Source: Sphingopyxis sp. DBS4 (GTDB lineage Bacteria > Pseudomonadota > Alphaproteobacteria > Sphingomonadales > Sphingomonadaceae). Taken from it: a DNA stretch of 64,000 nucleotides. The position numbers and the translations under genes are program-made. The first letter of the stretch is position 1, and each line of letters opens with the position of its first letter. Location: positions 1,313,001-1,377,000 of the forward strand of contig NZ_CP102384.1 of assembly GCF_024628865.1 (NCBI RefSeq). Reading direction: 5' to 3'. This document shows positions 1 to 64,000 of this stretch, in pieces. The notes beneath the pieces are model-generated. The model was not told the DNA's origin and did no database searches. It was given only the letters and a program-made list of their open reading frames with translations.

Positions 1-77
1 TAGAGGATCGGCGTATCGGTCTCGTAGACCGGGGTTTCCTCGACGCGCGGGACCAGCCCGTCATTCTGATCGCTCAT
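1..77 (-). CDS. Partial CDS, N-terminal 25 residues of an unknown protein
   Basis: An open frame starts at the ATG at 77-75 and leaves the left edge of the window; the visible N-terminus is MSDQNDGLVPRVEETPVY. A purine-rich GGAGCTGAGCG precedes the start. It begins 4 bases downstream of the ipdB stop on the same strand, so it is probably the third gene of the ipdA-ipdB operon. In steroid-degrading bacteria this neighbourhood often carries acyl-CoA enzymes such as enoyl-CoA hydratases, but 25 residues are too few to name a family. Confidence 0.5.
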   Translation of the reverse strand, partial: MSDQNDGLVPRVEETPVYETDTPIL

Positions 78-80
78 CGC

Positions 81-881
81 TCAGCTCCTCTTGCCCGCGG
101 GATTGTCCTTGAGCACGCCCGCGCGGATATTGTGCGGGTCGAGCCGCGCGATGATCGCGAGCTGTTCAGGCGTGGGGGCGGGGGTGGTCTTGATCTCGTC
201 CGCGGCTTCGAGCGCGAAGCCGGTCGCGTCCTGCACCTGATCGAAGGTCACGCCGGGGTGCAGCATGACGACGCGGACCGCCTTGTCCTTGCCGCCGAAG
301 TCCATGACGCACAGGTCGGTGACGATCAGGCGCAGGTCGACGCGGCTGAAATTCACGCCGGGGGTGCGGCGCGCCGGGTTGTAGCCGACGCTCGACACCA
401 TATCGACCTCGCCCTCGACGAAGACGCGCTTCGAGTGGGCGGGGATGAACATCGAATTGATGTGGCAGATGCTGTTGCCCGGAAAGCCGCGCGCGCCGAG
501 CATCTGCACCTTCGGCTGGTCGTAGGTGCCGCCGAGGTAGGAGATGTTCGTCTGGCCGAAGCGGTCGATCTGGCTGGGCGTCACCATCGCGTGACGCTTG
601 CCCGACCACACCGCGGCGTCGAAGAAGCGCGAGAAGGGGAGGTAGCCCGCCGCCTTGCGGTCGTCATAGCCGCGCGGGCCCAGCGGCACGGGGTCCTCGA
701 CCAGATACGCCTCGCCATCGGTCATCATCAGTTCGGGGGTGTGCGTCAGCTTGGCAAGGCCGGCGGCGAGGCGCGGCGCGGGGCCGATGCCGGTCGCGAC
801 GAGTTCGCCATTGGCGCGCCACGCCTCGGACGCGGCGACGATGAGCTGTTCGCAAAGGGTGAATTCGGGTGCGGTGGTCAT
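81..881 (-). CDS. ipdB: CoA-transferase family protein, IpdB-like (beta subunit)
   Basis: A 266-residue family I CoA-transferase subunit. It closely resembles IpdB, which with IpdA opens the last ring (COCHEA-CoA) in bacterial cholesterol and bile acid breakdown. Visible features are MTDGEAYLVEDP near residue 53, the QIDRFGQTNIS segment, GFPGNSICHI, and the C-terminal VMLHPGVTFDQVQDATGF block, all in the order remembered for mycobacterial IpdB. The open frame extends upstream to 989, but that stretch overlaps ipdA and is low-complexity. The ATG at 881, 13 bases after the ipdA stop, fits an operon start. Cytoplasmic, and expected to form a heterodimer or heterotetramer with the product of the gene just upstream. 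Assignment to steroid rather than other CoA-ester substrates is by resemblance only. Confidence 0.8.
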   Translation of the reverse strand: MTTAPEFTLCEQLIVAASEAWRANGELVATGIGPAPRLAAGLAKLTHTPELMMTDGEAYLVEDPVPLGPRGYDDRKAAGYLPFSRFFDAAVWSGKRHAMVTPSQIDRFGQTNISYLGGTYDQPKVQMLGARGFPGNSICHINSMFIPAHSKRVFVEGEVDMVSSVGYNPARRTPGVNFSRVDLRLIVTDLCVMDFGGKDKAVRVVMLHPGVTFDQVQDATGFALEAADEIKTTPAPTPEQLAIIARLDPHNIRAGVLKDNPAGKRS

Positions 882-894
882 GGTCTCGGCCGCC

Positions 895-1785
895 TCAGAA
901 AATGGGAAGGGGGAGGGCGGCGACGGCGTCCTTGCCGCCGACGCGGTCGAGATAGCCCGCCTCGTCGGCGCCGATGATGTCGGCGGCATAGGCGTCCCAG
1001 CCGGCCTCTTCCCGCGCGCTTGCGGCGTAGGCCTTGAGCTGCTTCATGTCCCAGCCATAGGCGGGCGGCATCGAGGTCGGGTGCGCGCCGAACGGGGCTT
1101 CGACCACCGCGTGGACGAAGCAGCGCTCGACGATGTTGAAGCGGGCATCCTCGGGATAGCTGTGGTCCATCCGGTCGACCACTTCCTCGGCCGAGACGAA
1201 GGTCCGGTCGGCGGCGCGCGCGAACCATTCGTCATAGTAAGTGTCGGGGCCGAGCGCCTGGATATTGCCGAGCCGGTCGGCGCGCTGGACGTGGATCAGT
1301 GCCGCGTCGAGCTTCAGCGCCGGCATCGCGAGCAGCACTTCGCCATCGGCATAGGGCGACTGGACGGTCTTGAAGCCGCCGTGCGTCATCACGTCGGTCC
1401 CGAGCCCGACGTGCGTCGGCAGGAAGGGCAGACGGAACGCCGCGGCCTTGAGGCCCCATTGCAGCATCCCCTCGTCGAGTTCGAGGATGTCGAGCCCGCC
1501 GGCCTCGCGGGCTTTGCGGAACCAGGGTTCGAGCGGGATCGCGTCCATCGAGACGAAGCCGAAGACGACCTTCTTCACCTTGCCCGCGGCGCACAGCATC
1601 CCGACGTCGGGGCCGCCATAGGCGACGATCGTCAGGTCGGTGAGGTCGGAGCGCAGGATCGCGCGGACCAGCGCCATCGGCTTGCGCCGCGGCCCCCAGC
1701 CGGCGATTCCGATCGTCATCCCGCTCTTCAGCGAGGCGACGAACTGCTCGATGGTCAGTTGCTTGTTCAATTCCCTCTCCAACAC
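895..1785 (-). CDS. ipdA: CoA-transferase family protein, IpdA-like (alpha subunit)
   Basis: A 296-residue alpha subunit of the IpdAB ring-opening hydrolase. The N-terminal block SGMTIGIAGWGPRRKPMALV (residues 21-40), followed by RAILRSDLTDLTIVAYGGPD and LCAAGKVKKV, is near identical to what I recall of mycobacterial IpdA. A DEGML segment also matches. The frame opens with a GTG at 1785. A TTG at 1770 preceded by GGAGAGGGAA is an equally good start and would shorten the protein by five residues. First gene of the minus-strand operon ipdA-ipdB-(partial gene); a divergent SDR lies 117 bases away. Known family role: hydrolytic opening of the last steroid ring in the HIP branch. The steroid itself is not shown by this window. 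Confidence 0.82.
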   Translation of the reverse strand: MLERELNKQLTIEQFVASLKSGMTIGIAGWGPRRKPMALVRAILRSDLTDLTIVAYGGPDVGMLCAAGKVKKVVFGFVSMDAIPLEPWFRKAREAGGLDILELDEGMLQWGLKAAAFRLPFLPTHVGLGTDVMTHGGFKTVQSPYADGEVLLAMPALKLDAALIHVQRADRLGNIQALGPDTYYDEWFARAADRTFVSAEEVVDRMDHSYPEDARFNIVERCFVHAVVEAPFGAHPTSMPPAYGWDMKQLKAYAASAREEAGWDAYAADIIGADEAGYLDRVGGKDAVAALPLPIF

Positions 1786-1902
1786 GCATGGGGCATTTGC
1801 GAGGCTGGATTAGGGACTCTGGCGGTGGGTCCGATACCGCCATATGGGGGGAGACTTTCTTGCTGCCGGAGCGAAGAGATCGGTCGAAGGATGGAGGCGG
1901 AT

Positions 1903-2667
1903 ATGGCGGACGGAAAAGGACGCGTGGCGCTGGTCACGGGCGGCGGCAAGGGTATCGGCCGCGCGATTGCGCAGCGCCTGCTTGCCGACGGCTTCGCGGT
2001 CGTGATCTGCGGTCGCAATGCGCCCGAACGTCCGCCGTCGCATAATGGCGTCGCTGCCGAGTTCGAGGCGTGCGACGTGCGCGACGCCGATGCGGTGCAG
2101 GCGATGGTCGATCGCATCTTCGCGCGCCACGGCCGGCTCGACCTTGTCGTCAATAATGCCGGCGGCTCGCCCGAGGCGGACGCCGCGACCGCCTCGCCGC
2201 GCTTTTCGGAGCGCGTGCTGGCGCTCAATCTGCTCGGCCCCTTGCACGTCGCGCAGGCGGCGAACCGGATCATGCAGCGCCAAGCCGAGGGCGGCAGCAT
2301 CGTCAACATCGCCAGCGTGTCGGGAGTGCGCCCCTCGCCGGGGACCGCGGTCTATGGCGCGGCGAAGGCGGGGCTGCTCAGCCTCACCGAATCGCTCGCG
2401 ATGGAGTGGGGGCCGAAGGTCCGCGTCAACGCGGTCGTCGTCGGGCTCGTCGCGACCGAGGCGGCGATCGATCATTATGGCGGCGCGGAGGGCATGAAGC
2501 GCATCGACGCGATGCTGCCGCTCGGCCGCATGGCGACGGGCGCGGACATTGCCGGGGTCGTGAGCTTCCTCGCCTCCCCCGATGCCGCCTATGTCAGCGG
2601 CGCGCGCATCGCCGCGCACGGCGGCGGCGAGCGGCCGGTGTTTCTGACGCTGGCGAGCGGCGGGTAA
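1903..2667 (+). CDS. SDR family oxidoreductase
   Basis: A 254-residue classical short-chain dehydrogenase. It has the nucleotide-binding TGGGKGIG at residues 12-19, NNAG near 84-87, and the catalytic triad Ser138, Tyr151 and Lys155 (YGAAK). The end, DAAYVSGARIAAHGGGE, replaces the usual DGG motif. The ATG at 1903 is preceded by GGAGG with a 5-base spacer; the in-frame ATG at 1891 lacks such a site, and the long upstream extension is antisense to ipdA. It is divergent from ipdAB, a context in which SDRs of steroid C/D-ring catabolism occur. It probably oxidises or reduces a hydroxyacyl-CoA or ring alcohol, but the substrate cannot be read from the sequence. Confidence 0.85.
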   Translation: MADGKGRVALVTGGGKGIGRAIAQRLLADGFAVVICGRNAPERPPSHNGVAAEFEACDVRDADAVQAMVDRIFARHGRLDLVVNNAGGSPEADAATASPRFSERVLALNLLGPLHVAQAANRIMQRQAEGGSIVNIASVSGVRPSPGTAVYGAAKAGLLSLTESLAMEWGPKVRVNAVVVGLVATEAAIDHYGGAEGMKRIDAMLPLGRMATGADIAGVVSFLASPDAAYVSGARIAAHGGGERPVFLTLASGG

Positions 2668-2695
2668 GATCGCAGACCCTCGTCTCTCCTGAAAT

Positions 2696-2772
2696 CGTCA
2701 TTGCGAGCGAAGCGAAGCAATCCAGGGCGGTTTATGCCTACTCTGGATTGCTTCGCTTCGCTCGCAATGACG
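2696..2772. repeat. Large perfect palindrome (REP-like dispersed element)
   Basis: Arms 2696-2725 and 2743-2772 are perfect 30-base inverted repeats (left arm begins CGTCATTGCGAGCGAAGCGA) around a 17-base loop. A second short inverted pair, CTGAAAT at 2689 and ATTTCAG at 2782, brackets it. It sits between the convergent SDR and tyrosine phosphatase genes and could act as a bidirectional terminator. This arm sequence is familiar as an abundant intergenic repeat of sphingomonads; copy number cannot be seen from one window. Confidence 0.85.
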
Positions 2773-2784
2773 GCGTTTGGGATT

Positions 2785-3648
2785 TCAGCGCAGCATCCGC
2801 TGGCGCAGGTGCTGGATTGCCGCGCGGTCGACCCCCAGTTCGCGCTTCAGATAATTTTCGACGCTGCCATAATCCTTGTCGATCTGGTCGAACGCGGCGT
2901 CGAGATAGGCCGGCTCGACGTCGAGCAACGGCTGAATGACGTCGGCGGGCAGCGCCGCTGCCGCGGCTTTCAGCCCGGCATCGGCGCGCAGCGCATCCAT
3001 GTCGAGCGCGCTGTTGCTGAGCAGATAGTCGCGCATGATCGTGTCGCGCGGAACGCCGAGCGCGCTCAGCACAAGCGCGGTGGCGAGGCCGGTGCGGTCC
3101 TTGCCCGCGGTGCAATTGACGATCACCGCCTTGTCGGAATGCAGCAGTCGGTCGAACAGCACGCGATAGGACGCCGCCTGCTCTTTTGGGAAAGCGCGAT
3201 AGCCGTCGATCATCGCGCCCCGCATCGTCGCGGCGTCGATCTTCGCGCCCTTGGCGAACAGCGCGCCCAGATTGCCGCCCGACAGGTCGTAGTCGCGCGT
3301 CCAGTAACCGATGTCGGCGCCCTGCATCCATGGGGACTTGTCGGCCTGGCGCTCGCGTGTCGAGCGCAGGTCGATGATCGACCCGACCGACAGGCCGCGG
3401 ATCAGCGCCTGATCCTCGGCGGTGTAGCGCCCGACCGACGCCGAGCGGTAGAGCTTGCCCCACATCACCTTGCGGCCGTCCGCGGTGCGATAGCCGCCGA
3501 CGTCGCGGAAATTGTCGCCGCCCTTGAGCGCGAATTCACGCGTTACCGTCGTCGCAGGGTCGACTGCAGCCGCCGTCGCAACGGGGGCACCCTGCGCCAT
3601 CGCCGTCGCGGGCGAGAGGAGCAGCAGCGCGAGAAATGCCTTTTTCAT
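2785..3648 (-). CDS. Secreted tyrosine-protein phosphatase (Y_phosphatase3 type)
   Basis: A 287-residue protein with a signal peptide (MKKAFLALLLLSPATAMAQG, cleavage near residue 19). It carries the phosphatase P-loop NCTAGKDRTG, in which Cys179 and Arg185 form the CX5R signature. Upstream blocks FRDVGGYRTADG and LYRSASVGRYT are typical of the bacterial tyrosine/serine phosphatase family (PF13350-like), and Asp117 or Asp119 in WTRDYDL may be the general acid. Expected in the periplasm or outside. It lies 58 bases downstream of a TonB receptor on the same strand, but a terminator separates them. Physiological substrate unknown. Confidence 0.85.
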   Translation of the reverse strand: MKKAFLALLLLSPATAMAQGAPVATAAAVDPATTVTREFALKGGDNFRDVGGYRTADGRKVMWGKLYRSASVGRYTAEDQALIRGLSVGSIIDLRSTRERQADKSPWMQGADIGYWTRDYDLSGGNLGALFAKGAKIDAATMRGAMIDGYRAFPKEQAASYRVLFDRLLHSDKAVIVNCTAGKDRTGLATALVLSALGVPRDTIMRDYLLSNSALDMDALRADAGLKAAAAALPADVIQPLLDVEPAYLDAAFDQIDKDYGSVENYLKRELGVDRAAIQHLRQRMLR

Positions 3649-3663
3649 ATCCTGTCCCTTTTC

Positions 3664-3698
3664 AAAAATCGCCCGGCGGCAACCACCCCGCCGGGCGA
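3664..3698 (-). terminator. Rho-independent terminator after the TonB receptor
   Basis: Reading the minus strand, the perfect 11-base arms 3698-3688 and 3679-3669 (TCGCCCGGCGG with its complement) are followed by TTTTT at 3668-3664. It begins 9 bases after the stop codon of the receptor gene. Confidence 0.85.
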
Positions 3699-3706
3699 CT
3701 CCCCCC

Positions 3707-5953
3707 TCAGAACTTCATCCGGGCTTCGAGGCCATAGGTACGCGGTTCGTTATAGAATGTCGCGGTCACGCGGCCCGGAATGCGGAAGTCGAGCAGATTA
3801 TAGGTCGTGTTGGTCAGATTCTTGCCCCAGACCGCAATTTCCATCTCGCCGCCGCCGAGCGCGATCTCGCCGAGCGACAGCCGGCTGCTCAGCAACAGCG
3901 CCTTGTCGGCCTTCACGTCCACCGTGCCGTTCGGGATATAATCGCCCGCGGTGTCCAGTCCGACGTGCGCGCGCAGTTGCCCGAAGGAGAAGGCGGGGAA
4001 GGCATAGTCGGCCGAGAAGGACGCGCTATGCTTCGGCGTGAAGGCCGAAAAAGTTTCCTCGATCACGCCGGTGAAGATGTTCCGAACCGGCGTCGGCGGC
4101 GCGTCGGTGTAGACATAGTTGACCGCCAGCGACAGGCCGCGGACGGGAACGAGCGTGATATCGGCTTCGATCCCTTTGATATGACGCTTTTCGGGCGCGT
4201 TCACCGTTTCGGTGTTCGAAATGAACGCCGGGTTCAGGAAATCGACCTGCTGGTTCGACAGCCGGCTCGTATAGGCGGCAAGGTTGACGCGTAGATGGCG
4301 GTCGAACAGGTCGGCCTTCACTCCAGCCTCCCACGCCGTCAACTCTTCTTCGCCGAAGGTGCGCAGGATGGTCGAGCGCGTGTTGGCACCGCCGGCACGA
4401 TAGGCGCGGCTCCACTTCACATAGGCGTTGATGTCGTCGCTGAAATCATAGGCGATGGTCGCCATCGGATCGACGCGGCTCGAATTGAAGACGAACGAGA
4501 GGTCCGGGTCGGCACCGGCGATGAACAGCAGGCGGCCGTCCTTGTGATCGTCGGTGTAGCGCGCGCCGGCGGTGATGTGCAGCCCGCGAACCGCCTCGGG
4601 CGACCAGGTCGCCTGCCCGAACAATGCCTTCGACCGGACGCGGACGTCGGCGGCGCGGTCGGGCAGGCGGCTCGCACCGCCGTCGGGCGACGGTTCGGGG
4701 AAGAGGTTGACCCCCGTCAGCGTAGAATTGAGCGTCCCCAGCGAATAGACGATCGCCTCGTCGCGCCCGTTTTCCTTGAAGTAATAGCCGCCGACGACAA
4801 ATTCGAGTTCACCCAGATCGCCGACAAGCTGCACTTCCTGGCTGAACTGGTTCTGCTTCACATTGGCATAGCTGAGCCGACCGAAGCGACGGTTCGGACC
4901 CCAGGTCGTGTTCGACCCCTCGTCGCCGTCCATCTGCGTCGAATCGAGGCTGCGCCACGCGGAGATGGAGCGGAGGGTCAGTGCGTCGCTGAGCTCCCAT
5001 TCGGCGGTCAGGCTGTGTCCTTTCGCTTCCTGCGGATTGCGGAAGAGCGGCAGGCCGATGCGGCCGGTCTTGACGCGGCCGGTGTCGAGCGTGACGAACG
5101 ACGGCGTATTGGCCGGCGACTGCGTCGATGCGGTGATATAGTGATAGAGGCCAGTCGGCTTGTCGCGCGACAGGTCGTAGGAATAGAGGACCGAAATATC
5201 GTCGGCCGGACGCCACAGCGCCGAGATTTTGAAGCCGTATTTCTTGACCTCGCCATAGTCGAGCGCTTGGGGGCCGAGCGGATTCTGTACCAGTCCGCCG
5301 CGCCCTTCATAGACGCCGTCGATCTTGACGCTGATCCCCGCCGCCTCGGGCAGGTTGACGTGCGCCGCGAACGACCGGCCGCGATAATTGCCGATCCCGG
5401 CCTTCATGTCGAGGCCGAGTTCGCCCGTCGGACGCTTCGACACGACGCTGATCGCGCCGCCGATCGTGTTGCGGCCGAACAATGTGCCCTGCGGCCCGCG
5501 CAGCACCTCGATGCGTTCGACATCGGCCAGTTCCATGCCGAGCCCCGACACGCGGCCGAGGTAGACGCTGTCGATATAGACGCCGACCGTCGCGTCGCGC
5601 GTCACCTGCGTCGCGTCGACCGGGACGAGCCCGCGCATCCCGATGCTGACCGCCGACACGCGGCCGACGAAGGGCGCGATGCGGATCGACGGCACGGTGC
5701 CGGTGAAGAGATCGTTCAGCGAACCGATTCCCTTCTGCTCGAGCGCCTCGGCGCCGAGCGCGACCATCGAAATCGGCGTGTCCTGCAGGTTTTCTTCGCG
5801 CTTCTGTGCCGTCACCACGATGTCGGCGACGCCGATGTCCTGCGTCGACTGGCTTGCCTGCGCGCTCGCCGGCGTCGCCGCCAGCCCCATGGCCCCCATG
5901 GCAACCGAGGCCGCCAAAGCCACGCGCATCGGACCCGTTTTTTTCCTGACCAT
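3707..5953 (-). CDS. TonB-dependent receptor
   Basis: A roughly 748-residue outer-membrane receptor. The ATG at 5953 is chosen over 5995 because GGGAGGG precedes it by about 6 bases and a signal peptide (cleavage after ATPASA) follows directly. A TonB-box-like DIVVTAQKREENLQDTPIS is followed by a plug with RIEVLRGPQGTLFGRNTIGG, then a 22-strand-type barrel ending in aromatic KF. This is the catabolic TonB-receptor class common in sphingomonads. It is divergent from a TetR gene, with a palindrome between them that overlaps its own promoter region. Ligand unknown; proximity to ipdAB allows a hydrophobic or steroid-like ligand, but that is inference. Confidence 0.9.
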   Translation of the reverse strand: MVRKKTGPMRVALAASVAMGAMGLAATPASAQASQSTQDIGVADIVVTAQKREENLQDTPISMVALGAEALEQKGIGSLNDLFTGTVPSIRIAPFVGRVSAVSIGMRGLVPVDATQVTRDATVGVYIDSVYLGRVSGLGMELADVERIEVLRGPQGTLFGRNTIGGAISVVSKRPTGELGLDMKAGIGNYRGRSFAAHVNLPEAAGISVKIDGVYEGRGGLVQNPLGPQALDYGEVKKYGFKISALWRPADDISVLYSYDLSRDKPTGLYHYITASTQSPANTPSFVTLDTGRVKTGRIGLPLFRNPQEAKGHSLTAEWELSDALTLRSISAWRSLDSTQMDGDEGSNTTWGPNRRFGRLSYANVKQNQFSQEVQLVGDLGELEFVVGGYYFKENGRDEAIVYSLGTLNSTLTGVNLFPEPSPDGGASRLPDRAADVRVRSKALFGQATWSPEAVRGLHITAGARYTDDHKDGRLLFIAGADPDLSFVFNSSRVDPMATIAYDFSDDINAYVKWSRAYRAGGANTRSTILRTFGEEELTAWEAGVKADLFDRHLRVNLAAYTSRLSNQQVDFLNPAFISNTETVNAPEKRHIKGIEADITLVPVRGLSLAVNYVYTDAPPTPVRNIFTGVIEETFSAFTPKHSASFSADYAFPAFSFGQLRAHVGLDTAGDYIPNGTVDVKADKALLLSSRLSLGEIALGGGEMEIAVWGKNLTNTTYNLLDFRIPGRVTATFYNEPRTYGLEARMKF

Positions 5954-5992
5954 AAACACCCTCCCGATTTCGCGGTTTGTCCGCATTTGAAT

Positions 5993-6012
5993 CACCTACT
6001 GGTGAGTAGGTG
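5993..6012. promoter_or_regulatory. Probable TetR operator
   Basis: CACCTACTGGTGAGTAGGTG has perfect 8-base arms (CACCTACT and AGTAGGTG) around GGTG. It lies in the 118-base gap between the TonB receptor start (5953) and the divergent TetR gene (6072). The size and symmetry fit a TetR-family dimer site. Confidence 0.65.
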
Positions 6013-6071
6013 AATGTCTAGCCGCGAGTCGGCGAATTGCAAGAGCAAAGGGAATCGGCCACAGAAGGCCG

Positions 6072-6704
6072 ATGGAGATGGCCATTTCGATGCCGGCGAC
6101 GCGCAAGGAGCGCGCCGATGCGACCCGCGAGGCGATCCTGCGCGAGGCCGAGCATGTCTTTGCGATCATGGGGTTCCGGGCGTCGCGGCTCGAGGATATC
6201 GCCGATGCCGTCGGCATCCGCCGGCCCTCGCTGCTCCACCATTTTGCGACCAAGCAGATGCTCTACGACGCCGTTGAGGAGCGCCTCTTCGCCGATATGA
6301 GCGCAGCGAGCGAATCGCGGATCGCGGGCATCGCGGACCCGATGGAGCGGCTCATCGCGCACCTCGACGCGTGGCTCGATTTTTTCCTCGTTCGACCGTC
6401 AGCCGCGCGGATTCTTCAGCGACTGGTCGCCGATACCGCGGTGCGGCGGGGCAATCCGGTCCAATTTTCCTTTCGCGTGCTCGAAGATATGGACCGCACG
6501 CTAGCTTATGGGATCGAGAAGGGCGCCTTCGCCTCCATCTCGACGATGATGTTCGTCAACGGCGTCGGTGCCGGTATCCTCTTTTTCATCTGCAACAGCC
6601 GCCAGGTCGGCGAGCAACGAAATTACGAACCGTCCAATCCCGCCGATCTGACGGTCTTCAGGACGCTGCTGCACAAGCTTGCTCGTACCGCCGTATCGCC
6701 CTGA
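6072..6704 (+). CDS. TetR family transcriptional regulator
   Basis: A 210-residue repressor. The N-terminal helix-turn-helix is in residues 15-60, with GFRASRLEDIADAVGIRRPS followed by LLHHFATKQMLYDAV, the typical TetR DNA-binding signature. The C-terminal half is a divergent ligand-binding domain. Starts at 6072, 6078 or 6090 (MPATRKERAD) are possible; none has a clear ribosome binding site. It is divergent from the TonB receptor at 3707-5953, with a 20-base palindrome between them, so it probably represses that receptor and itself. Inducer unknown. Confidence 0.88.
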   Translation: MEMAISMPATRKERADATREAILREAEHVFAIMGFRASRLEDIADAVGIRRPSLLHHFATKQMLYDAVEERLFADMSAASESRIAGIADPMERLIAHLDAWLDFFLVRPSAARILQRLVADTAVRRGNPVQFSFRVLEDMDRTLAYGIEKGAFASISTMMFVNGVGAGILFFICNSRQVGEQRNYEPSNPADLTVFRTLLHKLARTAVSP

Positions 6705-6855
6705 ATTGCATTTCCCTTTGGCGTCATCGCCTTTGCGCACCAACGGGATGTCGTGCCCCGGCGGGTAGCCGGCGCGCTTTAGCTGGGGCCATCGCGTAAA
6801 ATTCGGAGGAGGCGATTGGATGCTCTCAACTGGAATGAATTTTTATGAAGGTTGC

Positions 6856-6869
6856 ATGAAACGTTTCAT
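6856..6869. promoter_or_regulatory. LacI-family operator, site 1
   Basis: ATGAAACGTTTCAT is a perfect 14-base palindrome, 43 bases before the start of the TonB receptor at 6913. The same core occurs at 13612, 14761 and 15867 around the nucleoside and ribose genes and the lacI gene. The central CG and the size are typical of LacI-family operators. Confidence 0.85.
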
Positions 6870-6912
6870 TAGGCTATGATCATGGTCCGCCGATTGTGGG
6901 GGAGGAATCAAG

Positions 6913-9297
6913 ATGCGTCGTAGCCAAGCCAAAAATATATCGTCCAGGGCCAGCCTTTGGATCTTGTCCCTATCGACCTTGGGGCTTCCCGCGACTGCGG
7001 AGGCCCGGGAGGCGGCCGATGCGAGTGGCGGAGAGTCGGAGATCGTTGTGACGGCGCAGCGAATCGGTGCCGGCAATGTGCGCGCGGCGGCGGTTCTGGG
7101 CGTGGAGGACATTCAGGAGCGGCCACTGGGCGCCGATGTTACGCAGAGCCTGGCAAAGGTGCCCGGCGTGCAGGTCTCCTCCGGTGACGCGCGGGGCGGC
7201 AGCTTTTCCTTCGAGCTTTATCTGCGTGGACTCAACAAGGAACAGGTGGGTCTGACGCTCGATGGCATCCCGACCGGCGACGCCCGATTCAACGGGGGTT
7301 CGCCGCCGCAACGCTTCATCGAATCGAGCAATATTTCGCGGATCAACGTGTCGCAAAGCGCAGGTGATATCGGCGCGCCCTCGCGTTTCGCGCTTGGTGG
7401 TTTCGTCGATTTCATAACCGCGGATCCCCGCGATAATCTGGGTGTGACAGTCGAAGCGGGCGTGGGCTCGGACAATTTCTATCGGGGCTATGTCCGTCTG
7501 GACACGGGCGAGCTGCTTCCCGGATTAACATCCTATCTGAGCTATTCGCATCAGGAGAATGATATCTGGGCCGGGCCGCGAAGCCGTCATTCGCGGCGCG
7601 ATCATATCGAGTTCAAGGCCGTTCAGGATCTGGCCGACGGCGGCTTCATCAAATTTCGTGCGGCCTATAATGATCAGCGTGACAATGATTTCAACATCAT
7701 CTCCCTGGCCGAGTTCAAGTCCGACCCCCGGAACGATCGGGCGCTTGACGCATTGACCGGCATCCCGGCGCTCGACCTCGATTATGGTGGTGCCCTTGGC
7801 GGCACACGCAAGGATTTCCTCGCCTACATCAATACGCGTTTCTATCTTGCCGACGACGTCAGCTTCAGCATCAATCCCTATTATCAGCAGCTTCGCGGCG
7901 AATCTTCGCGCTATCAGGATCGTCAGCGCCGGCTCACCGGCGAAGATCCCTATGCGGTGCTTGGTTATAATGCTTTGGGCGGCGCCATCCGTCCGGCGCT
8001 CGTCACCACGCGCAACAGTAATATCGTCGGTGGTCCGGCGGACATGCGCCTCACTCCGCGCGATGCCGACCGGATGGGGGTGACCGGCGAATTCCAGTTC
8101 AAGGATTTTCTTCCGGGGAATACGCTGCGGGTAGGGGGCTGGTGGGAAAATGCCAAGGCCTCGGAAACCCGCAATTTCTACCCAATCCTCAATTCGGCGC
8201 AGAGCATCGCAATCGATCGTGCGGACCTCGCCTATGTCGAATATGACCGCCGTTCGACGATCGATACCAGCATGCTTTATGTGCAGGACCAGTTTGACAT
8301 CATCCCCGACATGTTGCGGCTAGATGCGGGCCTGACCTGGTTCAACGTGGCCTATCGCGCCCGGTCGCCGTTGGAATATCGGCAACTCGTGCGCTTCGAC
8401 CAGAGTTCGGGGATCAATCCCAAGATCGGAATTGGTTTCAGGCCGGTAAAGGGGCTCGAAATCTTCGCTGGCTATGCCCAGAATTTCGCGGGCATTCCCG
8501 AAGACGCTTTCCTGGGATCGAATTCTGCGATCAATCCGCGCGACCTCGTCCCGATCGAGACCGAGAATATGGATGCCGGCGTTCGTTTCACCGCCGATCA
8601 TATCGCTCTCTCGCTGCAGGGGTATTATACGCGGCTCAAGAATAATATCGGCACGGTGCCGACTTCGATTACCGGGGTCGATCCCGATGAGATCATTCGC
8701 GGCAACGTGACGACGCGCGCCGCCAATATCGCAGGTACCAAAAGCAAGGGGATCGAGGCGACCGCGATCCTCGATTATGACTGGGTCAATTTCTACCTCT
8801 CATATTCCTATCAGGACGCGCGGCATGACGATCCCGCCGTCGGCTCGGCCGCTCGGCTGGAGTTGGCCTCCGTCGGTGTGATCGGGGGCGCGCGGGTTCG
8901 CGATATTCCGACGAACAGCCTGTTCGGCCAGGTCGAGATCAAGCCCTTCGAAGGCGCCAGCCTTCAACTGAGCGGCCGCTATGTCGGGCGACGGGTCGGG
9001 GCGCATCTTATCCAGCCGACGACCAATCGGGAAATGGGTGTCGAATATCTGCCCAGCTACACCGTTGTCGGCCTGAACGCGAGCTACGGCTTTGGCGACA
9101 CGGGTCCGTTCAAGGAGCTGAAGCTGCAATTCAACGTCGATAATCTGTTCAACGAGAAATATGTCGGCGCCGTTACCAGTTCCACGGCGACGCTGCCGGA
9201 CTTCGGCCTCGCGGGGACCGGTACGGTGCCGACGCTGGATCGCTATTTCATCGGGGCGCCGCGAACCGTCACGGCTTCGCTGCGCGCACGCTTCTGA
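6913..9297 (+). CDS. TonB-dependent receptor of the nucleoside/ribose regulon
   Basis: A 794-residue receptor with a signal peptide (cleavage near residue 31, after PATAEA), a TonB-box-like EIVVTAQR, a plug with VPGVQVSSGDARGG and YLRGLNKEQVGLTLDGIP, and a barrel ending TVTASLRARF. GGGGGAGGAA precedes the ATG at a good distance. A LacI-type operator lies 43 bases upstream and is shared with the nucleoside operon and ribokinase. The likely role is outer-membrane uptake of nucleosides or nucleoside-containing material (inference from the regulon). Its plug is less canonical than that of the other four receptors: it lacks the usual LRGPQGTLYG motif and has INVSQSAGDIGAPSR instead. Confidence 0.9.
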   Translation: MRRSQAKNISSRASLWILSLSTLGLPATAEAREAADASGGESEIVVTAQRIGAGNVRAAAVLGVEDIQERPLGADVTQSLAKVPGVQVSSGDARGGSFSFELYLRGLNKEQVGLTLDGIPTGDARFNGGSPPQRFIESSNISRINVSQSAGDIGAPSRFALGGFVDFITADPRDNLGVTVEAGVGSDNFYRGYVRLDTGELLPGLTSYLSYSHQENDIWAGPRSRHSRRDHIEFKAVQDLADGGFIKFRAAYNDQRDNDFNIISLAEFKSDPRNDRALDALTGIPALDLDYGGALGGTRKDFLAYINTRFYLADDVSFSINPYYQQLRGESSRYQDRQRRLTGEDPYAVLGYNALGGAIRPALVTTRNSNIVGGPADMRLTPRDADRMGVTGEFQFKDFLPGNTLRVGGWWENAKASETRNFYPILNSAQSIAIDRADLAYVEYDRRSTIDTSMLYVQDQFDIIPDMLRLDAGLTWFNVAYRARSPLEYRQLVRFDQSSGINPKIGIGFRPVKGLEIFAGYAQNFAGIPEDAFLGSNSAINPRDLVPIETENMDAGVRFTADHIALSLQGYYTRLKNNIGTVPTSITGVDPDEIIRGNVTTRAANIAGTKSKGIEATAILDYDWVNFYLSYSYQDARHDDPAVGSAARLELASVGVIGGARVRDIPTNSLFGQVEIKPFEGASLQLSGRYVGRRVGAHLIQPTTNREMGVEYLPSYTVVGLNASYGFGDTGPFKELKLQFNVDNLFNEKYVGAVTSSTATLPDFGLAGTGTVPTLDRYFIGAPRTVTASLRARF

Positions 9298-9315
9298 GCG
9301 TAGCTGCCATGGCGG

Positions 9316-9339
9316 GAGGGGAGGCCCAGGCTTCCCCTC
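9316..9339 (+). terminator. Probable terminator hairpin after the nucleoside-regulon receptor
   Basis: GAGGGGAGGCC at 9316-9326 pairs with GGCTTCCCCTC at 9329-9339, with one G-T pair, followed by GTTT. It sits 18 bases after the receptor stop, in the convergent gap before 9474. Confidence 0.55.
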
Positions 9340-9473
9340 GTTTGGAACATCCGATGATCCGGCGGATAGGCATGGATGCGGATATGTCTCGTGGGTGAAG
9401 CGGGCCTGTTCGCTCAGGCCGTGCGCCGCTTCATCGAAGCTCTCGTCGGCTGGACGGGTGACCATCTCATTGC

Positions 9474-10604
9474 CTATCGCTGATCGTCCACGGCGAGAAC
9501 GAGGAACCGGTTTGGTTGCCTTTCATCGAAATTATTATCGGCGACGAGGATCAGGCTGCGGCGCCCATCGGGCAGGGGGCGGCCGAATGTCACCCCTTCG
9601 AAGTTCGCGCTGTCGAAACTGCCCAGATCGTTGAGGTTGGCGACGAGGCGTTTTTCGAGCACGCGAGTCCCTGATGACGCCGTCGCTTGCGGTTTCGGCG
9701 CCGCACAGAACAGGCGGGTCGTGAAGCGGAACGAGCCATCGGTTTGCTGGCTTCCTGATCGCTCGAGAACGAGGAATGCCGGGCCGGGCAACACCAGCAG
9801 TTCGCTGAGCCCATTGTCGGCGAGCTTCCCCGGCAGGGCGCGGGCGATCGGCTCGAGGGGATAGAGGAAATCCGCTCCCCGATTCCGCCGATGGGGCAAA
9901 CGCATGATCCGCGTCCAGGCGCCGCTCGTCAGCGTCGGGAGTGGACCATCCTCGATCAGCGGCGCTTCGATTCCAAGCCAGACGTCATGGGTGCGTTGGT
10001 CGACCCACAGGCCTTCGAAGGAGCGATTGTCGCGAGGGCCGCTCTTCTGGCCTGGATCCCGAAGCAGGCGGGAGGGAAGGGGGAGTCGAAAGCTCCGGCC
10101 GTCGCGCCAGCGCATCCGATAGACGTCCGGCCCTTGTTCTTTCCTGCTGTCGCCTTCGCTCGACCAATAGATCCAGCCACCGGCGCCCGCGCGAACGGAT
10201 TCAGCGTCGGTTCCGGGACCCTGTTCCTGCTCGCGGGAGAAAGGGCGGCCATTGGCCTGTCGCAATGCGATGGAATCCGCGACATGGACGGAGAGTCGAT
10301 GGTCGGGGAGGAAGTCGATCGTCGCCGCATAGGCTTTGCCGCCGCCATGAGTGCCGCGATCATCGCTGATCAACAGATAATCGTCGTGCCTGGACCGGTA
10401 GTCGATGCCCGAAAGTCCGCCGACCACCCCGCTGTCGAGCGACAGCTCTCCGGGTAAAGTCCCTTGGCCCCAGAGCCGAACCGATCGGATCCCGCAGCCT
10501 GTCGCGGGTGAAGGACCGGGCGTGTCCGATATTCCATCGAATTGAACGCAGCCGGCGAGGCTCCATAACAGGACTGTCGACCACAGCCCCACGGAGACTT
10601 TCAT
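9474..10604 (-). CDS. Esterase-like-activity-of-phytase family lipoprotein
   Basis: A 376-residue protein with a lipoprotein signal: the N-terminus carries SLAGC, so Cys19 would be lipidated. The mature part has GGLSGIDYRSRHDDYLLISDD and later SNFEGVTFGRPLPDGRRSLILVADNN-type blocks, typical of the phytase-like beta-propeller domain (PF13449). It overlaps the nucleoside hydrolase stop by 4 bases (ATGA) and is the last gene of the NupC operon. It may release nucleosides or phosphate from extracellular substrates in the periplasm, but enzymatic activity in this family is poorly documented. Confidence 0.75.
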   Translation of the reverse strand: MKVSVGLWSTVLLWSLAGCVQFDGISDTPGPSPATGCGIRSVRLWGQGTLPGELSLDSGVVGGLSGIDYRSRHDDYLLISDDRGTHGGGKAYAATIDFLPDHRLSVHVADSIALRQANGRPFSREQEQGPGTDAESVRAGAGGWIYWSSEGDSRKEQGPDVYRMRWRDGRSFRLPLPSRLLRDPGQKSGPRDNRSFEGLWVDQRTHDVWLGIEAPLIEDGPLPTLTSGAWTRIMRLPHRRNRGADFLYPLEPIARALPGKLADNGLSELLVLPGPAFLVLERSGSQQTDGSFRFTTRLFCAAPKPQATASSGTRVLEKRLVANLNDLGSFDSANFEGVTFGRPLPDGRRSLILVADNNFDERQPNRFLVLAVDDQR

Positions 10605-11587
10605 CGCATTTTGTCCCGCGGCTCCGGCGCACGGCCGTCCTGCGCGAGGCGCTCAATGGCTGAAACGAATGCGCCTACAAGTTTTTCGGCATCGACGTCG
10701 ACGCAATAGCGATGCAGCGGACGCGTCCCGGTCTTTGCCATATATGAGCGACCGGGCGATCTCCCTCCGGTTTGCACGGTGAGCGGACCCGTTCGGGTAT
10801 CGAAGAGGTCAGGCGAAGCCAGGCAGGCCGCGGCAGCGACATCGTGAATGGCGGCACCGTCCGCGCCGTCGAAGATTCGGTATATCCGCTCGTAGCCGCG
10901 CGAGATTTGCCAGAGGAACGCCCCGGGATCGCCGCCATCGACTGTCAGCGCCCGGGCTTGGGACGAAGACAGGATACAGGAACTCGATACGTCGAGCCCG
11001 ACGACCGTTACCGGCCAGGATGCCGCCAGTACCTCGTCGGCAGCCTGTGGGTCGTAAAAGAAATTGGCTTCGGCCGTGGGACGGATATTGCCGTGGCGGC
11101 CATGGGTTCCAAACGCGCCGCCCATGACGACGACTTCCCGGGTAAGGGCCGCGATTTCCGGTCTGTTACGCAGGGCCAGCGCCAGATTGGTCAGAGGGCC
11201 AAGCGCAAGCAAGGATATCTTTCCGGGATTGGCGGTGATCGTTTCGGCCATATGCTCCCAGGCGGGAGCATTCATGCAGGGAAGGGGAAAATCGGATGCG
11301 AGACCCGTGTCGCCCAGCCCATCTTCTCCATGTACCTTGAGCTCGGGGATATGACGTGCGCCCACGAGGGGAGCCGCCGCGCCGGCATAGATGGGAAGAT
11401 CGAGGCCAAAACGCTCGACCAGATAGGCGGCATTCCGCGTCGTCATTTCCACGCTGCCGTTTCCGAAGACCGTCGTTATCGCGTGTAACCGGACGCTCCG
11501 TAATGCGCTCAGGTAAAGAAGCGCCATGGCGTCGTCGATCCCGGGATCGGTATCCAGGATGACCGTCTTTGTGTCTTCGGTCGCCAT
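10601..11587 (-). CDS. Nucleoside hydrolase (IU-NH family)
   Basis: A 328-residue protein with the hallmark DTDPGIDDAMALL near residue 12, whose Asp cluster binds calcium and ribose. Other family blocks are LALGPLTNLA, VVMGGAFGTHGRHGN and AEANFFYDPQAAD, and AIHDVAAAACL in which the His is the usual active-site residue. It hydrolyses ribonucleosides to base and ribose. The start is set at the ATG at 11587 (GGAG 5 bases upstream); the frame continues upstream without support. It overlaps the lipoprotein gene by 4 bases and lies 41 bases after the TrpF-like gene in the NupC operon. Ribose would pass to the ribokinase at 13839-14747. Confidence 0.9.
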   Translation of the reverse strand: MATEDTKTVILDTDPGIDDAMALLYLSALRSVRLHAITTVFGNGSVEMTTRNAAYLVERFGLDLPIYAGAAAPLVGARHIPELKVHGEDGLGDTGLASDFPLPCMNAPAWEHMAETITANPGKISLLALGPLTNLALALRNRPEIAALTREVVVMGGAFGTHGRHGNIRPTAEANFFYDPQAADEVLAASWPVTVVGLDVSSSCILSSSQARALTVDGGDPGAFLWQISRGYERIYRIFDGADGAAIHDVAAAACLASPDLFDTRTGPLTVQTGGRSPGRSYMAKTGTRPLHRYCVDVDAEKLVGAFVSAIERLAQDGRAPEPRDKMR

Positions 11588-11628
11588 CGGAACTCCGCTC
11601 TCGCCTGATGATGTCGGCATCGGGCCGT

Positions 11629-12282
11629 TCAGTCGAACACGGCGCGGCAGACGGCTTCGCATTTGCCGAGGTCGAACCGGCCGTCGGTGCGAACGCCCGA
11701 TTCCATGTCGATCCAATATTGCGCACCTTCCGGCGCTGCGATCGCATCGACGACGGAGCGGGCATTTTCCGAACGGATGCCGCCGGAAAAGCCGCAGAAT
11801 GGACCCGAGGTGGCGGGCAGAGGGGGCCAGGCGTCCGGTGTTTTTCCCGTGCCGAAAGATGTGTCGAAGAGCCAATCCAGCCGTGTGTCGTCGGGGAAAC
11901 GGTCGAGAGCTTGCAGCATGGTTCGGATCGTCCGCGACCGCCCGAAACCTATGCAGTTTTCGACCTGCTGCAGGGAACTGCCCGAAAAGCCGTGATTGAC
12001 CTGAAGACGCTGAAATCGGGTGAGGTCGATCGTTGCATGGTCCGGCTCGTTCGCGATCAGGCCAGCCTGTTCGCCGCAAACATGGGCGGCAAAACGAAGC
12101 CCGGACGATTCGAGAAGGCGCGCACGGATATCGACGTCGGCGAAAAGCGGATCATCCGATTTCGCATCGTCGATCAATATGCCCCATTCGATCGGATAGT
12201 GCCGCGACAGCGTCTGCATATCGCTGATGAGCATTGCGGAATCGACACCCGTGAAAGCGACGAAGCTCGGTTTGGCAGACAT
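11629..12282 (-). CDS. TrpF-like (phosphoribosylanthranilate isomerase fold) protein of the nucleoside operon
   Basis: A 217-residue protein. The C-terminal half matches the TrpF TIM-barrel pattern: LFDTS (the catalytic Asp position of LLDTK), then GFSGGIRSENARSVVDAI and WIDMESGVRTDGRFD, equivalent to LSGGLNPENV and VDVSSGVE. The N-terminal VAFTGVDSAML aligns with KICGIT, but the catalytic Cys is missing. It lies 8 bases after the NupC gene and upstream of nucleoside hydrolase, not among tryptophan genes. It probably binds a phosphoribosyl or ribosyl compound; a sugar isomerase role in nucleoside catabolism is an inference. The start at 12282 is preceded by AGGAG with a short spacer. Confidence 0.65.
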   Translation of the reverse strand: MSAKPSFVAFTGVDSAMLISDMQTLSRHYPIEWGILIDDAKSDDPLFADVDIRARLLESSGLRFAAHVCGEQAGLIANEPDHATIDLTRFQRLQVNHGFSGSSLQQVENCIGFGRSRTIRTMLQALDRFPDDTRLDWLFDTSFGTGKTPDAWPPLPATSGPFCGFSGGIRSENARSVVDAIAAPEGAQYWIDMESGVRTDGRFDLGKCEAVCRAVFD

Positions 12283-12290
12283 GAAGGCTC

Positions 12291-13553
12291 CTAGAATAGA
12301 ATGCTGAGCAAGCCGACGATCGTGCCGGTCATGCAGGTGGTGAGAAAGGCCGCGAGCAAGGCCTTGAGGCCGAGATCGACGATTTCGTCGCTTTTTTCGG
12401 GTGCCATGGCGGTGAGCGTGCCGATCAGGATGGCGACGCTGCCGAAATTTCCGAAACTGCACAGCGAATAGGTGGCGATCAGCGTGCCGCGCTCGGTCAG
12501 CGTGCCGGGCCTCAGGTCGGCCAATTGACCATAGGCGACAACCTCGTTGAGCGTCACTTTAGTGCCGAGCAGGCCGCCAACGGTCTGCAGATCGCTCATC
12601 GGGACACCCATCAGCCAGGCCACGGGAGCCAGCAGCGCCCCGAAGATCGACGTGAGCGTGATAGGCGCCCCTTGGTGGGGAAGGAGGGCCAGCAGCGCGT
12701 TCACGATAGTGATCGAGCCGACAAATACGATCAGCAGGGCGACCACATAGGCGGCGATCCGCACCGCATTGATCGTTCCGTGAGTCATGGCATCGAGGCT
12801 GCTCTTGTAGCTGCTCTCGAGCGGGATGCGCTCGGATGAGCGCACGACCTCGCTGGGGATCATGATCCGGGCCAGGGTGATCGCCATCGGGGTGCTGATC
12901 AGCGAGGCCGTGAGGAGGTGGGTGAAGGCGTTGGGAATCTTGCCTGCGAGCATGGCACCCAAAAGGATCATCGAGGATCCGGCGATCACGGACAGGCCAT
13001 CGACCATGATGATGAAGAACTCGCCGCGCGAGAGGCGCGGCAGCAGCGGTCTTACGAGCAACGGCGATTCAATCATGCCCAGAAAGATGCAGGCGGACGT
13101 CGATACGCCCACCGGTCCGCTGACGCCGAAGAGTCTGCCGAAGAGCCAGGCCGAACCGCGCACGATCCAGCGCAAGGGCCCCCAATGCCAAAGCAGCGCG
13201 GCGAGGGCGCTGACCAGCAGAACGGCCGGTATCACCTGGGCGGCAAAGATGAAGGTGGACGCCTGGGGGTTGGTCCGGACGAACGGCTGGGGGCCGCCTC
13301 CGAGATAGCCGAAAACGAACATCGCACCGCTTTCGGCGGATCGCTGCAGATGGTCGACGCCGTGTGCGACGCTGCCCAGTGCATCGACTACCTCGGGAAC
13401 CTTCGTGAGCAACAGCGCGATCAAAATCTGCGCAACGAGCCCGCCAGCCATGGCGCGATAGTGAATTGCACGCCGGTTCTCCGAAAGGGCCCACGCGATC
13501 GCAAGGAATATGAGCAGGCCCAGGCACCCGCGGAGAAAGTCGGCATATGGCAT
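12291..13553 (-). CDS. nupC: Concentrative nucleoside transporter, NupC/CNT family
   Basis: A 420-residue inner-membrane protein with many hydrophobic segments. It carries CNT signatures: GVSTSACIFLGMIESPLLVRP, the GTKVTLNEVVAYGQL block, and SLCSFGNFGSVAI near the C-terminus. CNT proteins import nucleosides with H+ or Na+. The start at 13553 has GGGAGACGAT upstream. First gene of a four-gene minus-strand operon (nupC, trpF-like, nucleoside hydrolase, lipoprotein), with a LacI-type operator 58 bases before the start codon. Confidence 0.92.
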   Translation of the reverse strand: MPYADFLRGCLGLLIFLAIAWALSENRRAIHYRAMAGGLVAQILIALLLTKVPEVVDALGSVAHGVDHLQRSAESGAMFVFGYLGGGPQPFVRTNPQASTFIFAAQVIPAVLLVSALAALLWHWGPLRWIVRGSAWLFGRLFGVSGPVGVSTSACIFLGMIESPLLVRPLLPRLSRGEFFIIMVDGLSVIAGSSMILLGAMLAGKIPNAFTHLLTASLISTPMAITLARIMIPSEVVRSSERIPLESSYKSSLDAMTHGTINAVRIAAYVVALLIVFVGSITIVNALLALLPHQGAPITLTSIFGALLAPVAWLMGVPMSDLQTVGGLLGTKVTLNEVVAYGQLADLRPGTLTERGTLIATYSLCSFGNFGSVAILIGTLTAMAPEKSDEIVDLGLKALLAAFLTTCMTGTIVGLLSILF

Positions 13554-13610
13554 ATCGTCTCCCTGCTCCGAGGCGTTTTGCCGCTCGTTTCGAATATGCG
13601 GCGGCTATTC

Positions 13611-13624
13611 GTGAAACGTTTCAT
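13611..13624. promoter_or_regulatory. LacI-family operator, site 2
   Basis: GTGAAACGTTTCAT contains the perfect 12-base palindrome TGAAACGTTTCA, 58 bases upstream of nupC. It matches sites 1, 3 and 4 over the core. The rest of the 285-base gap 13554-13838 shows nothing else recognisable. Confidence 0.85.
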
Positions 13625-13838
13625 ATGGCTTGATGCCAAAGATGGCAAGCAAACTCCGCTTCGGCGATCATGTCGTGTGCAAACAGCGTCGATCCTTCGC
13701 CCGCTCCTTGCCATCCGAACGCGCTTCAGGAGCCATGCCATGTCCTTGAATCAAGCATGCCGCCAATCTGGATTTTAGGTTGGGGATATTGAAACAGCGC
13801 CCCTATCGCACAGCCGGCATGACGCCGAGGACGAATTG

Positions 13839-14747
13839 TCAGCCGTTCGATACGGCTTCGATTTCGTCTTTCAGCGGCATGGCGGGCGCGGCACCGGTCC
13901 GCCCGACTGCAATGCCCGCGGCGATATTCGCGCGGCGGACGGCATCGGGGACGGACGCTCCCTGCGCCAAGCTTGCCGCTAGCACGCCGCAGAAGCAATC
14001 CCCGGCACCTGTTGTGTCGACGGCGACCACGGGAGCGGCGGCAACATGAAAGGATGACCTGGAATCGACAAGCTGCGTGCCTTTGGCTCCCAAGGTGACG
14101 ATCAGTATCTGATCATCGCGCACCATGAGCTTGCGCGCGGCTTGCTCGATCGCCGCGTCATTGCCGGCAGGGCAGGGGACACCGCTGAATTGCGCCAATT
14201 CATGTTCGTTTACGATGATAAGGTCGGCGTCCCCGAAAAGACTCCTGGCTGCTTCGATTGCCGGTGCCGCGTTCAGGATGGTTCTTGCCCCTGCCTGCCG
14301 ACCTTCGCGCAGGAAGCCTCCTACAACCTCGATATCCATTTCGAGTTGGGCGAGCCAGACAAGCGCCTGCAAACCTGCCGTCGCCAACCGATCCGCGGGT
14401 ACGGCCCGGTTGGCGCCGCTCGCGACGATGATGGAATTTTCGCCGTCTCGGTCGACGACGATATGAGCAACCCCGGTCGGCGCATCGGCAAGGGTTACGA
14501 CCCCGTGCGTGAGAATATCTTCGCGCTTGAGAAAGCTCAGCAGCGCGTCACCGCTGGCATCGGCACCGACCGCGCCGAGCAAGCTCGTCTCGGCGCCCGC
14601 GCGCCGTGCCGCGACAGCCTGATTGAGCCCTTTGCCGCCGGGGCCGGTCGCGAAGTCGTCGCAGAGGAGCGTTTGCCCCGGGATTGGGAGCGCTTCGCAG
14701 TGAAACACGACGTCGAGGTTCAGGCTTCCCAGCACGGCGACATTCAC
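13839..14747 (-). CDS. rbsK: Ribokinase, PfkB family
   Basis: A 302-residue kinase with both PfkB signatures: GPGGKGLNQAVAARRAGA near residue 35 and DTTGAGDCFCG near residue 245, the Asp being the catalytic base. It phosphorylates ribose to ribose 5-phosphate. The GTG at 14747 has GGAG seven bases upstream; the frame extends to 14819, but that part runs through the operator. Divergent from lacI; the LacI-type operator at 14760-14773 is 13 bases before the GTG, so repression of both is likely. It would take the ribose released by the nucleoside hydrolase. Confidence 0.92.
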   Translation of the reverse strand: MNVAVLGSLNLDVVFHCEALPIPGQTLLCDDFATGPGGKGLNQAVAARRAGAETSLLGAVGADASGDALLSFLKREDILTHGVVTLADAPTGVAHIVVDRDGENSIIVASGANRAVPADRLATAGLQALVWLAQLEMDIEVVGGFLREGRQAGARTILNAAPAIEAARSLFGDADLIIVNEHELAQFSGVPCPAGNDAAIEQAARKLMVRDDQILIVTLGAKGTQLVDSRSSFHVAAAPVVAVDTTGAGDCFCGVLAASLAQGASVPDAVRRANIAAGIAVGRTGAAPAMPLKDEIEAVSNG

Positions 14748-14759
14748 GGAAAATCTCCT

Positions 14760-14773
14760 ATGAAACGTTTCAT
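14760..14773. promoter_or_regulatory. LacI-family operator, site 3
   Basis: ATGAAACGTTTCAT, a perfect palindrome identical to site 1, in the 79-base gap between divergent rbsK and lacI. It is placed to control both genes. Confidence 0.88.
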
Positions 14774-14826
14774 TATCATTCACTGGATATAGCCGAACGC
14801 TTCGGATAAACAACGGCAAAACGCGG

Positions 14827-15822
14827 GTGTGGAAAGGGAAAAGATCGTTGGCAAGGAAACGGGCGACATTGAAGGATGTGGCTAAGACGGCGGGCGTATC
14901 GCTTGCCAGTGCTTCCTATGCGGTGAATCGCACCGGTTCGCTGGGCGAAGATACGCGCGCCCATATTCTCAAGGTTGCGGAGGAACTCGGCTATCGGCAA
15001 AATCTTGCCGCGCGGGCAACGCGAACGGGAAAAACCGGAGCGATCGGGGTGGTCGTGCCGGACATGACCAACCCATTTTTCCCCAGCCTGATCCAATCCA
15101 TCGTTCAAAGAGCGCGGGCCAATGGATATAGCGTCTTCGTTACCGACAGCGAGGGTGATCAGGCGCAAGAGGCCGAGATCGTCCGCCAGATGGTCGATCG
15201 CGGCGTCGACGGCATCGTGTGGTTTCCGGTCAACGACGAAAACAGCATCGGCGCCGTGGCGAAGGACTTGCCGATCATCGTCATCGACCGGACGGTGGCC
15301 GGGTTTGAGTGCGTCCAGGCCGATTATGCGGAAGGGGGGCGCCTTGCAGCCGAATATCTTGTTTCGCGTGGTCATGAGAGGATAGGCGTGATTGCCGGCC
15401 CCATGGACGTGAAGAGTATGCGTGATCGCTGCGAAGCCGCCCGCGATGTGGCCGAACGGGCCGGAGCATTGGCCTTTTTCGTCGAAAATGCCTTCTCGCC
15501 CGAGTTGAGCGGAAGCGTCATCGAAGCGCTCGAGAGTCGCGCCGCCGACGCGGTGTTCTGTGGCGCCGACCTGATCGCGATCGGCGTCCTCAAACATATG
15601 CGCAAAGCCGATATCGCGGTCCCGCAGCAATGCGCGATCATCGGCTTTGACGATATCCCGTGGGCCGAGCATTGCACCCCCGCTCTCACCACGATCGAGA
15701 TGCCGGTGGACGAGATGGCGGCAGAAGCGGTCGACGCCCTGCTGCGCAGGATCGAAGGCGAGGACGAAAGCAGCCGCCGGGTCGTTTTCGGGATCAACCT
15801 GATCACGCGCGAATCGGCCTGA
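14827..15822 (+). CDS. LacI family transcriptional regulator of the nucleoside/ribose genes
   Basis: A 331-residue regulator with the LacI helix-turn-helix ATLKDVAKTAGVSLASASYA and hinge LGYRQNLAARATRTGKTGAI. The periplasmic-binding-protein-like core has VVVPDMTNPFFPSLI, GFDDIPWAEHCTPALTTI and a normal family length. The frame begins with GTG at 14827; TTG at 14848, preceded by GGAAAGGG, is an alternative. Four copies of the palindrome TGAAACGTTTCA flank its target genes and itself. The effector is probably a nucleoside, ribose or a derivative (inference). Confidence 0.93.
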   Translation: MWKGKRSLARKRATLKDVAKTAGVSLASASYAVNRTGSLGEDTRAHILKVAEELGYRQNLAARATRTGKTGAIGVVVPDMTNPFFPSLIQSIVQRARANGYSVFVTDSEGDQAQEAEIVRQMVDRGVDGIVWFPVNDENSIGAVAKDLPIIVIDRTVAGFECVQADYAEGGRLAAEYLVSRGHERIGVIAGPMDVKSMRDRCEAARDVAERAGALAFFVENAFSPELSGSVIEALESRAADAVFCGADLIAIGVLKHMRKADIAVPQQCAIIGFDDIPWAEHCTPALTTIEMPVDEMAAEAVDALLRRIEGEDESSRRVVFGINLITRESA

Positions 15823-15864
15823 TATTTTCGACAACGCTGGGTTTTGCCGATATTTGACAGATAG

Positions 15865-15880
15865 AATGAAACGTTTCATT
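15865..15880. promoter_or_regulatory. LacI-family operator, site 4
   Basis: AATGAAACGTTTCATT, a perfect 16-base palindrome and the longest of the four sites. It is 42 bases after the lacI stop and about 190 bases before the PfkB kinase at 16074. Confidence 0.85.
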
Positions 15881-16050
15881 ATAGCCTCGGATGGAAAGGA
15901 CGGGGCCATGGTGAACGGGGGACGAAAGGCTTTTCGCGGGCGAGCGCGTTCGGCGGTTCCGGGGGCGGTCGGCGCAATGTTGCGCTTATCGATCCCGTCC
16001 GGCCGCGCTATCTCGGCGACGCCCCGCTGAGCGTTCGCGCACGGCCCTAA
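15881..16050 (+). other. Gap between operator 4 and the second kinase; possible small ORF or gene remnant
   Basis: A short frame, ATG 15908 to TGA 16030 (40 codons, starting MVNGGRKAF), is preceded by GGAAAGGACGGGGCC. A different frame encodes, without a start, a more protein-like stretch ending VALIDPVRPRYLGDAPLSV before the TAA at 16048-16050. A strong operator just upstream of so little coding suggests that a regulated gene was deleted here, or simply a long leader of the kinase gene. Neither reading is secure. Confidence 0.3.
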
Positions 16051-16073
16051 ATTGCTCAGCGGAGTTTGAGGTT

Positions 16074-16949
16074 ATGGAACCCAAAAGGGTCGTTGTTTCC
16101 GGTTATGCGACGCTCGACTATGTCGTTCAGCTTGCCGAATCCTTTTACGGCACCGGAACCGTTTTCGGCGAGCTCGGCGTATCGGGGGCATGGCCGAGGG
16201 CTGGTGGGGCGGCTCTTTATGCCTCTCGCAGGATCGCGGCTGCCGGGCACCGTGCATTCGCGCTGACCTGGGTCGGGGATGATGGCGATGGCGGCCATTA
16301 TCTGCGGGCCTGTCAAAGGTCACAGATATGCTGCGATGCGATCGATCGCCAGCGAGCGACCAAAACGCCGCGCTGCATCCTGGTCTATCGCCCGGATGGA
16401 GATTATGGCTGCCTTCTCGATACCGGATCTGGCGATGGAGAACGCCTGTCCGAAAGGCAGGTCGAAATCATTCGTGAGGCCGAGCATATGTGCGTTGCGG
16501 TGGGACCGCCCGCAGCCACGAGGGCGATTGTTGAAATCTGTTCGCCTGCAATTCCGCTCAGTTGGATCGCAAAGCTTGATCTTCCCTCCTATCCGTCCGA
16601 CCTCCGCGCCCGTCTCGCACAGCGCGCGAACCTCATATTTTGCAATGCGAGCGAGCGGGAATTCATCGAAGCGGCGTTCGAGGGATCCAGACCTGACAAT
16701 CAGGTCATCATCGAAACGCTCGGCAGTGCAGGTGTTCTGATCGACGGTTCCGACGGTCGGCGGGTCTTGCCAGCCAATGCCATACGGGCTCACGATACGA
16801 CGGGCGCCGGGGATACGCTTGCAGGCGAGGTGATCGCGCAACTCATGGGCGGACAAGTGTCGATCGATGTCGCTGTGGAACGCGGGATGAAGGCCGCCCG
16901 CGATTTGCTCGCGAGCCGCATTCCGGACCAAGGGCAAGAGATATTATGA
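16074..16949 (+). CDS. PfkB family carbohydrate/nucleoside kinase
   Basis: A 291-residue protein with the second PfkB signature [14 protein letters not shown] near residue 242. The first signature is degenerate: [17 protein letters not shown] replaces the usual GGxxxNxA Asn. [15 protein letters not shown] at the N-terminus fits the family. It is distinct from rbsK upstream and could phosphorylate a nucleoside, deoxyribose or another sugar. It probably belongs to the LacI regulon through site 4. Its stop overlaps the start of a short ORF (ATGA at 16946), followed in turn by transaldolase. Confidence 0.8.
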
Positions 16950-17053
16950 CCATCGTGAAACTTTGCGGCAAGGATGTGCTCGAGAGTTTCGGGTTCGCCG
17001 CTGCGGGTGGAAAAACGCCCTTTCATTCCGCCTTGCAGGAGACGGTCCCATGA
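16946..17053 (+). CDS. Short coupled ORF of 35 residues, unknown
   Basis: ATG at 16946 overlaps the stop of the PfkB kinase (ATGA), and its own TGA at 17051 overlaps the ATG of transaldolase (ATGA). The product starts [17 protein letters not shown] and has no recognisable domain or signal. Coupling at both ends suggests it is translated, at least to carry ribosomes into transaldolase. It may be the residue of a longer gene that once stood between kinase and transaldolase. Confidence 0.45.
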
Positions 17054-17700
17054 AATTCTTCGCCGACACCGCCGAGATTGCCGACATTCAGGAGTTGGCC
17101 GCGACGGGCCTGCTCGACGGGGTGACGACCAACCCGTCGCTGATCGCCAAGTCGGGCCGAGACTTCAAGGAAGTGACGAAGGAAATCTGCGCCATCGTCG
17201 ACGGCCCGGTGTCGGCCGAGGTCGTCGCGCTCGACCATGAAACGATGATGAAGGAGGCGGAGATCCTCCGCAAGATCGCCGACAATGTCTGCATCAAGGT
17301 GCCGCTGACGATCGACGGGCTCAAGACGTGCAAGGCGCTGACCAGCGACGGCACGATGGTCAACGTCACCCTCTGCTTCTCGGCGACGCAGGCGCTGCTG
17401 GCGGCAAAGGCGGGCGCGACCTTCGTCTCGCCCTTCGTGGGCCGCCACGACGACAACGGCTTCGACGGGATGCAGCTCATCGCCGACATCCGGCTGATCT
17501 ATGACAATTATGCTTATGGCACCGAAATCCTGGTGGCGAGCGTGCGCCACGGCATCCATGTCCTGGAGGCCGCGAAGATCGGCGCCGACGTGATGACCGC
17601 GCCGCCGTCGGTCATCAAGGGGCTGTTCAAGCATGTCCTCACCGAAAAGGGCATCGAAGGCTTCCTCGCCGACTGGGCCAAGACCGGACAGTCGATCTGA
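17050..17700 (+). CDS. tal: Transaldolase / fructose-6-phosphate aldolase family
   Basis: A 216-residue class I aldolase of the short transaldolase (TalC/FSA) type: [35 protein letters not shown] with the Schiff-base Lys, [13 protein letters not shown] and [15 protein letters not shown]. It links sedoheptulose 7-phosphate and fructose 6-phosphate in the pentose phosphate pathway. The ATG at 17050 matches the conserved N-terminus; a longer frame from 16963 is unsupported. It is translationally coupled to the short ORF upstream, so it may serve ribose 5-phosphate use from nucleosides as well as central metabolism. Confidence 0.93.
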
Positions 17701-17715
17701 CCTGCAGAGCGGCGT

Positions 17716-19530
17716 TTATCTCGCTATCGCATAACCCTGCATGCCGCGTGGGTTCGCCGCGGCGCGCAACAGGCCGCGACCGTCTTTGAAATCATGGGCG
17801 CAGGCGGACAGCCGGCCTTCGGACCAAGGACCCCCGACCGTCAGCGCGTGGCCGCGTCGTCGGAGTTCATCGACCGTCGTTTGCGGAAAGCGACTTTCGA
17901 CGATGAGCGACCCCGGGTGAACCTCGCGGGGCCAGAAGCTGGCGAACATATGCTCGGTGTGAAAAGCGGGCGCCTCGATCGCGGCCTGGAGCGGGCGGCC
18001 GTGCACGACATGCGCGAGCCAGAGTTGCAGCGACCATTGATCCTGCTGATCGCCGCCAGGAGTCCCGAAAGCGAGGTAGGGGCGCCCGCCCCGATAGGCG
18101 AGCGACGGGGTGAGCGTCGTGCGTGGGCGCACGCCAGGGGCGAGCGAGCCGGGCAGGCCTCCGGCAAGCCAGAACATCTGCATGCGCGTTCCGAGCGCGA
18201 AGCCCAGTCCGGGGATCGCCGGGCTCGATTGCAGCCAGCCTCCGGACGGGGTTGCCGAAACCATATTGCCCCAGCGATCGACAACATCAACATGACAGGT
18301 ATCTCCGCGCTGATGCGCGTCGATGCCGACCGGCAGCGCGAGTTCCTTCGCCATCGTGGGTTCGCCGCCGCCGACAGCCGTTTCACCACGGCTGCCGCCG
18401 CAGGCCGGTGGCAGGCGGGGCGCGAGGCCTGCAGGCGCCCCCGGTCGCTGGTCGTGGCTGGCGGTGTCGCCGATCAGCGTGCGTCGCTCGGCCGCATAGG
18501 CTTCGCCGAGCAATGCCGTCAGCGCACCGTCTGGCATCGCCTCGCCGTACCAGGCATCGCGATCGGCCATCGCCAGCTTGATCGTCTCGCACACCGCATG
18601 AACATAGTCGGCCGAATCGAGCGGCATCGCGCCGATATCGAGGCCCTTGGCGATCTGCACGGCTTGCAGCAACGCCGGTCCCTGGCTCCACGCGCCGCAT
18701 TTATAAAGGCGATGCTCGCCGTGATCGACGCCGATGGGACGTTCGATCGGAGGGCGCCAGCCCGCCATGTCATCGGCGCACAGCAGCCCGCGATGACGCC
18801 GGCCGCTCGTGTCCATCGCTTCGGTTCCGCGCATGAACGCATCGATTGCTTCGGCCACCGGACCTTCATACCAATAGGCGAGCGCCGCCTCGATCTGCGC
18901 CGCGCGGCCGCCGGCGGCGGCTTCGGCATGGGCGAGCAACCGGTCGTAGAAATCGGCGAGCAGGGGGTTCGCGAACAGCGATCCCGCTGCCGGAGGCACC
19001 CCGCCGGGCAGGTAGAGCCGGGCCGAACTGGTCCATTCGTCGGCGAACAGCCGCTCGACCGACGCGATCGCGGCGACTGCTCCCGCAAGCACCGGATGAC
19101 CGGTCCGCGCATAATGGATCGCGGGTTCGAGGACGTCGCGCAGCGCCACCGTCCCGAAATCGCGAAGCAGCACCAGCCACGCCCCGAAAGCACCGGGGAC
19201 GCAGGCGGCGAGCAAGCCGGTGCCCGGGATCATGTCGAGGCCGCGATCGGCGAAGGCCGCGATGGTGGCGGCCGCCGGCGAAGGCCCCTGGCCGCAGATC
19301 ACCGTGGGTTCGGGATCGCCCGCGCGAGCAGCGAGGATCGGTGCATCGCCGCCGGGGCCGTTGAGGTGCGGCTCGACGATCTGGAGCGTGAAGCCCGCGG
19401 CGACGGCGGCATCGAAGGCATTGCCTCCCATCTCGAGAAGCCGCATCCCGACCGCGCTCGCGATCCAGTGTGTCGAGGCGACAGCACCCACGGTGCCGCA
19501 CAATTCGGGGCGTGCGGTAAATTCCGCCAT
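17716..19530 (-). CDS. Gamma-glutamyltransferase family protein
   Basis: A 604-residue N-terminal-nucleophile hydrolase-like protein: AVASTHWIASAVGMRLLEMGGNAFDAAVA at the N-terminus, LNGPGGDAP, and GDTCHVDVVDRWGNMVSATPS, whose Thr is the expected autoprocessing nucleophile, then LAFGTPGGDQQDQW. No signal peptide is evident. Residues around 380-400 (RLPPACGGSRGETAVGGGE) look like a translated palindromic insert just before the nucleophile. AAAGGACTGAAATT precedes the ATG. It lies 50 bases after an MFS gene on the same strand and is probably co-transcribed with the TonB receptor operon. Substrate unknown. Confidence 0.85.
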   Translation of the reverse strand: MAEFTARPELCGTVGAVASTHWIASAVGMRLLEMGGNAFDAAVAAGFTLQIVEPHLNGPGGDAPILAARAGDPEPTVICGQGPSPAAATIAAFADRGLDMIPGTGLLAACVPGAFGAWLVLLRDFGTVALRDVLEPAIHYARTGHPVLAGAVAAIASVERLFADEWTSSARLYLPGGVPPAAGSLFANPLLADFYDRLLAHAEAAAGGRAAQIEAALAYWYEGPVAEAIDAFMRGTEAMDTSGRRHRGLLCADDMAGWRPPIERPIGVDHGEHRLYKCGAWSQGPALLQAVQIAKGLDIGAMPLDSADYVHAVCETIKLAMADRDAWYGEAMPDGALTALLGEAYAAERRTLIGDTASHDQRPGAPAGLAPRLPPACGGSRGETAVGGGEPTMAKELALPVGIDAHQRGDTCHVDVVDRWGNMVSATPSGGWLQSSPAIPGLGFALGTRMQMFWLAGGLPGSLAPGVRPRTTLTPSLAYRGGRPYLAFGTPGGDQQDQWSLQLWLAHVVHGRPLQAAIEAPAFHTEHMFASFWPREVHPGSLIVESRFPQTTVDELRRRGHALTVGGPWSEGRLSACAHDFKDGRGLLRAAANPRGMQGYAIAR

Positions 19531-19580
19531 AATTTCAGTCCTTTGAATGCATCATGTTCAGGGGAGGGGGTGCCGGATCG

Positions 19581-20927
19581 CTATCCGGACTTGATCGGCT
19601 TTCCGTGCGCGATCGGTTCGTCGCGGCCGGCCACCCGTCCTGTTCGCAGGAAGGGCAGGAATGCGCTGAGCCAAAGAAACGCCCAGAATGCCGCGCCGGC
19701 GACGAACCAGCCGAGCGCCGGGCCAGTCGCAGCATCAGTGCCGCCCATCCAGCCCTTGAGAAGGGCAACGCCGCTCGGACCGAGTGAGGCGCCGAGGGTG
19801 CCCGAGACGAGAAAATTGACCGCCACCGCCCGTGCGCTGAACATCGCGGGGAAAAGGGCCTGAAATCCGAAAACCCCCACGCCGACGAGTGCCCCGACGC
19901 CAAGCATGGCGAAAGCGAGGAAGACGATCGTGACGGTGCCGTCGGGCGCGTGTGCCGCGAACAACAAGGCGATACCGATCAGGACGCAGGCGAAGCGAAG
20001 CAGCCGGACTACCGATCCCGCGGGTTCGCTCGACCGAAGCCAGGGAACGGCGCGGCCGGCGATCAGCGCTCCTGCGCCGCCGCCGATCATGTAGACAGCG
20101 CCGAAGGCAAGGCCGGTCTGCTGTGTGCTCCAGCCATGATTGCGCATCAGCATAGCGGGGGCCCACGACATTACGGCGTAGACGATCGCGTTAAGCGCGA
20201 TGCCTGCGGCGAGATAACAGACGACGGGTGCGCGGCGCTCGGACACGAAGGCCAGGAAATTGCGGAAGGAAGCCTGGGTCGATGGCGTGGCCGGCCGTTT
20301 CGGCTCGCGCATCGTCATGACAAGGCCAAGCCCGACGACTCCGATCGCGAAGCTGCCGAGAAACAGAATGCGCCAGGGTGAGAGGCCAAGCGGCGGCGCG
20401 TCCATGGCGGCGAGGGCATCGAGCGCCGGGCCGCCGACGAGCATCGAGAGACCGCCGCCGGCATAGAGGCTGAACGCGATCCATGCGACCGCTCCCGATT
20501 GCTTTTCGGGCGGATAGATTTGCCGGATGATCGAGATTGCGGCCGGGGTGAGGCCGGCTTCCCCGATCGCGAGACCCATGCGCGCGACGAGCAGCATGCC
20601 GAAGCTGGTCGAGAGTCCGAAGACGAGCGTCATCGCATTCCAGACCAGCAGGCTGACGAGGATCACCGCCTTGCGATTGAAGCGATCGGCGAGGATCGCG
20701 ACGGGAAAGGAGGCGAGGCAATAGACCGCCGAAAATGCCATGCCCTGCAACAGGCTGAACTGAAGGTCGCCGATGCGCAAGTCGCGCTTGATCGGTTCGA
20801 CCAGGATGTTGAGCATCTGACGGTCGAGAAAGGCAAGGATCGAGGCAAAGAACAGCACGAACAGCGTAAAGCGTGCGCCGCTGCGCCAGCCTGCGGACCC
20901 GGAGGGAGTGATGCCGGTCACCGGCAT
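19581..20927 (-). CDS. MFS transporter, coupled to the upstream TonB receptor
   Basis: A 448-residue inner-membrane transporter. It has FLDRQMLNILVEPIKRDL in helix 1, ADRFNRKAVI (motif A-like) between helices 2 and 3, and MGLAIGEAGLTPAA in helix 4, as in spinster-like MFS permeases frequent in sphingomonad catabolic clusters. The start ATG at 20927-20925 shares its A with the receptor stop (TGATG), so translation is coupled. The frame reaches 21071, but that extension is antisense-like and Arg-rich. It probably imports the compound delivered by the receptor; ligand unknown. Confidence 0.9.
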   Translation of the reverse strand: MPVTGITPSGSAGWRSGARFTLFVLFFASILAFLDRQMLNILVEPIKRDLRIGDLQFSLLQGMAFSAVYCLASFPVAILADRFNRKAVILVSLLVWNAMTLVFGLSTSFGMLLVARMGLAIGEAGLTPAAISIIRQIYPPEKQSGAVAWIAFSLYAGGGLSMLVGGPALDALAAMDAPPLGLSPWRILFLGSFAIGVVGLGLVMTMREPKRPATPSTQASFRNFLAFVSERRAPVVCYLAAGIALNAIVYAVMSWAPAMLMRNHGWSTQQTGLAFGAVYMIGGGAGALIAGRAVPWLRSSEPAGSVVRLLRFACVLIGIALLFAAHAPDGTVTIVFLAFAMLGVGALVGVGVFGFQALFPAMFSARAVAVNFLVSGTLGASLGPSGVALLKGWMGGTDAATGPALGWFVAGAAFWAFLWLSAFLPFLRTGRVAGRDEPIAHGKPIKSG

Positions 20928-23032
20928 CACATTTTGAACGACAACGACGCGAGAATCCGCCGCGGCGTTCCCGGCGCCCCGAGCCCTTCGCCGACGGTGA
21001 AGACGTCGGCGGTGAACTCGTTGTAATATTTCTCGTTGAAGAGATTTTCGCCGCGCAGGGCGATCTGCCACCGGCCCTCGGGGTCGCCGATCGAAACGCG
21101 CAGGTTGACGAGATCATAGGCCGGCTGGAACGACGTATTCTGGATGTTCCAATAGAATTTGCCGACATGGCTGTAGTCGCCGCGCAGCCCGAGTTCCAGA
21201 TCGCCGGAAAGAGGCACGCGATAGTCGATGCTGGCGTTGGCGGTGAAGGACGGCGAATTCGGCACGGTCAGCCCATCGATCGGCACGAATTTATAGACCG
21301 CGGCCGCGTCGTCCCAGCGCGAGTGCAGCCAGCCCCCCGATGCCGCGAGCGTCAGCCCGTCGATCGGCCGGTAGGAAAGGCCACCCTCGATTCCATAGCT
21401 CACCGACGTGCCGATATTGGCGACCTCTTCGGCGATCGTGCCATCGTCGTTGACGAATTGGGTTTCGAACTGGCGGCGCTTGTAATCGATATAATAGCCG
21501 GCAAGTTCGAAGGAGAGGCGGCGATCGAGCACCGATCCCTTGATTCCGGCTTCATAGCTCGACGCCCGTTCGGAGCGATAGGCGCCGCCGGTGCCGGTGG
21601 TCACATTGACGCGGCCCGGTTCGCTGCCGATCGCATAATTGGCGTAGAGCATGACATCGGGGGCGATATCATAGGATAGGGTGAGTTTCGGAAGCACCGT
21701 CGTGTCGTTGACATCGACCGAGATGGGAACATTGTAATCGCGGCCGGTGAACTGGCTTCGCGCCACGCGCAAGCCGGCCCCGATCCGGAAGGCGTCAATG
21801 CGATAGTTGGCGGTGCCGAAAAGCGCATATTGCCGTTCGATCGTGTCGCCATTGTTATAATCCTTGATGAACAAGGGGCCATCGGCGTCGGGGCCGAGGA
21901 GCAGGTCGACGTCGTTGGTGAGACCGCGATTGTCGATGGAGGCATAATAGGCCCCGACGAGCCAGTCGAAGGGGCTCCCGTCGGCTGAGGTGAGCCGCAG
22001 CTCTTCAGTGAACACGGTCGACGTGTTGCGATCGCCGGTGAAGGCGGTGACGGCGTCGGCCGAACTGTAATCGAGATCCCAGAGCAGGTCGTTCTTGCGC
22101 CGCGTCCACGACGTGATATTGGTCAGTTCGACGGCCCCCATGTCCCAGGACAGGTTGGCGATGATGCCGTCGACGCGGCGCTTGTTCATCACATCCTCGC
22201 TATAGTCCGCCGTGCGCACATAGTCGGCACCAGAGGATGTCTCGGCGGCGGTCACATAGACGTTACCGCCGTTGTGGAGCTCGTTATGGCGATAGCTGAG
22301 CTGGATATCGACGGCGTCCGACGGCTGCCATCCGATGGCGATGCGCGTGCCCCATTCGGTGCTCGCGTCGGGATGGCCGCCTAGCAGCGTGTTGCGGATA
22401 AAGCCTCCCATATGATTGTAATAGCCCGAAACGCGGGCGGCGAAGTCATCGGCAAGCGGCGCGTTGACGGCGGCGAAGGCGTTGACGGTATCGAAGGTGC
22501 CATATTCGACCCGAGCCTCGCCGCCATAATCGGCCGTCGGCCTTTTCAGCACATATTTGATCGCGCCGCCGATATTGCTGCCGCCATAAAGCGTGCCCTG
22601 CGGTCCCTTGAGGATTTCGATGCGCTCGACATCTTCGACGGCGGCCGATTGATCGGTGAAATTCTGGACGTCGTCGATGTAGAAACCGACGCCCTGCGTA
22701 TTGCCGAAGGCGCCGACGCCGCGGATCACGACATTGGGCTCATTGTCCTGGCGCCGGTTGAGGATGATGTTCGGGGTCTGCCGCCCGACGTCGTTGAGCG
22801 ACGAAATGCCGGCGCTGCGGATCGTATCGGCGGTGATTGCGCTGATCGTTTCGGGAATATCGATCAGCCGCTCGTCGCGCTTGCGCGCCTGGACGATGAT
22901 TTCATCGGGATAGACGCGATCGCTCTGGCTGGCGGCCTTGTCGCCGGCCTCCTGGGCCTGGACCAAATGCGGCGCCAGCAGAGCCGCGACGGCGGTGGCT
23001 TTCAGGATCATCGTTCGCTTTTGCATAATCAT
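20927..23032 (-). CDS. TonB-dependent receptor
   Basis: A receptor of about 701 residues. Signal peptide cleavage is after PHLVQA; then comes EIIVQARKRDERLIDIPETISA, plug motifs RIEILKGPQGTLYGGSNIGG, and a barrel ending ILASLSFKM. Starts at 23038, 23032 and 23026 are all possible; AAGGG is best spaced for 23032. It lies downstream of an alpha/beta hydrolase and an FAD monooxygenase, and directly upstream of and overlapping an MFS permease (TGATG). The set reads as an uptake and first-attack operon for one hydrophobic compound. Confidence 0.9.
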   Translation of the reverse strand: MIMQKRTMILKATAVAALLAPHLVQAQEAGDKAASQSDRVYPDEIIVQARKRDERLIDIPETISAITADTIRSAGISSLNDVGRQTPNIILNRRQDNEPNVVIRGVGAFGNTQGVGFYIDDVQNFTDQSAAVEDVERIEILKGPQGTLYGGSNIGGAIKYVLKRPTADYGGEARVEYGTFDTVNAFAAVNAPLADDFAARVSGYYNHMGGFIRNTLLGGHPDASTEWGTRIAIGWQPSDAVDIQLSYRHNELHNGGNVYVTAAETSSGADYVRTADYSEDVMNKRRVDGIIANLSWDMGAVELTNITSWTRRKNDLLWDLDYSSADAVTAFTGDRNTSTVFTEELRLTSADGSPFDWLVGAYYASIDNRGLTNDVDLLLGPDADGPLFIKDYNNGDTIERQYALFGTANYRIDAFRIGAGLRVARSQFTGRDYNVPISVDVNDTTVLPKLTLSYDIAPDVMLYANYAIGSEPGRVNVTTGTGGAYRSERASSYEAGIKGSVLDRRLSFELAGYYIDYKRRQFETQFVNDDGTIAEEVANIGTSVSYGIEGGLSYRPIDGLTLAASGGWLHSRWDDAAAVYKFVPIDGLTVPNSPSFTANASIDYRVPLSGDLELGLRGDYSHVGKFYWNIQNTSFQPAYDLVNLRVSIGDPEGRWQIALRGENLFNEKYYNEFTADVFTVGEGLGAPGTPRRILASLSFKM

Positions 23033-23167
23033 CCCCATCCCTTGGTTCGTATCTTTCCGGAAGGAGCTGCCCGCGGGCAACACACCTCCGTGCCGTCGGG
23101 GACCATCCCCGCAGCCAGGCCTTGCTTGTTTCAATCTGCGATCTTCCGACGGCTTCGCCGCCAAAGA

Positions 23168-24391
23168 TCACGCCATGGCCGGTGTCGGCGCCGGCGCCGG
23201 GTAATCCTCTATTTCCAATGCGCTGTTGAGCTGGCGAGACTTGCGCCCGACCAAGCCGAGCCGGGTCAGGATCGGCGACAGGTCCATCATGCGGTTGCGT
23301 GTCCAGATTTTCGTCCGGGTTGCCGGGACCATGATGTCGGAGCCGCCCAGCGCCGTGGCCTGATTGTCCTCGACGAACCGGCGTGCGGTGCGGTCATAGG
23401 CAGCGAAAGCGTCTTCATGATGCGTCTTGGTGGCAAGTTCGCCGGCGAGCACATAGGCACCGACCAGCGCCAGGCTGGTGCCCTGACCCGAAAAGAAGGA
23501 CGGACCATAGGCGGCGTCGCCGACCACGGCGACGCGCCCGTTCCACCAGCGCGGCATGTGGATTTGCAGCATCGAGTCGAAATAAAGATCTTCGGCCGCT
23601 TCCATATCGTCCAGCAATTCGGGCACGATCCAGCCCTCTCCGGCGTAGCGGGCGCGCAGATCGCGGCGCAGGCCATCGACATCGGCATATTCGGCGGAGG
23701 CGGGTTTCGGACGGCGATAGGCGAGGAGGCCGTTCATGCGCTCGCCTCCGGTCTCATAGACAGAGGCCATCAGACCGGGCGCGTTGTAGATGACGGCCTC
23801 ATGATCGAAACCGTGCCGATTGGGCAATGAAAAGCCGGCGAAGCAGGAGCCGAGATAGCTGTCGAACTGGGCTTCGGGGCCGAAAGCCAGCGCCCGCGTC
23901 GTCGAATGCAGACCGTCGGCGGCGACGACGAGGTCGTAACGCTCCTGTCGGCCGCTGCGAAAGCCGACGTCGATCCCGTCGACCTGGTCATCGATCGCGG
24001 TCACGCAGTCGCCGAACCGATAGGCGATCCGGTCGCGGGTCAGATCATAGAGAAGGTTCGCCAGCACACCGCGCGGCACCTCGACATCGCGCCCGGCGAC
24101 GCCGCCGGTGATGTCTTCCTGCCGCAGGCTCGTGATGACGCGGCGGGCGTTGCGAAAGGTCCAGCAGCGCGTCCGGATATGCGCGTCGCGGAGCGCGGAC
24201 AGCATGCCCATCCGCTCACTGACGTCGATCGCGGAACCGCGGATGTCGATCGCATAACCGCCGCTGCGAACCGTTTCGGCCCGCTCGACCAATGTGACCT
24301 CGAAACCATAATGGTCGAGCCAATAGGCGAGGGCGGGTCCGGCGATACTCGCGCCGCAGACCAATATCTTGCGAGCGGTAGGCCGGCTCAC
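23168..24391 (-). CDS. FAD-dependent monooxygenase (PHBH-like)
   Basis: A 407-residue class A flavoprotein: ILVCGASIAGPALAYWLDHYGFEVTLVERA is the N-terminal dinucleotide fold, YDLVVAADGLHSTTR the DG motif, and GRVAVVGDAAYGPSFFSGQGTSLAL the GD motif. It resembles TetX-like and aromatic-ring hydroxylases. The GTG at 24391 overlaps the hydrolase stop (GTGA) and is preferred to the frame start at 24571. NAD(P)H-dependent hydroxylation of an aromatic or related substrate is expected; the substrate is unknown. Confidence 0.88.
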   Translation of the reverse strand: MSRPTARKILVCGASIAGPALAYWLDHYGFEVTLVERAETVRSGGYAIDIRGSAIDVSERMGMLSALRDAHIRTRCWTFRNARRVITSLRQEDITGGVAGRDVEVPRGVLANLLYDLTRDRIAYRFGDCVTAIDDQVDGIDVGFRSGRQERYDLVVAADGLHSTTRALAFGPEAQFDSYLGSCFAGFSLPNRHGFDHEAVIYNAPGLMASVYETGGERMNGLLAYRRPKPASAEYADVDGLRRDLRARYAGEGWIVPELLDDMEAAEDLYFDSMLQIHMPRWWNGRVAVVGDAAYGPSFFSGQGTSLALVGAYVLAGELATKTHHEDAFAAYDRTARRFVEDNQATALGGSDIMVPATRTKIWTRNRMMDLSPILTRLGLVGRKSRQLNSALEIEDYPAPAPTPAMA

Positions 24392-25179
24392 GCGCGCGCG
24401 CCTTGGGAGTGGGCAAACACGAAGTCGCGGATGAGGCGGGCGGTGCGCTCGCGATATTGCAGCGTGATGCCGTGGCGGCTCTCGGGCAATAATTCGAACC
24501 GCGCTCCGGGAATGGCGGCGGCCATCTGACGCGCTTCGTCGGCGTGCGCGATAGGGTCGTGATCGCCGCACAGGACCAGCGTCGGTGCCGTGATCCGATT
24601 CAACCGATCGGTCACGTCATGACCGTCGATCGCGGCGGCACGGCGGGCAAAGGCGCCAGATTCGCGGATGAGGAGAATGGAATCGAGCTCGGCCACCAGA
24701 TCGGGCTCGTCATCGATGGCATCGGGTGTAACGACCGCGGCGAGCATGAAGCGCCGCACCGCCGCCGGATCGTCATCGCGGATCGCGCTGAGATCGGGCG
24801 CATGGAAACGTGCGCGCTCCGACGCCGTTGCGCCGAGGATGAGGCTCTGAACCCGATCCGGAAAAAGCAGCGCGAACGTCATCGCGACCGCTCCGCCATA
24901 GGAAGCGCCGAAGACATGTGCTCGCTCGATCCCGCGCTTGGTCAGGAAGGCGGCCAGATCGCGGGCGTGATCTTCCATCGCATAGGGCCGCGGTTCGCAC
25001 GGGCTGTCGGGCGAATCGCGCTGGTCGGGCGCAAGAGCGCGAATGCCGTCACCGAGCAGCGGCAGAAAGCTGCCGAATTGCCGGCGGTCGGCGTTGCTGC
25101 CGTGCAGCAGGACGAGGGGCTCGCCTTGCCCGGCCTCGTCGAAACATAATGTGACTGCGTCTGCTATGGCCTGTCCCAT
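24388..25179 (-). CDS. Alpha/beta hydrolase
   Basis: A 263-residue alpha/beta-hydrolase fold protein with oxyanion motif LLHGSNADRRQF, nucleophile elbow GASYGG (Ser93), acid in LCGDHDPIAHAD and His in PESRHGITLQ. First gene of a minus-strand operon running into the FAD monooxygenase (4-base overlap), TonB receptor, MFS and possibly the GGT-like gene. It could cleave an ester, lactone or ring-fission product of the imported compound. The LysR gene lies upstream on the same strand after a 138-base gap. Confidence 0.88.
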   Translation of the reverse strand: MGQAIADAVTLCFDEAGQGEPLVLLHGSNADRRQFGSFLPLLGDGIRALAPDQRDSPDSPCEPRPYAMEDHARDLAAFLTKRGIERAHVFGASYGGAVAMTFALLFPDRVQSLILGATASERARFHAPDLSAIRDDDPAAVRRFMLAAVVTPDAIDDEPDLVAELDSILLIRESGAFARRAAAIDGHDVTDRLNRITAPTLVLCGDHDPIAHADEARQMAAAIPGARFELLPESRHGITLQYRERTARLIRDFVFAHSQGARA

Positions 25180-25317
25180 GGCGCAACCTCCAGTTACGGG
25201 CCGCCGCAGCGGCTTCGGGCGTCACCTCGGGGGCATGCATAGGAAGCGATGCGGCACGCTGTCCAAGACTGTCTTTTCATCGATGCCATGCCTGTGCGGT
25301 ATGCAGGGATGAAAGCC

Positions 25318-26250
25318 TCATTCCTCTTCGCTATCGGCGCTTCGGGCGGTCGGCCAATCATTTTGCGCGATCAGTTCGGCGACGAGCGCGAGCAGCATCT
25401 CCTGTATTTCGCGGATCGCCCGAAACCCCTGCCGGTTCCAGTGGGTCGCAATGGCCCAGGAGGCCCGGAGCCCCGCGATGGGCACGAAGTCGAGCCGCTC
25501 GCTACGCCCGGGGCTCATCACGCAACTGGGGGCGATACCATAGCCGGCACCCCGTTCGACGAGGTCGCCGACGAGCGCGGAACTGTTGACCTCGCTTCGC
25601 ACGACGAGCTTGCGCACGACTTCGGGAAAGGCATCCTCCATATAAGCGAGCGTGCTTTGCGGATAGCCGGCCATGATGAGCGGCAGGCCGACGAGGTCGG
25701 GTACCTCGACCTCCGCGCCGAAATCCGCTCGTCGATCCTTGGGGCAGACGAGGCAGAAGCTTTCGCTGACCAGCGGGATCATCATCACGCCGCTTGCCTC
25801 GGCGGTGTTGGAGATCAGCGCGACGTCGAGGTCGCCGTCGGCGATGCGGTCGCGCAGATAGGAACTCGACCCTTGCACCAGGTCGACGCGGCAGTCGGGA
25901 TAGCGCGCGAGAAAACCGGCCATGACCGGAAGCAGCAATTTCATGTGGATCGACTGTGGCGCGCCGAGCGCGACCGTTCCTGAAAAATCGCCGCCTTCGG
26001 TGGCCATTTCGTCGATCAGTTGCCGAACCGATTCGAGAATGTCCGACGCACGCCGATAGAAGCGCTCGCCCGCGTCGGTCAGCGACACACCCTTGGCGTG
26101 CCGCACGAACAGGGCCTGGCCGATTTCATCCTCCAGCTTCGCGATCGAACGGCTGAGCGCGGGCTGCGCGACGTTGAGATAATAGGCGCCGCGTACGAAG
26201 CTCATGGCATCGGCGACCGCCTTGAAATAGCGAATTTGCCTCAGTTCCAT
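25318..26250 (-). CDS. LysR family transcriptional regulator
   Basis: A 310-residue regulator starting MELRQIRYFKAVADAMSF; the helix-turn-helix region is SFVRGAYYLNVAQPALSRSIAKLE, followed by the substrate-binding domain. The ATG at 26250 has GGAGA upstream; the frame starts at 26271 with poor support. It is oriented toward the hydrolase-monooxygenase-receptor operon, which it may activate. No classical divergent T-N11-A site was identified with confidence in the 138-base gap. Confidence 0.9.
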   Translation of the reverse strand: MELRQIRYFKAVADAMSFVRGAYYLNVAQPALSRSIAKLEDEIGQALFVRHAKGVSLTDAGERFYRRASDILESVRQLIDEMATEGGDFSGTVALGAPQSIHMKLLLPVMAGFLARYPDCRVDLVQGSSSYLRDRIADGDLDVALISNTAEASGVMMIPLVSESFCLVCPKDRRADFGAEVEVPDLVGLPLIMAGYPQSTLAYMEDAFPEVVRKLVVRSEVNSSALVGDLVERGAGYGIAPSCVMSPGRSERLDFVPIAGLRASWAIATHWNRQGFRAIREIQEMLLALVAELIAQNDWPTARSADSEEE

Positions 26251-26361
26251 GGCGCGCGTCTCCCCAGGCAATCAGGCCGGGGTAAAGGATAACCGTTCGC
26301 CCGACGCAGCCCGCTCCACTGATAGCCTTTGCGCGAAGCAGGTCAAAATGGCCGCCAACAA

Positions 26362-27366
26362 TCAGGCGTCCGCCAATTGTCGCCCGGCTTCGGCCACCTC
26401 GTCTTGCGGTTCGTCGTGCCTCGCATAATAGCGGGCCAGGATCGCGCATGCAAAAAGCTGGATCTGATGAAACAGCATCAAAGGCAGCACCGCGAGACCG
26501 ACCTGGGACGCGGGAAAGAGAATGCCCGCCAGCGGCACGCCGGAGACGAGGCTTTTCTTCGACCCGCAAAATTGCAGCACGATGGCATCGGCCCGATCGA
26601 GCTTGAGGAGTCGGCCGAGCAGCCAGGTCGCGATCAAAACCGACACGAGCAGTCCGATACAGCAGGCCGCGAGCAACAGCAGTTCCGCGGGCGCAACGCT
26701 GTGCCACAGCCCTTCGATCACTGCGGCACTGAAGGCCGTATAGACCACGAGCAAAATCGAGCCGCGGTCGGAGGCCATCACCAGTTGTTTGTGCGCCGTT
26801 ACCCAATCGCCGATCCTGGGCCGCAGCAGGTGTCCGGCAATGAAGGGCAAGAGGAGCTGGAACAGGATCGTGCGTGCTCCGCCCCACGACATGGTGACGC
26901 CGCCGGCGCGCATCATCAGGCTGGCGAGCAGCGGGGTCAACGCGATGCCGAGCAGGTTGGAGAAGGAGGCGCTGCATACCGCCGCCGCGACATTGCCGCG
27001 TGCCACCGATGTGAAGGCAATCGACGACTGCACCGTCGACGGCAGCAATGTGAGGAACAGCAAGCCCGCCGCCATCGTCGGGTCGAGCAGACGGGACAGG
27101 CTGATTCCGAGGCCGAGCAACGGAAAGAGGAGAAAGGTCGAGGCCAGAACCGCAAGGTGCAGTTTCCATGCCCCAGCGCCCGAGAGCAGCGCCTGGCGCG
27201 AAAGCTTGGCGCCCTGCAGAAAGAAGAGCAGCATGATCGCGGCGTCAGTGAGCATGTCGAATGCTCCGACACCCGCGCCATGCACAGGCAGCAGCGTTGC
27301 GAGCCCGACGGTCGCGATCAGCGCGAAGAGGAAGGGATCTATGGCGGCTTTCAGGTAACGGGACAT
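26362..27366 (-). CDS. SBF-like / bile acid:sodium symporter family transporter
   Basis: A 334-residue membrane protein with about ten hydrophobic segments, starting MSRYLKAAIDPFLFALIATV. Blocks LLFLTLLPSTVQSSIAFTSVARGN and LQFCGSKKSLVSGVPLAGILFP are typical of the SBF-like CPA family (PF13593, YfeH-like), distant from true bile acid symporters. GAAGGGAAGATA precedes the ATG. It lies between an NTF2-like gene (23 bases upstream) and the LysR gene on the same strand. Substrate unknown; a steroid or organic acid is possible given ipdAB in the window, but not shown. Confidence 0.85.
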   Translation of the reverse strand: MSRYLKAAIDPFLFALIATVGLATLLPVHGAGVGAFDMLTDAAIMLLFFLQGAKLSRQALLSGAGAWKLHLAVLASTFLLFPLLGLGISLSRLLDPTMAAGLLFLTLLPSTVQSSIAFTSVARGNVAAAVCSASFSNLLGIALTPLLASLMMRAGGVTMSWGGARTILFQLLLPFIAGHLLRPRIGDWVTAHKQLVMASDRGSILLVVYTAFSAAVIEGLWHSVAPAELLLLAACCIGLLVSVLIATWLLGRLLKLDRADAIVLQFCGSKKSLVSGVPLAGILFPASQVGLAVLPLMLFHQIQLFACAILARYYARHDEPQDEVAEAGRQLADA

Positions 27367-27389
27367 TATCTTCCCTTCTCCACGCCTGA

Positions 27390-27776
27390 TCAGCCGGCGT
27401 CCGGGGCGATCAGAGTGCTCTGGTGAAAGAAATTGCGCCATCCGTCGGCGTGCAGGCTGTAGAGCCGCACATGGCGCCCGGACTTGTCCCGGGTCGTGCC
27501 GTCGGTGGCCTCGAATCGATTCTCGAAGCAACCGTGAACGACAGCGAGATCGTCGATCAGCCTGACGTGATTTTCGGTGACCCGATAGTCGACATAGCGT
27601 CCGGCCCGGGAACAGACGGTCCCCAGATAGCCGGCCTTGTCGCGCAGCGCGCCGTCGGCATCTACGTGGATATAATGCTCGTCGACCATCGCCGCGAGCA
27701 GCGCGAGATCGGCCCCGACAATGGCTTCGGCGCGCCGGGTTTCGAGCACATCGATTTCCGATTCGATCGACGGCAT
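27390..27776 (-). CDS. Nuclear transport factor 2-like (SnoaL/DUF4440-type) protein
   Basis: A 128-residue cone-fold protein starting MPSIESEIDVLETRRAEAIV, with DLALLAAMVDEHYIHVDADG and a C-terminal RHVRLYSLHADGWRNFFHQST, as in the NTF2-like superfamily. Members are small isomerases, dehydratases or binding proteins. The ATG at 27776 has AGGAGG ten bases upstream; the frame to 27926 is unsupported. It is first in the run leading into the SBF-like transporter. Function unknown. Confidence 0.75.
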   Translation of the reverse strand: MPSIESEIDVLETRRAEAIVGADLALLAAMVDEHYIHVDADGALRDKAGYLGTVCSRAGRYVDYRVTENHVRLIDDLAVVHGCFENRFEATDGTTRDKSGRHVRLYSLHADGWRNFFHQSTLIAPDAG

Positions 27777-28008
27777 GGCGGAATATCCTCCTGGAATGGA
27801 TTCGGCCCGCGCCTTTAGCCTCGGTCGTCGGCGCCGCGCAAAGTCCGATCGATCATCGCCGCCATGCAGGTCCGGCATGAAGGCGGCCGCGATGATCGAG
27901 CCATGCCGCGTGGACATGGGCGTCATGACAAAAGACTAGTGGCATCGATCCTGCGGCAATGCCAATCAGGGGTGGATCCCGCCATTCGGGCCCGAAGGAA
28001 CTTGCGCC

Positions 28009-28419
28009 ATGGCCGATGATGCCTCCCCGTCTCTTGTCGCCCGATTGTCTCACGTCAATCTCGCCATCCGCGACGAGCAGGCTTCGCGCTATTTCTACGT
28101 CGGACTGCTCGGTCTGGAAGAAGTGTGGCGGATGCCGCAGCCGCAGCCCGGCCTCTGGCTTCGGATCGGGACGAAACAGATCCATTTGCTGCGGCCTGTC
28201 GACGACGCCGAGCTTCCGCCGCAACGCATTCTCGACAGGACGCCCATGGCGCCGCATCTCGCCTTTTCGGTCGACAGCGTAAAGCAGGTCGCCGCGCGGC
28301 TTGAGGCGGCTGGCGTGCCGGTGGTGTTCAGCGAATTCATGGAAGGCCAGGCTTTCTTCACCGATCCTTCGGGCAATATCCTCGAAATTATCGAAGACGG
28401 CGACTCCGCGGAAGATTGA
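28009..28419 (+). CDS. VOC family (glyoxalase-like) protein
   Basis: A 136-residue single-chain vicinal-oxygen-chelate protein: LSHVNLAIRDEQASRYFYVGLLGLEEV, with the first metal His in LSHVN; APHLAFSV supplies a second His, and FFTDPSGNILEIIED carries the C-terminal Glu. It could be a dioxygenase, lyase or resistance protein. It stands alone on the plus strand, convergent with the deacylase-like gene; the 232-base gap upstream shows no clear regulatory element. Confidence 0.85.
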   Translation: MADDASPSLVARLSHVNLAIRDEQASRYFYVGLLGLEEVWRMPQPQPGLWLRIGTKQIHLLRPVDDAELPPQRILDRTPMAPHLAFSVDSVKQVAARLEAAGVPVVFSEFMEGQAFFTDPSGNILEIIEDGDSAED

Positions 28420-28462
28420 ACCCGCGACATGGGTGCGCCGAACACTCCCGATCGAGTTCCCG

Positions 28463-30202
28463 TCAGGCGGCGCGTTCGAGCGGCCGCGCAAGGGACCGCC
28501 GTACGAGCCGTCCCGGCAGTGCGCCGGTATGCTCGCCGTTCAGGTATGTGATCTCACCCGACACGATCGTCGCGACATAACCGTCCGACGCCTGCTGCAT
28601 CCGCTTGCCCCCGGCGGGCAGGTCATAGGCGACGCGCGGGACGTGCAGCCGCAGCGCGTCGAGGTCGATGACGTTGATGTCGGCCTTCCAGCCTTCGGCG
28701 ATCCGTCCGCGATCCGCCATGCCGACGGTCGCGGCCGCCTTGCTCGTCAGTTCGGCGATCGCCAGCGGCAGCGGCAGGCGCTGGTCGTCGCGCGCGTCGC
28801 GCGCCCAGCGCTGGAGCAGATAGGTGGGAAAGCTGGCGTCGCAGATCAGCCCGTAATGCGCGCCGCCGTCGGCCAGCCCCATCACGGTGTTCGGATGCCC
28901 CAGCATTTCGCGCACGCTGTCGAGATTGCCGCCCGAATAATTCGCCGCGGGCAGATAAAAGACCGCGCGGCCTTCGTCGCCGAGAAGCAGGTCGTAGCTG
29001 TAATCTTCGAGCGATCGTCCCGCGGCGGCGGCCAGCGATTCGACGCGGTCCTCGCGTGCCGGTTCATATTGCGGCGTGTCGCCCCACGGGCAGGTCGCGC
29101 GAAAGGCCGCGACGAGGTTCAGCGTGACCGGATTGCTGTCTTCGGGCTGTTCGGACAGGAGCTGGCGGCGGAAATCCGGATCGCGCATCCGCGCGACCCG
29201 CTCGGCGAGCGGCAGATGCGCGATTGCCCGATAGCTCGGATGGCAGGAAAAAAGGTGCAGGCTGAGGTCGAGCCCGAAGAACATCCCGACCGGCCGCGGC
29301 GCGACTTGTCCGCGCATTTCGACGCCGTCGGCGGCGGCGCGTTCGAGCCCTTCGAGCATATGTCGCCAGCCGCCGCCGGGCTGACCCGCGACGTCGAGCA
29401 GCGTGAAGGAGAGCGGACGGCGGCCATGTTCGGCCACGGTCCGGAGTATGTCGAATTCCTGCCCGGCATCGCCGTCGGGCGCCGGGATGATCTGGAACAC
29501 GCCGGCATCGGCGTCGGTCAGCCCGTCCATCAGCGCGCAAAGCTCGTCGATGTCGGAATGGAGACTTGGCGCGAGTTCGCCCGCCTTCGTGCGGTGCATC
29601 ATGTTGCGCGAAGTGGTAACGCCGAACGCGCCGGCCTCGATCCCCTCGGCGACGAGCGCGCGCATCTTTGCCAGATCCTCCGCCGTGGGCGCCTCGCGCC
29701 GCGCCGCGCGCTCGCCCATGACATAGATGCGCAGCGCCGAATGCGGGATCTGCGCGGCGATGTCGATGTCGAGCCGCCGTTCGTCCAGCGCGTCGAGATA
29801 ATCGGGAAAGCTCTCCCAATTCCAGGGGAGGCCATCGACCATCACCACTTCGGGAATATCCTCGACCCCCTCCATCAGCTTGACGAGCATCTCGCGCTGG
29901 TGCGGGCGGCACGGTGCGAAGCCGACGCCGCAATTGCCCATCACCACCGTCGTGACACCATGGCCCGATGAGGGCATCAGCCGCTCCTCCCAGGTGACCT
30001 GGCCGTCATAATGGGTGTGGATATCGACGAAGCCGGGGGTGACGATCTTGCCCCGCGCGTCGATCTCGCGCTTTCCCGTCTCCGGCACATCGCCGACCGC
30101 GACGATCAGCCCGTCGCGGATGGCGACGTCGGCGATGCGCGGCGGGCTTCCCAGGCCGTCGTGGACGGTTCCGCCGCGGATAACGAGATCGTGATCAGCC
30201 AT
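28463..30202 (-). CDS. N-acyl-D-amino-acid deacylase-like amidohydrolase
   Basis: A 579-residue amidohydrolase: [26 protein letters not shown], the metal-binding [14 protein letters not shown], the [10 protein letters not shown] motif of the D-aminoacylase group, and [16 protein letters not shown] near the C-terminus with [19 protein letters not shown]. The ATG at 30202 has GAGGAA six bases upstream. These enzymes hydrolyse N-acyl amino acids or cyclic amides; many sphingomonad members sit in catabolic clusters with unknown substrates. Divergent from the TonB receptor at 30451 across a 248-base gap holding two candidate operators. Confidence 0.88.
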
Positions 30203-30333
30203 GTCCGTTCCTCTTCCCGATTGCCGCTGTCTGCGGGTTGTCTTTTGCAACTGGTTTAGCCGATTCCCCGTCTGTCCGAAAGCCTGAACCGGAAGGGTTG
30301 GCCGCGCGCCGGGTCTCTGGGCAATCCCTTATC

Positions 30334-30348
30334 GTCAGTTATATTGAC
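30334..30348. promoter_or_regulatory. Candidate operator A upstream of TonB receptor
   Basis: GTCAGTTATATTGAC: GTCA and TGAC arms around an AT-rich 7-base spacer. It matches a second copy 33 bases away in the same divergent gap. Confidence 0.5.
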
Positions 30349-30366
30349 GTGTCGGCACGAAAAGTC

Positions 30367-30381
30367 GTCATTTAATTTGAC
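30367..30381. promoter_or_regulatory. Candidate operator B upstream of TonB receptor
   Basis: GTCATTTAATTTGAC, the same GTCA-N7-TGAC plan as site A, centred 33 bases (about three helical turns) from it. The next bases, TTCATAGATAGCTTACTAAT, are AT-rich and could hold the promoter. Confidence 0.5.
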
Positions 30382-30450
30382 AAGATTGGATTCATAGATA
30401 GCTTACTAATCAACCGTCGACGAAGATCGGCGGCACGACATGGGAGAGGG

Positions 30451-32664
30451 ATGAATATGGGCAAGCGCTCCATTGCATGCTGTGCGTCGTTGCTGGCTGT
30501 CGTCGTCACCACCGGAGCGTCGGCGCAGGTCGAAACCGCCCCGGCGGAGCAAAGTGCCGGGTCCGCGGATCAGGTCGCCGAGATCATTGTCACGGCGCAG
30601 CGCCGCGAGCAGAATCTTCAGGACGTTCCGGCTTCGGTGACCGCGTTCGACAGCGCGAGCCTGGAGGCACAGTCGGTCCTCAATCTGACCGACCTCAATT
30701 CCAAGGTGCCGAACGTCGTCCTCGCGCCGGTGGGCGCCTATCCCTATGCCAGCGCCTTCTTCATTCGCGGCCTTGGTTTCGCCGACGTCGAATCGACCTT
30801 CGAGCCGTCGGTCGGGGTCGAGATGAACGGCGTCTATCTGGCGCGCAACAGCGGCGCGCTCCAGGATTTCTTCGACATCGAATCGGTCGAGATTCTGCGC
30901 GGCCCGCAGGGCACGCTCTATGGCCGCAACACGATCGGCGGCGTCGTCAGCGTGCGGACCAAGCGGCCGGGTGATACCTTTGCGGGCGAGGGGCAATTGA
31001 CCTTCGGCGATCGCGGCCGGGTCGAGGCTCGCGCGGCGCTCGAAACGCCGCTGGGCGACAATCTCGCGGTGCGCGCCTCGATGCTCTACAAGACCTACAA
31101 CGGCTACAACTACAATGCGACGACCGGCGAAAAGGTCGGCGACAACGAGGTCTGGTCGGGCCGCCTGACGCTGGTCGCGCGGCCGTCCGACAATCTCGAA
31201 GCGACGCTCGTCGCCGATTTCGACCGCGAGCGCGGATCGGGCGCGGCGTTCCGCAACGCGTCGCTTCCCGGCGACGTCTATTATAATTTCAGCCCCGATA
31301 CGGGGACGCCGACCCCCGCGGTTCCCGCGGGCAATTCGGACCCGACCGACCCCTATACCATCTATTCGGATACGCCGCTGTTCGCGAACCTCGATACCTG
31401 GGGGCTGGCGTTCAGCCTCGATTGGGCTATCGGCGGCGCAAAGATCACCGCGGTCACCGGCTATCGCGAGTTCAAGGATCGCGTGCAGAGCGACTATGAC
31501 GCGAGCGCCTTGCCCTTCTTCTCCGCGTTGCGCGATCAGAAGCACGAGCAGTTCAGCCAGGAAATCCGGATTGCGTCGGACGGCAAGTCGCGCCTCGACT
31601 ATGTCCTCGGCGCTTTCTTCATGCATCAGAGCTATGACATCACCAATGCGCAGAGCGGGCTCATCTACGGCGGCGCGACGGTCCCGCAGATCGCCAGCCA
31701 GAGCAACACCGCCTGGGCAGGCTTCGGCCAACTCGACTTCCACGCCACCGATGCGCTGACGCTGACCGCCGGCGGGCGCTACAGCTATGAGAGGAAGCGC
31801 TTCACCAACCAGCCGCTCTTCTATCCGACATCGATGACCTATCGCGACAATTGGGACAATTTCTCGCCCAAATTGGGGATCAGCTATCAGGTCGATCCCG
31901 ATGTCCTCGCCTATGTGACCTGGTCGAAGGGGTTCCGTAGCGGCGGCTTCAACGGCCGCGCGGCCAGCTTCACCTCGGCGGGCCCCTATGATGCCGAAAC
32001 CGTGTCGAGCTTCGAGGGCGGGCTGAAGACCGAATTGTTCGACCGCCGCGTGCGCTTCAACATCGCGGCCTTCTCGTCGACCTACACCGACATGCAGGTC
32101 GGTACGCAGGGGCTGACCTCGGGCGGCGTCTATGAATCGATCGTCACCAACGCCGGCAAGGGGCGTATCGACGGCGTCGAAAGCGAGTTGCAATGGGTCC
32201 TCGGCGGCGGGTTCAGCATCAACGCCAACGCCGCCTACCTCAACGCGCGATTCAAGGAGAATTTCACCGATCTCACCAGCGACGGCGTCGACAATCCGAC
32301 CGACAACAGCGATCTGCCGTTCGCCTATGCGCCGAAATGGTCGGGCAGCCTCGGGCTTTTCTATGACGCCGATGTCGGGATCGGAAAGCTGAACGGATCG
32401 GTCAACGCGGTCTATATGGACGATCTCTATACCAGCGGCGGCGCCGCCAACCGGACCAGCGACGTCCAGTTGCGGCCGAGCAATGTGCTGGTCGATGCGA
32501 CGCTCGGACTGCAGAGCGAGCAGGGCTGGCGGATCGGTGTCTGGGTCAAGAACGCCTTCGACAAGACGGTCATCAACAACACCTTCGGCCTTGGCCCGCT
32601 CGGTTTCCTGCGCATCTATTCGCCGCCGCGCACCTTCGGCGTCGATCTGGGCTATAAATTCTGA
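30451..32664 (+). CDS. TonB-dependent receptor
   Basis: A 737-residue receptor: signal peptide cleaved after TTGASA, EIIVTAQRREQNLQDVPASVTA as TonB box and plug entry, IEILRGPQGTLYGRNTIGG in the plug, and a barrel ending FGVDLGYKF. The ATG at 30451 directly follows GGGAGAGGG; ATG 30457 is better spaced and may be the true start. The stop overlaps the start of an MFS gene (TGATG). It heads an operon of receptor, MFS, NTF2-like and VOC genes, probably for uptake and first conversion of one aromatic or terpenoid-like compound. Confidence 0.92.
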   Translation: MNMGKRSIACCASLLAVVVTTGASAQVETAPAEQSAGSADQVAEIIVTAQRREQNLQDVPASVTAFDSASLEAQSVLNLTDLNSKVPNVVLAPVGAYPYASAFFIRGLGFADVESTFEPSVGVEMNGVYLARNSGALQDFFDIESVEILRGPQGTLYGRNTIGGVVSVRTKRPGDTFAGEGQLTFGDRGRVEARAALETPLGDNLAVRASMLYKTYNGYNYNATTGEKVGDNEVWSGRLTLVARPSDNLEATLVADFDRERGSGAAFRNASLPGDVYYNFSPDTGTPTPAVPAGNSDPTDPYTIYSDTPLFANLDTWGLAFSLDWAIGGAKITAVTGYREFKDRVQSDYDASALPFFSALRDQKHEQFSQEIRIASDGKSRLDYVLGAFFMHQSYDITNAQSGLIYGGATVPQIASQSNTAWAGFGQLDFHATDALTLTAGGRYSYERKRFTNQPLFYPTSMTYRDNWDNFSPKLGISYQVDPDVLAYVTWSKGFRSGGFNGRAASFTSAGPYDAETVSSFEGGLKTELFDRRVRFNIAAFSSTYTDMQVGTQGLTSGGVYESIVTNAGKGRIDGVESELQWVLGGGFSINANAAYLNARFKENFTDLTSDGVDNPTDNSDLPFAYAPKWSGSLGLFYDADVGIGKLNGSVNAVYMDDLYTSGGAANRTSDVQLRPSNVLVDATLGLQSEQGWRIGVWVKNAFDKTVINNTFGLGPLGFLRIYSPPRTFGVDLGYKF

Positions 32665-34076
32665 TGCTGGAATCGGGCGGCGGACCCGTGGAGACCCACC
32701 TGCCGCCGCCGGATTCCCGGACCGGCGCCGGGGCGGGGCAGGGGGCCGCGATCGGCGCGCGCGACCGGCGCTACGCGGTCTTCATGCTGCTGGTGGTATC
32801 GACGATCGCCTTCATCGACCGATCGATCCTCAATACGGTGGGGCAGGCGATCAAGACCGATCTCCACCTCAGCGACACGCAGCTCGGGCTGCTCGGCGGT
32901 GCTGCCTTCGCGATCCTGTATGGGGTTCTCGCCATTCCGGTCGCGCGCCTTGCCGAACGCTACAACCGCGTGCGCATTATCGCGGTCTCGATGGCGGCCT
33001 GGTCGGCGATGACGGCGTTGTGCGCCGCCGCGAGCGGTTTTGGCGGGCTGATGCTGGCGCGGATCGGCGTCGGTATCGGCGAAGCCGGATCGGGGGCGCC
33101 CTCGCAGTCGCTGGTGGGCGACTATTTCCTGCCCGAAAAGCGTGCTTCGGTCTTCGGCATTCTCGGCCTCGCGATGCCGATCGGGATCATTCTCGGCGGG
33201 ATCGGCGGCGCGATCGTCGCCGAAAGCCACGGCTGGCGGGCCGCGTTCCTGCTGGTCGGGCTTCCCGGTATCGCGCTGTCGGCGATCGTTTGGCTGACCC
33301 TCAAGGAGCCGGCGCGCGGCCTCTCCGACGGCCGGATCGCCTCCGACGTCACTCCGCCGCTCGGCGCCGTGCTCCGGCGCCTTGCCGGAAGCCCCGCGTT
33401 TCGCAACCTCGTGCTGGCGGGCACGGTGGTGAGCTTCGTCGGCTATGCCGGCATGACCTTCGCGCATCCCTTCTTCGTGCGCAATTTCGATGTCGGCTAT
33501 ACCGAGGCGGCGATCGCCTTCGCGGTGATCAACAGCGTATCGCTCGGCAGCGGCAGCGTGCTCGGCGGGATCGTCGCCGACCGGCTGGGGCGCCGCGACA
33601 TCCGCTGGTATGGCTGGCTTCCCGCCATCTGCATGATCCTCGCGGCCGCGACCTATATGCTCGGCTTTTCGCAGACGAGCTGGTTCTGGACGATCCTGCT
33701 CCTGACCCCGCCGGGCTTTTTCGCCGGCGTTTTCACCGGGCCGACCTTTGCCGTCACCAGCAACCTCGTCGAGCCGCGCATGCGGGCATCGGCGACCGCG
33801 ATCCTGACGCTGACGATGAGCGTGCTTGGCATGACCCTGGGCCCGATAACCGCCGGCTGGTTCAGCGACATCTTCGCGGCGCAGGCTTTCGCCGGCGATT
33901 ATGCTGCGCGCTGCGGCGAAGCGACGGCAACCGCGGCCTGTGCGGTCGCTTCGGCTCAGGGGCTCCGGACCGCGCTGGTCACGGTCTGCTCCTTCTATGT
34001 CGTCGCGGGATGGCTGTTCTTTCGCATGGCGGCGCACCTGCCGCGCGAACTGGCTCATATGGAGGAGCGCCGATGA
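32664..34076 (+). CDS. MFS transporter, coupled to the upstream TonB receptor
   Basis: A 470-residue permease with FIDRSILNTVGQAIKTDLHLSD in helix 1, ARLAERYNRVRI motif A, and ARIGVGIGEAGSGAPSQS in helix 4, the spinster-like subgroup also seen at 19581-20927. ATG 32664 shares its first base with the receptor stop (TGATG); its own stop overlaps the next gene (ATGA at 34073). Inner-membrane uptake partner of the receptor is the simplest reading. Confidence 0.9.
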   Translation: MLESGGGPVETHLPPPDSRTGAGAGQGAAIGARDRRYAVFMLLVVSTIAFIDRSILNTVGQAIKTDLHLSDTQLGLLGGAAFAILYGVLAIPVARLAERYNRVRIIAVSMAAWSAMTALCAAASGFGGLMLARIGVGIGEAGSGAPSQSLVGDYFLPEKRASVFGILGLAMPIGIILGGIGGAIVAESHGWRAAFLLVGLPGIALSAIVWLTLKEPARGLSDGRIASDVTPPLGAVLRRLAGSPAFRNLVLAGTVVSFVGYAGMTFAHPFFVRNFDVGYTEAAIAFAVINSVSLGSGSVLGGIVADRLGRRDIRWYGWLPAICMILAAATYMLGFSQTSWFWTILLLTPPGFFAGVFTGPTFAVTSNLVEPRMRASATAILTLTMSVLGMTLGPITAGWFSDIFAAQAFAGDYAARCGEATATAACAVASAQGLRTALVTVCSFYVVAGWLFFRMAAHLPRELAHMEERR

Positions 34077-34468
34077 CCGAGGCAGAGCAAATAGCGGCGG
34101 TTGCCGAGCGCTTTTTCGGGGCGGTCGAGGCGGGCGACGCGAGCACGGTCGAGGCCTGCTACGATCCCGCGGTGGTCATCTGGCACGGCCATACGCGCCA
34201 GGCGCAGGACCGGGCGGCGAATGTCGCGACGCTGACGCAGTTCATCGCGCTCACGCGTGAGCGGCGTTACACCGACCGCAAGATCCATGTCTTCGACGGC
34301 GGTTTCGTCCAGCAGCATCTGCTGGTCGCGATCGCCAACGGCGGCGCGCGCCTTGAGCTTCCGGCGGCGCTGATCTGCGCGGTGACGGGCAACCGCATCA
34401 CCCGGCTCGAGGAATATTTCGACAATTCGGCCGTGATCGAATGGGCGAAGGCGCCCGATTTCGCGTGA
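34073..34468 (+). CDS. NTF2-like / ketosteroid-isomerase-fold protein
   Basis: A 131-residue protein starting MTEAEQIAAVAERFFGAVEAGDASTVEACYDP, the typical helix 1-2 pattern of the SnoaL/NTF2 family, and ending ITRLEEYFDNSAVIEW. GGAGGAGCGCCG precedes the ATG, which overlaps the MFS stop. It is followed after 19 bases by a VOC gene. Could be an isomerase, hydrolase or dehydratase acting on the imported substrate; residues are insufficient to choose. Confidence 0.85.
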   Translation: MTEAEQIAAVAERFFGAVEAGDASTVEACYDPAVVIWHGHTRQAQDRAANVATLTQFIALTRERRYTDRKIHVFDGGFVQQHLLVAIANGGARLELPAALICAVTGNRITRLEEYFDNSAVIEWAKAPDFA

Positions 34469-34487
34469 CGGCTTCAGGAGAGACCAA

Positions 34488-35012
34488 ATGAAGACAATGG
34501 GGATCAATCACATCGCGCTCGTGGCGCGCGACATGGCTGAAACGGTCAAATTCTATACCGAGGTGCTGCAGATGCCGCTGGTCAAGACGGTCGAGCTGCC
34601 GACCGGCGGCCAGCATTTCTTCTTCGATTGCGGCGGCGGATCGGCGGTCGCCTTCTTCTGGTGGAAGGATGCGCCGCCCGCGGCGCCGGGCGTCGCGTCG
34701 GTGAAGAAATTTCCCGGCGACGACAAGACCGCGGTCGGGTCGATGAACCATCTCGCCTTCCACATGGAAGAGGACGAACTGGAGGCCGCGATCGGCCGGC
34801 TGGTCGAGGCGGGGGTCGAGGTCATCCCGATGGTCGTGAACCACGACGACAGCGAGACGACGGTGAGCATGACGATGCACGACGGCGTGTTCATCCGCTC
34901 GGTCTATTTCACCGATCCCAACGGCATCATGATGGAGTTCGCCGCCAACACCAAGGTGTTCGGCCCCGAGGATGTTCGCCACGAACCCCAGCGCGTCGAA
35001 GCCGCCGCTTGA
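34488..35012 (+). CDS. VOC family (glyoxalase/extradiol-like) protein
   Basis: A 174-residue protein: MGINHIALVARDMAETVKFYTEVLQMPL, with His in INHIALV; SMNHLAFHM supplies a second His; FTDPNGIMMEFAANT carries the third ligand Glu. The order H-H-E fits the type I extradiol/VOC metal site. AGGAGAGACCAA precedes the ATG. Last gene of the receptor-MFS-NTF2-VOC operon, convergent with the MarR gene. Probably a small metal-dependent lyase or dioxygenase; unassigned. Confidence 0.87.
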   Translation: MKTMGINHIALVARDMAETVKFYTEVLQMPLVKTVELPTGGQHFFFDCGGGSAVAFFWWKDAPPAAPGVASVKKFPGDDKTAVGSMNHLAFHMEEDELEAAIGRLVEAGVEVIPMVVNHDDSETTVSMTMHDGVFIRSVYFTDPNGIMMEFAANTKVFGPEDVRHEPQRVEAAA

Positions 35013-35044
35013 CAGGGCACGCTGTTGGTAGCTTGTCGGCCGCT

Positions 35045-35488
35045 TCAGCGCCTGATCGTCACGACCGGCGGCTCGCCCCAATCGGCCTCGAACGCGCCGT
35101 GCAACGCGCGCACGCGGCGCTTGCCGATCCGCTGTTCGAGCAGCGCGCCCAGCTGTTCGACGATCGCATTGGCATCTTCGTGCATCTGCGCGCCGCGCTC
35201 GGCGAGCGTCACGATCTTGATCCGGCCGTCCTCGGGATCGGGTTCGAGCGCGAAGAAGCCCGCCTTGACCAGGCTCCCGATCGTCGTGTGCACCGCCTGG
35301 CGCGACAGGCGAAGCGCCCGGGCGATATCCGCCGGGCGCCGCGTGCCGACGAGGACGTGCAGAATGACCATCGATTCGGCGCGCGTGACGGGCTCCCAGC
35401 CTGCGGCCTTGAGGCTGCGTTGCAGCGCGTCGTCGAACCATTCGAAGCCCTCGAGCAGGGGAGCGATAAGGTAGTTGGTCGACTGCAT
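35045..35488 (-). CDS. MarR family transcriptional regulator
   Basis: A 147-residue winged-helix protein: TRAESMVILHVLVGTRRPADIARALRLSRQAVHTTIGSLVKAGF is the recognition region, and EPDPEDGRIKIVTLAERG the wing. It is convergent with the receptor-MFS operon. Two palindromes lie within 40 bases upstream of its ATG, between it and the next receptor gene, and are likely its autoregulatory sites. Ligand unknown; this family commonly senses phenolics. Confidence 0.9.
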   Translation of the reverse strand: MQSTNYLIAPLLEGFEWFDDALQRSLKAAGWEPVTRAESMVILHVLVGTRRPADIARALRLSRQAVHTTIGSLVKAGFFALEPDPEDGRIKIVTLAERGAQMHEDANAIVEQLGALLEQRIGKRRVRALHGAFEADWGEPPVVTIRR

Positions 35489-35497
35489 TCCCGGTGT

Positions 35498-35525
35498 CTA
35501 TGCATAGGACTTGCCGATAGGCAAG
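35498..35525. promoter_or_regulatory. Palindromes before marR, candidate operators
   Basis: CTATGCATAG (35498-35507) and CTTGCCGATAGGCAAG (35510-35525, 6-base arms around GATA) are adjacent perfect inverted repeats starting 10 bases upstream of the MarR start codon. Confidence 0.55.
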
Positions 35526-35628
35526 CGACGAGCGGATGCGGAAGCACGGGATGTCGAGGTGTGCCGGTGATGCGGCTTTCGGCACCTCTCCGCACTCGCC
35601 GCGATCGGGCCGCGCAACGGCGGTGCGG

Positions 35629-35660
35629 GAAAGGCGGGGCAGAGGAATGGCCACCCCGCC
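35629..35660 (-). terminator. Possible terminator after the TonB receptor at 35672
   Basis: On the minus strand GGCGGGG (35660-35654) and CCCCGCC (35639-35633) form a 7-base stem with a 14-base loop, followed by TTTCC. It lies 12 bases after the receptor stop. The T-run is weak. Confidence 0.4.
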
Positions 35661-35671
35661 GTTCCCGAAGG

Positions 35672-38044
35672 TCAGAAGCGATAGCGCGCTTCGAGCGAAT
35701 AGGTGCGCGGCGCGCCCGGAAGCGCCGAGTTGAACTGAAGCAGCGCCGCGAGCGGCATACCGCCGACATAATAGACTTTGTTGAAGGCGTTCTTGAGGTT
35801 GGCCGACAGCGACCAGCCGGCCGCTTCATCCTCGATGCCGATCCGGAAATTGGCGATCGAATAGCCGGGCAGATGCGCGGTCGGGTTAAGGTTGCCCGAC
35901 GCGATGTAGAAGGTGCCGGTCTGCGAATAGAGGTCGCCGCGCAGCGATGCGGTGAGGCGGCTCGACACCGGCGCCGAAATCTCGCCATAGACGGTGCCCG
36001 ACCATTCGGGAGTATCGGGCACCGTGCCGAGCAGGATCGTGCCGCCGAACGCCGGGGTCAGACCGTTGGTGAAGCGTGCGTGGGTATAGTTGAGATTGCC
36101 GCCGATGCGCAGCCAGTCGGTCAGCCGCAGATCGCCGTCGAGCTCGAACCCATAGACTTTGGTGCGCGGGACGTTGACGGCCAGAGAGGCGGGGCCGTTG
36201 ATGTCGGCAAAGGCGTTTCGCTGCCCGTTCTTGATCCACATATTGTAGAGCGCGATGTTGAACCGCGCGGGCATCGTGGCGAGAAGGCCCTGGAATTTGG
36301 CGCCGGCCTCGACATCGGTGACGGTTTCGGTGCCATAGCTGTTGCCGTTCACCGTGGCGTCGCCGACGATCGGCGGCGAACTGCCGTTGAAACCTCCATT
36401 GCGATAGCTGCGGCGCGTAACCGCATAGAGCAGGACGTCGTCGCTGATCTGGTTCTGCAATCCGAAGGTCCAGCTCAGGTTGCGGATCGTCTTGCGCTGG
36501 TCGTTGTCCGCCACGCCGCTGGCAATTTGCGCCGGCGTCGCATAGCTGTTGTCGATCGGCAGCGTCCGTCCGCGCACGGTTTCGCTGGTGTAGCGAAGGC
36601 CCGCCGTCACGCCGAACCCGCCGCCGAGCTGATAGGTGCCCTGGCCGTAAAAGGCGTAGCTGTTGTTATAGGCGACGTCCGAATTGACCGACAGCGGCGA
36701 CAGGCCGAGATCGCCGAACACGTCGAGGAAGGTCGCCTGGCGGAACACGTTCGATTTCTCGCTCGATAGATAGAAGCCGAGGGCATAGGTGAGCCTGTCG
36801 GCGGCGAGCGTGCCAAGAAGTTGCAGTTCCTCCGACAGGATCGTCGTTCGCGTATGGCCGCCGGGCCGTCCGACCTCGTCGATTTCGCCGTCGCCCGCGA
36901 CGCCGAAGGGTGAACCGTCGGTGTCGCCGCGAACATCGGTCTTCAGATGCGCATAGCCGATGATGTTCTTGAGCTTGGTCGTGTCGTTGAGATCGACCGA
37001 TGTCGAGTTGGTGACGATCAGATTTTCGGCGCGATAGAAATTGGCGTCGTTGGTCGCGATCGTGAATGGCCCGCGCGCTTTCTGGATCGCCAGGAAGTCG
37101 GCGAGACCGCCGGCGGGGATCGTCGGGTTGGTGTGCCGGCTGAGATAGCCGTCCCAGGCACCGGGGCCGAAGACGAGATCGAGGCCGGGAGAATAGAAGA
37201 GAGTCACCGCCGCCGCGGTGGGCTGCGTCGGATCGAGCGCATAGAGGACCGACTGGGTGCTGGTTCCGTCGGCCTTGTAGTAATCGACGACCAGATCATT
37301 CTCGAAGCCGCCCTCGCCGCGCCAGGTCAGGCTGCCGCGTACGCCATAGCGTTCGATCGAGCCGGGCCGCGACCCGTCGTAGAGATTGTGCTGGAATCCG
37401 GTCTGGTCGCTGTAGAAGCCCGCGACGCGCGCAAGCAGCCGGTCGTCGACGATCGGCAGGTTCAGCGCGCCTTCGAGCTGCACCGTGTCGTAATTGCCGT
37501 AGCGCGCGCTGAGATAGCCCCCGAATTCATTGGTCGGCTTGGCCGAGGTGAACAGCACCGCGCCGCCCGTCGCGTTGCGGCCGAACAAGGTGCCCTGCGG
37601 TCCCTTGAGCACCTGGACCGATTGCAAGTCATAGAAGGAGGTCGCGCCGCTGCCGCCGCCGCTGTTGCTGCTGATCTGCACTTCGTTGAAATAGGGGAGG
37701 ACGCCGGGACGGGTGCCGGTGAACTGGTCGACCGATTGCCCGCGAAGCGAGAAGTTCACTTCGTTCGAGGTCGCGCCCGCGCGCACCGACAGGCCGGGCG
37801 CGGCGAATTGCAGGTCGGCCTCCGACCGCACATTCTGTTCGGCCAGTTCCTGCATACCGACGACATCGACCGCGACCGGCGTGCGCGACAGGCTTTCGTC
37901 GCGGCGCTGCGCGGTGACGATAATGTCCTCATTTCCCGCTGTCGTTTTGCTGGCGCTGTCCGCCGTCGTCTGGGCGAGGGCCGGCGCGGCACCTCCCAGC
38001 ATCGCGGCGGCCATCGCAAATCCGCTGATCCCGTGCCTCGGCAT
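35672..38044 (-). CDS. TonB-dependent receptor of the split-dikinase regulon
   Basis: A receptor of about 790 residues: signal peptide cleaved after APALA, EDIIVTAQRRDESLSRTPVAV, plug motif VQVLKGPQGTLFGRNATGGA, and a barrel ending TYSLEARYRF. The ATG at 38044 has GGAG seven bases upstream; the frame to 38068 is less likely. A 16-base site at 38088-38103 resembles two sites around the tetR gene at 40344, so it probably imports the substrate of the dikinase/P450 cluster. Confidence 0.92.
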   Translation of the reverse strand: MPRHGISGFAMAAAMLGGAAPALAQTTADSASKTTAGNEDIIVTAQRRDESLSRTPVAVDVVGMQELAEQNVRSEADLQFAAPGLSVRAGATSNEVNFSLRGQSVDQFTGTRPGVLPYFNEVQISSNSGGGSGATSFYDLQSVQVLKGPQGTLFGRNATGGAVLFTSAKPTNEFGGYLSARYGNYDTVQLEGALNLPIVDDRLLARVAGFYSDQTGFQHNLYDGSRPGSIERYGVRGSLTWRGEGGFENDLVVDYYKADGTSTQSVLYALDPTQPTAAAVTLFYSPGLDLVFGPGAWDGYLSRHTNPTIPAGGLADFLAIQKARGPFTIATNDANFYRAENLIVTNSTSVDLNDTTKLKNIIGYAHLKTDVRGDTDGSPFGVAGDGEIDEVGRPGGHTRTTILSEELQLLGTLAADRLTYALGFYLSSEKSNVFRQATFLDVFGDLGLSPLSVNSDVAYNNSYAFYGQGTYQLGGGFGVTAGLRYTSETVRGRTLPIDNSYATPAQIASGVADNDQRKTIRNLSWTFGLQNQISDDVLLYAVTRRSYRNGGFNGSSPPIVGDATVNGNSYGTETVTDVEAGAKFQGLLATMPARFNIALYNMWIKNGQRNAFADINGPASLAVNVPRTKVYGFELDGDLRLTDWLRIGGNLNYTHARFTNGLTPAFGGTILLGTVPDTPEWSGTVYGEISAPVSSRLTASLRGDLYSQTGTFYIASGNLNPTAHLPGYSIANFRIGIEDEAAGWSLSANLKNAFNKVYYVGGMPLAALLQFNSALPGAPRTYSLEARYRF

Positions 38045-38087
38045 CGTCTCTCTCCCCAGGCTCCGCACCTTCGGGCGCGTGTTGTCT

Positions 38088-38103
38088 GTAATTAATTACT
38101 TAC
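38088..38103. promoter_or_regulatory. TetR-regulon operator, site 1
   Basis: GTAATTAATTACTTAC, 44 bases before the receptor start codon. It shares GTAA at the left and ACTTAC at the right with sites 2 and 3. GTAATTAATTAC within it is a perfect palindrome. Confidence 0.65.
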
Positions 38104-38120
38104 ATGAGCGATTGCGCCTG

Positions 38121-40217
38121 TCAACCGGCTTCCTGACGACCCTCGGCTTCGGCGCGGGTCATCCCCGCCAGGCGGATGAGATATTCGTGCAATTCGAACC
38201 AGATATTGTGATAGGAATCGATTTTCGGGGAGGCGAGATAGGGGGTTTCTCCCGCTTGTAACCGGGCGAAAGCCGCTTCAAGGCGGGTGCGGAAAAAGGG
38301 GAGCGGCCCGCGCGGCTCGATCGCCTCCAGCCACGCCATTGTGTCGCGGTGCAGCCCGGACATCCGGCCCAATATGGCGGCGTCATAATCGGGGTCGCTA
38401 TGGTTGTTGAAGACCGGGGCGCCGTCTGACGGCCGCATCTGCCAGCCGGTGACGAGCGTCTTGAAATCGTCGTTGAGTATGTGAAACGCAGCGAGGCGAT
38501 CGCGCGCGGCGTCAAGTCCCATCGCATCCCGATGCGCCGCGACCATCTGATCGCCGCGTGCCTTGCCTGAGTCGGTCACCTTGATGAAACGGGGCGAGGA
38601 GGCATCGAGAAATTCATCCAGCCCGGAGAGCTTCGCCGCCAGCGCGTCGCTGTCCAGCCGCCCGATTTCGATCGCGGCATCGCGGGGACAGAATCCCTTC
38701 AGCGCGACGAGCAGGACCAGTTCATCGTCGGACAGCGCCGACTGCACGGCGCCGATGCCGCCGTCCGCGGGGCCATCCCGCCAGCCCATCATCACCACGG
38801 CCTCGGGCGTAAGATGCGTCTCGCAGGCAAGCGCGCCGGCGAATATCTCGCCACTCTCGCCGTCGATCGACAGGATCGCACCCTCGTCGATTCGCATTCC
38901 TTCCACCGAAATGCCGCCTTCGACGAATTGCATCGCGCTCCAGCCGACCACCGCAGGCTTGCCCCAGCCGCGCGCGACCACCGCCGCATGGCTGGCGAGC
39001 CCGCCGCGGGAGGTCAGCAGCCCTGCGGCGGCGGCGATGCCTTCGATATCCTCGGGCGAGGTTTCGGGGCGCGCGAGAATTACCGCTTCGCCCTGCGCCA
39101 CAAGGTTGACGGCGCGCTCGGCGCAGGTCACCAGCTTTCCCGAAGCAACGCCCGGCGACGCACCAAGGCCGGCGCCCAAGGCGCTTTCGTCGCCGGCGAT
39201 ACGCCGCGAACGCGCTGCGGCGCCGAGCAGATGCCCGACCCTGTCCAACGCTTCGCTCCGTGTCAGAGGAAAGTCGGGGTCGAGCGCCATGTCGTGCGCG
39301 ATCCGGATCGCCGCTTCGGGCGATCGCTTGCCGGGGCGCGCCTGCAATATCCACAGCTTTCCAGATTCGATGGTGAATTCGACATCGACCAGATCGCGAT
39401 AGTGACGCTCGATCGCGTCGAGGCAGCGGTCGAGCGCTGCGGCGGCGTCGGGCAGCCGGCTCGGCAATTGGGCAATGTCGATCGTCTGGTGGGCGCCCGA
39501 TACCACGTCCTCGCCCTGCGCCTGAAACAGAATGTCGCCGAAGATCTGCGGTTCGCCGTCGGAGGGATTGCGGCTGAAGACCACGCCCGTCCCCGACATC
39601 GCGTCGCGATTGCCGAAGACCATCGCCTGGATATTGACCGCGGTCCCGGCGTCGTCGGCGATTGCCTCGATCCGCCGATAGGCTTTGGCACGCTCGCTGT
39701 TCCACGACTGGAACACGGCCTCGATCGCCGCGCGCAACTGCGCGCGCGGCGCATCGGGTGGCGCGTGACCCACTGATTTGACGAAGGATTCGTGGAGGCG
39801 GTGCAGGCAATCGCGGGCGAAATCCTCGTCGCCGCCGCTACGCGCCGCGAGCCCCGGCACGATATCGGCGTTGAGCCCGACGTTGAGCACCGTGTCCATC
39901 ATCCCCGGCATCGATGCCGCGCCGCCCGACCGGACGCTGAGGAGCAGGGGATTGACCGCATCGCCGAAGCGTCGCCCCAGCATCGTCTCGATCTGCGCGA
40001 GATGCGTCTCGATCGCCTCGTCGAACGCGGGCGACCAGCCCGAGCGCAGATAGTGCCGGCACGCGCCGGTGCCCAAGGTGAAGCCCGGCGGCACCGGCAG
40101 CCCCATGGCGCGGGTCATGTCGGAAAGACTCTTGCCCTTGCCGCCCAGCAGTTCGAGGCGTTGGGCGTCCGACAGCGCGTGGGGTGCATCGAACATGAAG
40201 GCGATCGCTTCGCTCAT
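38121..40217 (-). CDS. Pyruvate-phosphate-dikinase-like protein: ATP-grasp plus phosphohistidine domain, no PEP barrel
   Basis: A 698-residue protein. Residues 1-300 match the PPDK ATP-grasp: ELLGGKGKSLSDM, LLLSVRSGGAASMPGMMDT, MVFGNRDAMSGTGVVFSRNP, VDVEFTIESGKLWILQARPG. Residues 350-440 are the swivelling domain with GGLASHAAVVARGWGKPAVVG, His410 being the expected phosphate carrier. The C-terminal PEP/pyruvate TIM barrel of normal PPDK (about 870 residues) is absent; residues 480-698 instead look like a small winged-helix-like and helical region. An operator lies 92 bases upstream, and tetR is next on the same strand. It probably generates a phosphohistidine from ATP for transfer to a non-pyruvate acceptor, together with the protein at 43553-45262 (inference). 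Confidence 0.85.
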   Translation of the reverse strand: MSEAIAFMFDAPHALSDAQRLELLGGKGKSLSDMTRAMGLPVPPGFTLGTGACRHYLRSGWSPAFDEAIETHLAQIETMLGRRFGDAVNPLLLSVRSGGAASMPGMMDTVLNVGLNADIVPGLAARSGGDEDFARDCLHRLHESFVKSVGHAPPDAPRAQLRAAIEAVFQSWNSERAKAYRRIEAIADDAGTAVNIQAMVFGNRDAMSGTGVVFSRNPSDGEPQIFGDILFQAQGEDVVSGAHQTIDIAQLPSRLPDAAAALDRCLDAIERHYRDLVDVEFTIESGKLWILQARPGKRSPEAAIRIAHDMALDPDFPLTRSEALDRVGHLLGAAARSRRIAGDESALGAGLGASPGVASGKLVTCAERAVNLVAQGEAVILARPETSPEDIEGIAAAAGLLTSRGGLASHAAVVARGWGKPAVVGWSAMQFVEGGISVEGMRIDEGAILSIDGESGEIFAGALACETHLTPEAVVMMGWRDGPADGGIGAVQSALSDDELVLLVALKGFCPRDAAIEIGRLDSDALAAKLSGLDEFLDASSPRFIKVTDSGKARGDQMVAAHRDAMGLDAARDRLAAFHILNDDFKTLVTGWQMRPSDGAPVFNNHSDPDYDAAILGRMSGLHRDTMAWLEAIEPRGPLPFFRTRLEAAFARLQAGETPYLASPKIDSYHNIWFELHEYLIRLAGMTRAEAEGRQEAG

Positions 40218-40308
40218 CTCCGGCGATCCGTCACCGTCGAGCGCGCCGCTGGGCAGTCCGCCATGCCAGTCTCCTCTTCCCGGCCGATCTTGCTTGACCA
40301 GCTTTTAT

Positions 40309-40324
40309 GTAAGCAAACACTTAC
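40309..40324. promoter_or_regulatory. TetR-regulon operator, site 2
   Basis: GTAAGCAAACACTTAC, between the tetR stop (40344) and the dikinase-like start (40217). GTAAG and CTTAC are inverted arms around 6 bases, as in site 3. Confidence 0.75.
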
Positions 40325-40343
40325 TTCTGGAGGCCGGGATAAG

Positions 40344-41009
40344 TCAATCGGGCTTTCTGTCCGTGCCGTCGCCGCGATGTTCGAACAGCGGTAGCATCAT
40401 CTGCGCGAGTTGTTTGGCGCTTGCCGCGGTATCGAGCCGGGTGCCGCGAAAATGCGCGTTGGCCGCGACGAAAAAGCTGATCCCGATTCCGGCGATCGCC
40501 AGGAAATGCTGGTCGAGCTTGCTGCCGGGGGCATCCGACGGCATCGCGGTCGCGGTCCGTCGCGCCCAGCCTTCGATCAGCGGAACGATGCGCTTGGCAT
40601 AGAATTCCGGGCCATAGCTGCCGCTGCCGAACAGCGCGATGCCCAGCAGCGGAAACACCTCGTCCATATGGCTCAGATATTGCTCCGCGCCGCGTTCGAG
40701 GAGCTGGAGCTGGGTTTCCGCATCGGCCGCAGTCGCGACCAACCGTCCCGCATGATTATAGGTTTCGAGCCAGCTTTCGAGCGGCTCGATCACCGCGGCG
40801 TCGAACAATTCCTCCTTCGATGCGAAGTGGCGATAGATCAGCGCTTCGTTGATCTTCGCTTCGACCGCGATGTCCTTGGTCCGGGCGCCCGCATAACCGC
40901 AGCGGATGAACACTTCGGTCGCCGCCGCCAGGATCGATTCGCGGCGTTCCGCAGATGAAATGCGGCTCGTCGCTTTCTTCGGCCGGGCTTGCGCTTTGGT
41001 CACCACCAT
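40344..41009 (-). CDS. TetR family regulator of the dikinase/P450 cluster
   Basis: A 221-residue repressor. A basic leader (VVTKAQARPKKATSRISSAE) is followed by the helix-turn-helix RRESILAAATEVFIRCGYAGARTKDIAVEAKINEALIYRHF and a C-terminal ligand domain. The ATG at 41009 is close behind GAGGG; a GTG at 41003 is better spaced. The frame to 41126 is unsupported. It is divergent from the amidohydrolase operon and upstream of the dikinase-like gene, with matching 16-base sites in both gaps and before the TonB receptor, so it probably represses all three units. Confidence 0.9.
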   Translation of the reverse strand: MVVTKAQARPKKATSRISSAERRESILAAATEVFIRCGYAGARTKDIAVEAKINEALIYRHFASKEELFDAAVIEPLESWLETYNHAGRLVATAADAETQLQLLERGAEQYLSHMDEVFPLLGIALFGSGSYGPEFYAKRIVPLIEGWARRTATAMPSDAPGSKLDQHFLAIAGIGISFFVAANAHFRGTRLDTAASAKQLAQMMLPLFEHRGDGTDRKPD

Positions 41010-41154
41010 CCCTCGATCTTCGGTCCGTGCAGTACGGCAAATAGCGTGATGGCGCCCCCGAATGCAAATCCGACCGGTTTCGGCGCCCGATCCCGCCAAC
41101 CTTTGCGGAGTCAGGCCTGGCGCCAAGAGGATTGACGCTCCCCGAATCCAGATG

Positions 41155-41170
41155 TAAGCATTTACTTACT
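41155..41170. promoter_or_regulatory. TetR-regulon operator, site 3
   Basis: GTAAGCATTTACTTAC in the 187-base gap between divergent tetR and the amidohydrolase gene, 26 bases before the ATG at 41197. It differs from site 2 at four spacer positions only. Confidence 0.78.
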
Positions 41171-41196
41171 TATAAAGCGAGAGAGGAATTTCATCG

Positions 41197-42414
41197 ATGT
41201 CCCGTGCCCCGCGCCTGATTTCGCCGGACGATCATCTGCAAGCGCCCGCGCATCTGTGGCAGACGCGTCTGCCGGCGCGGTTTCGGGATCAGGGCCCTTA
41301 TGTAAAGCGGATGACCGGCACCGCTTACGATGCCGGCGGCGGCAATTTCCGCTTTCGCGAGACACCCGACGGCGCGCTCGGCGATGTCTGGCATTATGAC
41401 GGAAAGCAGGTTCCGATCGTCAAGATTGCGGCGGCGGCTGGCTTTTACCCGCGTTCGTCGGTGAAGTTCGGGCCGAACACCTTCGACGAGATTCGCGAAG
41501 GCTGTTACAACGGCACGGCGCGCCTCGCCGACATGGATCAGGCCGGTATCCTCGCCTCGGCCAATTATCCCAACATGTTCGTCATGTTCGCGGGCGAGCA
41601 ATTCAGCTTCGCGTCGGACAAGCTGCTCGCGCTCGAATGCATCAAGGCCTATAACGACTTCGTGATCGAGGAATGGTGCGCGGGGTCGGGCGGCCGGCTG
41701 ATCCCGATGGGGATCGTTCCGCTCTGGGACGCCGACCTCGCGGTCGCCGAAGCTCATCGGCTCGCCAAGCTCGGTTTCAAGACCATCTCCTTTCCCGAGG
41801 CACCGCATCGGAGCGGTCTGCCGTCGATCTCGTCGCGCTATTGGGACGGGTTGTTCGAGGCGGTCGCCGATGCCGACATGGTGCTCTCGGTCCACATCGG
41901 CACCTCGCCGATGACGCTCGCCGCGCCCGATGCGCCGGCAGCGGTCGCGCATGTCGGCGCCTCCTATTATGTCATGCACTGTCTGATGGAGTTCCTCTGG
42001 TCGGGCGTCTTTGTGCGCTTTCCGCATCTCCGCGTCTCGTTCGCGGAATCGCAGCTCGGCCTCGTGCCCTACACGCTCGACCGCTGCGACTTCATCTGGG
42101 AGAATATCGTCATCGACGGCGTCGCCACCGTCGACCAGCGCGCGCTCCCCGAGAAGCCGTCGCATTACTTCCGGCAGAATTGCTACGTCTCCTATTTCCG
42201 CGACCCGGTCGGGCTGGAAATGACGCAGCACATCGGGATCGACAACATCATGTTCGAAACAGACTACCCGCATCTCGACTGCGACTGGCCCGATTGCCTG
42301 ACCGAGGCTGAGCAGATGGTCGCTCATCTGCCCCACGATGCGCAGGACAAGATTCTGTTCGGCAACGCGCACAGGCTGTTCCGGCTGGATATCAAGGAAC
42401 CGGCGCTCGCCTGA
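41197..42414 (+). CDS. Amidohydrolase family protein (COG2159, ACMSD-like)
   Basis: A 405-residue TIM-barrel metal enzyme. The N-terminal LISPDDHLQAP has DDH in place of the usual HxH, common in this subgroup. VLSVHIGTSP supplies a barrel His, and the C-terminal GIDNIMFETDYPHLDCDWP carries the conserved Asp. Relatives include ACMS decarboxylase and many uncharacterised hydrolases of catabolic clusters; hydrolysis or non-oxidative decarboxylation are both possible. AGAGAGGAATTTC precedes the ATG. First gene of a five-gene plus-strand operon running to the SDR at 47293, under TetR site 3. Confidence 0.87.
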   Translation: MSRAPRLISPDDHLQAPAHLWQTRLPARFRDQGPYVKRMTGTAYDAGGGNFRFRETPDGALGDVWHYDGKQVPIVKIAAAAGFYPRSSVKFGPNTFDEIREGCYNGTARLADMDQAGILASANYPNMFVMFAGEQFSFASDKLLALECIKAYNDFVIEEWCAGSGGRLIPMGIVPLWDADLAVAEAHRLAKLGFKTISFPEAPHRSGLPSISSRYWDGLFEAVADADMVLSVHIGTSPMTLAAPDAPAAVAHVGASYYVMHCLMEFLWSGVFVRFPHLRVSFAESQLGLVPYTLDRCDFIWENIVIDGVATVDQRALPEKPSHYFRQNCYVSYFRDPVGLEMTQHIGIDNIMFETDYPHLDCDWPDCLTEAEQMVAHLPHDAQDKILFGNAHRLFRLDIKEPALA

Positions 42415-42446
42415 GCCCCGCGAACGGATCAAGACAGGAGAGGGCG

Positions 42447-43496
42447 ATGAAGTTCACCGCGACCGAGCGGATGGCGCCGCACCGCATGCCGGATGCGGAC
42501 GAATATTTTCACAGGCCACCTGATCCGCTGCCCGAACGGTGGCAGGAAAATACGATGCTCGCGGCGTGGAACATCGACGAAGGGCACGGCTTTCTGGTTC
42601 ATACCAAGCGCTGGCCAGCGAAGGGCGACCATGAGGCGCATATCATCGTTTTCGTCGATGGCGTCGCCTCGTCGGCGATCCTGCACCGGCCGACCGGCGA
42701 CACCCTCCGCATCAACGACGAAATCCCCGAACTGCTGTTCGAGCCGGAGGTGCCGTGGAGCCGCTGGCGGCTGTGCGCCGAAATCCAGGGTGCGGGCGGC
42801 ATCGGTCCGCACGGCTTCCTCGCGCATGCGCCCCGCGGCGATACGATCGGCGCGATCGATATCGTCATGGAAAGCGATCTTCCTATTGCCGATTTCAACG
42901 CCGCGCTGGCCGAATGGGCCGAGACGCTGAGCGCGGCGGGGTCGCATTCGCACAATTCGGCGCAGGCGCATTATGAGCAGGGCGGTCGTTGGCACGGCAC
43001 GCTGCGCGTCGGCGGCCGGACAGTGAAGACCAGTGGGTTGTTCGTGCGCGATCATAGCTGGGGAGAACGCGTCGAGCGCGGGTTCGACTCCGGGGTGTTC
43101 TGGACGGCGTCGTCGCTCGATAACGGCAATATCTTCTGCAACGCGATCGGCTTTCCGCAGCCCGACGGTTCGGCGATCGGCACCGGCATATTGGTGAACC
43201 GCGACGGCGCGTTCCTGACCAACAAGGTCGGGGGGCGCTTCACCCCCGAGCCGGGCCTGCTCAGTTACGACCGATCGGAGTTGACGTTCGGGTTCGATAC
43301 GCCGGTCGTGCTGACCGGCGAAACCCACGTCCACGTACCCAAATATCTGCCCGGGTCGGGCTTCCGCCGCTATGACAATAATGCGATCTCGCGGGTGCGG
43401 ATCGGCGATCGTGTCGGCATGGGGTGCCTGGAATGGGCGGCGGTGCTCGAAAAGCATCAGGCCGACGATCTCGATCGCCTGCTCGAAGACGCATAA
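42447..43496 (+). CDS. CrtC/AttH-like lipocalin-fold protein, function unknown
   Basis: A 349-residue protein. Its clearest motif is VRDHSWGERVER near residue 200, with SSLDNGNIFCNAIGFPQ after it, as in the DUF7064/hydroxyneurosporene-synthase-like families, where such proteins hydrate or bind hydrophobic molecules. Other segments, such as GHGFLVHTKRWPAKGDHEAH, fit beta-barrel strands. CAGGAGAGGGCG precedes the ATG. It sits between the amidohydrolase and the PEP-utilising gene. No catalytic assignment is possible; the domain names are from memory. Confidence 0.65.
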   Translation: MKFTATERMAPHRMPDADEYFHRPPDPLPERWQENTMLAAWNIDEGHGFLVHTKRWPAKGDHEAHIIVFVDGVASSAILHRPTGDTLRINDEIPELLFEPEVPWSRWRLCAEIQGAGGIGPHGFLAHAPRGDTIGAIDIVMESDLPIADFNAALAEWAETLSAAGSHSHNSAQAHYEQGGRWHGTLRVGGRTVKTSGLFVRDHSWGERVERGFDSGVFWTASSLDNGNIFCNAIGFPQPDGSAIGTGILVNRDGAFLTNKVGGRFTPEPGLLSYDRSELTFGFDTPVVLTGETHVHVPKYLPGSGFRRYDNNAISRVRIGDRVGMGCLEWAAVLEKHQADDLDRLLEDA

Positions 43497-43552
43497 GAAA
43501 CCGACCCGCCGACCGGCAAAATGCCGGCGACTGGATCGGGGGAGAGGATTGC

Positions 43553-45262
43553 ATGACCGTCGACACCTGGCTGCTGCACGATACGCCGTCGAAGCGCTTC
43601 CCGATTTATACGCGTTCCAACGCGGCCGAAGTGATGGGCGCACCGGTATCGCCGCTCGGCTGGTCCTATGTCTGGCGCGAAGCCTTCGGTCCGGGCACGG
43701 TGCGCGGCTATGTCGATTTCGGCGGTTTCGACGCCGACGAGTTCGACGGGCCCGAGGATGTCTATGGCATCTTCGGCGGCTATTTCTATCTCAACATCTC
43801 GGTGATGTTCGTCGAGATGGAGCGAATGATGCCGGGTGGCGCGGCGCGCATGGCGGCGATGTTCGATAGCGGCCCGGGAATGCCGCCGCATATCGCCGAG
43901 GATTGGCACGCGAATGCCGCCTGCGGCGCGCGGGTCGCGGCGAATGTCGGGTGCTTCATGGCGGGCGAGGTCCACCCCGACCTGGACGTTTTGCACGAAG
44001 CGGCGATCGCGTTGCGCGCGGAGCGCCCCGATCTCGCGTCGATTTCACCGGCCGAGATCATCGCGCGGCTGCGGTCGATTACGCCCCTCCTCGACCGCGC
44101 CGGATGCATCCATGTGCAGATCGGGCAGGCGGGCATGATCGCGATGGGCCAGCTTGCCGAGCTTCTGGCGGCCGTCGGCCGGGCCGGGGACGTGGCGCGG
44201 CTGGGCACCGGCATCGGCGATGTCGAGTCCGCCGATATCGCTCGCGGGCTTTGGACGATCAGCCGCCTGGTTCGCGGCTCACCCGCGCTCAAGGCCGCTT
44301 TCGCGCCGGGCATCGACGGCGTGCTGGGTCGCATAACCGACCTCCGATTCCACGACCTCTTCCGCCATTTCCTCTATGAGCATGGCGCGCGCGCGACGAA
44401 CGAATGGGACCTGATCTACGATACCTATGAAACCGCGCCGCAAACCGCGCTGGCGCTGATCGACGCGATGGCGAAGCAGGGGGACGAAGCCGATCCCGAG
44501 GCGGCGCTGAATCGCAACGCGGCGCTGCGGCGCGAATGCCTCGCCGATATTCGTGCGCAATTTCCCGGTCAGGCCGATGAGATCGACGCCGCCGCGACGG
44601 CGCTCGCGACATGGTTCGTCGCGCGCGAGCGGTCGAAGAATATGTGCGTCCGCCTGGTTCACGAGGCCCGCATGGGCTGCGAAGCGCTGGCGGCGCAGGG
44701 CATTGCGGCAGGCGCGCTCGACGACCGGCGGCAATTCTATATGCTTCTGTCGAATGAACTCGACGCTTGGGCGAGCGACCCCGCCGCCTTCACCGACACG
44801 CTGCGCCGGCGGCTGGCCGATTATCACGCCCTGGATCAGATCGAGCCGCCCTTCTTCGTCAACGGCGAATGCCCGCCGATCGCCGAATGGCCGCAGCGAA
44901 GCGTGCGTGACATCGCGGCCGCCGCCGATGGCGATCGGCTGACGGGTGTCGCCTGTTCGCCGGGCCAGGTCACGGGGCGGGCGCGGATCATCCTCGACCC
45001 TTCCGACCCCGGCGCGCTCGAACCCGACGAGATTCTCGTCACCACGAACACCAACCCCAGTTGGACGCCGCTGTTCCTCGTCGCCGGCGCGGTGGTGACC
45101 GAGTTCGGGTTGTTCAATAGCCACGCCAGCATCGTCTCGCGCGAGCTGGGAATTCCATGCGTCGCGTCGGTCGACGGCGCAACCGACCGGATCAAGGACG
45201 GCATGCTGGTGTGCGTCGACGGAGCGGCCGGAACCGTCGATATTCTCGAGGGGGTCGCCTGA
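43553..45262 (+). CDS. PEP-utilising mobile-domain protein without ATP-grasp
   Basis: A 569-residue protein. The C-terminal domain (about 465-569) is the swivelling phosphohistidine domain: GVACSPGQVTGRARI, ILVTTNTNPSWTPLF, then LFNSHASIVSRELGIPCV with His524 as predicted carrier. The first 460 residues lack an ATP-grasp and look like the acceptor-binding middle domain of rifampin phosphotransferase-type enzymes (mostly helical, e.g. ANVGCFMAGEVHPDL). ATG 43553 has GGAGAGGATTGC upstream; the longer frame is unsupported. The stop overlaps the P450 start (TGATG). With the dikinase-like protein at 38121 it would make up a split ATP-dependent phosphotransferase. Confidence 0.82.
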   Translation: MTVDTWLLHDTPSKRFPIYTRSNAAEVMGAPVSPLGWSYVWREAFGPGTVRGYVDFGGFDADEFDGPEDVYGIFGGYFYLNISVMFVEMERMMPGGAARMAAMFDSGPGMPPHIAEDWHANAACGARVAANVGCFMAGEVHPDLDVLHEAAIALRAERPDLASISPAEIIARLRSITPLLDRAGCIHVQIGQAGMIAMGQLAELLAAVGRAGDVARLGTGIGDVESADIARGLWTISRLVRGSPALKAAFAPGIDGVLGRITDLRFHDLFRHFLYEHGARATNEWDLIYDTYETAPQTALALIDAMAKQGDEADPEAALNRNAALRRECLADIRAQFPGQADEIDAAATALATWFVARERSKNMCVRLVHEARMGCEALAAQGIAAGALDDRRQFYMLLSNELDAWASDPAAFTDTLRRRLADYHALDQIEPPFFVNGECPPIAEWPQRSVRDIAAAADGDRLTGVACSPGQVTGRARIILDPSDPGALEPDEILVTTNTNPSWTPLFLVAGAVVTEFGLFNSHASIVSRELGIPCVASVDGATDRIKDGMLVCVDGAAGTVDILEGVA

Positions 45263-46503
45263 TGCCGACCCCCGGCGATGCAATCCTGTCCCCCCATACC
45301 TACGCCGATCCCGATGCGATGGACACATTGTTCACCGCGCTGCGCCGCGACGATCCCGTGCACCGCGTCGAACATCCCGATTATCGCCCCTTCTGGGCGG
45401 TCACCAAATTCGCCGATATCCAGGAGGTCGAACGGCAGCCCGATCTCTTTCTGAATGCGCCGCGCACTTTCCTGCGCACCCTCGCCTATGAGGAGCGCGC
45501 CCGCGCGGCGACCGGCGGCAATCCCGCGCTTCTGCGTAGCCTCGTCTTCATGGATGCGCCCGATCATGCGCAATATCGCAAGCTCACGCAGGCGTGGTTT
45601 ATGCCGGGGCGGATCAAGGCGCTCGAAGCCGATATCCGCCAGCTCGCGGCCGAGGTGATCGATGATATGGCCGACCGCGGTGGAGCCTGCGATTTCGCCG
45701 CCGACGTCGTGCCCTATTTTCCGGTGCGGGTCATCATGCGCATCCTCGGCGTGCCGCGATGCGACGAGCCGTTGATCCTGCAACTGACGCAGGAAATCTT
45801 CGGGTCGGACGATCCCGACGTGCAGGCGGCGCGGACGATGACCGCGAGCCTGGCCGATACGGTGAAGGTCTTCTCCGACTATTTCCGCGACCTGACCGCC
45901 GAGCGCCGCCGCAATCCTTCGGACGATCTCGCCACATTGTTCGCGCATGCAGAGATCGACGGCCGGCCGATGGCGGACCATGAAAGCGTCTCCTATTATA
46001 TTCTCGTGGCGACGGCCGGGCACGATACGACCAGTTCCACCACAGCGGGCGGCCTGCTGGCCTTGATCGAGAACCCCGATGCGCAGGCACAGCTAAGGGC
46101 CGATCTTTCGCTTCTGCCCGGCGCCGTCGACGAAATGGTGCGCTGGGTGTCTCCCGTCCGCCATTTCTTTCGCACCGCGACCCGCGATCATGAACTGCGC
46201 GGCAAGGCCGTTCGCGCCGGTGACAGCCTGATGATGTGTTACCCCAGCGCCAATCGCGACGAGGAGATATTCGACGATCCTTTCGCGTTCCGGATCGATC
46301 GCCCGGCGAACCGGCACATCGCCTTCGGCTACGGCCCGCATCTGTGCCTGGGCATGCATATGGCACGGATGGAAATCCGCATCTTCTACGAAGAATTGCT
46401 GCGCCGCGTTGCCTCCGTCGAGCTGGCGGGCGACCCGGCCTGGCTCGCATCGACCAACGTCGGCGGGCTCAAGCGCCTACCCATCCGTTTTACGCTCGCT
46501 TGA
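45262..46503 (+). CDS. Cytochrome P450
   Basis: A 413-residue soluble bacterial P450: I-helix AGHDTTSST (residues 252-260), ExxR at 291-294 (EMVR), heme loop FGYGPHLCLGMHMAR with Cys362 as axial ligand. SLVFMDAPDHAQYRKLTQAWF is typical of the CYP groups near steroid and terpenoid hydroxylases. The ATG shares a base with the previous stop (TGATG). No ferredoxin or reductase gene is adjacent. It probably hydroxylates the cluster substrate; the resulting alcohol is a plausible acceptor for the phosphotransferase (inference). Confidence 0.93.
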   Translation: MPTPGDAILSPHTYADPDAMDTLFTALRRDDPVHRVEHPDYRPFWAVTKFADIQEVERQPDLFLNAPRTFLRTLAYEERARAATGGNPALLRSLVFMDAPDHAQYRKLTQAWFMPGRIKALEADIRQLAAEVIDDMADRGGACDFAADVVPYFPVRVIMRILGVPRCDEPLILQLTQEIFGSDDPDVQAARTMTASLADTVKVFSDYFRDLTAERRRNPSDDLATLFAHAEIDGRPMADHESVSYYILVATAGHDTTSSTTAGGLLALIENPDAQAQLRADLSLLPGAVDEMVRWVSPVRHFFRTATRDHELRGKAVRAGDSLMMCYPSANRDEEIFDDPFAFRIDRPANRHIAFGYGPHLCLGMHMARMEIRIFYEELLRRVASVELAGDPAWLASTNVGGLKRLPIRFTLA

Positions 46504-46555
46504 CAGACGGGGCTCGTCCCGCCGATCAGGCAAAGGCGGCCACCGGGGAGGAACT

Positions 46556-47293
46556 ATGATCGCCGATACCGATTTTTCCGGAAAGACCATTCTCGTCGTC
46601 GGCGGATCGAGCGGCATCGGAAACGGCATTGCGCACGGCTTTCGTCAACGTGGCGGGGCGGTGCATGTGTGGGGAACCCGCGCTGCGGCGTCCGACTATG
46701 ATCCTGCCGACGGCTCCGATCTGGCCGGGCTCGGCTATGATTGCGTCGATGTCGGCGATCCGGCGGCGATCGACGCCGCCGCGACGCCCTTCGACCGGCT
46801 CGACGTGCTTGTGCTGTGCCAGGGCGTCGTCGTCTACAAGCGCGGCGAGTTCGAGCGCGAGGGGTGGGACCGGGTCATGGCGGTCAACCTTGATAGTCTG
46901 ATGCATTGCGCGCGCAAATTTCGCGGCCAGCTATCCGAGACCCGTGGTTCGATCGTCGTGGTCAGTTCGATTTCGGGTTTGCGGGGAAATATCGGCAACC
47001 CCGCTTATGCCGCGTCCAAGGCGGGCGCGATCAGCTTGACCAAGACGCTCGGCCAAGCGTTCGCCGCGGACGGCATTCGCGTCAACGGCCTGGCGCCGGG
47101 GCTCGTCGATACGAAATTGACCAAGGCCACGACGCAGCATCCCGATCGCCTGGCAGGCCGCCTGGCGGCGATCCCGCAGCGGCGAATGGGGACGCCCGAG
47201 GATATGGCCGGCGCCGCGATCTTCCTCGCGTCCCCGCTCGCATCCTACGTAACCGGCCATACGCTCGTGGTGGACGGCGGTCTCTCGCTCTAA
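46556..47293 (+). CDS. SDR family oxidoreductase of the dikinase/P450 cluster
   Basis: A 245-residue short-chain dehydrogenase: VVGGSSGIGNG for the nucleotide, LCQG replacing NNAG near residue 88, catalytic Ser138, Tyr151 and Lys155 (YAASK), and VTGHTLVVDGG at the end. GGGGAGGAACT precedes the ATG at 46556. Last gene of the operon; it likely oxidises an alcohol formed by the P450 or a later intermediate. The N-terminal extension of the open frame overlaps the P450 and is rejected. Confidence 0.9.
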   Translation: MIADTDFSGKTILVVGGSSGIGNGIAHGFRQRGGAVHVWGTRAAASDYDPADGSDLAGLGYDCVDVGDPAAIDAAATPFDRLDVLVLCQGVVVYKRGEFEREGWDRVMAVNLDSLMHCARKFRGQLSETRGSIVVVSSISGLRGNIGNPAYAASKAGAISLTKTLGQAFAADGIRVNGLAPGLVDTKLTKATTQHPDRLAGRLAAIPQRRMGTPEDMAGAAIFLASPLASYVTGHTLVVDGGLSL

Positions 47294-47340
47294 CACTGGC
47301 TGTACCGTCCTTCCGTTGCTGGAAGGACAGCGGGGTGTTA
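47291..47340. terminator. Hairpin after the cluster SDR
   Basis: GTCCTTCC (47307-47314) pairs with GGAAGGAC (47321-47328) around GTTGCT, and outer TAACAC pairs with GTGTTA (47335-47340). It starts at the SDR stop codon and separates that operon from the convergent tRNA-Lys. Confidence 0.6.
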
Positions 47341-47358
47341 TCCTAAGTCTCTAAAAAA

Positions 47359-47434
<76 letters not shown>

Positions 47435-47875
47435 ACTGCCGTTTTCAGGCAGTCTCCTCAGCGGCTCCGGGGAGCCTTGTGCTGCGAAGAGAGCGGCCCG
47501 CTATCATGCCAATTCGCTGATGGCAATGGTCCTCGCCGATATTTTTTCACATCTATCCTCCATCGGGCAGTTGTGCATTGTGCGACGGACTCGCTGCGGT
47601 ACCATCCAACCTCGCTAGGTCGCGGGCGTCTCTGCCACGGCGCCTGCTGAGTAGGGTGTTCGTATCGCGGTTGACGCGCACTTCGTTCGCGGCCGGTCGT
47701 CGGTCCAGAGCGATGCGCGCATGGCTTCGAGTTCGCCGTCGATCAATTTCTCGATATCGCCCGGTTCAACGCCCGCATGCACGCCTGGATATCGCGGGCG
47801 GTTTTGCAGAGCACTTCCTGATTGACGGCTTCCCCAACAAAGCGTGACAGGTCGCCCTTGCGACCGCCGCCGCCA
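47435..47875. other. Non-coding stretch between tRNA-Lys and gene remnants
   Basis: A 441-base stretch with no credible gene on either strand. Short frames, such as one ending near 47847, lack ribosome binding sites and family resemblance. It may be the worn end of an element once inserted at the tRNA or the flank of the deletion seen at about 48330; no integrase or direct repeat of the tRNA 3' end could be made out. Confidence 0.5.
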
Positions 47876-48330
47876 TTATGGCGCGAGTCCTGATTTCGGC
47901 GCTTTGAATATCTGGCCGTCGATCGGCGCATTGACGGAGACAGTCTTCCAATAGACGGTGTTCGCTTTTACACCATCATAATAAAGGGACACCTCGCGCG
48001 CCTGCAACCAGCGCGGATTGTCGAGCATGACGAAATCGTCATAGGTGCGCACGTGGAACCCGCGCGGCGTCGCGAAGCCCATGTAGCGGATATAATGGCT
48101 GTCGCGATCGATGCCGAACAGCGTCCGGGTCCCGTTCGGGTCGATGATCCGGATCATCCGCACCGGGTGGCCCTCGACGTTGGTGTCGGGCGCCCGCTCG
48201 ATCCGGAAACCGTCGTTCAGCGCCTGGCGGATGATGCCGAAGCCGAAATTATTCGCCCAATAGGCGTCAGCCTCCGCCTTTGGCATCACCCCTTTCTCGG
48301 TCCAGGTCGTCGTGCCGTCGAAACCGACCT
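47876..48330 (-). pseudogene. C-terminal fragment of an outer-membrane-lipoprotein-carrier-like protein
   Basis: About 150 residues with protein-like composition, from LLFEVGFDGTTTWTEKGVMP through RMIRIIDPNGTRTLFGIDRD to KAPKSGLAP and a stop at 47876. Start codon and N-terminal half are missing: upstream of about 48330 the same strand is antisense to a GH3 fragment. The strand-rich pattern suggests a LolA/LppX-like lipid-binding fold, with low certainty. The very long frame continuing to 50446 is not a fusion but an accident of GC-rich antisense. Confidence 0.6.
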
Positions 48331-49039
48331 CGAACAGCAGGCGCTCGCCGACGCGGTCCTGGCGCTCGGCAAGCCGGTGGCGACGGTGATTTTCGCGGGC
48401 CGCCCGCTGACGATCGGCGCGCTCGCCGACCGCGCGCCGGCGATCCTCTGGGCCTGGCATCCGGGGGTCGAGGCGGGGCCCGCGCTCGCCGATCTGCTGT
48501 TCGGCGACGTCAGCCCGTCGGGCCGCCTGCCGATCAGCTTCCCGCGCCACGTCGGGCAGATTCCGATCCACTACGACCACCGCAGCACCGGCCGTCCGCC
48601 GAGCGAGACCGAACGCAACAGCGCCAAATATGTCGACGCCCCCTGGACCCCGCTCTATCCCTTCGGCCACGGCCTGACATATGCGCCTGTCCGTTACGAG
48701 GCGTTGACCCTGTCGTCCGAACGGGTCGCGCCCGGCGCCGCGCTTGATGTCGCCTTCCGGATCGCGAACGAAGGCCGGTTCGCGGTCGAGGAGGTGGTCC
48801 AGCTTTATCTGCACGACGAGGTCGCGAGTACGACCCGCCCGGTCAAGGCGCTCAAGCGTTTCGCCCGCATCGCGCTCGCACCCGGTGAGCGCAAACAAGT
48901 CCGCTTCACGCTCGCGGCCGCCGATTTCGCGTTGCTCGATGTCGGTCTTGCGCCCGTGGTCGAACCGGGCGGCTTCTCGCTGTTCGTCGGCGGCAGTTCG
49001 GAAACGGCGCTGGAGGCGTATTTCACCGTCGAGAGCTGA
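48327..49039 (+). pseudogene. C-terminal fragment of a GH3 beta-glucosidase
   Basis: About 235 residues matching the GH3 C-terminal half: QQALADAVLALGKPVATVIFAGRP, the LFGDVSPSGRLPISFPRHVGQIP block, LYPFGHGLTYAPV, and a fibronectin-type III-like end with VQLYLHDEVAST and VKALKRFARIALAPGE. The N-terminal catalytic barrel (about 500 residues) is absent, with no start codon or ribosome binding site. The fragment begins exactly where the opposite-strand fragment ends, so both lost their 5' parts in one deletion. It ends 8 bases from the rodA stop. Confidence 0.75.
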
Positions 49040-49047
49040 GCCGCGCC

Positions 49048-50154
49048 TCAGTGAAAGCGGCGGCTGCCCGTCTTGCTGTCGTTCTCGACCGCCAGGATGA
49101 TGCCGATGCAGGTCATGATCGTCAGCATCGACGATCCGCCATAGGAAAAGAGCGGCAGCGGAATGCCGACGACCGGCGCCAGGCCCATCACCATCGACAG
49201 GTTGATCGCGATATAGAAGAAGATCGTCATCGTCAGGCCGGCGGCGGTCAATTGGCCGAAGCGCGTGCGGGCGCGCAGCGCGACGCGCGTGCCCCAGCGG
49301 ATCAGCAGGAAAAAGGCGAAGAGCAGGCCGATCCCGCCGATCAGCCCCCATTCCTCGGCCATCGTCGCGAAGATGAAGTCGGTATGCCCCTCGGGCAGAT
49401 AGTCGAGATGGCTCTGCGACCCGTTGAGGAAGCCCTTGCCGCCGATTCCGCCCGATCCGATCGCGATCTTCGATTGGCTGATATGATAGCCTGCGCCGAG
49501 GGGATCGCTCTCGGGGTCGAGGAAGATCAGGATTCGCTTCTGCTGATAATCGTGAAGCATCGAGAAAAGCACCGGAAGCGCCGCGGCGCCCGCGCCGGCG
49601 GCGCTGCCGAACCACCAGAAAGGCAGCCCGGCGACGAACATCACGACCACGCCGCCGATGCTGATCGCGAGCGCGGTGCCGAGGTCGGGCTGCAGCATGA
49701 CGAGCGCGGCGGGGAGCCCGATGGCGACCAGCGCGGGCCAGAGCGCGGTGAAGGTGCGCGTGTTGCCCGGTGGCAATTGGGCATAGAAGCGCGCAAGCGC
49801 GAGGACGATCGCGACCTTCATCAGTTCCGAGGGTTGAAGGTTCATGAAGCCGAGGTTGAGCCACCGCTGGCTGCCGCCGCCGACGAAGCCCAAAAGCTCC
49901 ACTGCGAGGAGTAGCAGCAGGACACCAAGATAGCCCAGATAGGAGAAATCCTCGAAGATCCGGAGGGGCATCCGGCTGATGCCGAGCATGATGCCGAGGA
50001 AAACGAGGAAACGCACCCCCTGTTGCCACGCCCAGGGCGACCAGTTTCCGCCCGCCGCCGAATAAAGGACGAGCAGGTCGAAAGTGATGATCGAGCCGAG
50101 CAGCGCGATCAGCTTCCACGGAATGCGCTGGATGGCGGGCGGGACGGGGATCAT
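49048..50154 (-). CDS. rodA: Rod-shape-determining peptidoglycan polymerase RodA
   Basis: A 368-residue SEDS glycosyltransferase with about ten membrane helices: GGGSQRWLNLGFMNLQPSELMKVA, LQPDLGTALAISIG, SHLDYLPEGHTDFIFATMAEEWG (conserved EGHTDFIF loop) and LPLFSYGGSSMLTIM. It polymerises lateral-wall glycan with PBP2. The ATG at 50154 overlaps the mrdA stop (ATGA). Last gene of mreBCD-mrdA-rodA; convergent with the GH3 fragment. Confidence 0.97.
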   Translation of the reverse strand: MIPVPPAIQRIPWKLIALLGSIITFDLLVLYSAAGGNWSPWAWQQGVRFLVFLGIMLGISRMPLRIFEDFSYLGYLGVLLLLLAVELLGFVGGGSQRWLNLGFMNLQPSELMKVAIVLALARFYAQLPPGNTRTFTALWPALVAIGLPAALVMLQPDLGTALAISIGGVVVMFVAGLPFWWFGSAAGAGAAALPVLFSMLHDYQQKRILIFLDPESDPLGAGYHISQSKIAIGSGGIGGKGFLNGSQSHLDYLPEGHTDFIFATMAEEWGLIGGIGLLFAFFLLIRWGTRVALRARTRFGQLTAAGLTMTIFFYIAINLSMVMGLAPVVGIPLPLFSYGGSSMLTIMTCIGIILAVENDSKTGSRRFH

Positions 50155-52058
50155 TGCGCGAGCCCCGGATCGGGCGCGGCGATACCGGCCTTCCAGGCCG
50201 CATAATTGCGATCCATGCGCTCCTTGATCGTGCCGCCCCAGCCGGTCTCGAACGCATCGAGCGCTTCCATCGCCTTTTCGCGGTCGTAGAGAAAGGTGAG
50301 AATGTCCTTGGCGACGGGGGCTGCGGCGCGGCTGCCGCCCATGCCATGCTCGATGATGACCGATATCGCATAGCGCGGATCGCCGACCGGCGCGAAGCCG
50401 ATGAACAGGCCGTGGTCGCGAAACTTCCACGTCCCGCCCTTGCCATTGCCGGTGTTGAGCCCGCGTACCTGCGCGGTGCCGGTCTTGCCGGCCATGGTGA
50501 TTCCGTCGAGCGGCAGGCGGCTGCGCCCGGCGGTGCCGCCCGGCCCGTTGACGACGAGGTCCATGCCCAGGCGCGCGGTCCCGAGCGCTTCGGCGGAGAA
50601 GGGCAGGGGGTCGTTCTTGAACTGCCGGTTGACGAGGCGGGGATAGAGGCGGCGCCCCGAGGCGATGCGCGACGCCATCACCGCGAGCTGAAGCGGGTTC
50701 ACGCTGACATAGCCCTGACCGATCACCGCGTTCAGCGAATCCGACGCCGACCAGGGCTGGCCGTATTTCTTCATCTTCCACGCGCTGTCGGGGATGGTGC
50801 CGAAGCGCTGGTTGCTGCCCGCGAGCTGGAATTCCTCGCCGAGGCCCATCAGGCGCGCCGTCGGGGCGATCGCATCATAACCGAGCCGATCCGCGACCCA
50901 GTAGAAATAGCTGTTGCAGCTTTTCATGATCGCGTGCGGCATATCGAGGCTGCCGTGCGTGCCGAGGCAGCGGAAGAAACGGTTGCCGAGGCGGTAGCCG
51001 CCGATGCACGTGTGGCGCTCGCTGGGATCGATGCCATGCTCGATGGCGGCGATCGCGGCCATCGGCTTCAGCGTCGAACCGGGCGGATAGAGGCCGCGCG
51101 TCGCCTTGTTGATCAGCGGCTGGTGATCGTCGGCGCGCAGCCAGCTATATTCCGAATTGCTGATGCCGTCCGAAAAGCTGTTCGGATCGAAGCTGGGCAT
51201 CGAGACGAAGGCGAGGATATCGCCGGTCAGCGTGTCGATGACGACCGCTGCGCCCGATTCGGGGCCCAGGCGCCGCGCGGCATAGTCCTGCAGGTCGGCG
51301 TCGATCGTCAGGTGGACGGTCTTGCCCTGCGTGTCGGGCTGGGTGCTGAGCTCGCGCACTACCTTGCCGCGCGCGGTGACCTCGACGCGCTTGGCGCCGG
51401 GCTTGCCGCGCAGCATGTCCTGAAAATATTTTTCGAGCCCGTCCTTGCCCGTCTTGTAGCCGGGCGTGATGTAGAGCGGATCCTTGACCTTCTCATATTC
51501 CTCTGCGGTCGGCGCCCCGACATATCCGATCAGATGGCCGACCGCGGCGCCGGTCGGATAGTTGCGCGCAAAGCCGCGCTGCGGCGCGATGCCCGGCAGT
51601 TCGGGCAGATGGACAAGCACCGAGGCATAATCCTGCTCCGTGACGTCTTCCGCGACCGCCACCGGCTGAAATCCCGACGCGGCTTTCAGGTCGCGCTCGA
51701 TCCGCTCCATCGTGTCGCCATCGAGGCGGAGCAGCGTCTTGAGCTGTCCGAGTACCAGATCCTTGTTGTGCAGGCGATCGGGAATGATGTCGACGCGCAA
51801 GGAGACGCGATTGTTCGCCAGCGCCTTGCCCTGCCGGTCGACGATCCAGCCGCGCCGCGGCGGGATGAGCGTTAGATTGACGCGATTGCTTTCCGATTCA
51901 AGAACATAGCGCTCATTGTCGATGATCGAAATATAGGCCATCCGCGCCGCGAGCGTGCCGAACAGCGCCGCCTGCGCGCCGCCGACGACGATCGCGCGGC
52001 GGGTGAAGGTGATGCCTCTCCAGGCTTCGGTGATGGGCGGGCTTTTCTTGCCGAACAT
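50151..52058 (-). CDS. mrdA: Penicillin-binding protein 2
   Basis: A 635-residue class B transpeptidase: one N-terminal membrane helix (residues 20-45), PBP dimerisation domain with RRGWIVDRQGKALANN, active-site STLK (Ser328, Lys331), SCNSYFYW (SxN motif) and KTGTAQV (KTG motif). It cross-links peptidoglycan for elongation. It lies 9 bases after mreD and overlaps rodA by 4. No frameshift or missing catalytic residue. Confidence 0.97.
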   Translation of the reverse strand: MFGKKSPPITEAWRGITFTRRAIVVGGAQAALFGTLAARMAYISIIDNERYVLESESNRVNLTLIPPRRGWIVDRQGKALANNRVSLRVDIIPDRLHNKDLVLGQLKTLLRLDGDTMERIERDLKAASGFQPVAVAEDVTEQDYASVLVHLPELPGIAPQRGFARNYPTGAAVGHLIGYVGAPTAEEYEKVKDPLYITPGYKTGKDGLEKYFQDMLRGKPGAKRVEVTARGKVVRELSTQPDTQGKTVHLTIDADLQDYAARRLGPESGAAVVIDTLTGDILAFVSMPSFDPNSFSDGISNSEYSWLRADDHQPLINKATRGLYPPGSTLKPMAAIAAIEHGIDPSERHTCIGGYRLGNRFFRCLGTHGSLDMPHAIMKSCNSYFYWVADRLGYDAIAPTARLMGLGEEFQLAGSNQRFGTIPDSAWKMKKYGQPWSASDSLNAVIGQGYVSVNPLQLAVMASRIASGRRLYPRLVNRQFKNDPLPFSAEALGTARLGMDLVVNGPGGTAGRSRLPLDGITMAGKTGTAQVRGLNTGNGKGGTWKFRDHGLFIGFAPVGDPRYAISVIIEHGMGGSRAAAPVAKDILTFLYDREKAMEALDAFETGWGGTIKERMDRNYAAWKAGIAAPDPGLAQ

Positions 52059-52067
52059 GAGCGGGAT

Positions 52068-52589
52068 TTATCTGCGCCTGAGACGGAAATTGTCAAACTT
52101 GCCGGTCAGACGAAGAAACAGCGGCATGAGCAGGACCGAAACGATGATTTGGGGCACCACGAGCCCGAGGACATGCCCCGGCGCAGCGTGGGGGTGGGTG
52201 ATCAGCGCGGCGATTGACTGAATGACCGCGACGAGCAAGGCGCCGATCGCCCAGTCGTGCAGAAAGCCGCGCCAATAGATGCGCTGCGAGATATAAGCGA
52301 TCACGATGCTCGCGATCGTCCACAGCCCGATCGCGGTGCCGATCGGCGCGCCGCTGAACAGATCGTCCCACAGGCCGAGCGGCAGGCCGATCCACACCGG
52401 CCACATCTCGGTGCGCAGCAGCTGCCAGCTCAAAAAGAACAGCAGTCCGAGCGGCGGCAGCACCGGCGAACTGGCGACGAGCGGCAGCATCAGCGGCAGC
52501 GCCGAGGCGAACAGCACGGTCGCGATCGGCACGATCCGCATCCGCCACAGCGACGCCGGTTCGCCGAGGCGCGGTCCGCGCGGGTTCAT
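52068..52589 (-). CDS. mreD: Rod shape-determining protein MreD
   Basis: A 173-residue membrane protein with about five hydrophobic segments (IVPIATVLFASALPLMLPLVA, LPPLGLLFFLSWQLL, LGLWDDLFSGAPIGTAIGLWT). The GLWDDLFSGAPIG segment is characteristic of MreD. Its ATG overlaps the mreC stop (ATGA) and mrdA follows directly. Assembles with MreC and RodA/PBP2. Confidence 0.93.
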   Translation of the reverse strand: MNPRGPRLGEPASLWRMRIVPIATVLFASALPLMLPLVASSPVLPPLGLLFFLSWQLLRTEMWPVWIGLPLGLWDDLFSGAPIGTAIGLWTIASIVIAYISQRIYWRGFLHDWAIGALLVAVIQSIAALITHPHAAPGHVLGLVVPQIIVSVLLMPLFLRLTGKFDNFRLRRR

Positions 52590-53497
52590 GGCGCTTTCGC
52601 GGACGGAGGAGCGGGGGCGGGCGCGGGCGCGGGGACCGCCTGCGCCTCGATATTGTCGGGGGTATAGGCGCGCAGCACCGACACGGCATCGACTTTCGCG
52701 GGGTCGGCGAGCGGGCGAGCGAGCGCGCCGTCATCCTGGCGGCGCGCGACGATCGCGACCGGGATGTTCGGCGGATAAAGACCGCCGGTTCCCGAGGTGA
52801 CCAGAATGTCGCCGGGCTTGAACGGATTGTTCGCGATATTGAGCGTGCGGATGTCGAGATCGCCGTTGCCGCGGCCATAGGCGAGCGCGGGCAGTCCGTC
52901 GCGCGCGCGGCGGACGGGAACGATATTGTCGACGTCGGTAAGCAGCAGCACCTGCGACACCGAGGGGCCCGAACTCAGCACGCGTCCGATGAGCCCGTCG
53001 GCGCCGCGCACCGGCTGCCCTGCCGCGATGCCGACGTTGCGACCGATGCTGAGCAGCGCGATGCGCCTGCTGCTCGTCGAGGTCGAGGTGAGGAGATAGC
53101 CGTTGGCGATCGCCGCCTTGTCGGTCTGCTGCAATTGGAGCAGCGCCTTCAATTGGCGATTTTCCTCCTGGAGCGAACTGGTCGCGACAAGCTGGCGGCG
53201 CGTCGCGGCCAGCTCCTTGCGCAGCCGCCGGTTCTGCGACCCCGCCTGGACATAGGCCGACACGGCGTCGTCGATCCCCGAGATCGAGCCGATCGCCGCA
53301 CGGCTGGCGCGCGCGATCGGCGCGGTCACTTCCTGGCTCGCGATGCGAAGCTGGGCAAAGCCCACGGGATCGACGACCGACAGCACAGCCAGCAGCAAAC
53401 CCGCCACCGCCCCCGTCACCGCAATGACATAGGCAGCGAACAGGCTGTACTGGGCCTTTCGGGATTGCCCCGGACGCCGATGTGCCGGGCGGACCAT
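52586..53497 (-). CDS. mreC: Rod shape-determining protein MreC
   Basis: A 303-residue bitopic protein. A cytoplasmic basic N-terminus and one membrane helix (residues 18-42) lead to a coiled coil (SQNRRLRKELAATRRQLVATSSLQEENRQLKALL) and the MreC beta domain: GRNVGIAAGQPVRGADGLIGRV and GDILVTSGTGGLYPPNIPV. The Pro/Ala tail (residues 280-303) is low complexity. It is 17 bases after mreB and overlaps mreD. Confidence 0.95.
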   Translation of the reverse strand: MVRPAHRRPGQSRKAQYSLFAAYVIAVTGAVAGLLLAVLSVVDPVGFAQLRIASQEVTAPIARASRAAIGSISGIDDAVSAYVQAGSQNRRLRKELAATRRQLVATSSLQEENRQLKALLQLQQTDKAAIANGYLLTSTSTSSRRIALLSIGRNVGIAAGQPVRGADGLIGRVLSSGPSVSQVLLLTDVDNIVPVRRARDGLPALAYGRGNGDLDIRTLNIANNPFKPGDILVTSGTGGLYPPNIPVAIVARRQDDGALARPLADPAKVDAVSVLRAYTPDNIEAQAVPAPAPAPAPPSAKAP

Positions 53498-53514
53498 GAT
53501 GCGAGCCTAGACGA

Positions 53515-54576
<1,062 letters not shown>

Positions 54577-54757
54577 TCATCGAAGCCGCGTCCCTGACGG
54601 ACACGCCCCTGTCGTGATTTCACCCGCGCGCCCCGGGGCCGGCGACAGCTACAATCAGGGGGAGATTCCGGCTCGTCCTTTTGGGGTGGCTGGACAAAAT
54701 GATCAGGGCTGTGCGGGTGGGTCGCGATTTGCGTCCGACTGCGCTACGAGAGGCCCC

Positions 54758-56575
54758 ATGTCAATACGTCGCCTGCCGGAAACGCTCGTAAATCGGATCG
54801 CAGCCGGTGAAGTGGTCGAAAGACCCGCCGCAGCGCTGAAAGAACTGGTTGAAAACGCCATCGACGCGCGCGCGACTCGCATTTCGGTGCGAATCGTCGA
54901 GGGCGGGATTTCGCGGCTGGAGGTCGAAGATGACGGCTGCGGGATGACTCCATCCGACATGGCGCTCGCGCTCGAACGCCATGCGACGTCGAAACTCCCC
55001 GACGATGCGATCGAGGATGTGACGACGCTGGGATTCCGCGGCGAGGCGCTGCCTTCGATTGCCAGCGTCGCGCGGCTGACCCTCGAAAGCAGGGTCGCGG
55101 GCGGCGACGGCTGGAAGCGTGTCGTCGACAATGGCGCGCTTGCGGCGGAGGGGCCGGCGGCACTGGCGAAGGGCACCCGCGTCCTCGTCGAGGATCTGTT
55201 CGCGCGCGTCCCCGCGCGGCGTAAGTTTCTGCGCAGCGGCCGCAGCGAATATGCCGCCTGCCTCGACGTAGTGCGGCGGCTTGCGATGGCGCGGCCCGAC
55301 ATCGCGTTCGTCGTCGAGCATGACGGGCGCCGTGTCCTCGACGTCCAGGGCGGGCAGGACCGGCTCGCGCGCGTCGCGGCGCTGACCCAGCGCGAGCTGG
55401 CCGCGAACAGCATCGGCGTCGATCTCGACCGCGGCGAGGTGCATCTAGGCGGCGTGATCAGCCTGCCGACCTACAATCGCGGCATCGCCGATCATCAATA
55501 TCTGTTCGTCAACGGCCGCCCGGTGAAGGACCGGCTGCTCGTCGGCGCGCTGCGCGGCGCCTATGCCGACCTGCTCGCGCGCGACCGCCATCCGGTCGTC
55601 GCGCTGTTCCTCGACGTGCCGACGAGCGAGGTCGACGTCAACGTTCACCCAGCGAAGACCGAAGTGCGCTTCCGCGACCCGCAGCTTGTCCGCGGCATGA
55701 TCGTCGGGGGCTTGCGCCGCGCGCTCGACGAGCACGGCTTCCGCAGCGTCCAGCGCCCGGCCGAGGCAGCGCTGGCGGCGTGGCAGCAGGAGCCGGTGCC
55801 GCCGCCCGAGCCCGCGACCGGCTTCCTCTTCGGCCGCCGCACCGAGCCCGCAGTGCATCTTTTCGGCACCGACACGCCACCGGCGAACGAGGCGGTCGCG
55901 CGCGTCTATGACCGGCTCGTTCCCTTCGCGAGCGCATCTGCGCCGCTCGCGGGCCGCGCCGAGGTCGCCGAAATGGCGCCGCCCGAGGCCGACGAGCACC
56001 CGCTCGGCATCGCGCGTGGCCAGATCGCGAAAACCTATATCGTCGCGGAGGCCGAGGACGGTCTCGTCATCGTCGACCAGCACGCGGCGCACGAACGGCT
56101 CGTGCTCGAACAATTGCGGCGCGGGATGAGCGGGCAGGCGGTGCCGTCGCAGGGCCTGCTGCTGCCCGAGGTCGTCGAACTCGACGAGCCCGCGTGCGAC
56201 CGACTCGAAGCCGCGGCGCCGCAGCTTGCCGCGCTCGGCGTCGAACTCGAACGCTTCGGTCCCGCCGCGGTGATGGTGCGCGCGACCCCGGCGATGCTGG
56301 GGGCGATCGACTGCCACAAGCTCGTCACCGACATCGCCGACGACCTCGCGGGCTACGACGCCGCGCTCGGCCTTTCGGAAAAGCTCGAACTGGTCGCGGC
56401 GACGATGGCCTGCCACGGCTCGGTGCGCGCGGGGCGGACGCTGAATGTCGCCGAGATGAATGCCCTGCTCCGGCAGATGGAGGTGACGCCGCACTCGGGC
56501 CAGTGTAACCATGGTCGTCCGACGTGGGTAAAATTACAAATGGCGGATGTTGAGCGGCTGTTCGGCCGAAAATGA
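54758..56575 (+). CDS. mutL: DNA mismatch repair protein MutL
   Basis: A 605-residue GHKL ATPase: IAAGEVVERPAAALKELVENAIDA, DDGCGM, ATSKL, GFRGEALPSI in the N-domain. A Pro/acid-rich linker spans about 330-420, and the C-terminal dimerisation domain has GQIAKTYIVAEAEDGLVIVDQHAAHE, ending in QCNHGRPTWVKL. ATG 54758 has GAGAGG upstream; the frame from 54491 is antisense to mreB. It couples MutS mismatch recognition to repair. A second copy of its last 15 codons lies at 56956-57003. Confidence 0.97.
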   Translation: MSIRRLPETLVNRIAAGEVVERPAAALKELVENAIDARATRISVRIVEGGISRLEVEDDGCGMTPSDMALALERHATSKLPDDAIEDVTTLGFRGEALPSIASVARLTLESRVAGGDGWKRVVDNGALAAEGPAALAKGTRVLVEDLFARVPARRKFLRSGRSEYAACLDVVRRLAMARPDIAFVVEHDGRRVLDVQGGQDRLARVAALTQRELAANSIGVDLDRGEVHLGGVISLPTYNRGIADHQYLFVNGRPVKDRLLVGALRGAYADLLARDRHPVVALFLDVPTSEVDVNVHPAKTEVRFRDPQLVRGMIVGGLRRALDEHGFRSVQRPAEAALAAWQQEPVPPPEPATGFLFGRRTEPAVHLFGTDTPPANEAVARVYDRLVPFASASAPLAGRAEVAEMAPPEADEHPLGIARGQIAKTYIVAEAEDGLVIVDQHAAHERLVLEQLRRGMSGQAVPSQGLLLPEVVELDEPACDRLEAAAPQLAALGVELERFGPAAVMVRATPAMLGAIDCHKLVTDIADDLAGYDAALGLSEKLELVAATMACHGSVRAGRTLNVAEMNALLRQMEVTPHSGQCNHGRPTWVKLQMADVERLFGRK

Positions 56576-56670
56576 ATGGGTTAAGGCATCGATATTATAA
56601 TCGATTACCGTCGATAGCTCGGACGGCCATGGTTGATGACTATTAACGACCGGGAGCGGCCATAGCTTAT

Positions 56671-56751
56671 CTCGTCACCCCGGACTTGATCCGGGGTCCA
56701 TTCCTCTCAGCGCCGCGTGAATGGATTCCGGATCAAGTCCGGGATGACGAG
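56671..56751. repeat. Hairpin repeat 1 downstream of mutL
   Basis: Arms 56671-56694 (begins CTCGTCACCCCGGACTTGAT) and 56728-56751 are inverted repeats with one mismatch; inner TCCATTC and GAATGGA also pair, making an 81-base hairpin. Recognisable as a common sphingomonad intergenic repeat type. Confidence 0.85.
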
Positions 56752-56783
56752 AGACTGAAAGTCGCACGCAGCATCTCTCATCC

Positions 56784-56865
56784 TCGTCATTCCCGCGAAA
56801 GCGGGAACCCAGAGTGGGTTGGAGCCGACGCACGCTCTGGGTTCCCGCTTTCGCGGGAATGACGA
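56784..56865. repeat. Hairpin repeat 2 downstream of mutL
   Basis: Arms 56784-56814 and 56835-56865 are perfect 31-base inverted repeats. Each arm itself contains the small palindrome TTCCCGCGAAAGCGGGAA. It is 32 bases from hairpin 1; the two together could form a cruciform-prone block. Confidence 0.88.
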
Positions 56866-56955
56866 AAATTAGGAAGGGGCCGCTCCCCACCCCAAAGCTG
56901 TCGTTCTCACTTCAGTTTGGCGGAAAAGCTGGCCCCTCTTATGGGGTTAACTTTG

Positions 56956-57003
56956 GTCAAGCTCGCGATGGACGATGTCGAGTGGCTGTTTGGAAGAAAA
57001 TAG
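56956..57003 (+). pseudogene. Stray copy of the mutL 3' end
   Basis: In frame to the TAG at 57001-57003 the sequence reads VKLAMDDVEWLFGRK, against VKLQMADVERLFGRK at the end of mutL (12 of 15 identical). Upstream of VKL there is no MutL similarity and no start. It is therefore a 3' remnant of a second mutL-like sequence, separated from mutL by two hairpin repeats. Confidence 0.75.
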
Positions 57004-57008
57004 GTCAC

Positions 57009-57335
57009 CTAGATGGTGATGTGCAGGAAGGCGATCCTGCCATCCTCGATCGCGAAGATATGGCGCAGATCGACTTCACCACCGGGAAAATTGCCCACGA
57101 GATGGCATATAACCACGATCTTGCCATTCTCCTCGGTCATCGCGACGGGTGTGCTGGTATAGCTGTATTTCCTTGAGGTTTCGGCCTTCCACGCGATGAT
57201 TTCGCTCTTGCCGCGATGCGTTTTCCCTTCGTCTTTGACGACGGCTTCGCCGGTGAAGCATGCGGCGACCGCGGCCGCGTCAGCGCGGTCGGCGGCGAAA
57301 TAGGCAGCGATGGGGCGGGGCAGATCGATGGACAT
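57009..57335 (-). CDS. SnoaL/NTF2-like protein
   Basis: A 108-residue protein starting MSIDLPRPIAAYFAADRADAAAVAACFTGEAVVKDEGKTHRG, an NTF2-like N-terminus, and ending EVDLRHIFAIEDGRIAFLHITI. GGAGCCCCC precedes the ATG. It is divergent from an HxlR-type regulator 85 bases away, which probably controls it. Such pairs often concern electrophile or aldehyde stress; the exact role is unknown. Confidence 0.85.
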   Translation of the reverse strand: MSIDLPRPIAAYFAADRADAAAVAACFTGEAVVKDEGKTHRGKSEIIAWKAETSRKYSYTSTPVAMTEENGKIVVICHLVGNFPGGEVDLRHIFAIEDGRIAFLHITI

Positions 57336-57405
57336 GGGGGCTCCTTGGATTGCTTCGCCGCCAAGATGTTTCTAAACTGTGAAAATCGCAAGAACGCACG
57401 AAAAA

Positions 57406-57418
57406 GTAAGGTACTTAC
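57406..57418. promoter_or_regulatory. Candidate HxlR operator
   Basis: GTAAGGTACTTAC has 5-base inverted arms GTAAG and CTTAC around GTA, directly before the HxlR ATG at 57421 and in the divergent gap with the NTF2-like gene. HxlR-family sites are typically of the GTAC/CTTAC type. Confidence 0.5.
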
Positions 57419-57420
57419 CC

Positions 57421-57762
57421 ATGAGTAAGATAGGGCATACGGCGATGACAGCCGCCGATGGTGTCGAACAGGCGTTCCGGATGCTGGAAGGGCGCTGGAA
57501 GCTGGTAATCCTGTTTCATCTGTTCGGTGGTCCTCTGAGGCGCTTTTCGGACCTCGAACGGGCAATTCCCGGCATATCGCAAAAGATGCTGATCCAGCAG
57601 TTGCGCCAGATGGAAAGCGACGGCATCGTGCGCCGGATCGTGCACCATCAGGTGCCGCCCAAGGTCGAATATGGCGTGACCGAATGGGGACAGGCATTAT
57701 GTCCCGCGCTCGACGCCATGCTAAGCTGGGCCGAGGCTCGGTCGGGCCACGCGGAGGAGTGA
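57421..57762 (+). CDS. HxlR family transcriptional regulator
   Basis: A 113-residue winged-helix regulator: GVEQAFRMLEGRWKLVILFHLFGGPLRRFSDLERAIPGISQKMLIQQLRQMESDGIVRR is the complete HxlR core, then HHQVPPKVEYGVTEWG. The in-frame start at 57379 is rejected in favour of MSKIGHTAM at 57421. It has no downstream partner except the secreted protein 4 bases after it, and is divergent from the SnoaL-like gene. Confidence 0.9.
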   Translation: MSKIGHTAMTAADGVEQAFRMLEGRWKLVILFHLFGGPLRRFSDLERAIPGISQKMLIQQLRQMESDGIVRRIVHHQVPPKVEYGVTEWGQALCPALDAMLSWAEARSGHAEE

Positions 57763-57766
57763 TGGA

Positions 57767-58300
57767 ATGAAACTCGGAATATTCCTTGCCGCCGGTCTTT
57801 TTGCCCTTGAGGCGAATGCGGGCGCTGCCGCCGCGCCGGCCAAACCGGTACAGGCCTGTCCCGCAAACCCGGTGCTCCCGCCCGAGCTTTCCGACTGGTC
57901 GCGCGCGGCGGCGAGCAAGACCATCTATGCCTATGGCGAACCGCGTGAGGCGAGTTGGCCGTCGCTCGGCGCGGCGCGGACGAGGCTGGAACTGCACAGG
58001 TTCGAGAGTCTGCGCTATGCCTCCCCCCCGGAACGCAAGCCCGACCCCTTCAAATATGGCGGCATGGTGCCGATCGAGATCAAGACGCCCGGGCGGCTGG
58101 TCGTCGCGCTCGGCGCGGGGGCGTGGATCGACCTCGTCCGCGACGGGGCTTTCGTGAAATCGGTCGCGCACGGCCACGGCCCGGACTGTTCGGGCATCCG
58201 CAAGATGGTCGAGTTCGACGTCGAACCGGGCCGCTATCTGCTTCAGATTTCGAGCGCGCCCGCCGCCTCGATCGACGCGATGGCGATCCTGCGCGATTGA
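57767..58300 (+). CDS. Hypothetical secreted protein
   Basis: A 177-residue protein with a signal peptide (MKLGIFLAAGLFALEANAGA). The mature part is a mostly beta pattern: GGMVPIEIKTPGRLVVALGAGAWIDLVRDG, and GRYLLQISSAPAASIDAMAILRD at the end; two Cys (residues 31 and 142) could pair in the periplasm. AGGAGTGATGGA precedes the ATG, 4 bases after hxlR. No recognised family; it resembles small periplasmic proteins conserved in sphingomonads. Confidence 0.75.
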   Translation: MKLGIFLAAGLFALEANAGAAAAPAKPVQACPANPVLPPELSDWSRAAASKTIYAYGEPREASWPSLGAARTRLELHRFESLRYASPPERKPDPFKYGGMVPIEIKTPGRLVVALGAGAWIDLVRDGAFVKSVAHGHGPDCSGIRKMVEFDVEPGRYLLQISSAPAASIDAMAILRD

Positions 58301-58554
58301 TTCGCATCAGGAAATCTCCAAATTCCTCCGTCATCCCCGCCTTCTCGGGCACACCTTTACTATAACTCGCTGGAAGTCGCCATTTGAACCTTTGAGCTTC
58401 CGAGAACACGTCAGGTCTGCGCCTGATCCAAGTCATAGCAGACGCGGGACGACTGCCCAAAACCGGCTGTCGGCAAATTAAAGCGTTGCCGCCCAATAGT
58501 CCGATTGAAGCGTCAGCGACATAACTACGGCCGACGTTATAATGCGCCGCCTAA

Positions 58555-58960
58555 GCTTAGGCGGCGTTGCTGCCCGTAATGCTCGCGATGTGGCTCACCG
58601 GATTATAACTGAACGTCTGGGCCAGGTTTTGCGTCGTCGACGCGTGACTGAGATCGCTGGTTGATCGCAGCCACTGGCCCGCGTCATAACAAAGCTCAGT
58701 ACCCTGCCGATGCCGATCGACACGTTCGCGCGGCGGCCGAACGAATCGTAAGCATCAAGCGGCGAGCATCACGACGCCGCTGGCCGCGCTATTCTCGCGC
58801 ATCCTGTTCATATGCCGACGATGTCATAGTCGTAGTTGACTGTCAGGACGCCTCCCGGTTAGCTCATCGTAAGCCGGCGGCCCGCGGTATCATAAGTGTA
58901 ACCGATCATGCCCTGAGCGCAGCTCTGGCTAGTCAGGCGCCCGAACGTTCTGGACAAACC
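58555..58960 (-). pseudogene. RHS/YD-repeat protein remnant
   Basis: Minus-strand fragments read GYTYDTAGRRLTMS, then VNYDYDI, then RENSAASGVVMLAA, YDSFGRRANVSIGIG, and LCYDAGQWLRSTSDLSHAST with FSYNPVSHIAS. These are YD-repeat/RHS signatures in correct order but in shifting frames with several stops (for example after the last Ala of VMLAA). No intact start or toxin tip is visible. It is a decayed piece of a large RHS-type gene. Confidence 0.7.
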
Positions 58961-59063
58961 CCATGCTATAATTTCCCTGAGGGGCGCCCGTTGCGCGGCT
59001 CTGCACGAATCTTGAAATCGTCCGATTCTCGGGCTACAAGGTGACCGCGTCGAGGTGCATCAA

Positions 59064-59228
59064 ATGACAGAACAATCTGGAAAAAGTCGCTCGGTCGAAC
59101 GGAAACTTGCCAAGTTTTTGACATCCTTTGTCGTCCTGCTCGGGATCGCAATTTTCTTTGGGTACTCGGCCGGGAAAGATAGGGCTATGCGTGACAACGC
59201 TCACGAAGCGGCACTCGCAGATCGCTAG
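59064..59228 (+). CDS. Small single-membrane-span protein, hypothetical
   Basis: 54 codons starting MTEQSGKSRSVERKLAKF, then a hydrophobic stretch LTSFVVLLGIAIFFGYSAG (about residues 19-37), and a charged tail ending AALADR. GAGG lies 10 bases before the ATG. The composition is that of a real membrane-anchored small protein, but it stands alone among gene wrecks, so it may be a remnant. The surrounding 58301-59293 contains only this and the RHS remnant. Confidence 0.4.
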   Translation: MTEQSGKSRSVERKLAKFLTSFVVLLGIAIFFGYSAGKDRAMRDNAHEAALADR

Positions 59229-59293
59229 AGAATCAATCAATTTCGAGAGGCGGCTCCCACCAATTGACCGTCCCATTGCTGACCGTCATATTG

Positions 59294-59743
59294 CTACCGA
59301 GGGACGGTGAGCGAAAAAAACTCCAGTGTATTTCCATCCGGGTCAGTAAACCTGAAAAAGCTGAACGGCCCTTCCGTGGTTACCCGGCCATCTTCAATCC
59401 GTCCTGGAGCCAACGTGTTAACGTGCGCAAACGCCGCATTTATGTCGACTACGCGGATATATGGCCGCACACTACCGCCCGCTGGCGTTCCCGGAGCGAA
59501 GGTGGCACGATCCACAATGCCGAACAATCCACCCGCAACGTCGAACCCGACAAGCGCGGGCGTCCGCACCTGCGGGTCTTTCATGAACAAGAGCTCGTAG
59601 AAGGCAACTGATCGATCAACGTCGGCGACGAGCACATAAACTCCGAAGCGTTTTGCATCAACGGCTTGCGGCTGCGCGGCTGCGGGTAATGCAATTCCAG
59701 CTGTAGCGACGAGTGCGGCAATCAATGCCTTGCGAATGCCCAT
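59294..59743 (-). CDS. Exported VOC family protein
   Basis: A 149-residue glyoxalase-fold protein with a signal peptide (MGIRKALIAALVATAGIALPAAAQ). Domain blocks are RFGVYVLVADVDRSVAFYELLF, RPYIRVVDINAAFAHVN and FFRFTDPDGNTLEFFSLT, with Glu in the last. The ATG at 59743 has AGGAGATCGCAA upstream. A secreted VOC protein is unusual. It is divergent from a WYL-type regulator, with a 26-base palindrome between them. Confidence 0.8.
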   Translation of the reverse strand: MGIRKALIAALVATAGIALPAAAQPQAVDAKRFGVYVLVADVDRSVAFYELLFMKDPQVRTPALVGFDVAGGLFGIVDRATFAPGTPAGGSVRPYIRVVDINAAFAHVNTLAPGRIEDGRVTTEGPFSFFRFTDPDGNTLEFFSLTVPR

Positions 59744-59784
59744 TTGCGATCTCCTGCTAAACTTATCCTGGGCGCTAACACAGC

Positions 59785-59810
59785 CATGCTGACAGCATGG
59801 TGTCAGCATG
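59785..59810. promoter_or_regulatory. Operator-like palindrome between VOC and WYL genes
   Basis: Perfect 10-base arms CATGCTGACA (59785-59794) and TGTCAGCATG (59801-59810) around a 6-base spacer, in the 87-base divergent gap. Confidence 0.65.
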
Positions 59811-59830
59811 GTACGATCAATGTAACCACT

Positions 59831-60544
59831 ATGAGACGCGCGCCTCGCCTATTCGAAATTATACAGGTTCTGCGCCGCGCGCATGGCCCTGTTTCGGCCG
59901 AGGCTATCGCTCGCGAATTGGAAGTCTCGAAACGCACGATCTATCGCGATGTGGCGGCTCTTGCTGCCCGAAATGTTCCGATTACGGGTGAGGCCGGGAT
60001 CGGATATGTGCTCGGACGGGGTTTCGACATGCCGCCGCTAATGCTGACCGAAAACGAGATCGATGCCTTCGTCCTTGGCGCCCACTGGGTTGCCAGTCGC
60101 GGCGAGCCAGAGTTGGCCGCTGCTGCCCTAAGTCTGCTGGCGAAGATCGAGACGGTTGTTCCGGAACATCTGCGCGCTTTTGTGCTCGATCCCACCACAA
60201 GTGTGGCCCCGGTGGCGGTTGGCCCGGAAACCGCGAGCGCAAATGCGTTACGCGCTGCAATCCGCTCGCGGCGAAAACTGAGCATCGTTTATCGGGGCAA
60301 CGATGGTCATACGACGCAACGCGTGGTGTGGCCTGTTCTCCTCGGTTACCGGGACGCTGGGCGTATTCTGGCGGCCTGGTGCGAGCTGCGGCAGGCTTTT
60401 CGCTACTTTCGGACCGACCGCCTTCTGGTCACCGAAGTGATGGGTGAACGGGTACCAGAGCGAATTTCTGAGCTCCGCAAAAAATGGAAAGCGGCAATGG
60501 ACGTTGAACGCTCGCGCTATTTAAACCCTAAGTACCTGATCTGA
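59831..60544 (+). CDS. HTH/WYL-domain transcriptional regulator (YafY type)
   Basis: A 237-residue regulator: the N-terminal HTH_11 has RLFEIIQVLRRAHGPVSAEAIARELEVSKRTIYRDVAAL, followed by a WYL region (VWPVLLGYRDAGRILAAWCELRQAFRYFRTDRL). The ATG at 59831 (MRRAPRLFE) is preferred to the frame start at 59744, which crosses the palindrome. Divergent from the exported VOC gene and probably its regulator. Confidence 0.88.
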   Translation: MRRAPRLFEIIQVLRRAHGPVSAEAIARELEVSKRTIYRDVAALAARNVPITGEAGIGYVLGRGFDMPPLMLTENEIDAFVLGAHWVASRGEPELAAAALSLLAKIETVVPEHLRAFVLDPTTSVAPVAVGPETASANALRAAIRSRRKLSIVYRGNDGHTTQRVVWPVLLGYRDAGRILAAWCELRQAFRYFRTDRLLVTEVMGERVPERISELRKKWKAAMDVERSRYLNPKYLI

Positions 60545-60600
60545 AATTAGGTGGATTTATAACAGTTAGTTAGATTGACGCTAGATTTTTATTTCCCGTG

Positions 60601-61362
60601 TTTGGTGGTGTAAGATATCATCATCACAGCGGAACCAACTATCGGACAGGTTCTACACGACAAGGCCGAAACCACACATGCTGTTCGAGGCGAGCTTCAG
60701 CGATCGCAAGTTCCGGTCGCGCAGCACGCGAAGCGATACAGGATCAGCCGATTGCCGAAGGCGGATCGTGAAAAGCCGAAGGAGTTCAAAAAATCTGAGA
60801 TCGGCTACTTCCACATCGACATCGCGGAATTGCGCTACGAAGGCAGCAAAGGCTTCCTCTATATGGCGGTGGACCGCACTTCAAAGCTGGTGTTTGCCTG
60901 CATCTAACGGCGGGTGACCACGCTCGCCGCGACAGCCTTCCTGCGCGTGCTGATCAAGACGGCTCCTTGCAGAATCCACATGATCGTCACCGACAACGGC
61001 GTGCAGCTCGTTCAGCGTGACAAAGGCGGTGCGATGGGAGGGATCGGCCATATCTTCGGACGTGCCTGCGAGCAGAACGGCGTTGAGGACCGGCTCACAA
61101 GCCCCATCATCCGTGGACCAACGGCCAGACCGAACGGACGGTGCGCACATCAAGGTGGCCACCGTCATATCCTTCCATTACACGTCCAACAACGAACTGC
61201 GCCGTCATGTCCGCGACTGGCTAGTCACCTATAACTTCGCAAAGCAGTTGAAGTCCCTGCGCCTAAAAGCACCCTTTGAATCCATCGAAGAGCTCTGGAA
61301 ATCCAAGCCAGATATCTTAGATCTGAAACCACACCATCACACGCAGGGACTAAACACCTAGT
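60601..61362 (+). pseudogene. Degenerate IS481-family insertion sequence
   Basis: A first frame reads IGYFHIDIAELRYEGSKG then FLYMAVDRTSKLVFACI and stops (TAA 60906-60908); this is the first catalytic Asp region of an IS481 integrase core. Further pieces in other frames include IVTDNGVQ (second Asp) and LVTYNFAKQL with PHHHTQGLNT at the end. The helix-turn-helix region is shortened. Possible terminal repeats: TGTTTGGT at about 60599 and the complement of ACTAAACA near 61350. Frameshifts and a stop make it inactive. Confidence 0.75.
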
Positions 61363-61419
61363 TACAATCATGCTATATACGGCCAAGCAACTGGACGGCG
61401 TTTCGTTACGACGGAGAAA

Positions 61420-62457
61420 TTGGCGGTGCGCAAAATCTCGTTGTTGCTTGCATTCATCTTTGGCACATTGGGTCTGGTAGGTGGTTCCGTCGCGACGAGG
61501 AAGCCACAAACCGCGTCGGCTCAGCCGAGCGCCCCAGCAAACCACCAAAAGAAGGATCATCGATGGATCTCCGGCGTTTGGCAGCCCCCGGCGGGTCTTA
61601 AGCAAATCCCGATCTGGCCACAGGGCGCGCCCGATATGGAAGGCGTACCGCGTCGATCCGAAAGGATCGAAATCGCCCAAACGCCAGACGCGCTCGAGGG
61701 AAGAACTTCCGAGGCGGCTTGGGACGTTACCTCGCCGACGATGACTATTTTTCCGCCGAAGGGAGGGAACACCGGTGCCGCGATCATTGTGTTTCCGGGT
61801 GGCGGGTTCAAGGCCGTCGTCGTCACCAAGCAAGGCACGGAGATATGTGGTTGGATAGCTTCGAAAGGTATTACCTGCATCTTGTCCAAATATCGCGTCC
61901 CTAAAAGCAATCATCACTGGGATAGCGAATGCAAATGTGCCGTGACACCTAAGGTTCTCCGCGCGCTTCAGGACGCCCAAAGGACGATCCGGCTGGTACG
62001 GGCGAAGGCAAAGGAGTTAGCTATCGATCCGAAAAGAATTGGTGTTATGGGCTTCTCGGCGGGCGGCTATCTTGTCGCGCAAACCAGCAATATTTTCCAA
62101 CCGGTCTACAAACCTATCGATGCGATCGACAACATAAGCAGCCGTCCCGACTTCGCCATTGCATTTTATCCCGGTCATCTGTGTCGCTCGGACGCCACGC
62201 TGGATCCCGGGATACGGGTAACGAAGAATACGCCGCCGACCTTCCTTCTCCAAGCTTGGGACGATCCGGTCGACGATATCTGCAATAGCACGCTCTATGC
62301 CCGTGCTCTGGACGGCGCAGGCGTGCCAACGGAAGTCCACCTATTCGCCAAGGGTGGACATGCCTTCGGTTTGCGGAAATCGGAGCACCCGGTCGTTGCA
62401 GCGTGGCCGCCACTTGTCGAGAATTGGCTCGCAGAAATCGGCGCAATAGAGCGCTGA
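61420..62457 (+). CDS. Secreted alpha/beta hydrolase (esterase, acetyl-xylan-esterase-like)
   Basis: A 345-residue protein with an N-terminal hydrophobic signal (ISLLLAFIFGTLGLVGG). Esterase motifs are VFPGGGFKAV (oxyanion), GFSAGGYL (nucleophile Ser), LLQAWDDPVDD (acid) and FAKGGHAFGLR (His), as in BD-FAE/xylan esterase families. The start codon is TTG 61420 or GTG 61426, with GGAG just upstream; no good ATG exists. Codon use is lower in GC than in the housekeeping genes, and it sits between a dead IS481 and an IS66, so horizontal origin is likely. Confidence 0.8.
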   Translation: MAVRKISLLLAFIFGTLGLVGGSVATRKPQTASAQPSAPANHQKKDHRWISGVWQPPAGLKQIPIWPQGAPDMEGVPRRSERIEIAQTPDALEGRTSEAAWDVTSPTMTIFPPKGGNTGAAIIVFPGGGFKAVVVTKQGTEICGWIASKGITCILSKYRVPKSNHHWDSECKCAVTPKVLRALQDAQRTIRLVRAKAKELAIDPKRIGVMGFSAGGYLVAQTSNIFQPVYKPIDAIDNISSRPDFAIAFYPGHLCRSDATLDPGIRVTKNTPPTFLLQAWDDPVDDICNSTLYARALDGAGVPTEVHLFAKGGHAFGLRKSEHPVVAAWPPLVENWLAEIGAIER

Positions 62458-62743
62458 TTCTGGCGTAGCGACGCGAGATTCATCTCCTACGAACCGCTGG
62501 CTGGCCCACGAACCATGGCGCCACTATCCTGTTCAACGGCCGAACGACTGGCGTCCCGCCCCAGCGGCAGCGATCGGTGTTAGAAAATCAAGCCCTCCGC
62601 ATACACTTGGCCGAAATCCCCGACTTTCTATTCTGATCAATTGGTGCTGGCCTCGGGTCAGTACCAACGTAACCGTGTCCTGAAGGCCGCCTTGCGGGAA
62701 GCTGCTGCGGGATGCTGATAGCCGCTCTTTGCGAGGAGCGGTG
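62458..62743. other. Non-coding stretch at the left side of the IS66 element
   Basis: No credible gene. The left end of the IS66 element should lie here, but I could not identify its terminal inverted repeat with certainty. A GC-rich segment begins at about 62640. Confidence 0.4.
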
Positions 62744-63163
62744 ATGAGCGAGGATATCGGAGCGTCGGGAGCGAGTGCTCTTGTGACCGGTCATATGAGT
62801 GATCGTATGAGCGGTCGGATTGCGGTCGTGGGCGGGCGTCGCCGTTGGTCGGTAGATCAGAAGCTGGCGATCCTGCGCGAAGCGTTCGGGCCCGACGGCT
62901 CGGTCTCGGCGACGTGCCAGCGGCACGCGGTCGGCAGCGGGCTGCTCTATACGTGGCGCCGACAGGCCCTGGCTGGCGATCTGACGGGAGCGAAGCGCAC
63001 GCCGGCACCCTCGTTCGCCGAGGTGGAGGTGTCCGTTCCGGCCCCGGCGACGGCAGGCAGCGGCCAGATCGGGATCGAGCTGCCGTCAGGCGTGCGGCTC
63101 ACCGTCGACGCGGCGGTCGATGCCGATGCGCTGGCACGGGTGATGTCCGTCCTTGCCCGATGA
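62744..63163 (+). mobile_element. tnpA: IS66-family accessory protein TnpA
   Basis: A 139-residue IS66 OrfA: RRRWSVDQKLAILREAFGPDGSVSATCQRHAVGSGLLYTWRRQAL is the helix-turn-helix, and IGIELPSGVRLTVDAAVDADALARVMSVL the conserved tail. Starts at 62729 or 62744 (MSEDIGASG, after GAGGAGCGGTG). Its stop overlaps the tnpB start (ATGA at 63160). Confidence 0.92.
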
Positions 63164-63507
63164 TCCCGTTACCGCCGACGACACGGATATATCTGGCCTG
63201 CGGCGCCACCGATATGCGCAAGGGGTTCGACGGCCTCGCGGTGCTAGTGCAGCAGGTGCTGGAGAAGAGTCCGCACTCGGGCGCGCTGTTCGCGTTCCGC
63301 GGCAAGCGCGGCGATCTGGTCAAGCTGCTCTGGTATGATGGCCAGGGCCTGTGCCTCTTCTCGAAGCGCATGGACCGTGGCCGGTTCGTCTGGCCGATCA
63401 CCAAGGCGGGCAAGGTCAGCCTCACCGCGGCGCAGCTTTCGATGCTGCTCGAAGGCATTGACTGGCGGCGTCCCGAACGCACCGCGGCGCCCTTGCTCGC
63501 AGGGTAA
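63160..63507 (+). mobile_element. tnpB: IS66-family accessory protein TnpB
   Basis: A 115-residue IS66 OrfB: RIYLACGATDMRKGFDGLAVLVQ, FAFRGKRGDLVKLLWYDGQGLCLFSKR and FVWP are the family signature. It is coupled to tnpA by ATGA and is full length. Confidence 0.95.
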
Positions 63508-63560
63508 AAAGTGGCGGATTAGTGAGGGTTTTACTGGCATCGCGGAGCCACTTTTGCTAG

Positions 63561-64000
63561 ATGTTCCGCGTGTCGGAACCAGCCTCTTCCAGCATCGACA
63601 AGGACGCCCGGATCGCCGAGCTCGAAGCCGCTTTGGCGGCGCGCGATACGCTGATCGACACCCTCCGCCACCAGCTCGCGCAGCTTCGCCGCATGACCTT
63701 CGGCCAGTCCTCGGAGAAGCTCGCGCTCCAGATCGAGCAGCTCGAGCTTGCCCTCGAAGAGCTTGAAGGCGAAGCCGAGGTCGCCGACAGCCGAACGAGT
63801 GAGCGGGCACCCGCCGAGCGACCCTCACCGGTGCGCGCATTGCCCGACCATCTGCCGCGCGCCGAACGGCGGATCGAGCCCGAGGCCGGCAGCTGCACCT
63901 GCCCCGATTGCGGCGGCGCGCTGCGCCCGCTGGGCGACGACAGCGACGAGCAGCTCGACATTGCACCGGTCCAGTGGCGCGTCATCCGCACCGTGCGGCC
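63561..64000 (+). mobile_element. tnpC: IS66-family transposase TnpC, partial at the window edge
   Basis: The first 146 residues of the IS66 DDE transposase: N-terminal coiled coil (KDARIAELEAALAARDTLID), LRRMTFGQSSEKL, an acidic stretch, then the zinc-finger CTCPDCGGALRPLGDD and EQLDIAPVQWRVIRTVRP. The catalytic domain and the right end of the element lie outside the window. Confidence 0.95.

Follow-up and report, generated by a model that had tools for sequence, protein, structure and literature searches.

The window is the whole stretch of 64,000 nucleotides analysed here, and the gene set of interest within it is compact, with the genes for a TonB-dependent receptor, a donor protein (38121) and a TetR-family regulator on the minus strand and five genes, including that for an acceptor protein (43553), on the plus strand (Table 1). 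A tRNA-Lys gene on the minus strand comes after the SDR gene. Uptake of the substrate is the likely role of the TonB receptor. For the DUF7065/DUF7064 protein, a PDB search gave no match at E 1.

Table 1. Features of the gene set in the window, with counterparts of the palindromes in locus L014, an alphaproteobacterial MAG carrying a diverged version of the gene set
Feature	Position	Strand	Basis or remark
TonB-dependent receptor	35672..38068	-	Pfam TonB_dep_Rec_b-barrel and Plug; own putative operator copy just upstream
Operator-like palindrome 1, GTAATTAATTACTTAC (1 mismatch)	38088..38103		Upstream of TonB gene; L014 counterpart at 4403
Donor: barrel-less PPDK, ATP-grasp and swivel His410, fused winged-helix/helical tail (~residues 482-698)	38121..40217	-	
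Coding part of winged-helix/helical tail	38124..38810	-	Alignment; own gene in other loci
Operator-like palindrome 2, GTAAGCAAACACTTAC	40309..40324		Upstream of donor gene; L014 counterpart at 2173
TetR-family regulator	~40344..41012 (listed ORF extends to 41126; start codon choice tentative)	-	Pfam TetR_N
Operator-like palindrome 3, GTAAGCATTTACTTAC	41154..41169		Between tetR and acceptor operon; L014 counterpart at 7663
COG2159-fold protein, candidate diiron oxygenase	41197..42414	+	Closest PDB chains and ligand positions
DUF7065/DUF7064 protein	42447..43496	+	Pfam
Acceptor: RPH-type acceptor domain and swivel His524, without ATP-grasp	43553..45262	+	
Cytochrome P450	45262..46503	+	Chosen ATG overlaps stop of acceptor gene
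Short-chain dehydrogenase (SDR)	46556..47293	+	Pfam

The donor is a PPDK truncated ahead of the pyruvate barrel; it retains the residues that bind ATP and phosphate, a PPDK-type phosphate loop (SMPGMMDT) and the swivel His410. A C-terminal PEP/pyruvate barrel was looked for with Pfam and by profile comparison and was not found; its absence rules out a true PPDK or PEP synthase and, together with the alignments, confirms a preliminary description of this DNA that had assigned the protein an ATP-grasp and His410 but no such barrel. His410 and its motif are conserved in 45/45 aligned donors, and the tail residues W592, Q593, S668-H670, W673 and E675-E678 (motif SYH..WFELHE) are invariant in the same set. 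The fused form is common, since the best 120 of the 7998 matches listed for the donor (a list that includes ordinary PPDKs) are all 673-756 aa; a Sphingopyxis protein with 80% identity is among the matches listed. An invariant tail and a common fused form are also what would be seen if the donor were a complete kinase alone, with the tail binding the acceptor molecule and the RPH-type protein acting as an independent phosphate exchanger between phosphorylated small molecules, an explanation that we consider unlikely on the evidence from other loci given below.

The best match of the tail profile against the PDB reached only E 0.033. The tail is a gene of its own in L053, L062, L094 and L219-L227, and a tail-like gene adjoins the donor in L053 and G272 and lies ~5 kb away in L062/G286. 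It is not exclusive to barrel-less PPDKs: it adjoins PPDKs with the barrel retained in G274, G277 and G286 C45, where RPH-type genes are 11-16 kb off, and it is fused to swivel and barrel with no ATP-grasp in G252, G259, G267 and G281, where RPH-type genes are on other contigs. The idea of the winged-helix tail as a DNA-binding regulator was dropped on the net charge of the winged-helix part, negative in 5/6 members, which is a weak argument as the HTH region of the gene set's TetR is itself -1. It is still kept as a rival in which the donor would be a VadK-like histidine kinase, its winged helix controlling expression or a partner enzyme, and not a metabolic source of phosphate. VadK (Rv1127c), likewise a PPDK cut before the barrel with a catalytic histidine, has been proposed as a regulator, its operon partner Rv1126c improves its solubility, and the available text proposes no small-molecule acceptor for it (PMC13400623). 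The donor in the window differs from VadK in its fused tail and in its place in a catabolic gene set that also encodes an RPH-type acceptor. With a TetR gene already in the gene set, and with the donor gene surrounded by catabolic genes and adjoining one for a small swivel protein in nine family loci, a regulatory role for the donor is very improbable.

The acceptor combines an RPH-type acceptor domain with a C-terminal swivel carrying His524, and Pfam gives no PPDK_N in it; it had been described as a swivel with a long acceptor-like N-terminal part and no ATP-grasp, and this is borne out. Its R358, E359 and K362, conserved 22/22, align with R666, E667 and K670 of rifampin phosphotransferase (RPH), where Arg666-Glu667 are critical at the acceptor site and Lys670 is also located (PMC4844700, in part). 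The further claim that donor and acceptor have complementary missing parts is to be corrected: the two are not strictly complementary, and both have a phosphohistidine swivel. An HpeH/AcvA orthologue was considered and rejected for the acceptor: 17 HpeH-like proteins of the same family, so named by size, gene order and neighbours without an HpeH sequence for reference, have only the swivel in common with it by BLAST (41-46% over 105-113 residues), and the profile match spans 273 columns. Families missing from the match lists of donor and acceptor are not read as excluded.

The donor and acceptor genes are connected by a shared palindrome. Allowing up to 3 mismatches, GTAAGYAWWYACTTAC gives 8 strand-matches in the window vs 0.36 expected, and 0/100 shuffles got to 8. 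When up to 2 mismatches are allowed, the entire 4.9-Mb genome has it at three sites, all inside the gene set, one ahead of each of the three transcription units (TonB gene, donor gene, 41197 operon); the reversed control at the same threshold in the 4.9-Mb genome gave 3 plus 2 matches. In L014, the genes for donor, TetR, COG2159 protein, DUF7065 protein, acceptor and P450 are 54-73% identical to those of the window, the TonB gene is more distant, and no SDR match was found. The three corresponding promoters of L014 have one GTAAG-N6-CTTAC site each with one mismatch (Table 1), and two more sites with two mismatches are present at 4335 and 5911, against 0.94 expected. The earlier proposal of one regulon is upheld by the palindrome before all three units and its repetition in L014, and we place the donor and acceptor genes in one regulon behind this common sequence, with a putative role as operator.

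A separate second swivel gene lies within 9 kb of a barrel-less PPDK in 25/33 loci (window counted), found in Alphaproteobacteria, Actinomycetota and Chloroflexota, where group names of the G genomes are deduced and Chloroflexota stands for the phylum of G263, which contains L031 (Dehalococcoidia). The 33 loci are those whose fetched stretch contains a barrel-less PPDK, L241 on its 4.8-kb contig being scored as a miss. Left out were the tail loci L220 and L251 (no PPDK there, swivel gene present), L243 (no PPDK and no swivel gene, the locus being cut by a contig end), the fragment G548, the standalone tail loci L133-L135, L137, L138, L140 and L142-L158 except L153, the PPDKs with a retained barrel next to a tail gene (G274, G277, G286 C45) and the proteins made of swivel, barrel and tail (G252, G259, G267, G281). 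L134 and L135, among these standalone tail loci, adjoin an RPH-type gene. The fetched stretches of L252-L255, L239, L242 and L244 hold no second swivel gene. The PPDK barrel of the window's own genome, used as a query, had no match in L219-L231 and L237-L255.

Of the 249 genomes in the window's family set, two (G000 and G038) encode a full-length RPH-type protein; the tail domain is present at 12 places spread over 11 genomes, among them both of these (p 0.0018). The stop of the RPH-type gene overlaps the start of the donor gene in G038, in surroundings of P450, SDR, CoA ligase and TonB genes, with a tail gene ~5 kb away. The other ten tail places of the family are L094, in the window's own genome, and L219-L227; a PF00391-type swivel protein of ~240-270 aa adjoins the tail gene in 10/10 of them, with its histidine invariant in 9 aligned, and a barrel-less PPDK is present in 9/10 (absent from L220), mostly with CoA-ligase and biotin-carboxylase genes. 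L094 g7 (515 aa) was considered as the missing acceptor domain and rejected for want of a profile match. In Chloroflexota, a standalone swivel protein was found within 7 kb in 9/13 fetched barrel-less PPDK loci, a raw count that becomes 10/14 when L031 (RPH-type) is added. Seven of the nine neighbours score as HpeH-like on the swivel (the edge of the fetched region truncates three of them), one is RPH-type (L247, where it almost touches the donor gene) and one is of the small kind (L250). No ATP-grasp other than that of the barrel-less PPDK was found in the fetched loci, and the same profile detects the HpeI-like partner in 17/17 control loci. Donor and second swivel genes are within 9 kb of each other in the Actinomycetota L053, G286 C1 and G272. 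The pairing of donor and swivel genes is real and reaches beyond sphingomonads and actinobacteria, further than first supposed.

Seen from the side of the RPH-type genes, the pairing is less general. A donor lies within the available flanks of a standalone RPH-type gene in 4/53 loci, some of them cut by contig ends. Of 40 genomes that carry a standalone RPH-type gene, 9 have no PF01326 ATP-grasp at all, although several of them could be incomplete MAGs; some acceptors would then seem not to depend on a PPDK-type donor. Other partners are possible for the RPH-type protein, or it may exchange phosphate as HpeH can. Two co-occurrences were rejected as proof of pairing: in the class of G252, with 'full length' set by a cut at ~1e-100, the tail domain goes with RPH-type genes (6/7 vs 28/141, p 5.9e-4), a result confounded by sampled tail genes that are mostly by dapA and by related genomes, and the same caveat applies to the tail domain in 34/38 genomes behind standalone RPH-type loci. 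The genomes without PF01326, the donors without a nearby second swivel gene and the report that HpeH by itself shifted phosphate between phenols (PMC12167813, in part) all favour the donor as a complete kinase alone, as the tail residues and fused form do, and we nevertheless rate this as unlikely in view of operators common to both genes in two diverged clusters, genes that overlap or nearly touch in G038 and L247, and a second swivel gene in most donor loci.

The company of the RPH-type genes was compared between 53 standalone and 27 single-chain loci, a comparison that is suggestive only as the taxa differ: P450 (16 standalone vs 1 single-chain, p 0.0078), CoA ligase (11 vs 0, p 0.013) and luciferase-like oxidoreductase (12 vs 0, p 0.0065) neighbours, and SDR neighbours (19 vs 4, p 0.068). 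Counts for COG2159 (2 vs 0), DUF7065 (1 vs 0) and TonB (1 vs 0) are low. Of the wider partner set first described, the COG2159, DUF7065 and TonB company of RPH-type genes is not general.

By the ranking of matches in a PDB search, the closest solved relatives of the P450 are 3tkt (CYP108D1; 1.4e-116) and P450terp 1cpt (1.1e-113), and the closest PDB chains of the 41197 protein are DitZ 8uyr, PtmU3 6omp and 6m1w (AibH2). The 41197 protein holds D11, H13, H233, E284, D356, H359 and D361, and all but the last of these match the Asp-x-His, His, Glu, Asp-x-x-His set of the PtmU3/AibH2 diiron oxygenases. This is the ligand pattern given for diiron AibH2 in the available part of PMC7782822. Because of the AibH2-like pattern and the closeness to DitZ and PtmU3, we read the protein as a candidate diiron oxygenase and not as a hydrolase, and its former label of COG2159 amidohydrolase is to be replaced. 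A search of the literature on DitZ and DUF7065/AttH found nothing on DitZ or DUF7065, the DitZ part leading to the AibH2 paper instead. A terpenoid-like substrate is our guess from the relatives of the P450 and the 41197 protein.

According to the available text of two papers, HpeHI, CreHI and PpsAB belong to the split dikinases (PMC12167813), and SYK-6 has Acv genes that share both homology and synteny with hpe (PMC9618137). Phenolic substrates are phosphorylated by HpeHI, CreHI and AcvAB in aerobic catabolism (PMC12167813; PMC9618137, each in part), which overturns the initial view that no such aerobic pathway is known. As in the gene set here, HpeHI, AcvAB, CreHI and PpsAB have the acceptor domain and swivel histidine in one protein and the ATP-grasp in another (PMC12167813; PMC9618137, each in part). 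Their ATP side, however, is an ATP-grasp only, PEP-synthase-like (PMC12167813, in part), whereas the donor here is PPDK-type with a swivel and a winged-helix tail. With the rifampin phosphotransferase RPH-Lm, the acceptor shares the fold of the acceptor domain, the swivel and the Arg-Glu acceptor site, but the ATP-grasp of RPH is in the same chain and that of the acceptor is split off (PMC4844700, in part). In the PEP:sugar phosphotransferase system, phosphate is likewise passed between histidine proteins, an analogy only, as that system has PEP as the donor, is coupled to transport and uses other folds, with the swivel of EI alone in common. A literature search listed nothing that seemed to concern the combination of a barrel-less PPDK and an RPH-type acceptor, or such a His-to-His relay. 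The gene set probably represents a novel form of an already known type of split kinase, with the same pairing recurring in other phyla; what is new is the PPDK-type donor with its own phosphohistidine arm, which suggests a His-to-His relay.

We put at about 0.55 the probability that 38121 and 43553, with genes behind a common operator sequence, make up one ATP-driven phosphotransferase for small molecules, the first as its donor half and the second as its acceptor half. Such a split enzyme had already been suggested from the sequence alone and is now supported by the operators in two diverged clusters, the pairing in several phyla and the RPH acceptor-site residues. Anatomy, operators and gene pairing are directly established, and we infer every step of transfer. 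A hydrophobic, perhaps terpenoid, compound would enter through the TonB receptor, and the P450, the candidate diiron oxygenase and the SDR would add a hydroxyl to it or process the product. ATP would load His410 of the donor, and the phosphate would pass from there to His524; this relay is proposed because the donor is PPDK-type and has a phosphohistidine arm of its own. His524 would then swing to the acceptor pocket and phosphorylate the substrate hydroxyl, which may trap the compound in the cell or turn the oxygen into a leaving group. A less likely route is that the acceptor swivel docks straight on the donor ATP-grasp, as proposed for HpeHI, leaving His410 spare or regulatory. The ATP-side subunits of HpeHI, CreHI and PpsAB do function with no swivel of their own (PMC12167813, in part), and still this route appears quite unlikely given the full conservation of His410 and its motif, the phosphorylation by VadK, itself a barrel-less PPDK, of its own His422 (PMC13400623, in part) and the existence of tail proteins that combine swivel and barrel and lack an ATP-grasp.

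Beyond the relay proposed for the window, we offer tentatively, as a possibility with the odds against it, a wider PPDK-derived phosphohistidine relay in several phyla, in which a tail-bearing charger would serve interchangeable swivel acceptors (RPH-type, HpeH-type and the small swivel with the biotin carboxylase set), much like Enzyme I. It would have an ATP form with ATP-grasp, swivel and tail, as in this window, and a PEP form with swivel, barrel and tail but no ATP-grasp; that the proteins of G252, G259, G267 and G281 are such PEP-driven chargers is speculation. Actinomadura G272, where one donor and tail are surrounded by four RPH-type matches (one of them lacking the swivel) in a 72-kb stretch, would be the clearest case of a common charger.

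Split dikinases are important in the catabolism of lignin and phenols, and an enzyme that inactivates an antibiotic is related to them. If the proposed pairing of donor and acceptor is true, barrel-less PPDKs, a common family of which VadK is the one studied member that we found, would gain a partner and a job, and the split dikinases already described would be joined by a second kind for small molecules, derived from PPDK and working by a His-to-His relay.

In the COG2159 "amidohydrolase" of the gene set, all the diiron ligands that mark AibH2/PtmU3-type oxygenases are present. Among the neighboring genes in the window, a D-aminoacylase-like protein, a TonB receptor and an MFS transporter were recognized by eye and VOC and MarR proteins by Pfam; the operator-like palindrome is absent from these genes, which probably constitute a separate catabolic set. 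A tRNA-Lys (CTT) gene lies immediately past the SDR gene on the opposite strand.

Locations of the features discussed
Feature	Locus	Position
COG2159 protein	window	41197-42414
Neighboring genes	window	28463-35488
tRNA-Lys (CTT)	window	47359-47434
Second set, own genome (further copies L219-L227)	L094	C1:4198001-4217999
RPH-type cluster, Actinomadura G272	L228-L230	C21:37600-110042
Swivel + PEP/pyruvate barrel + tail, no ATP-grasp	L258	3774-6533
Same	L259	3278-5665
Same	L260	4149-6461
Same	L261	3809-6331

The winged-helix/helical tail of the donor also occurs in other contexts. In Actinomadura, one barrel-less PPDK and a tail gene are surrounded by four RPH-type matches, one of them lacking its swivel. 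Tail genes standing alone (L137-L158), many adjoining dapA, occur in genomes that also hold RPH-type genes, and a housekeeping role for this domain is possible. The same tail is part of the four swivel-barrel proteins, which come from four genomes that all have RPH-type genes; these proteins may be the donor's PEP-driven equivalent.

Within the window's family, an HpeI-like ATP-grasp gene adjoins an HpeH/AcvA-like gene in 17 loci (L098-L114). The second set also recurs there. It combines a barrel-less PPDK and a tail gene with a second swivel protein of small size, a 515-aa protein, a CoA ligase, a biotin carboxyl carrier, a biotin carboxylase, a carboxyltransferase and a thiolase, and it appears to be a pathway of phosphorylation and carboxylation separate from Hpe/Acv.
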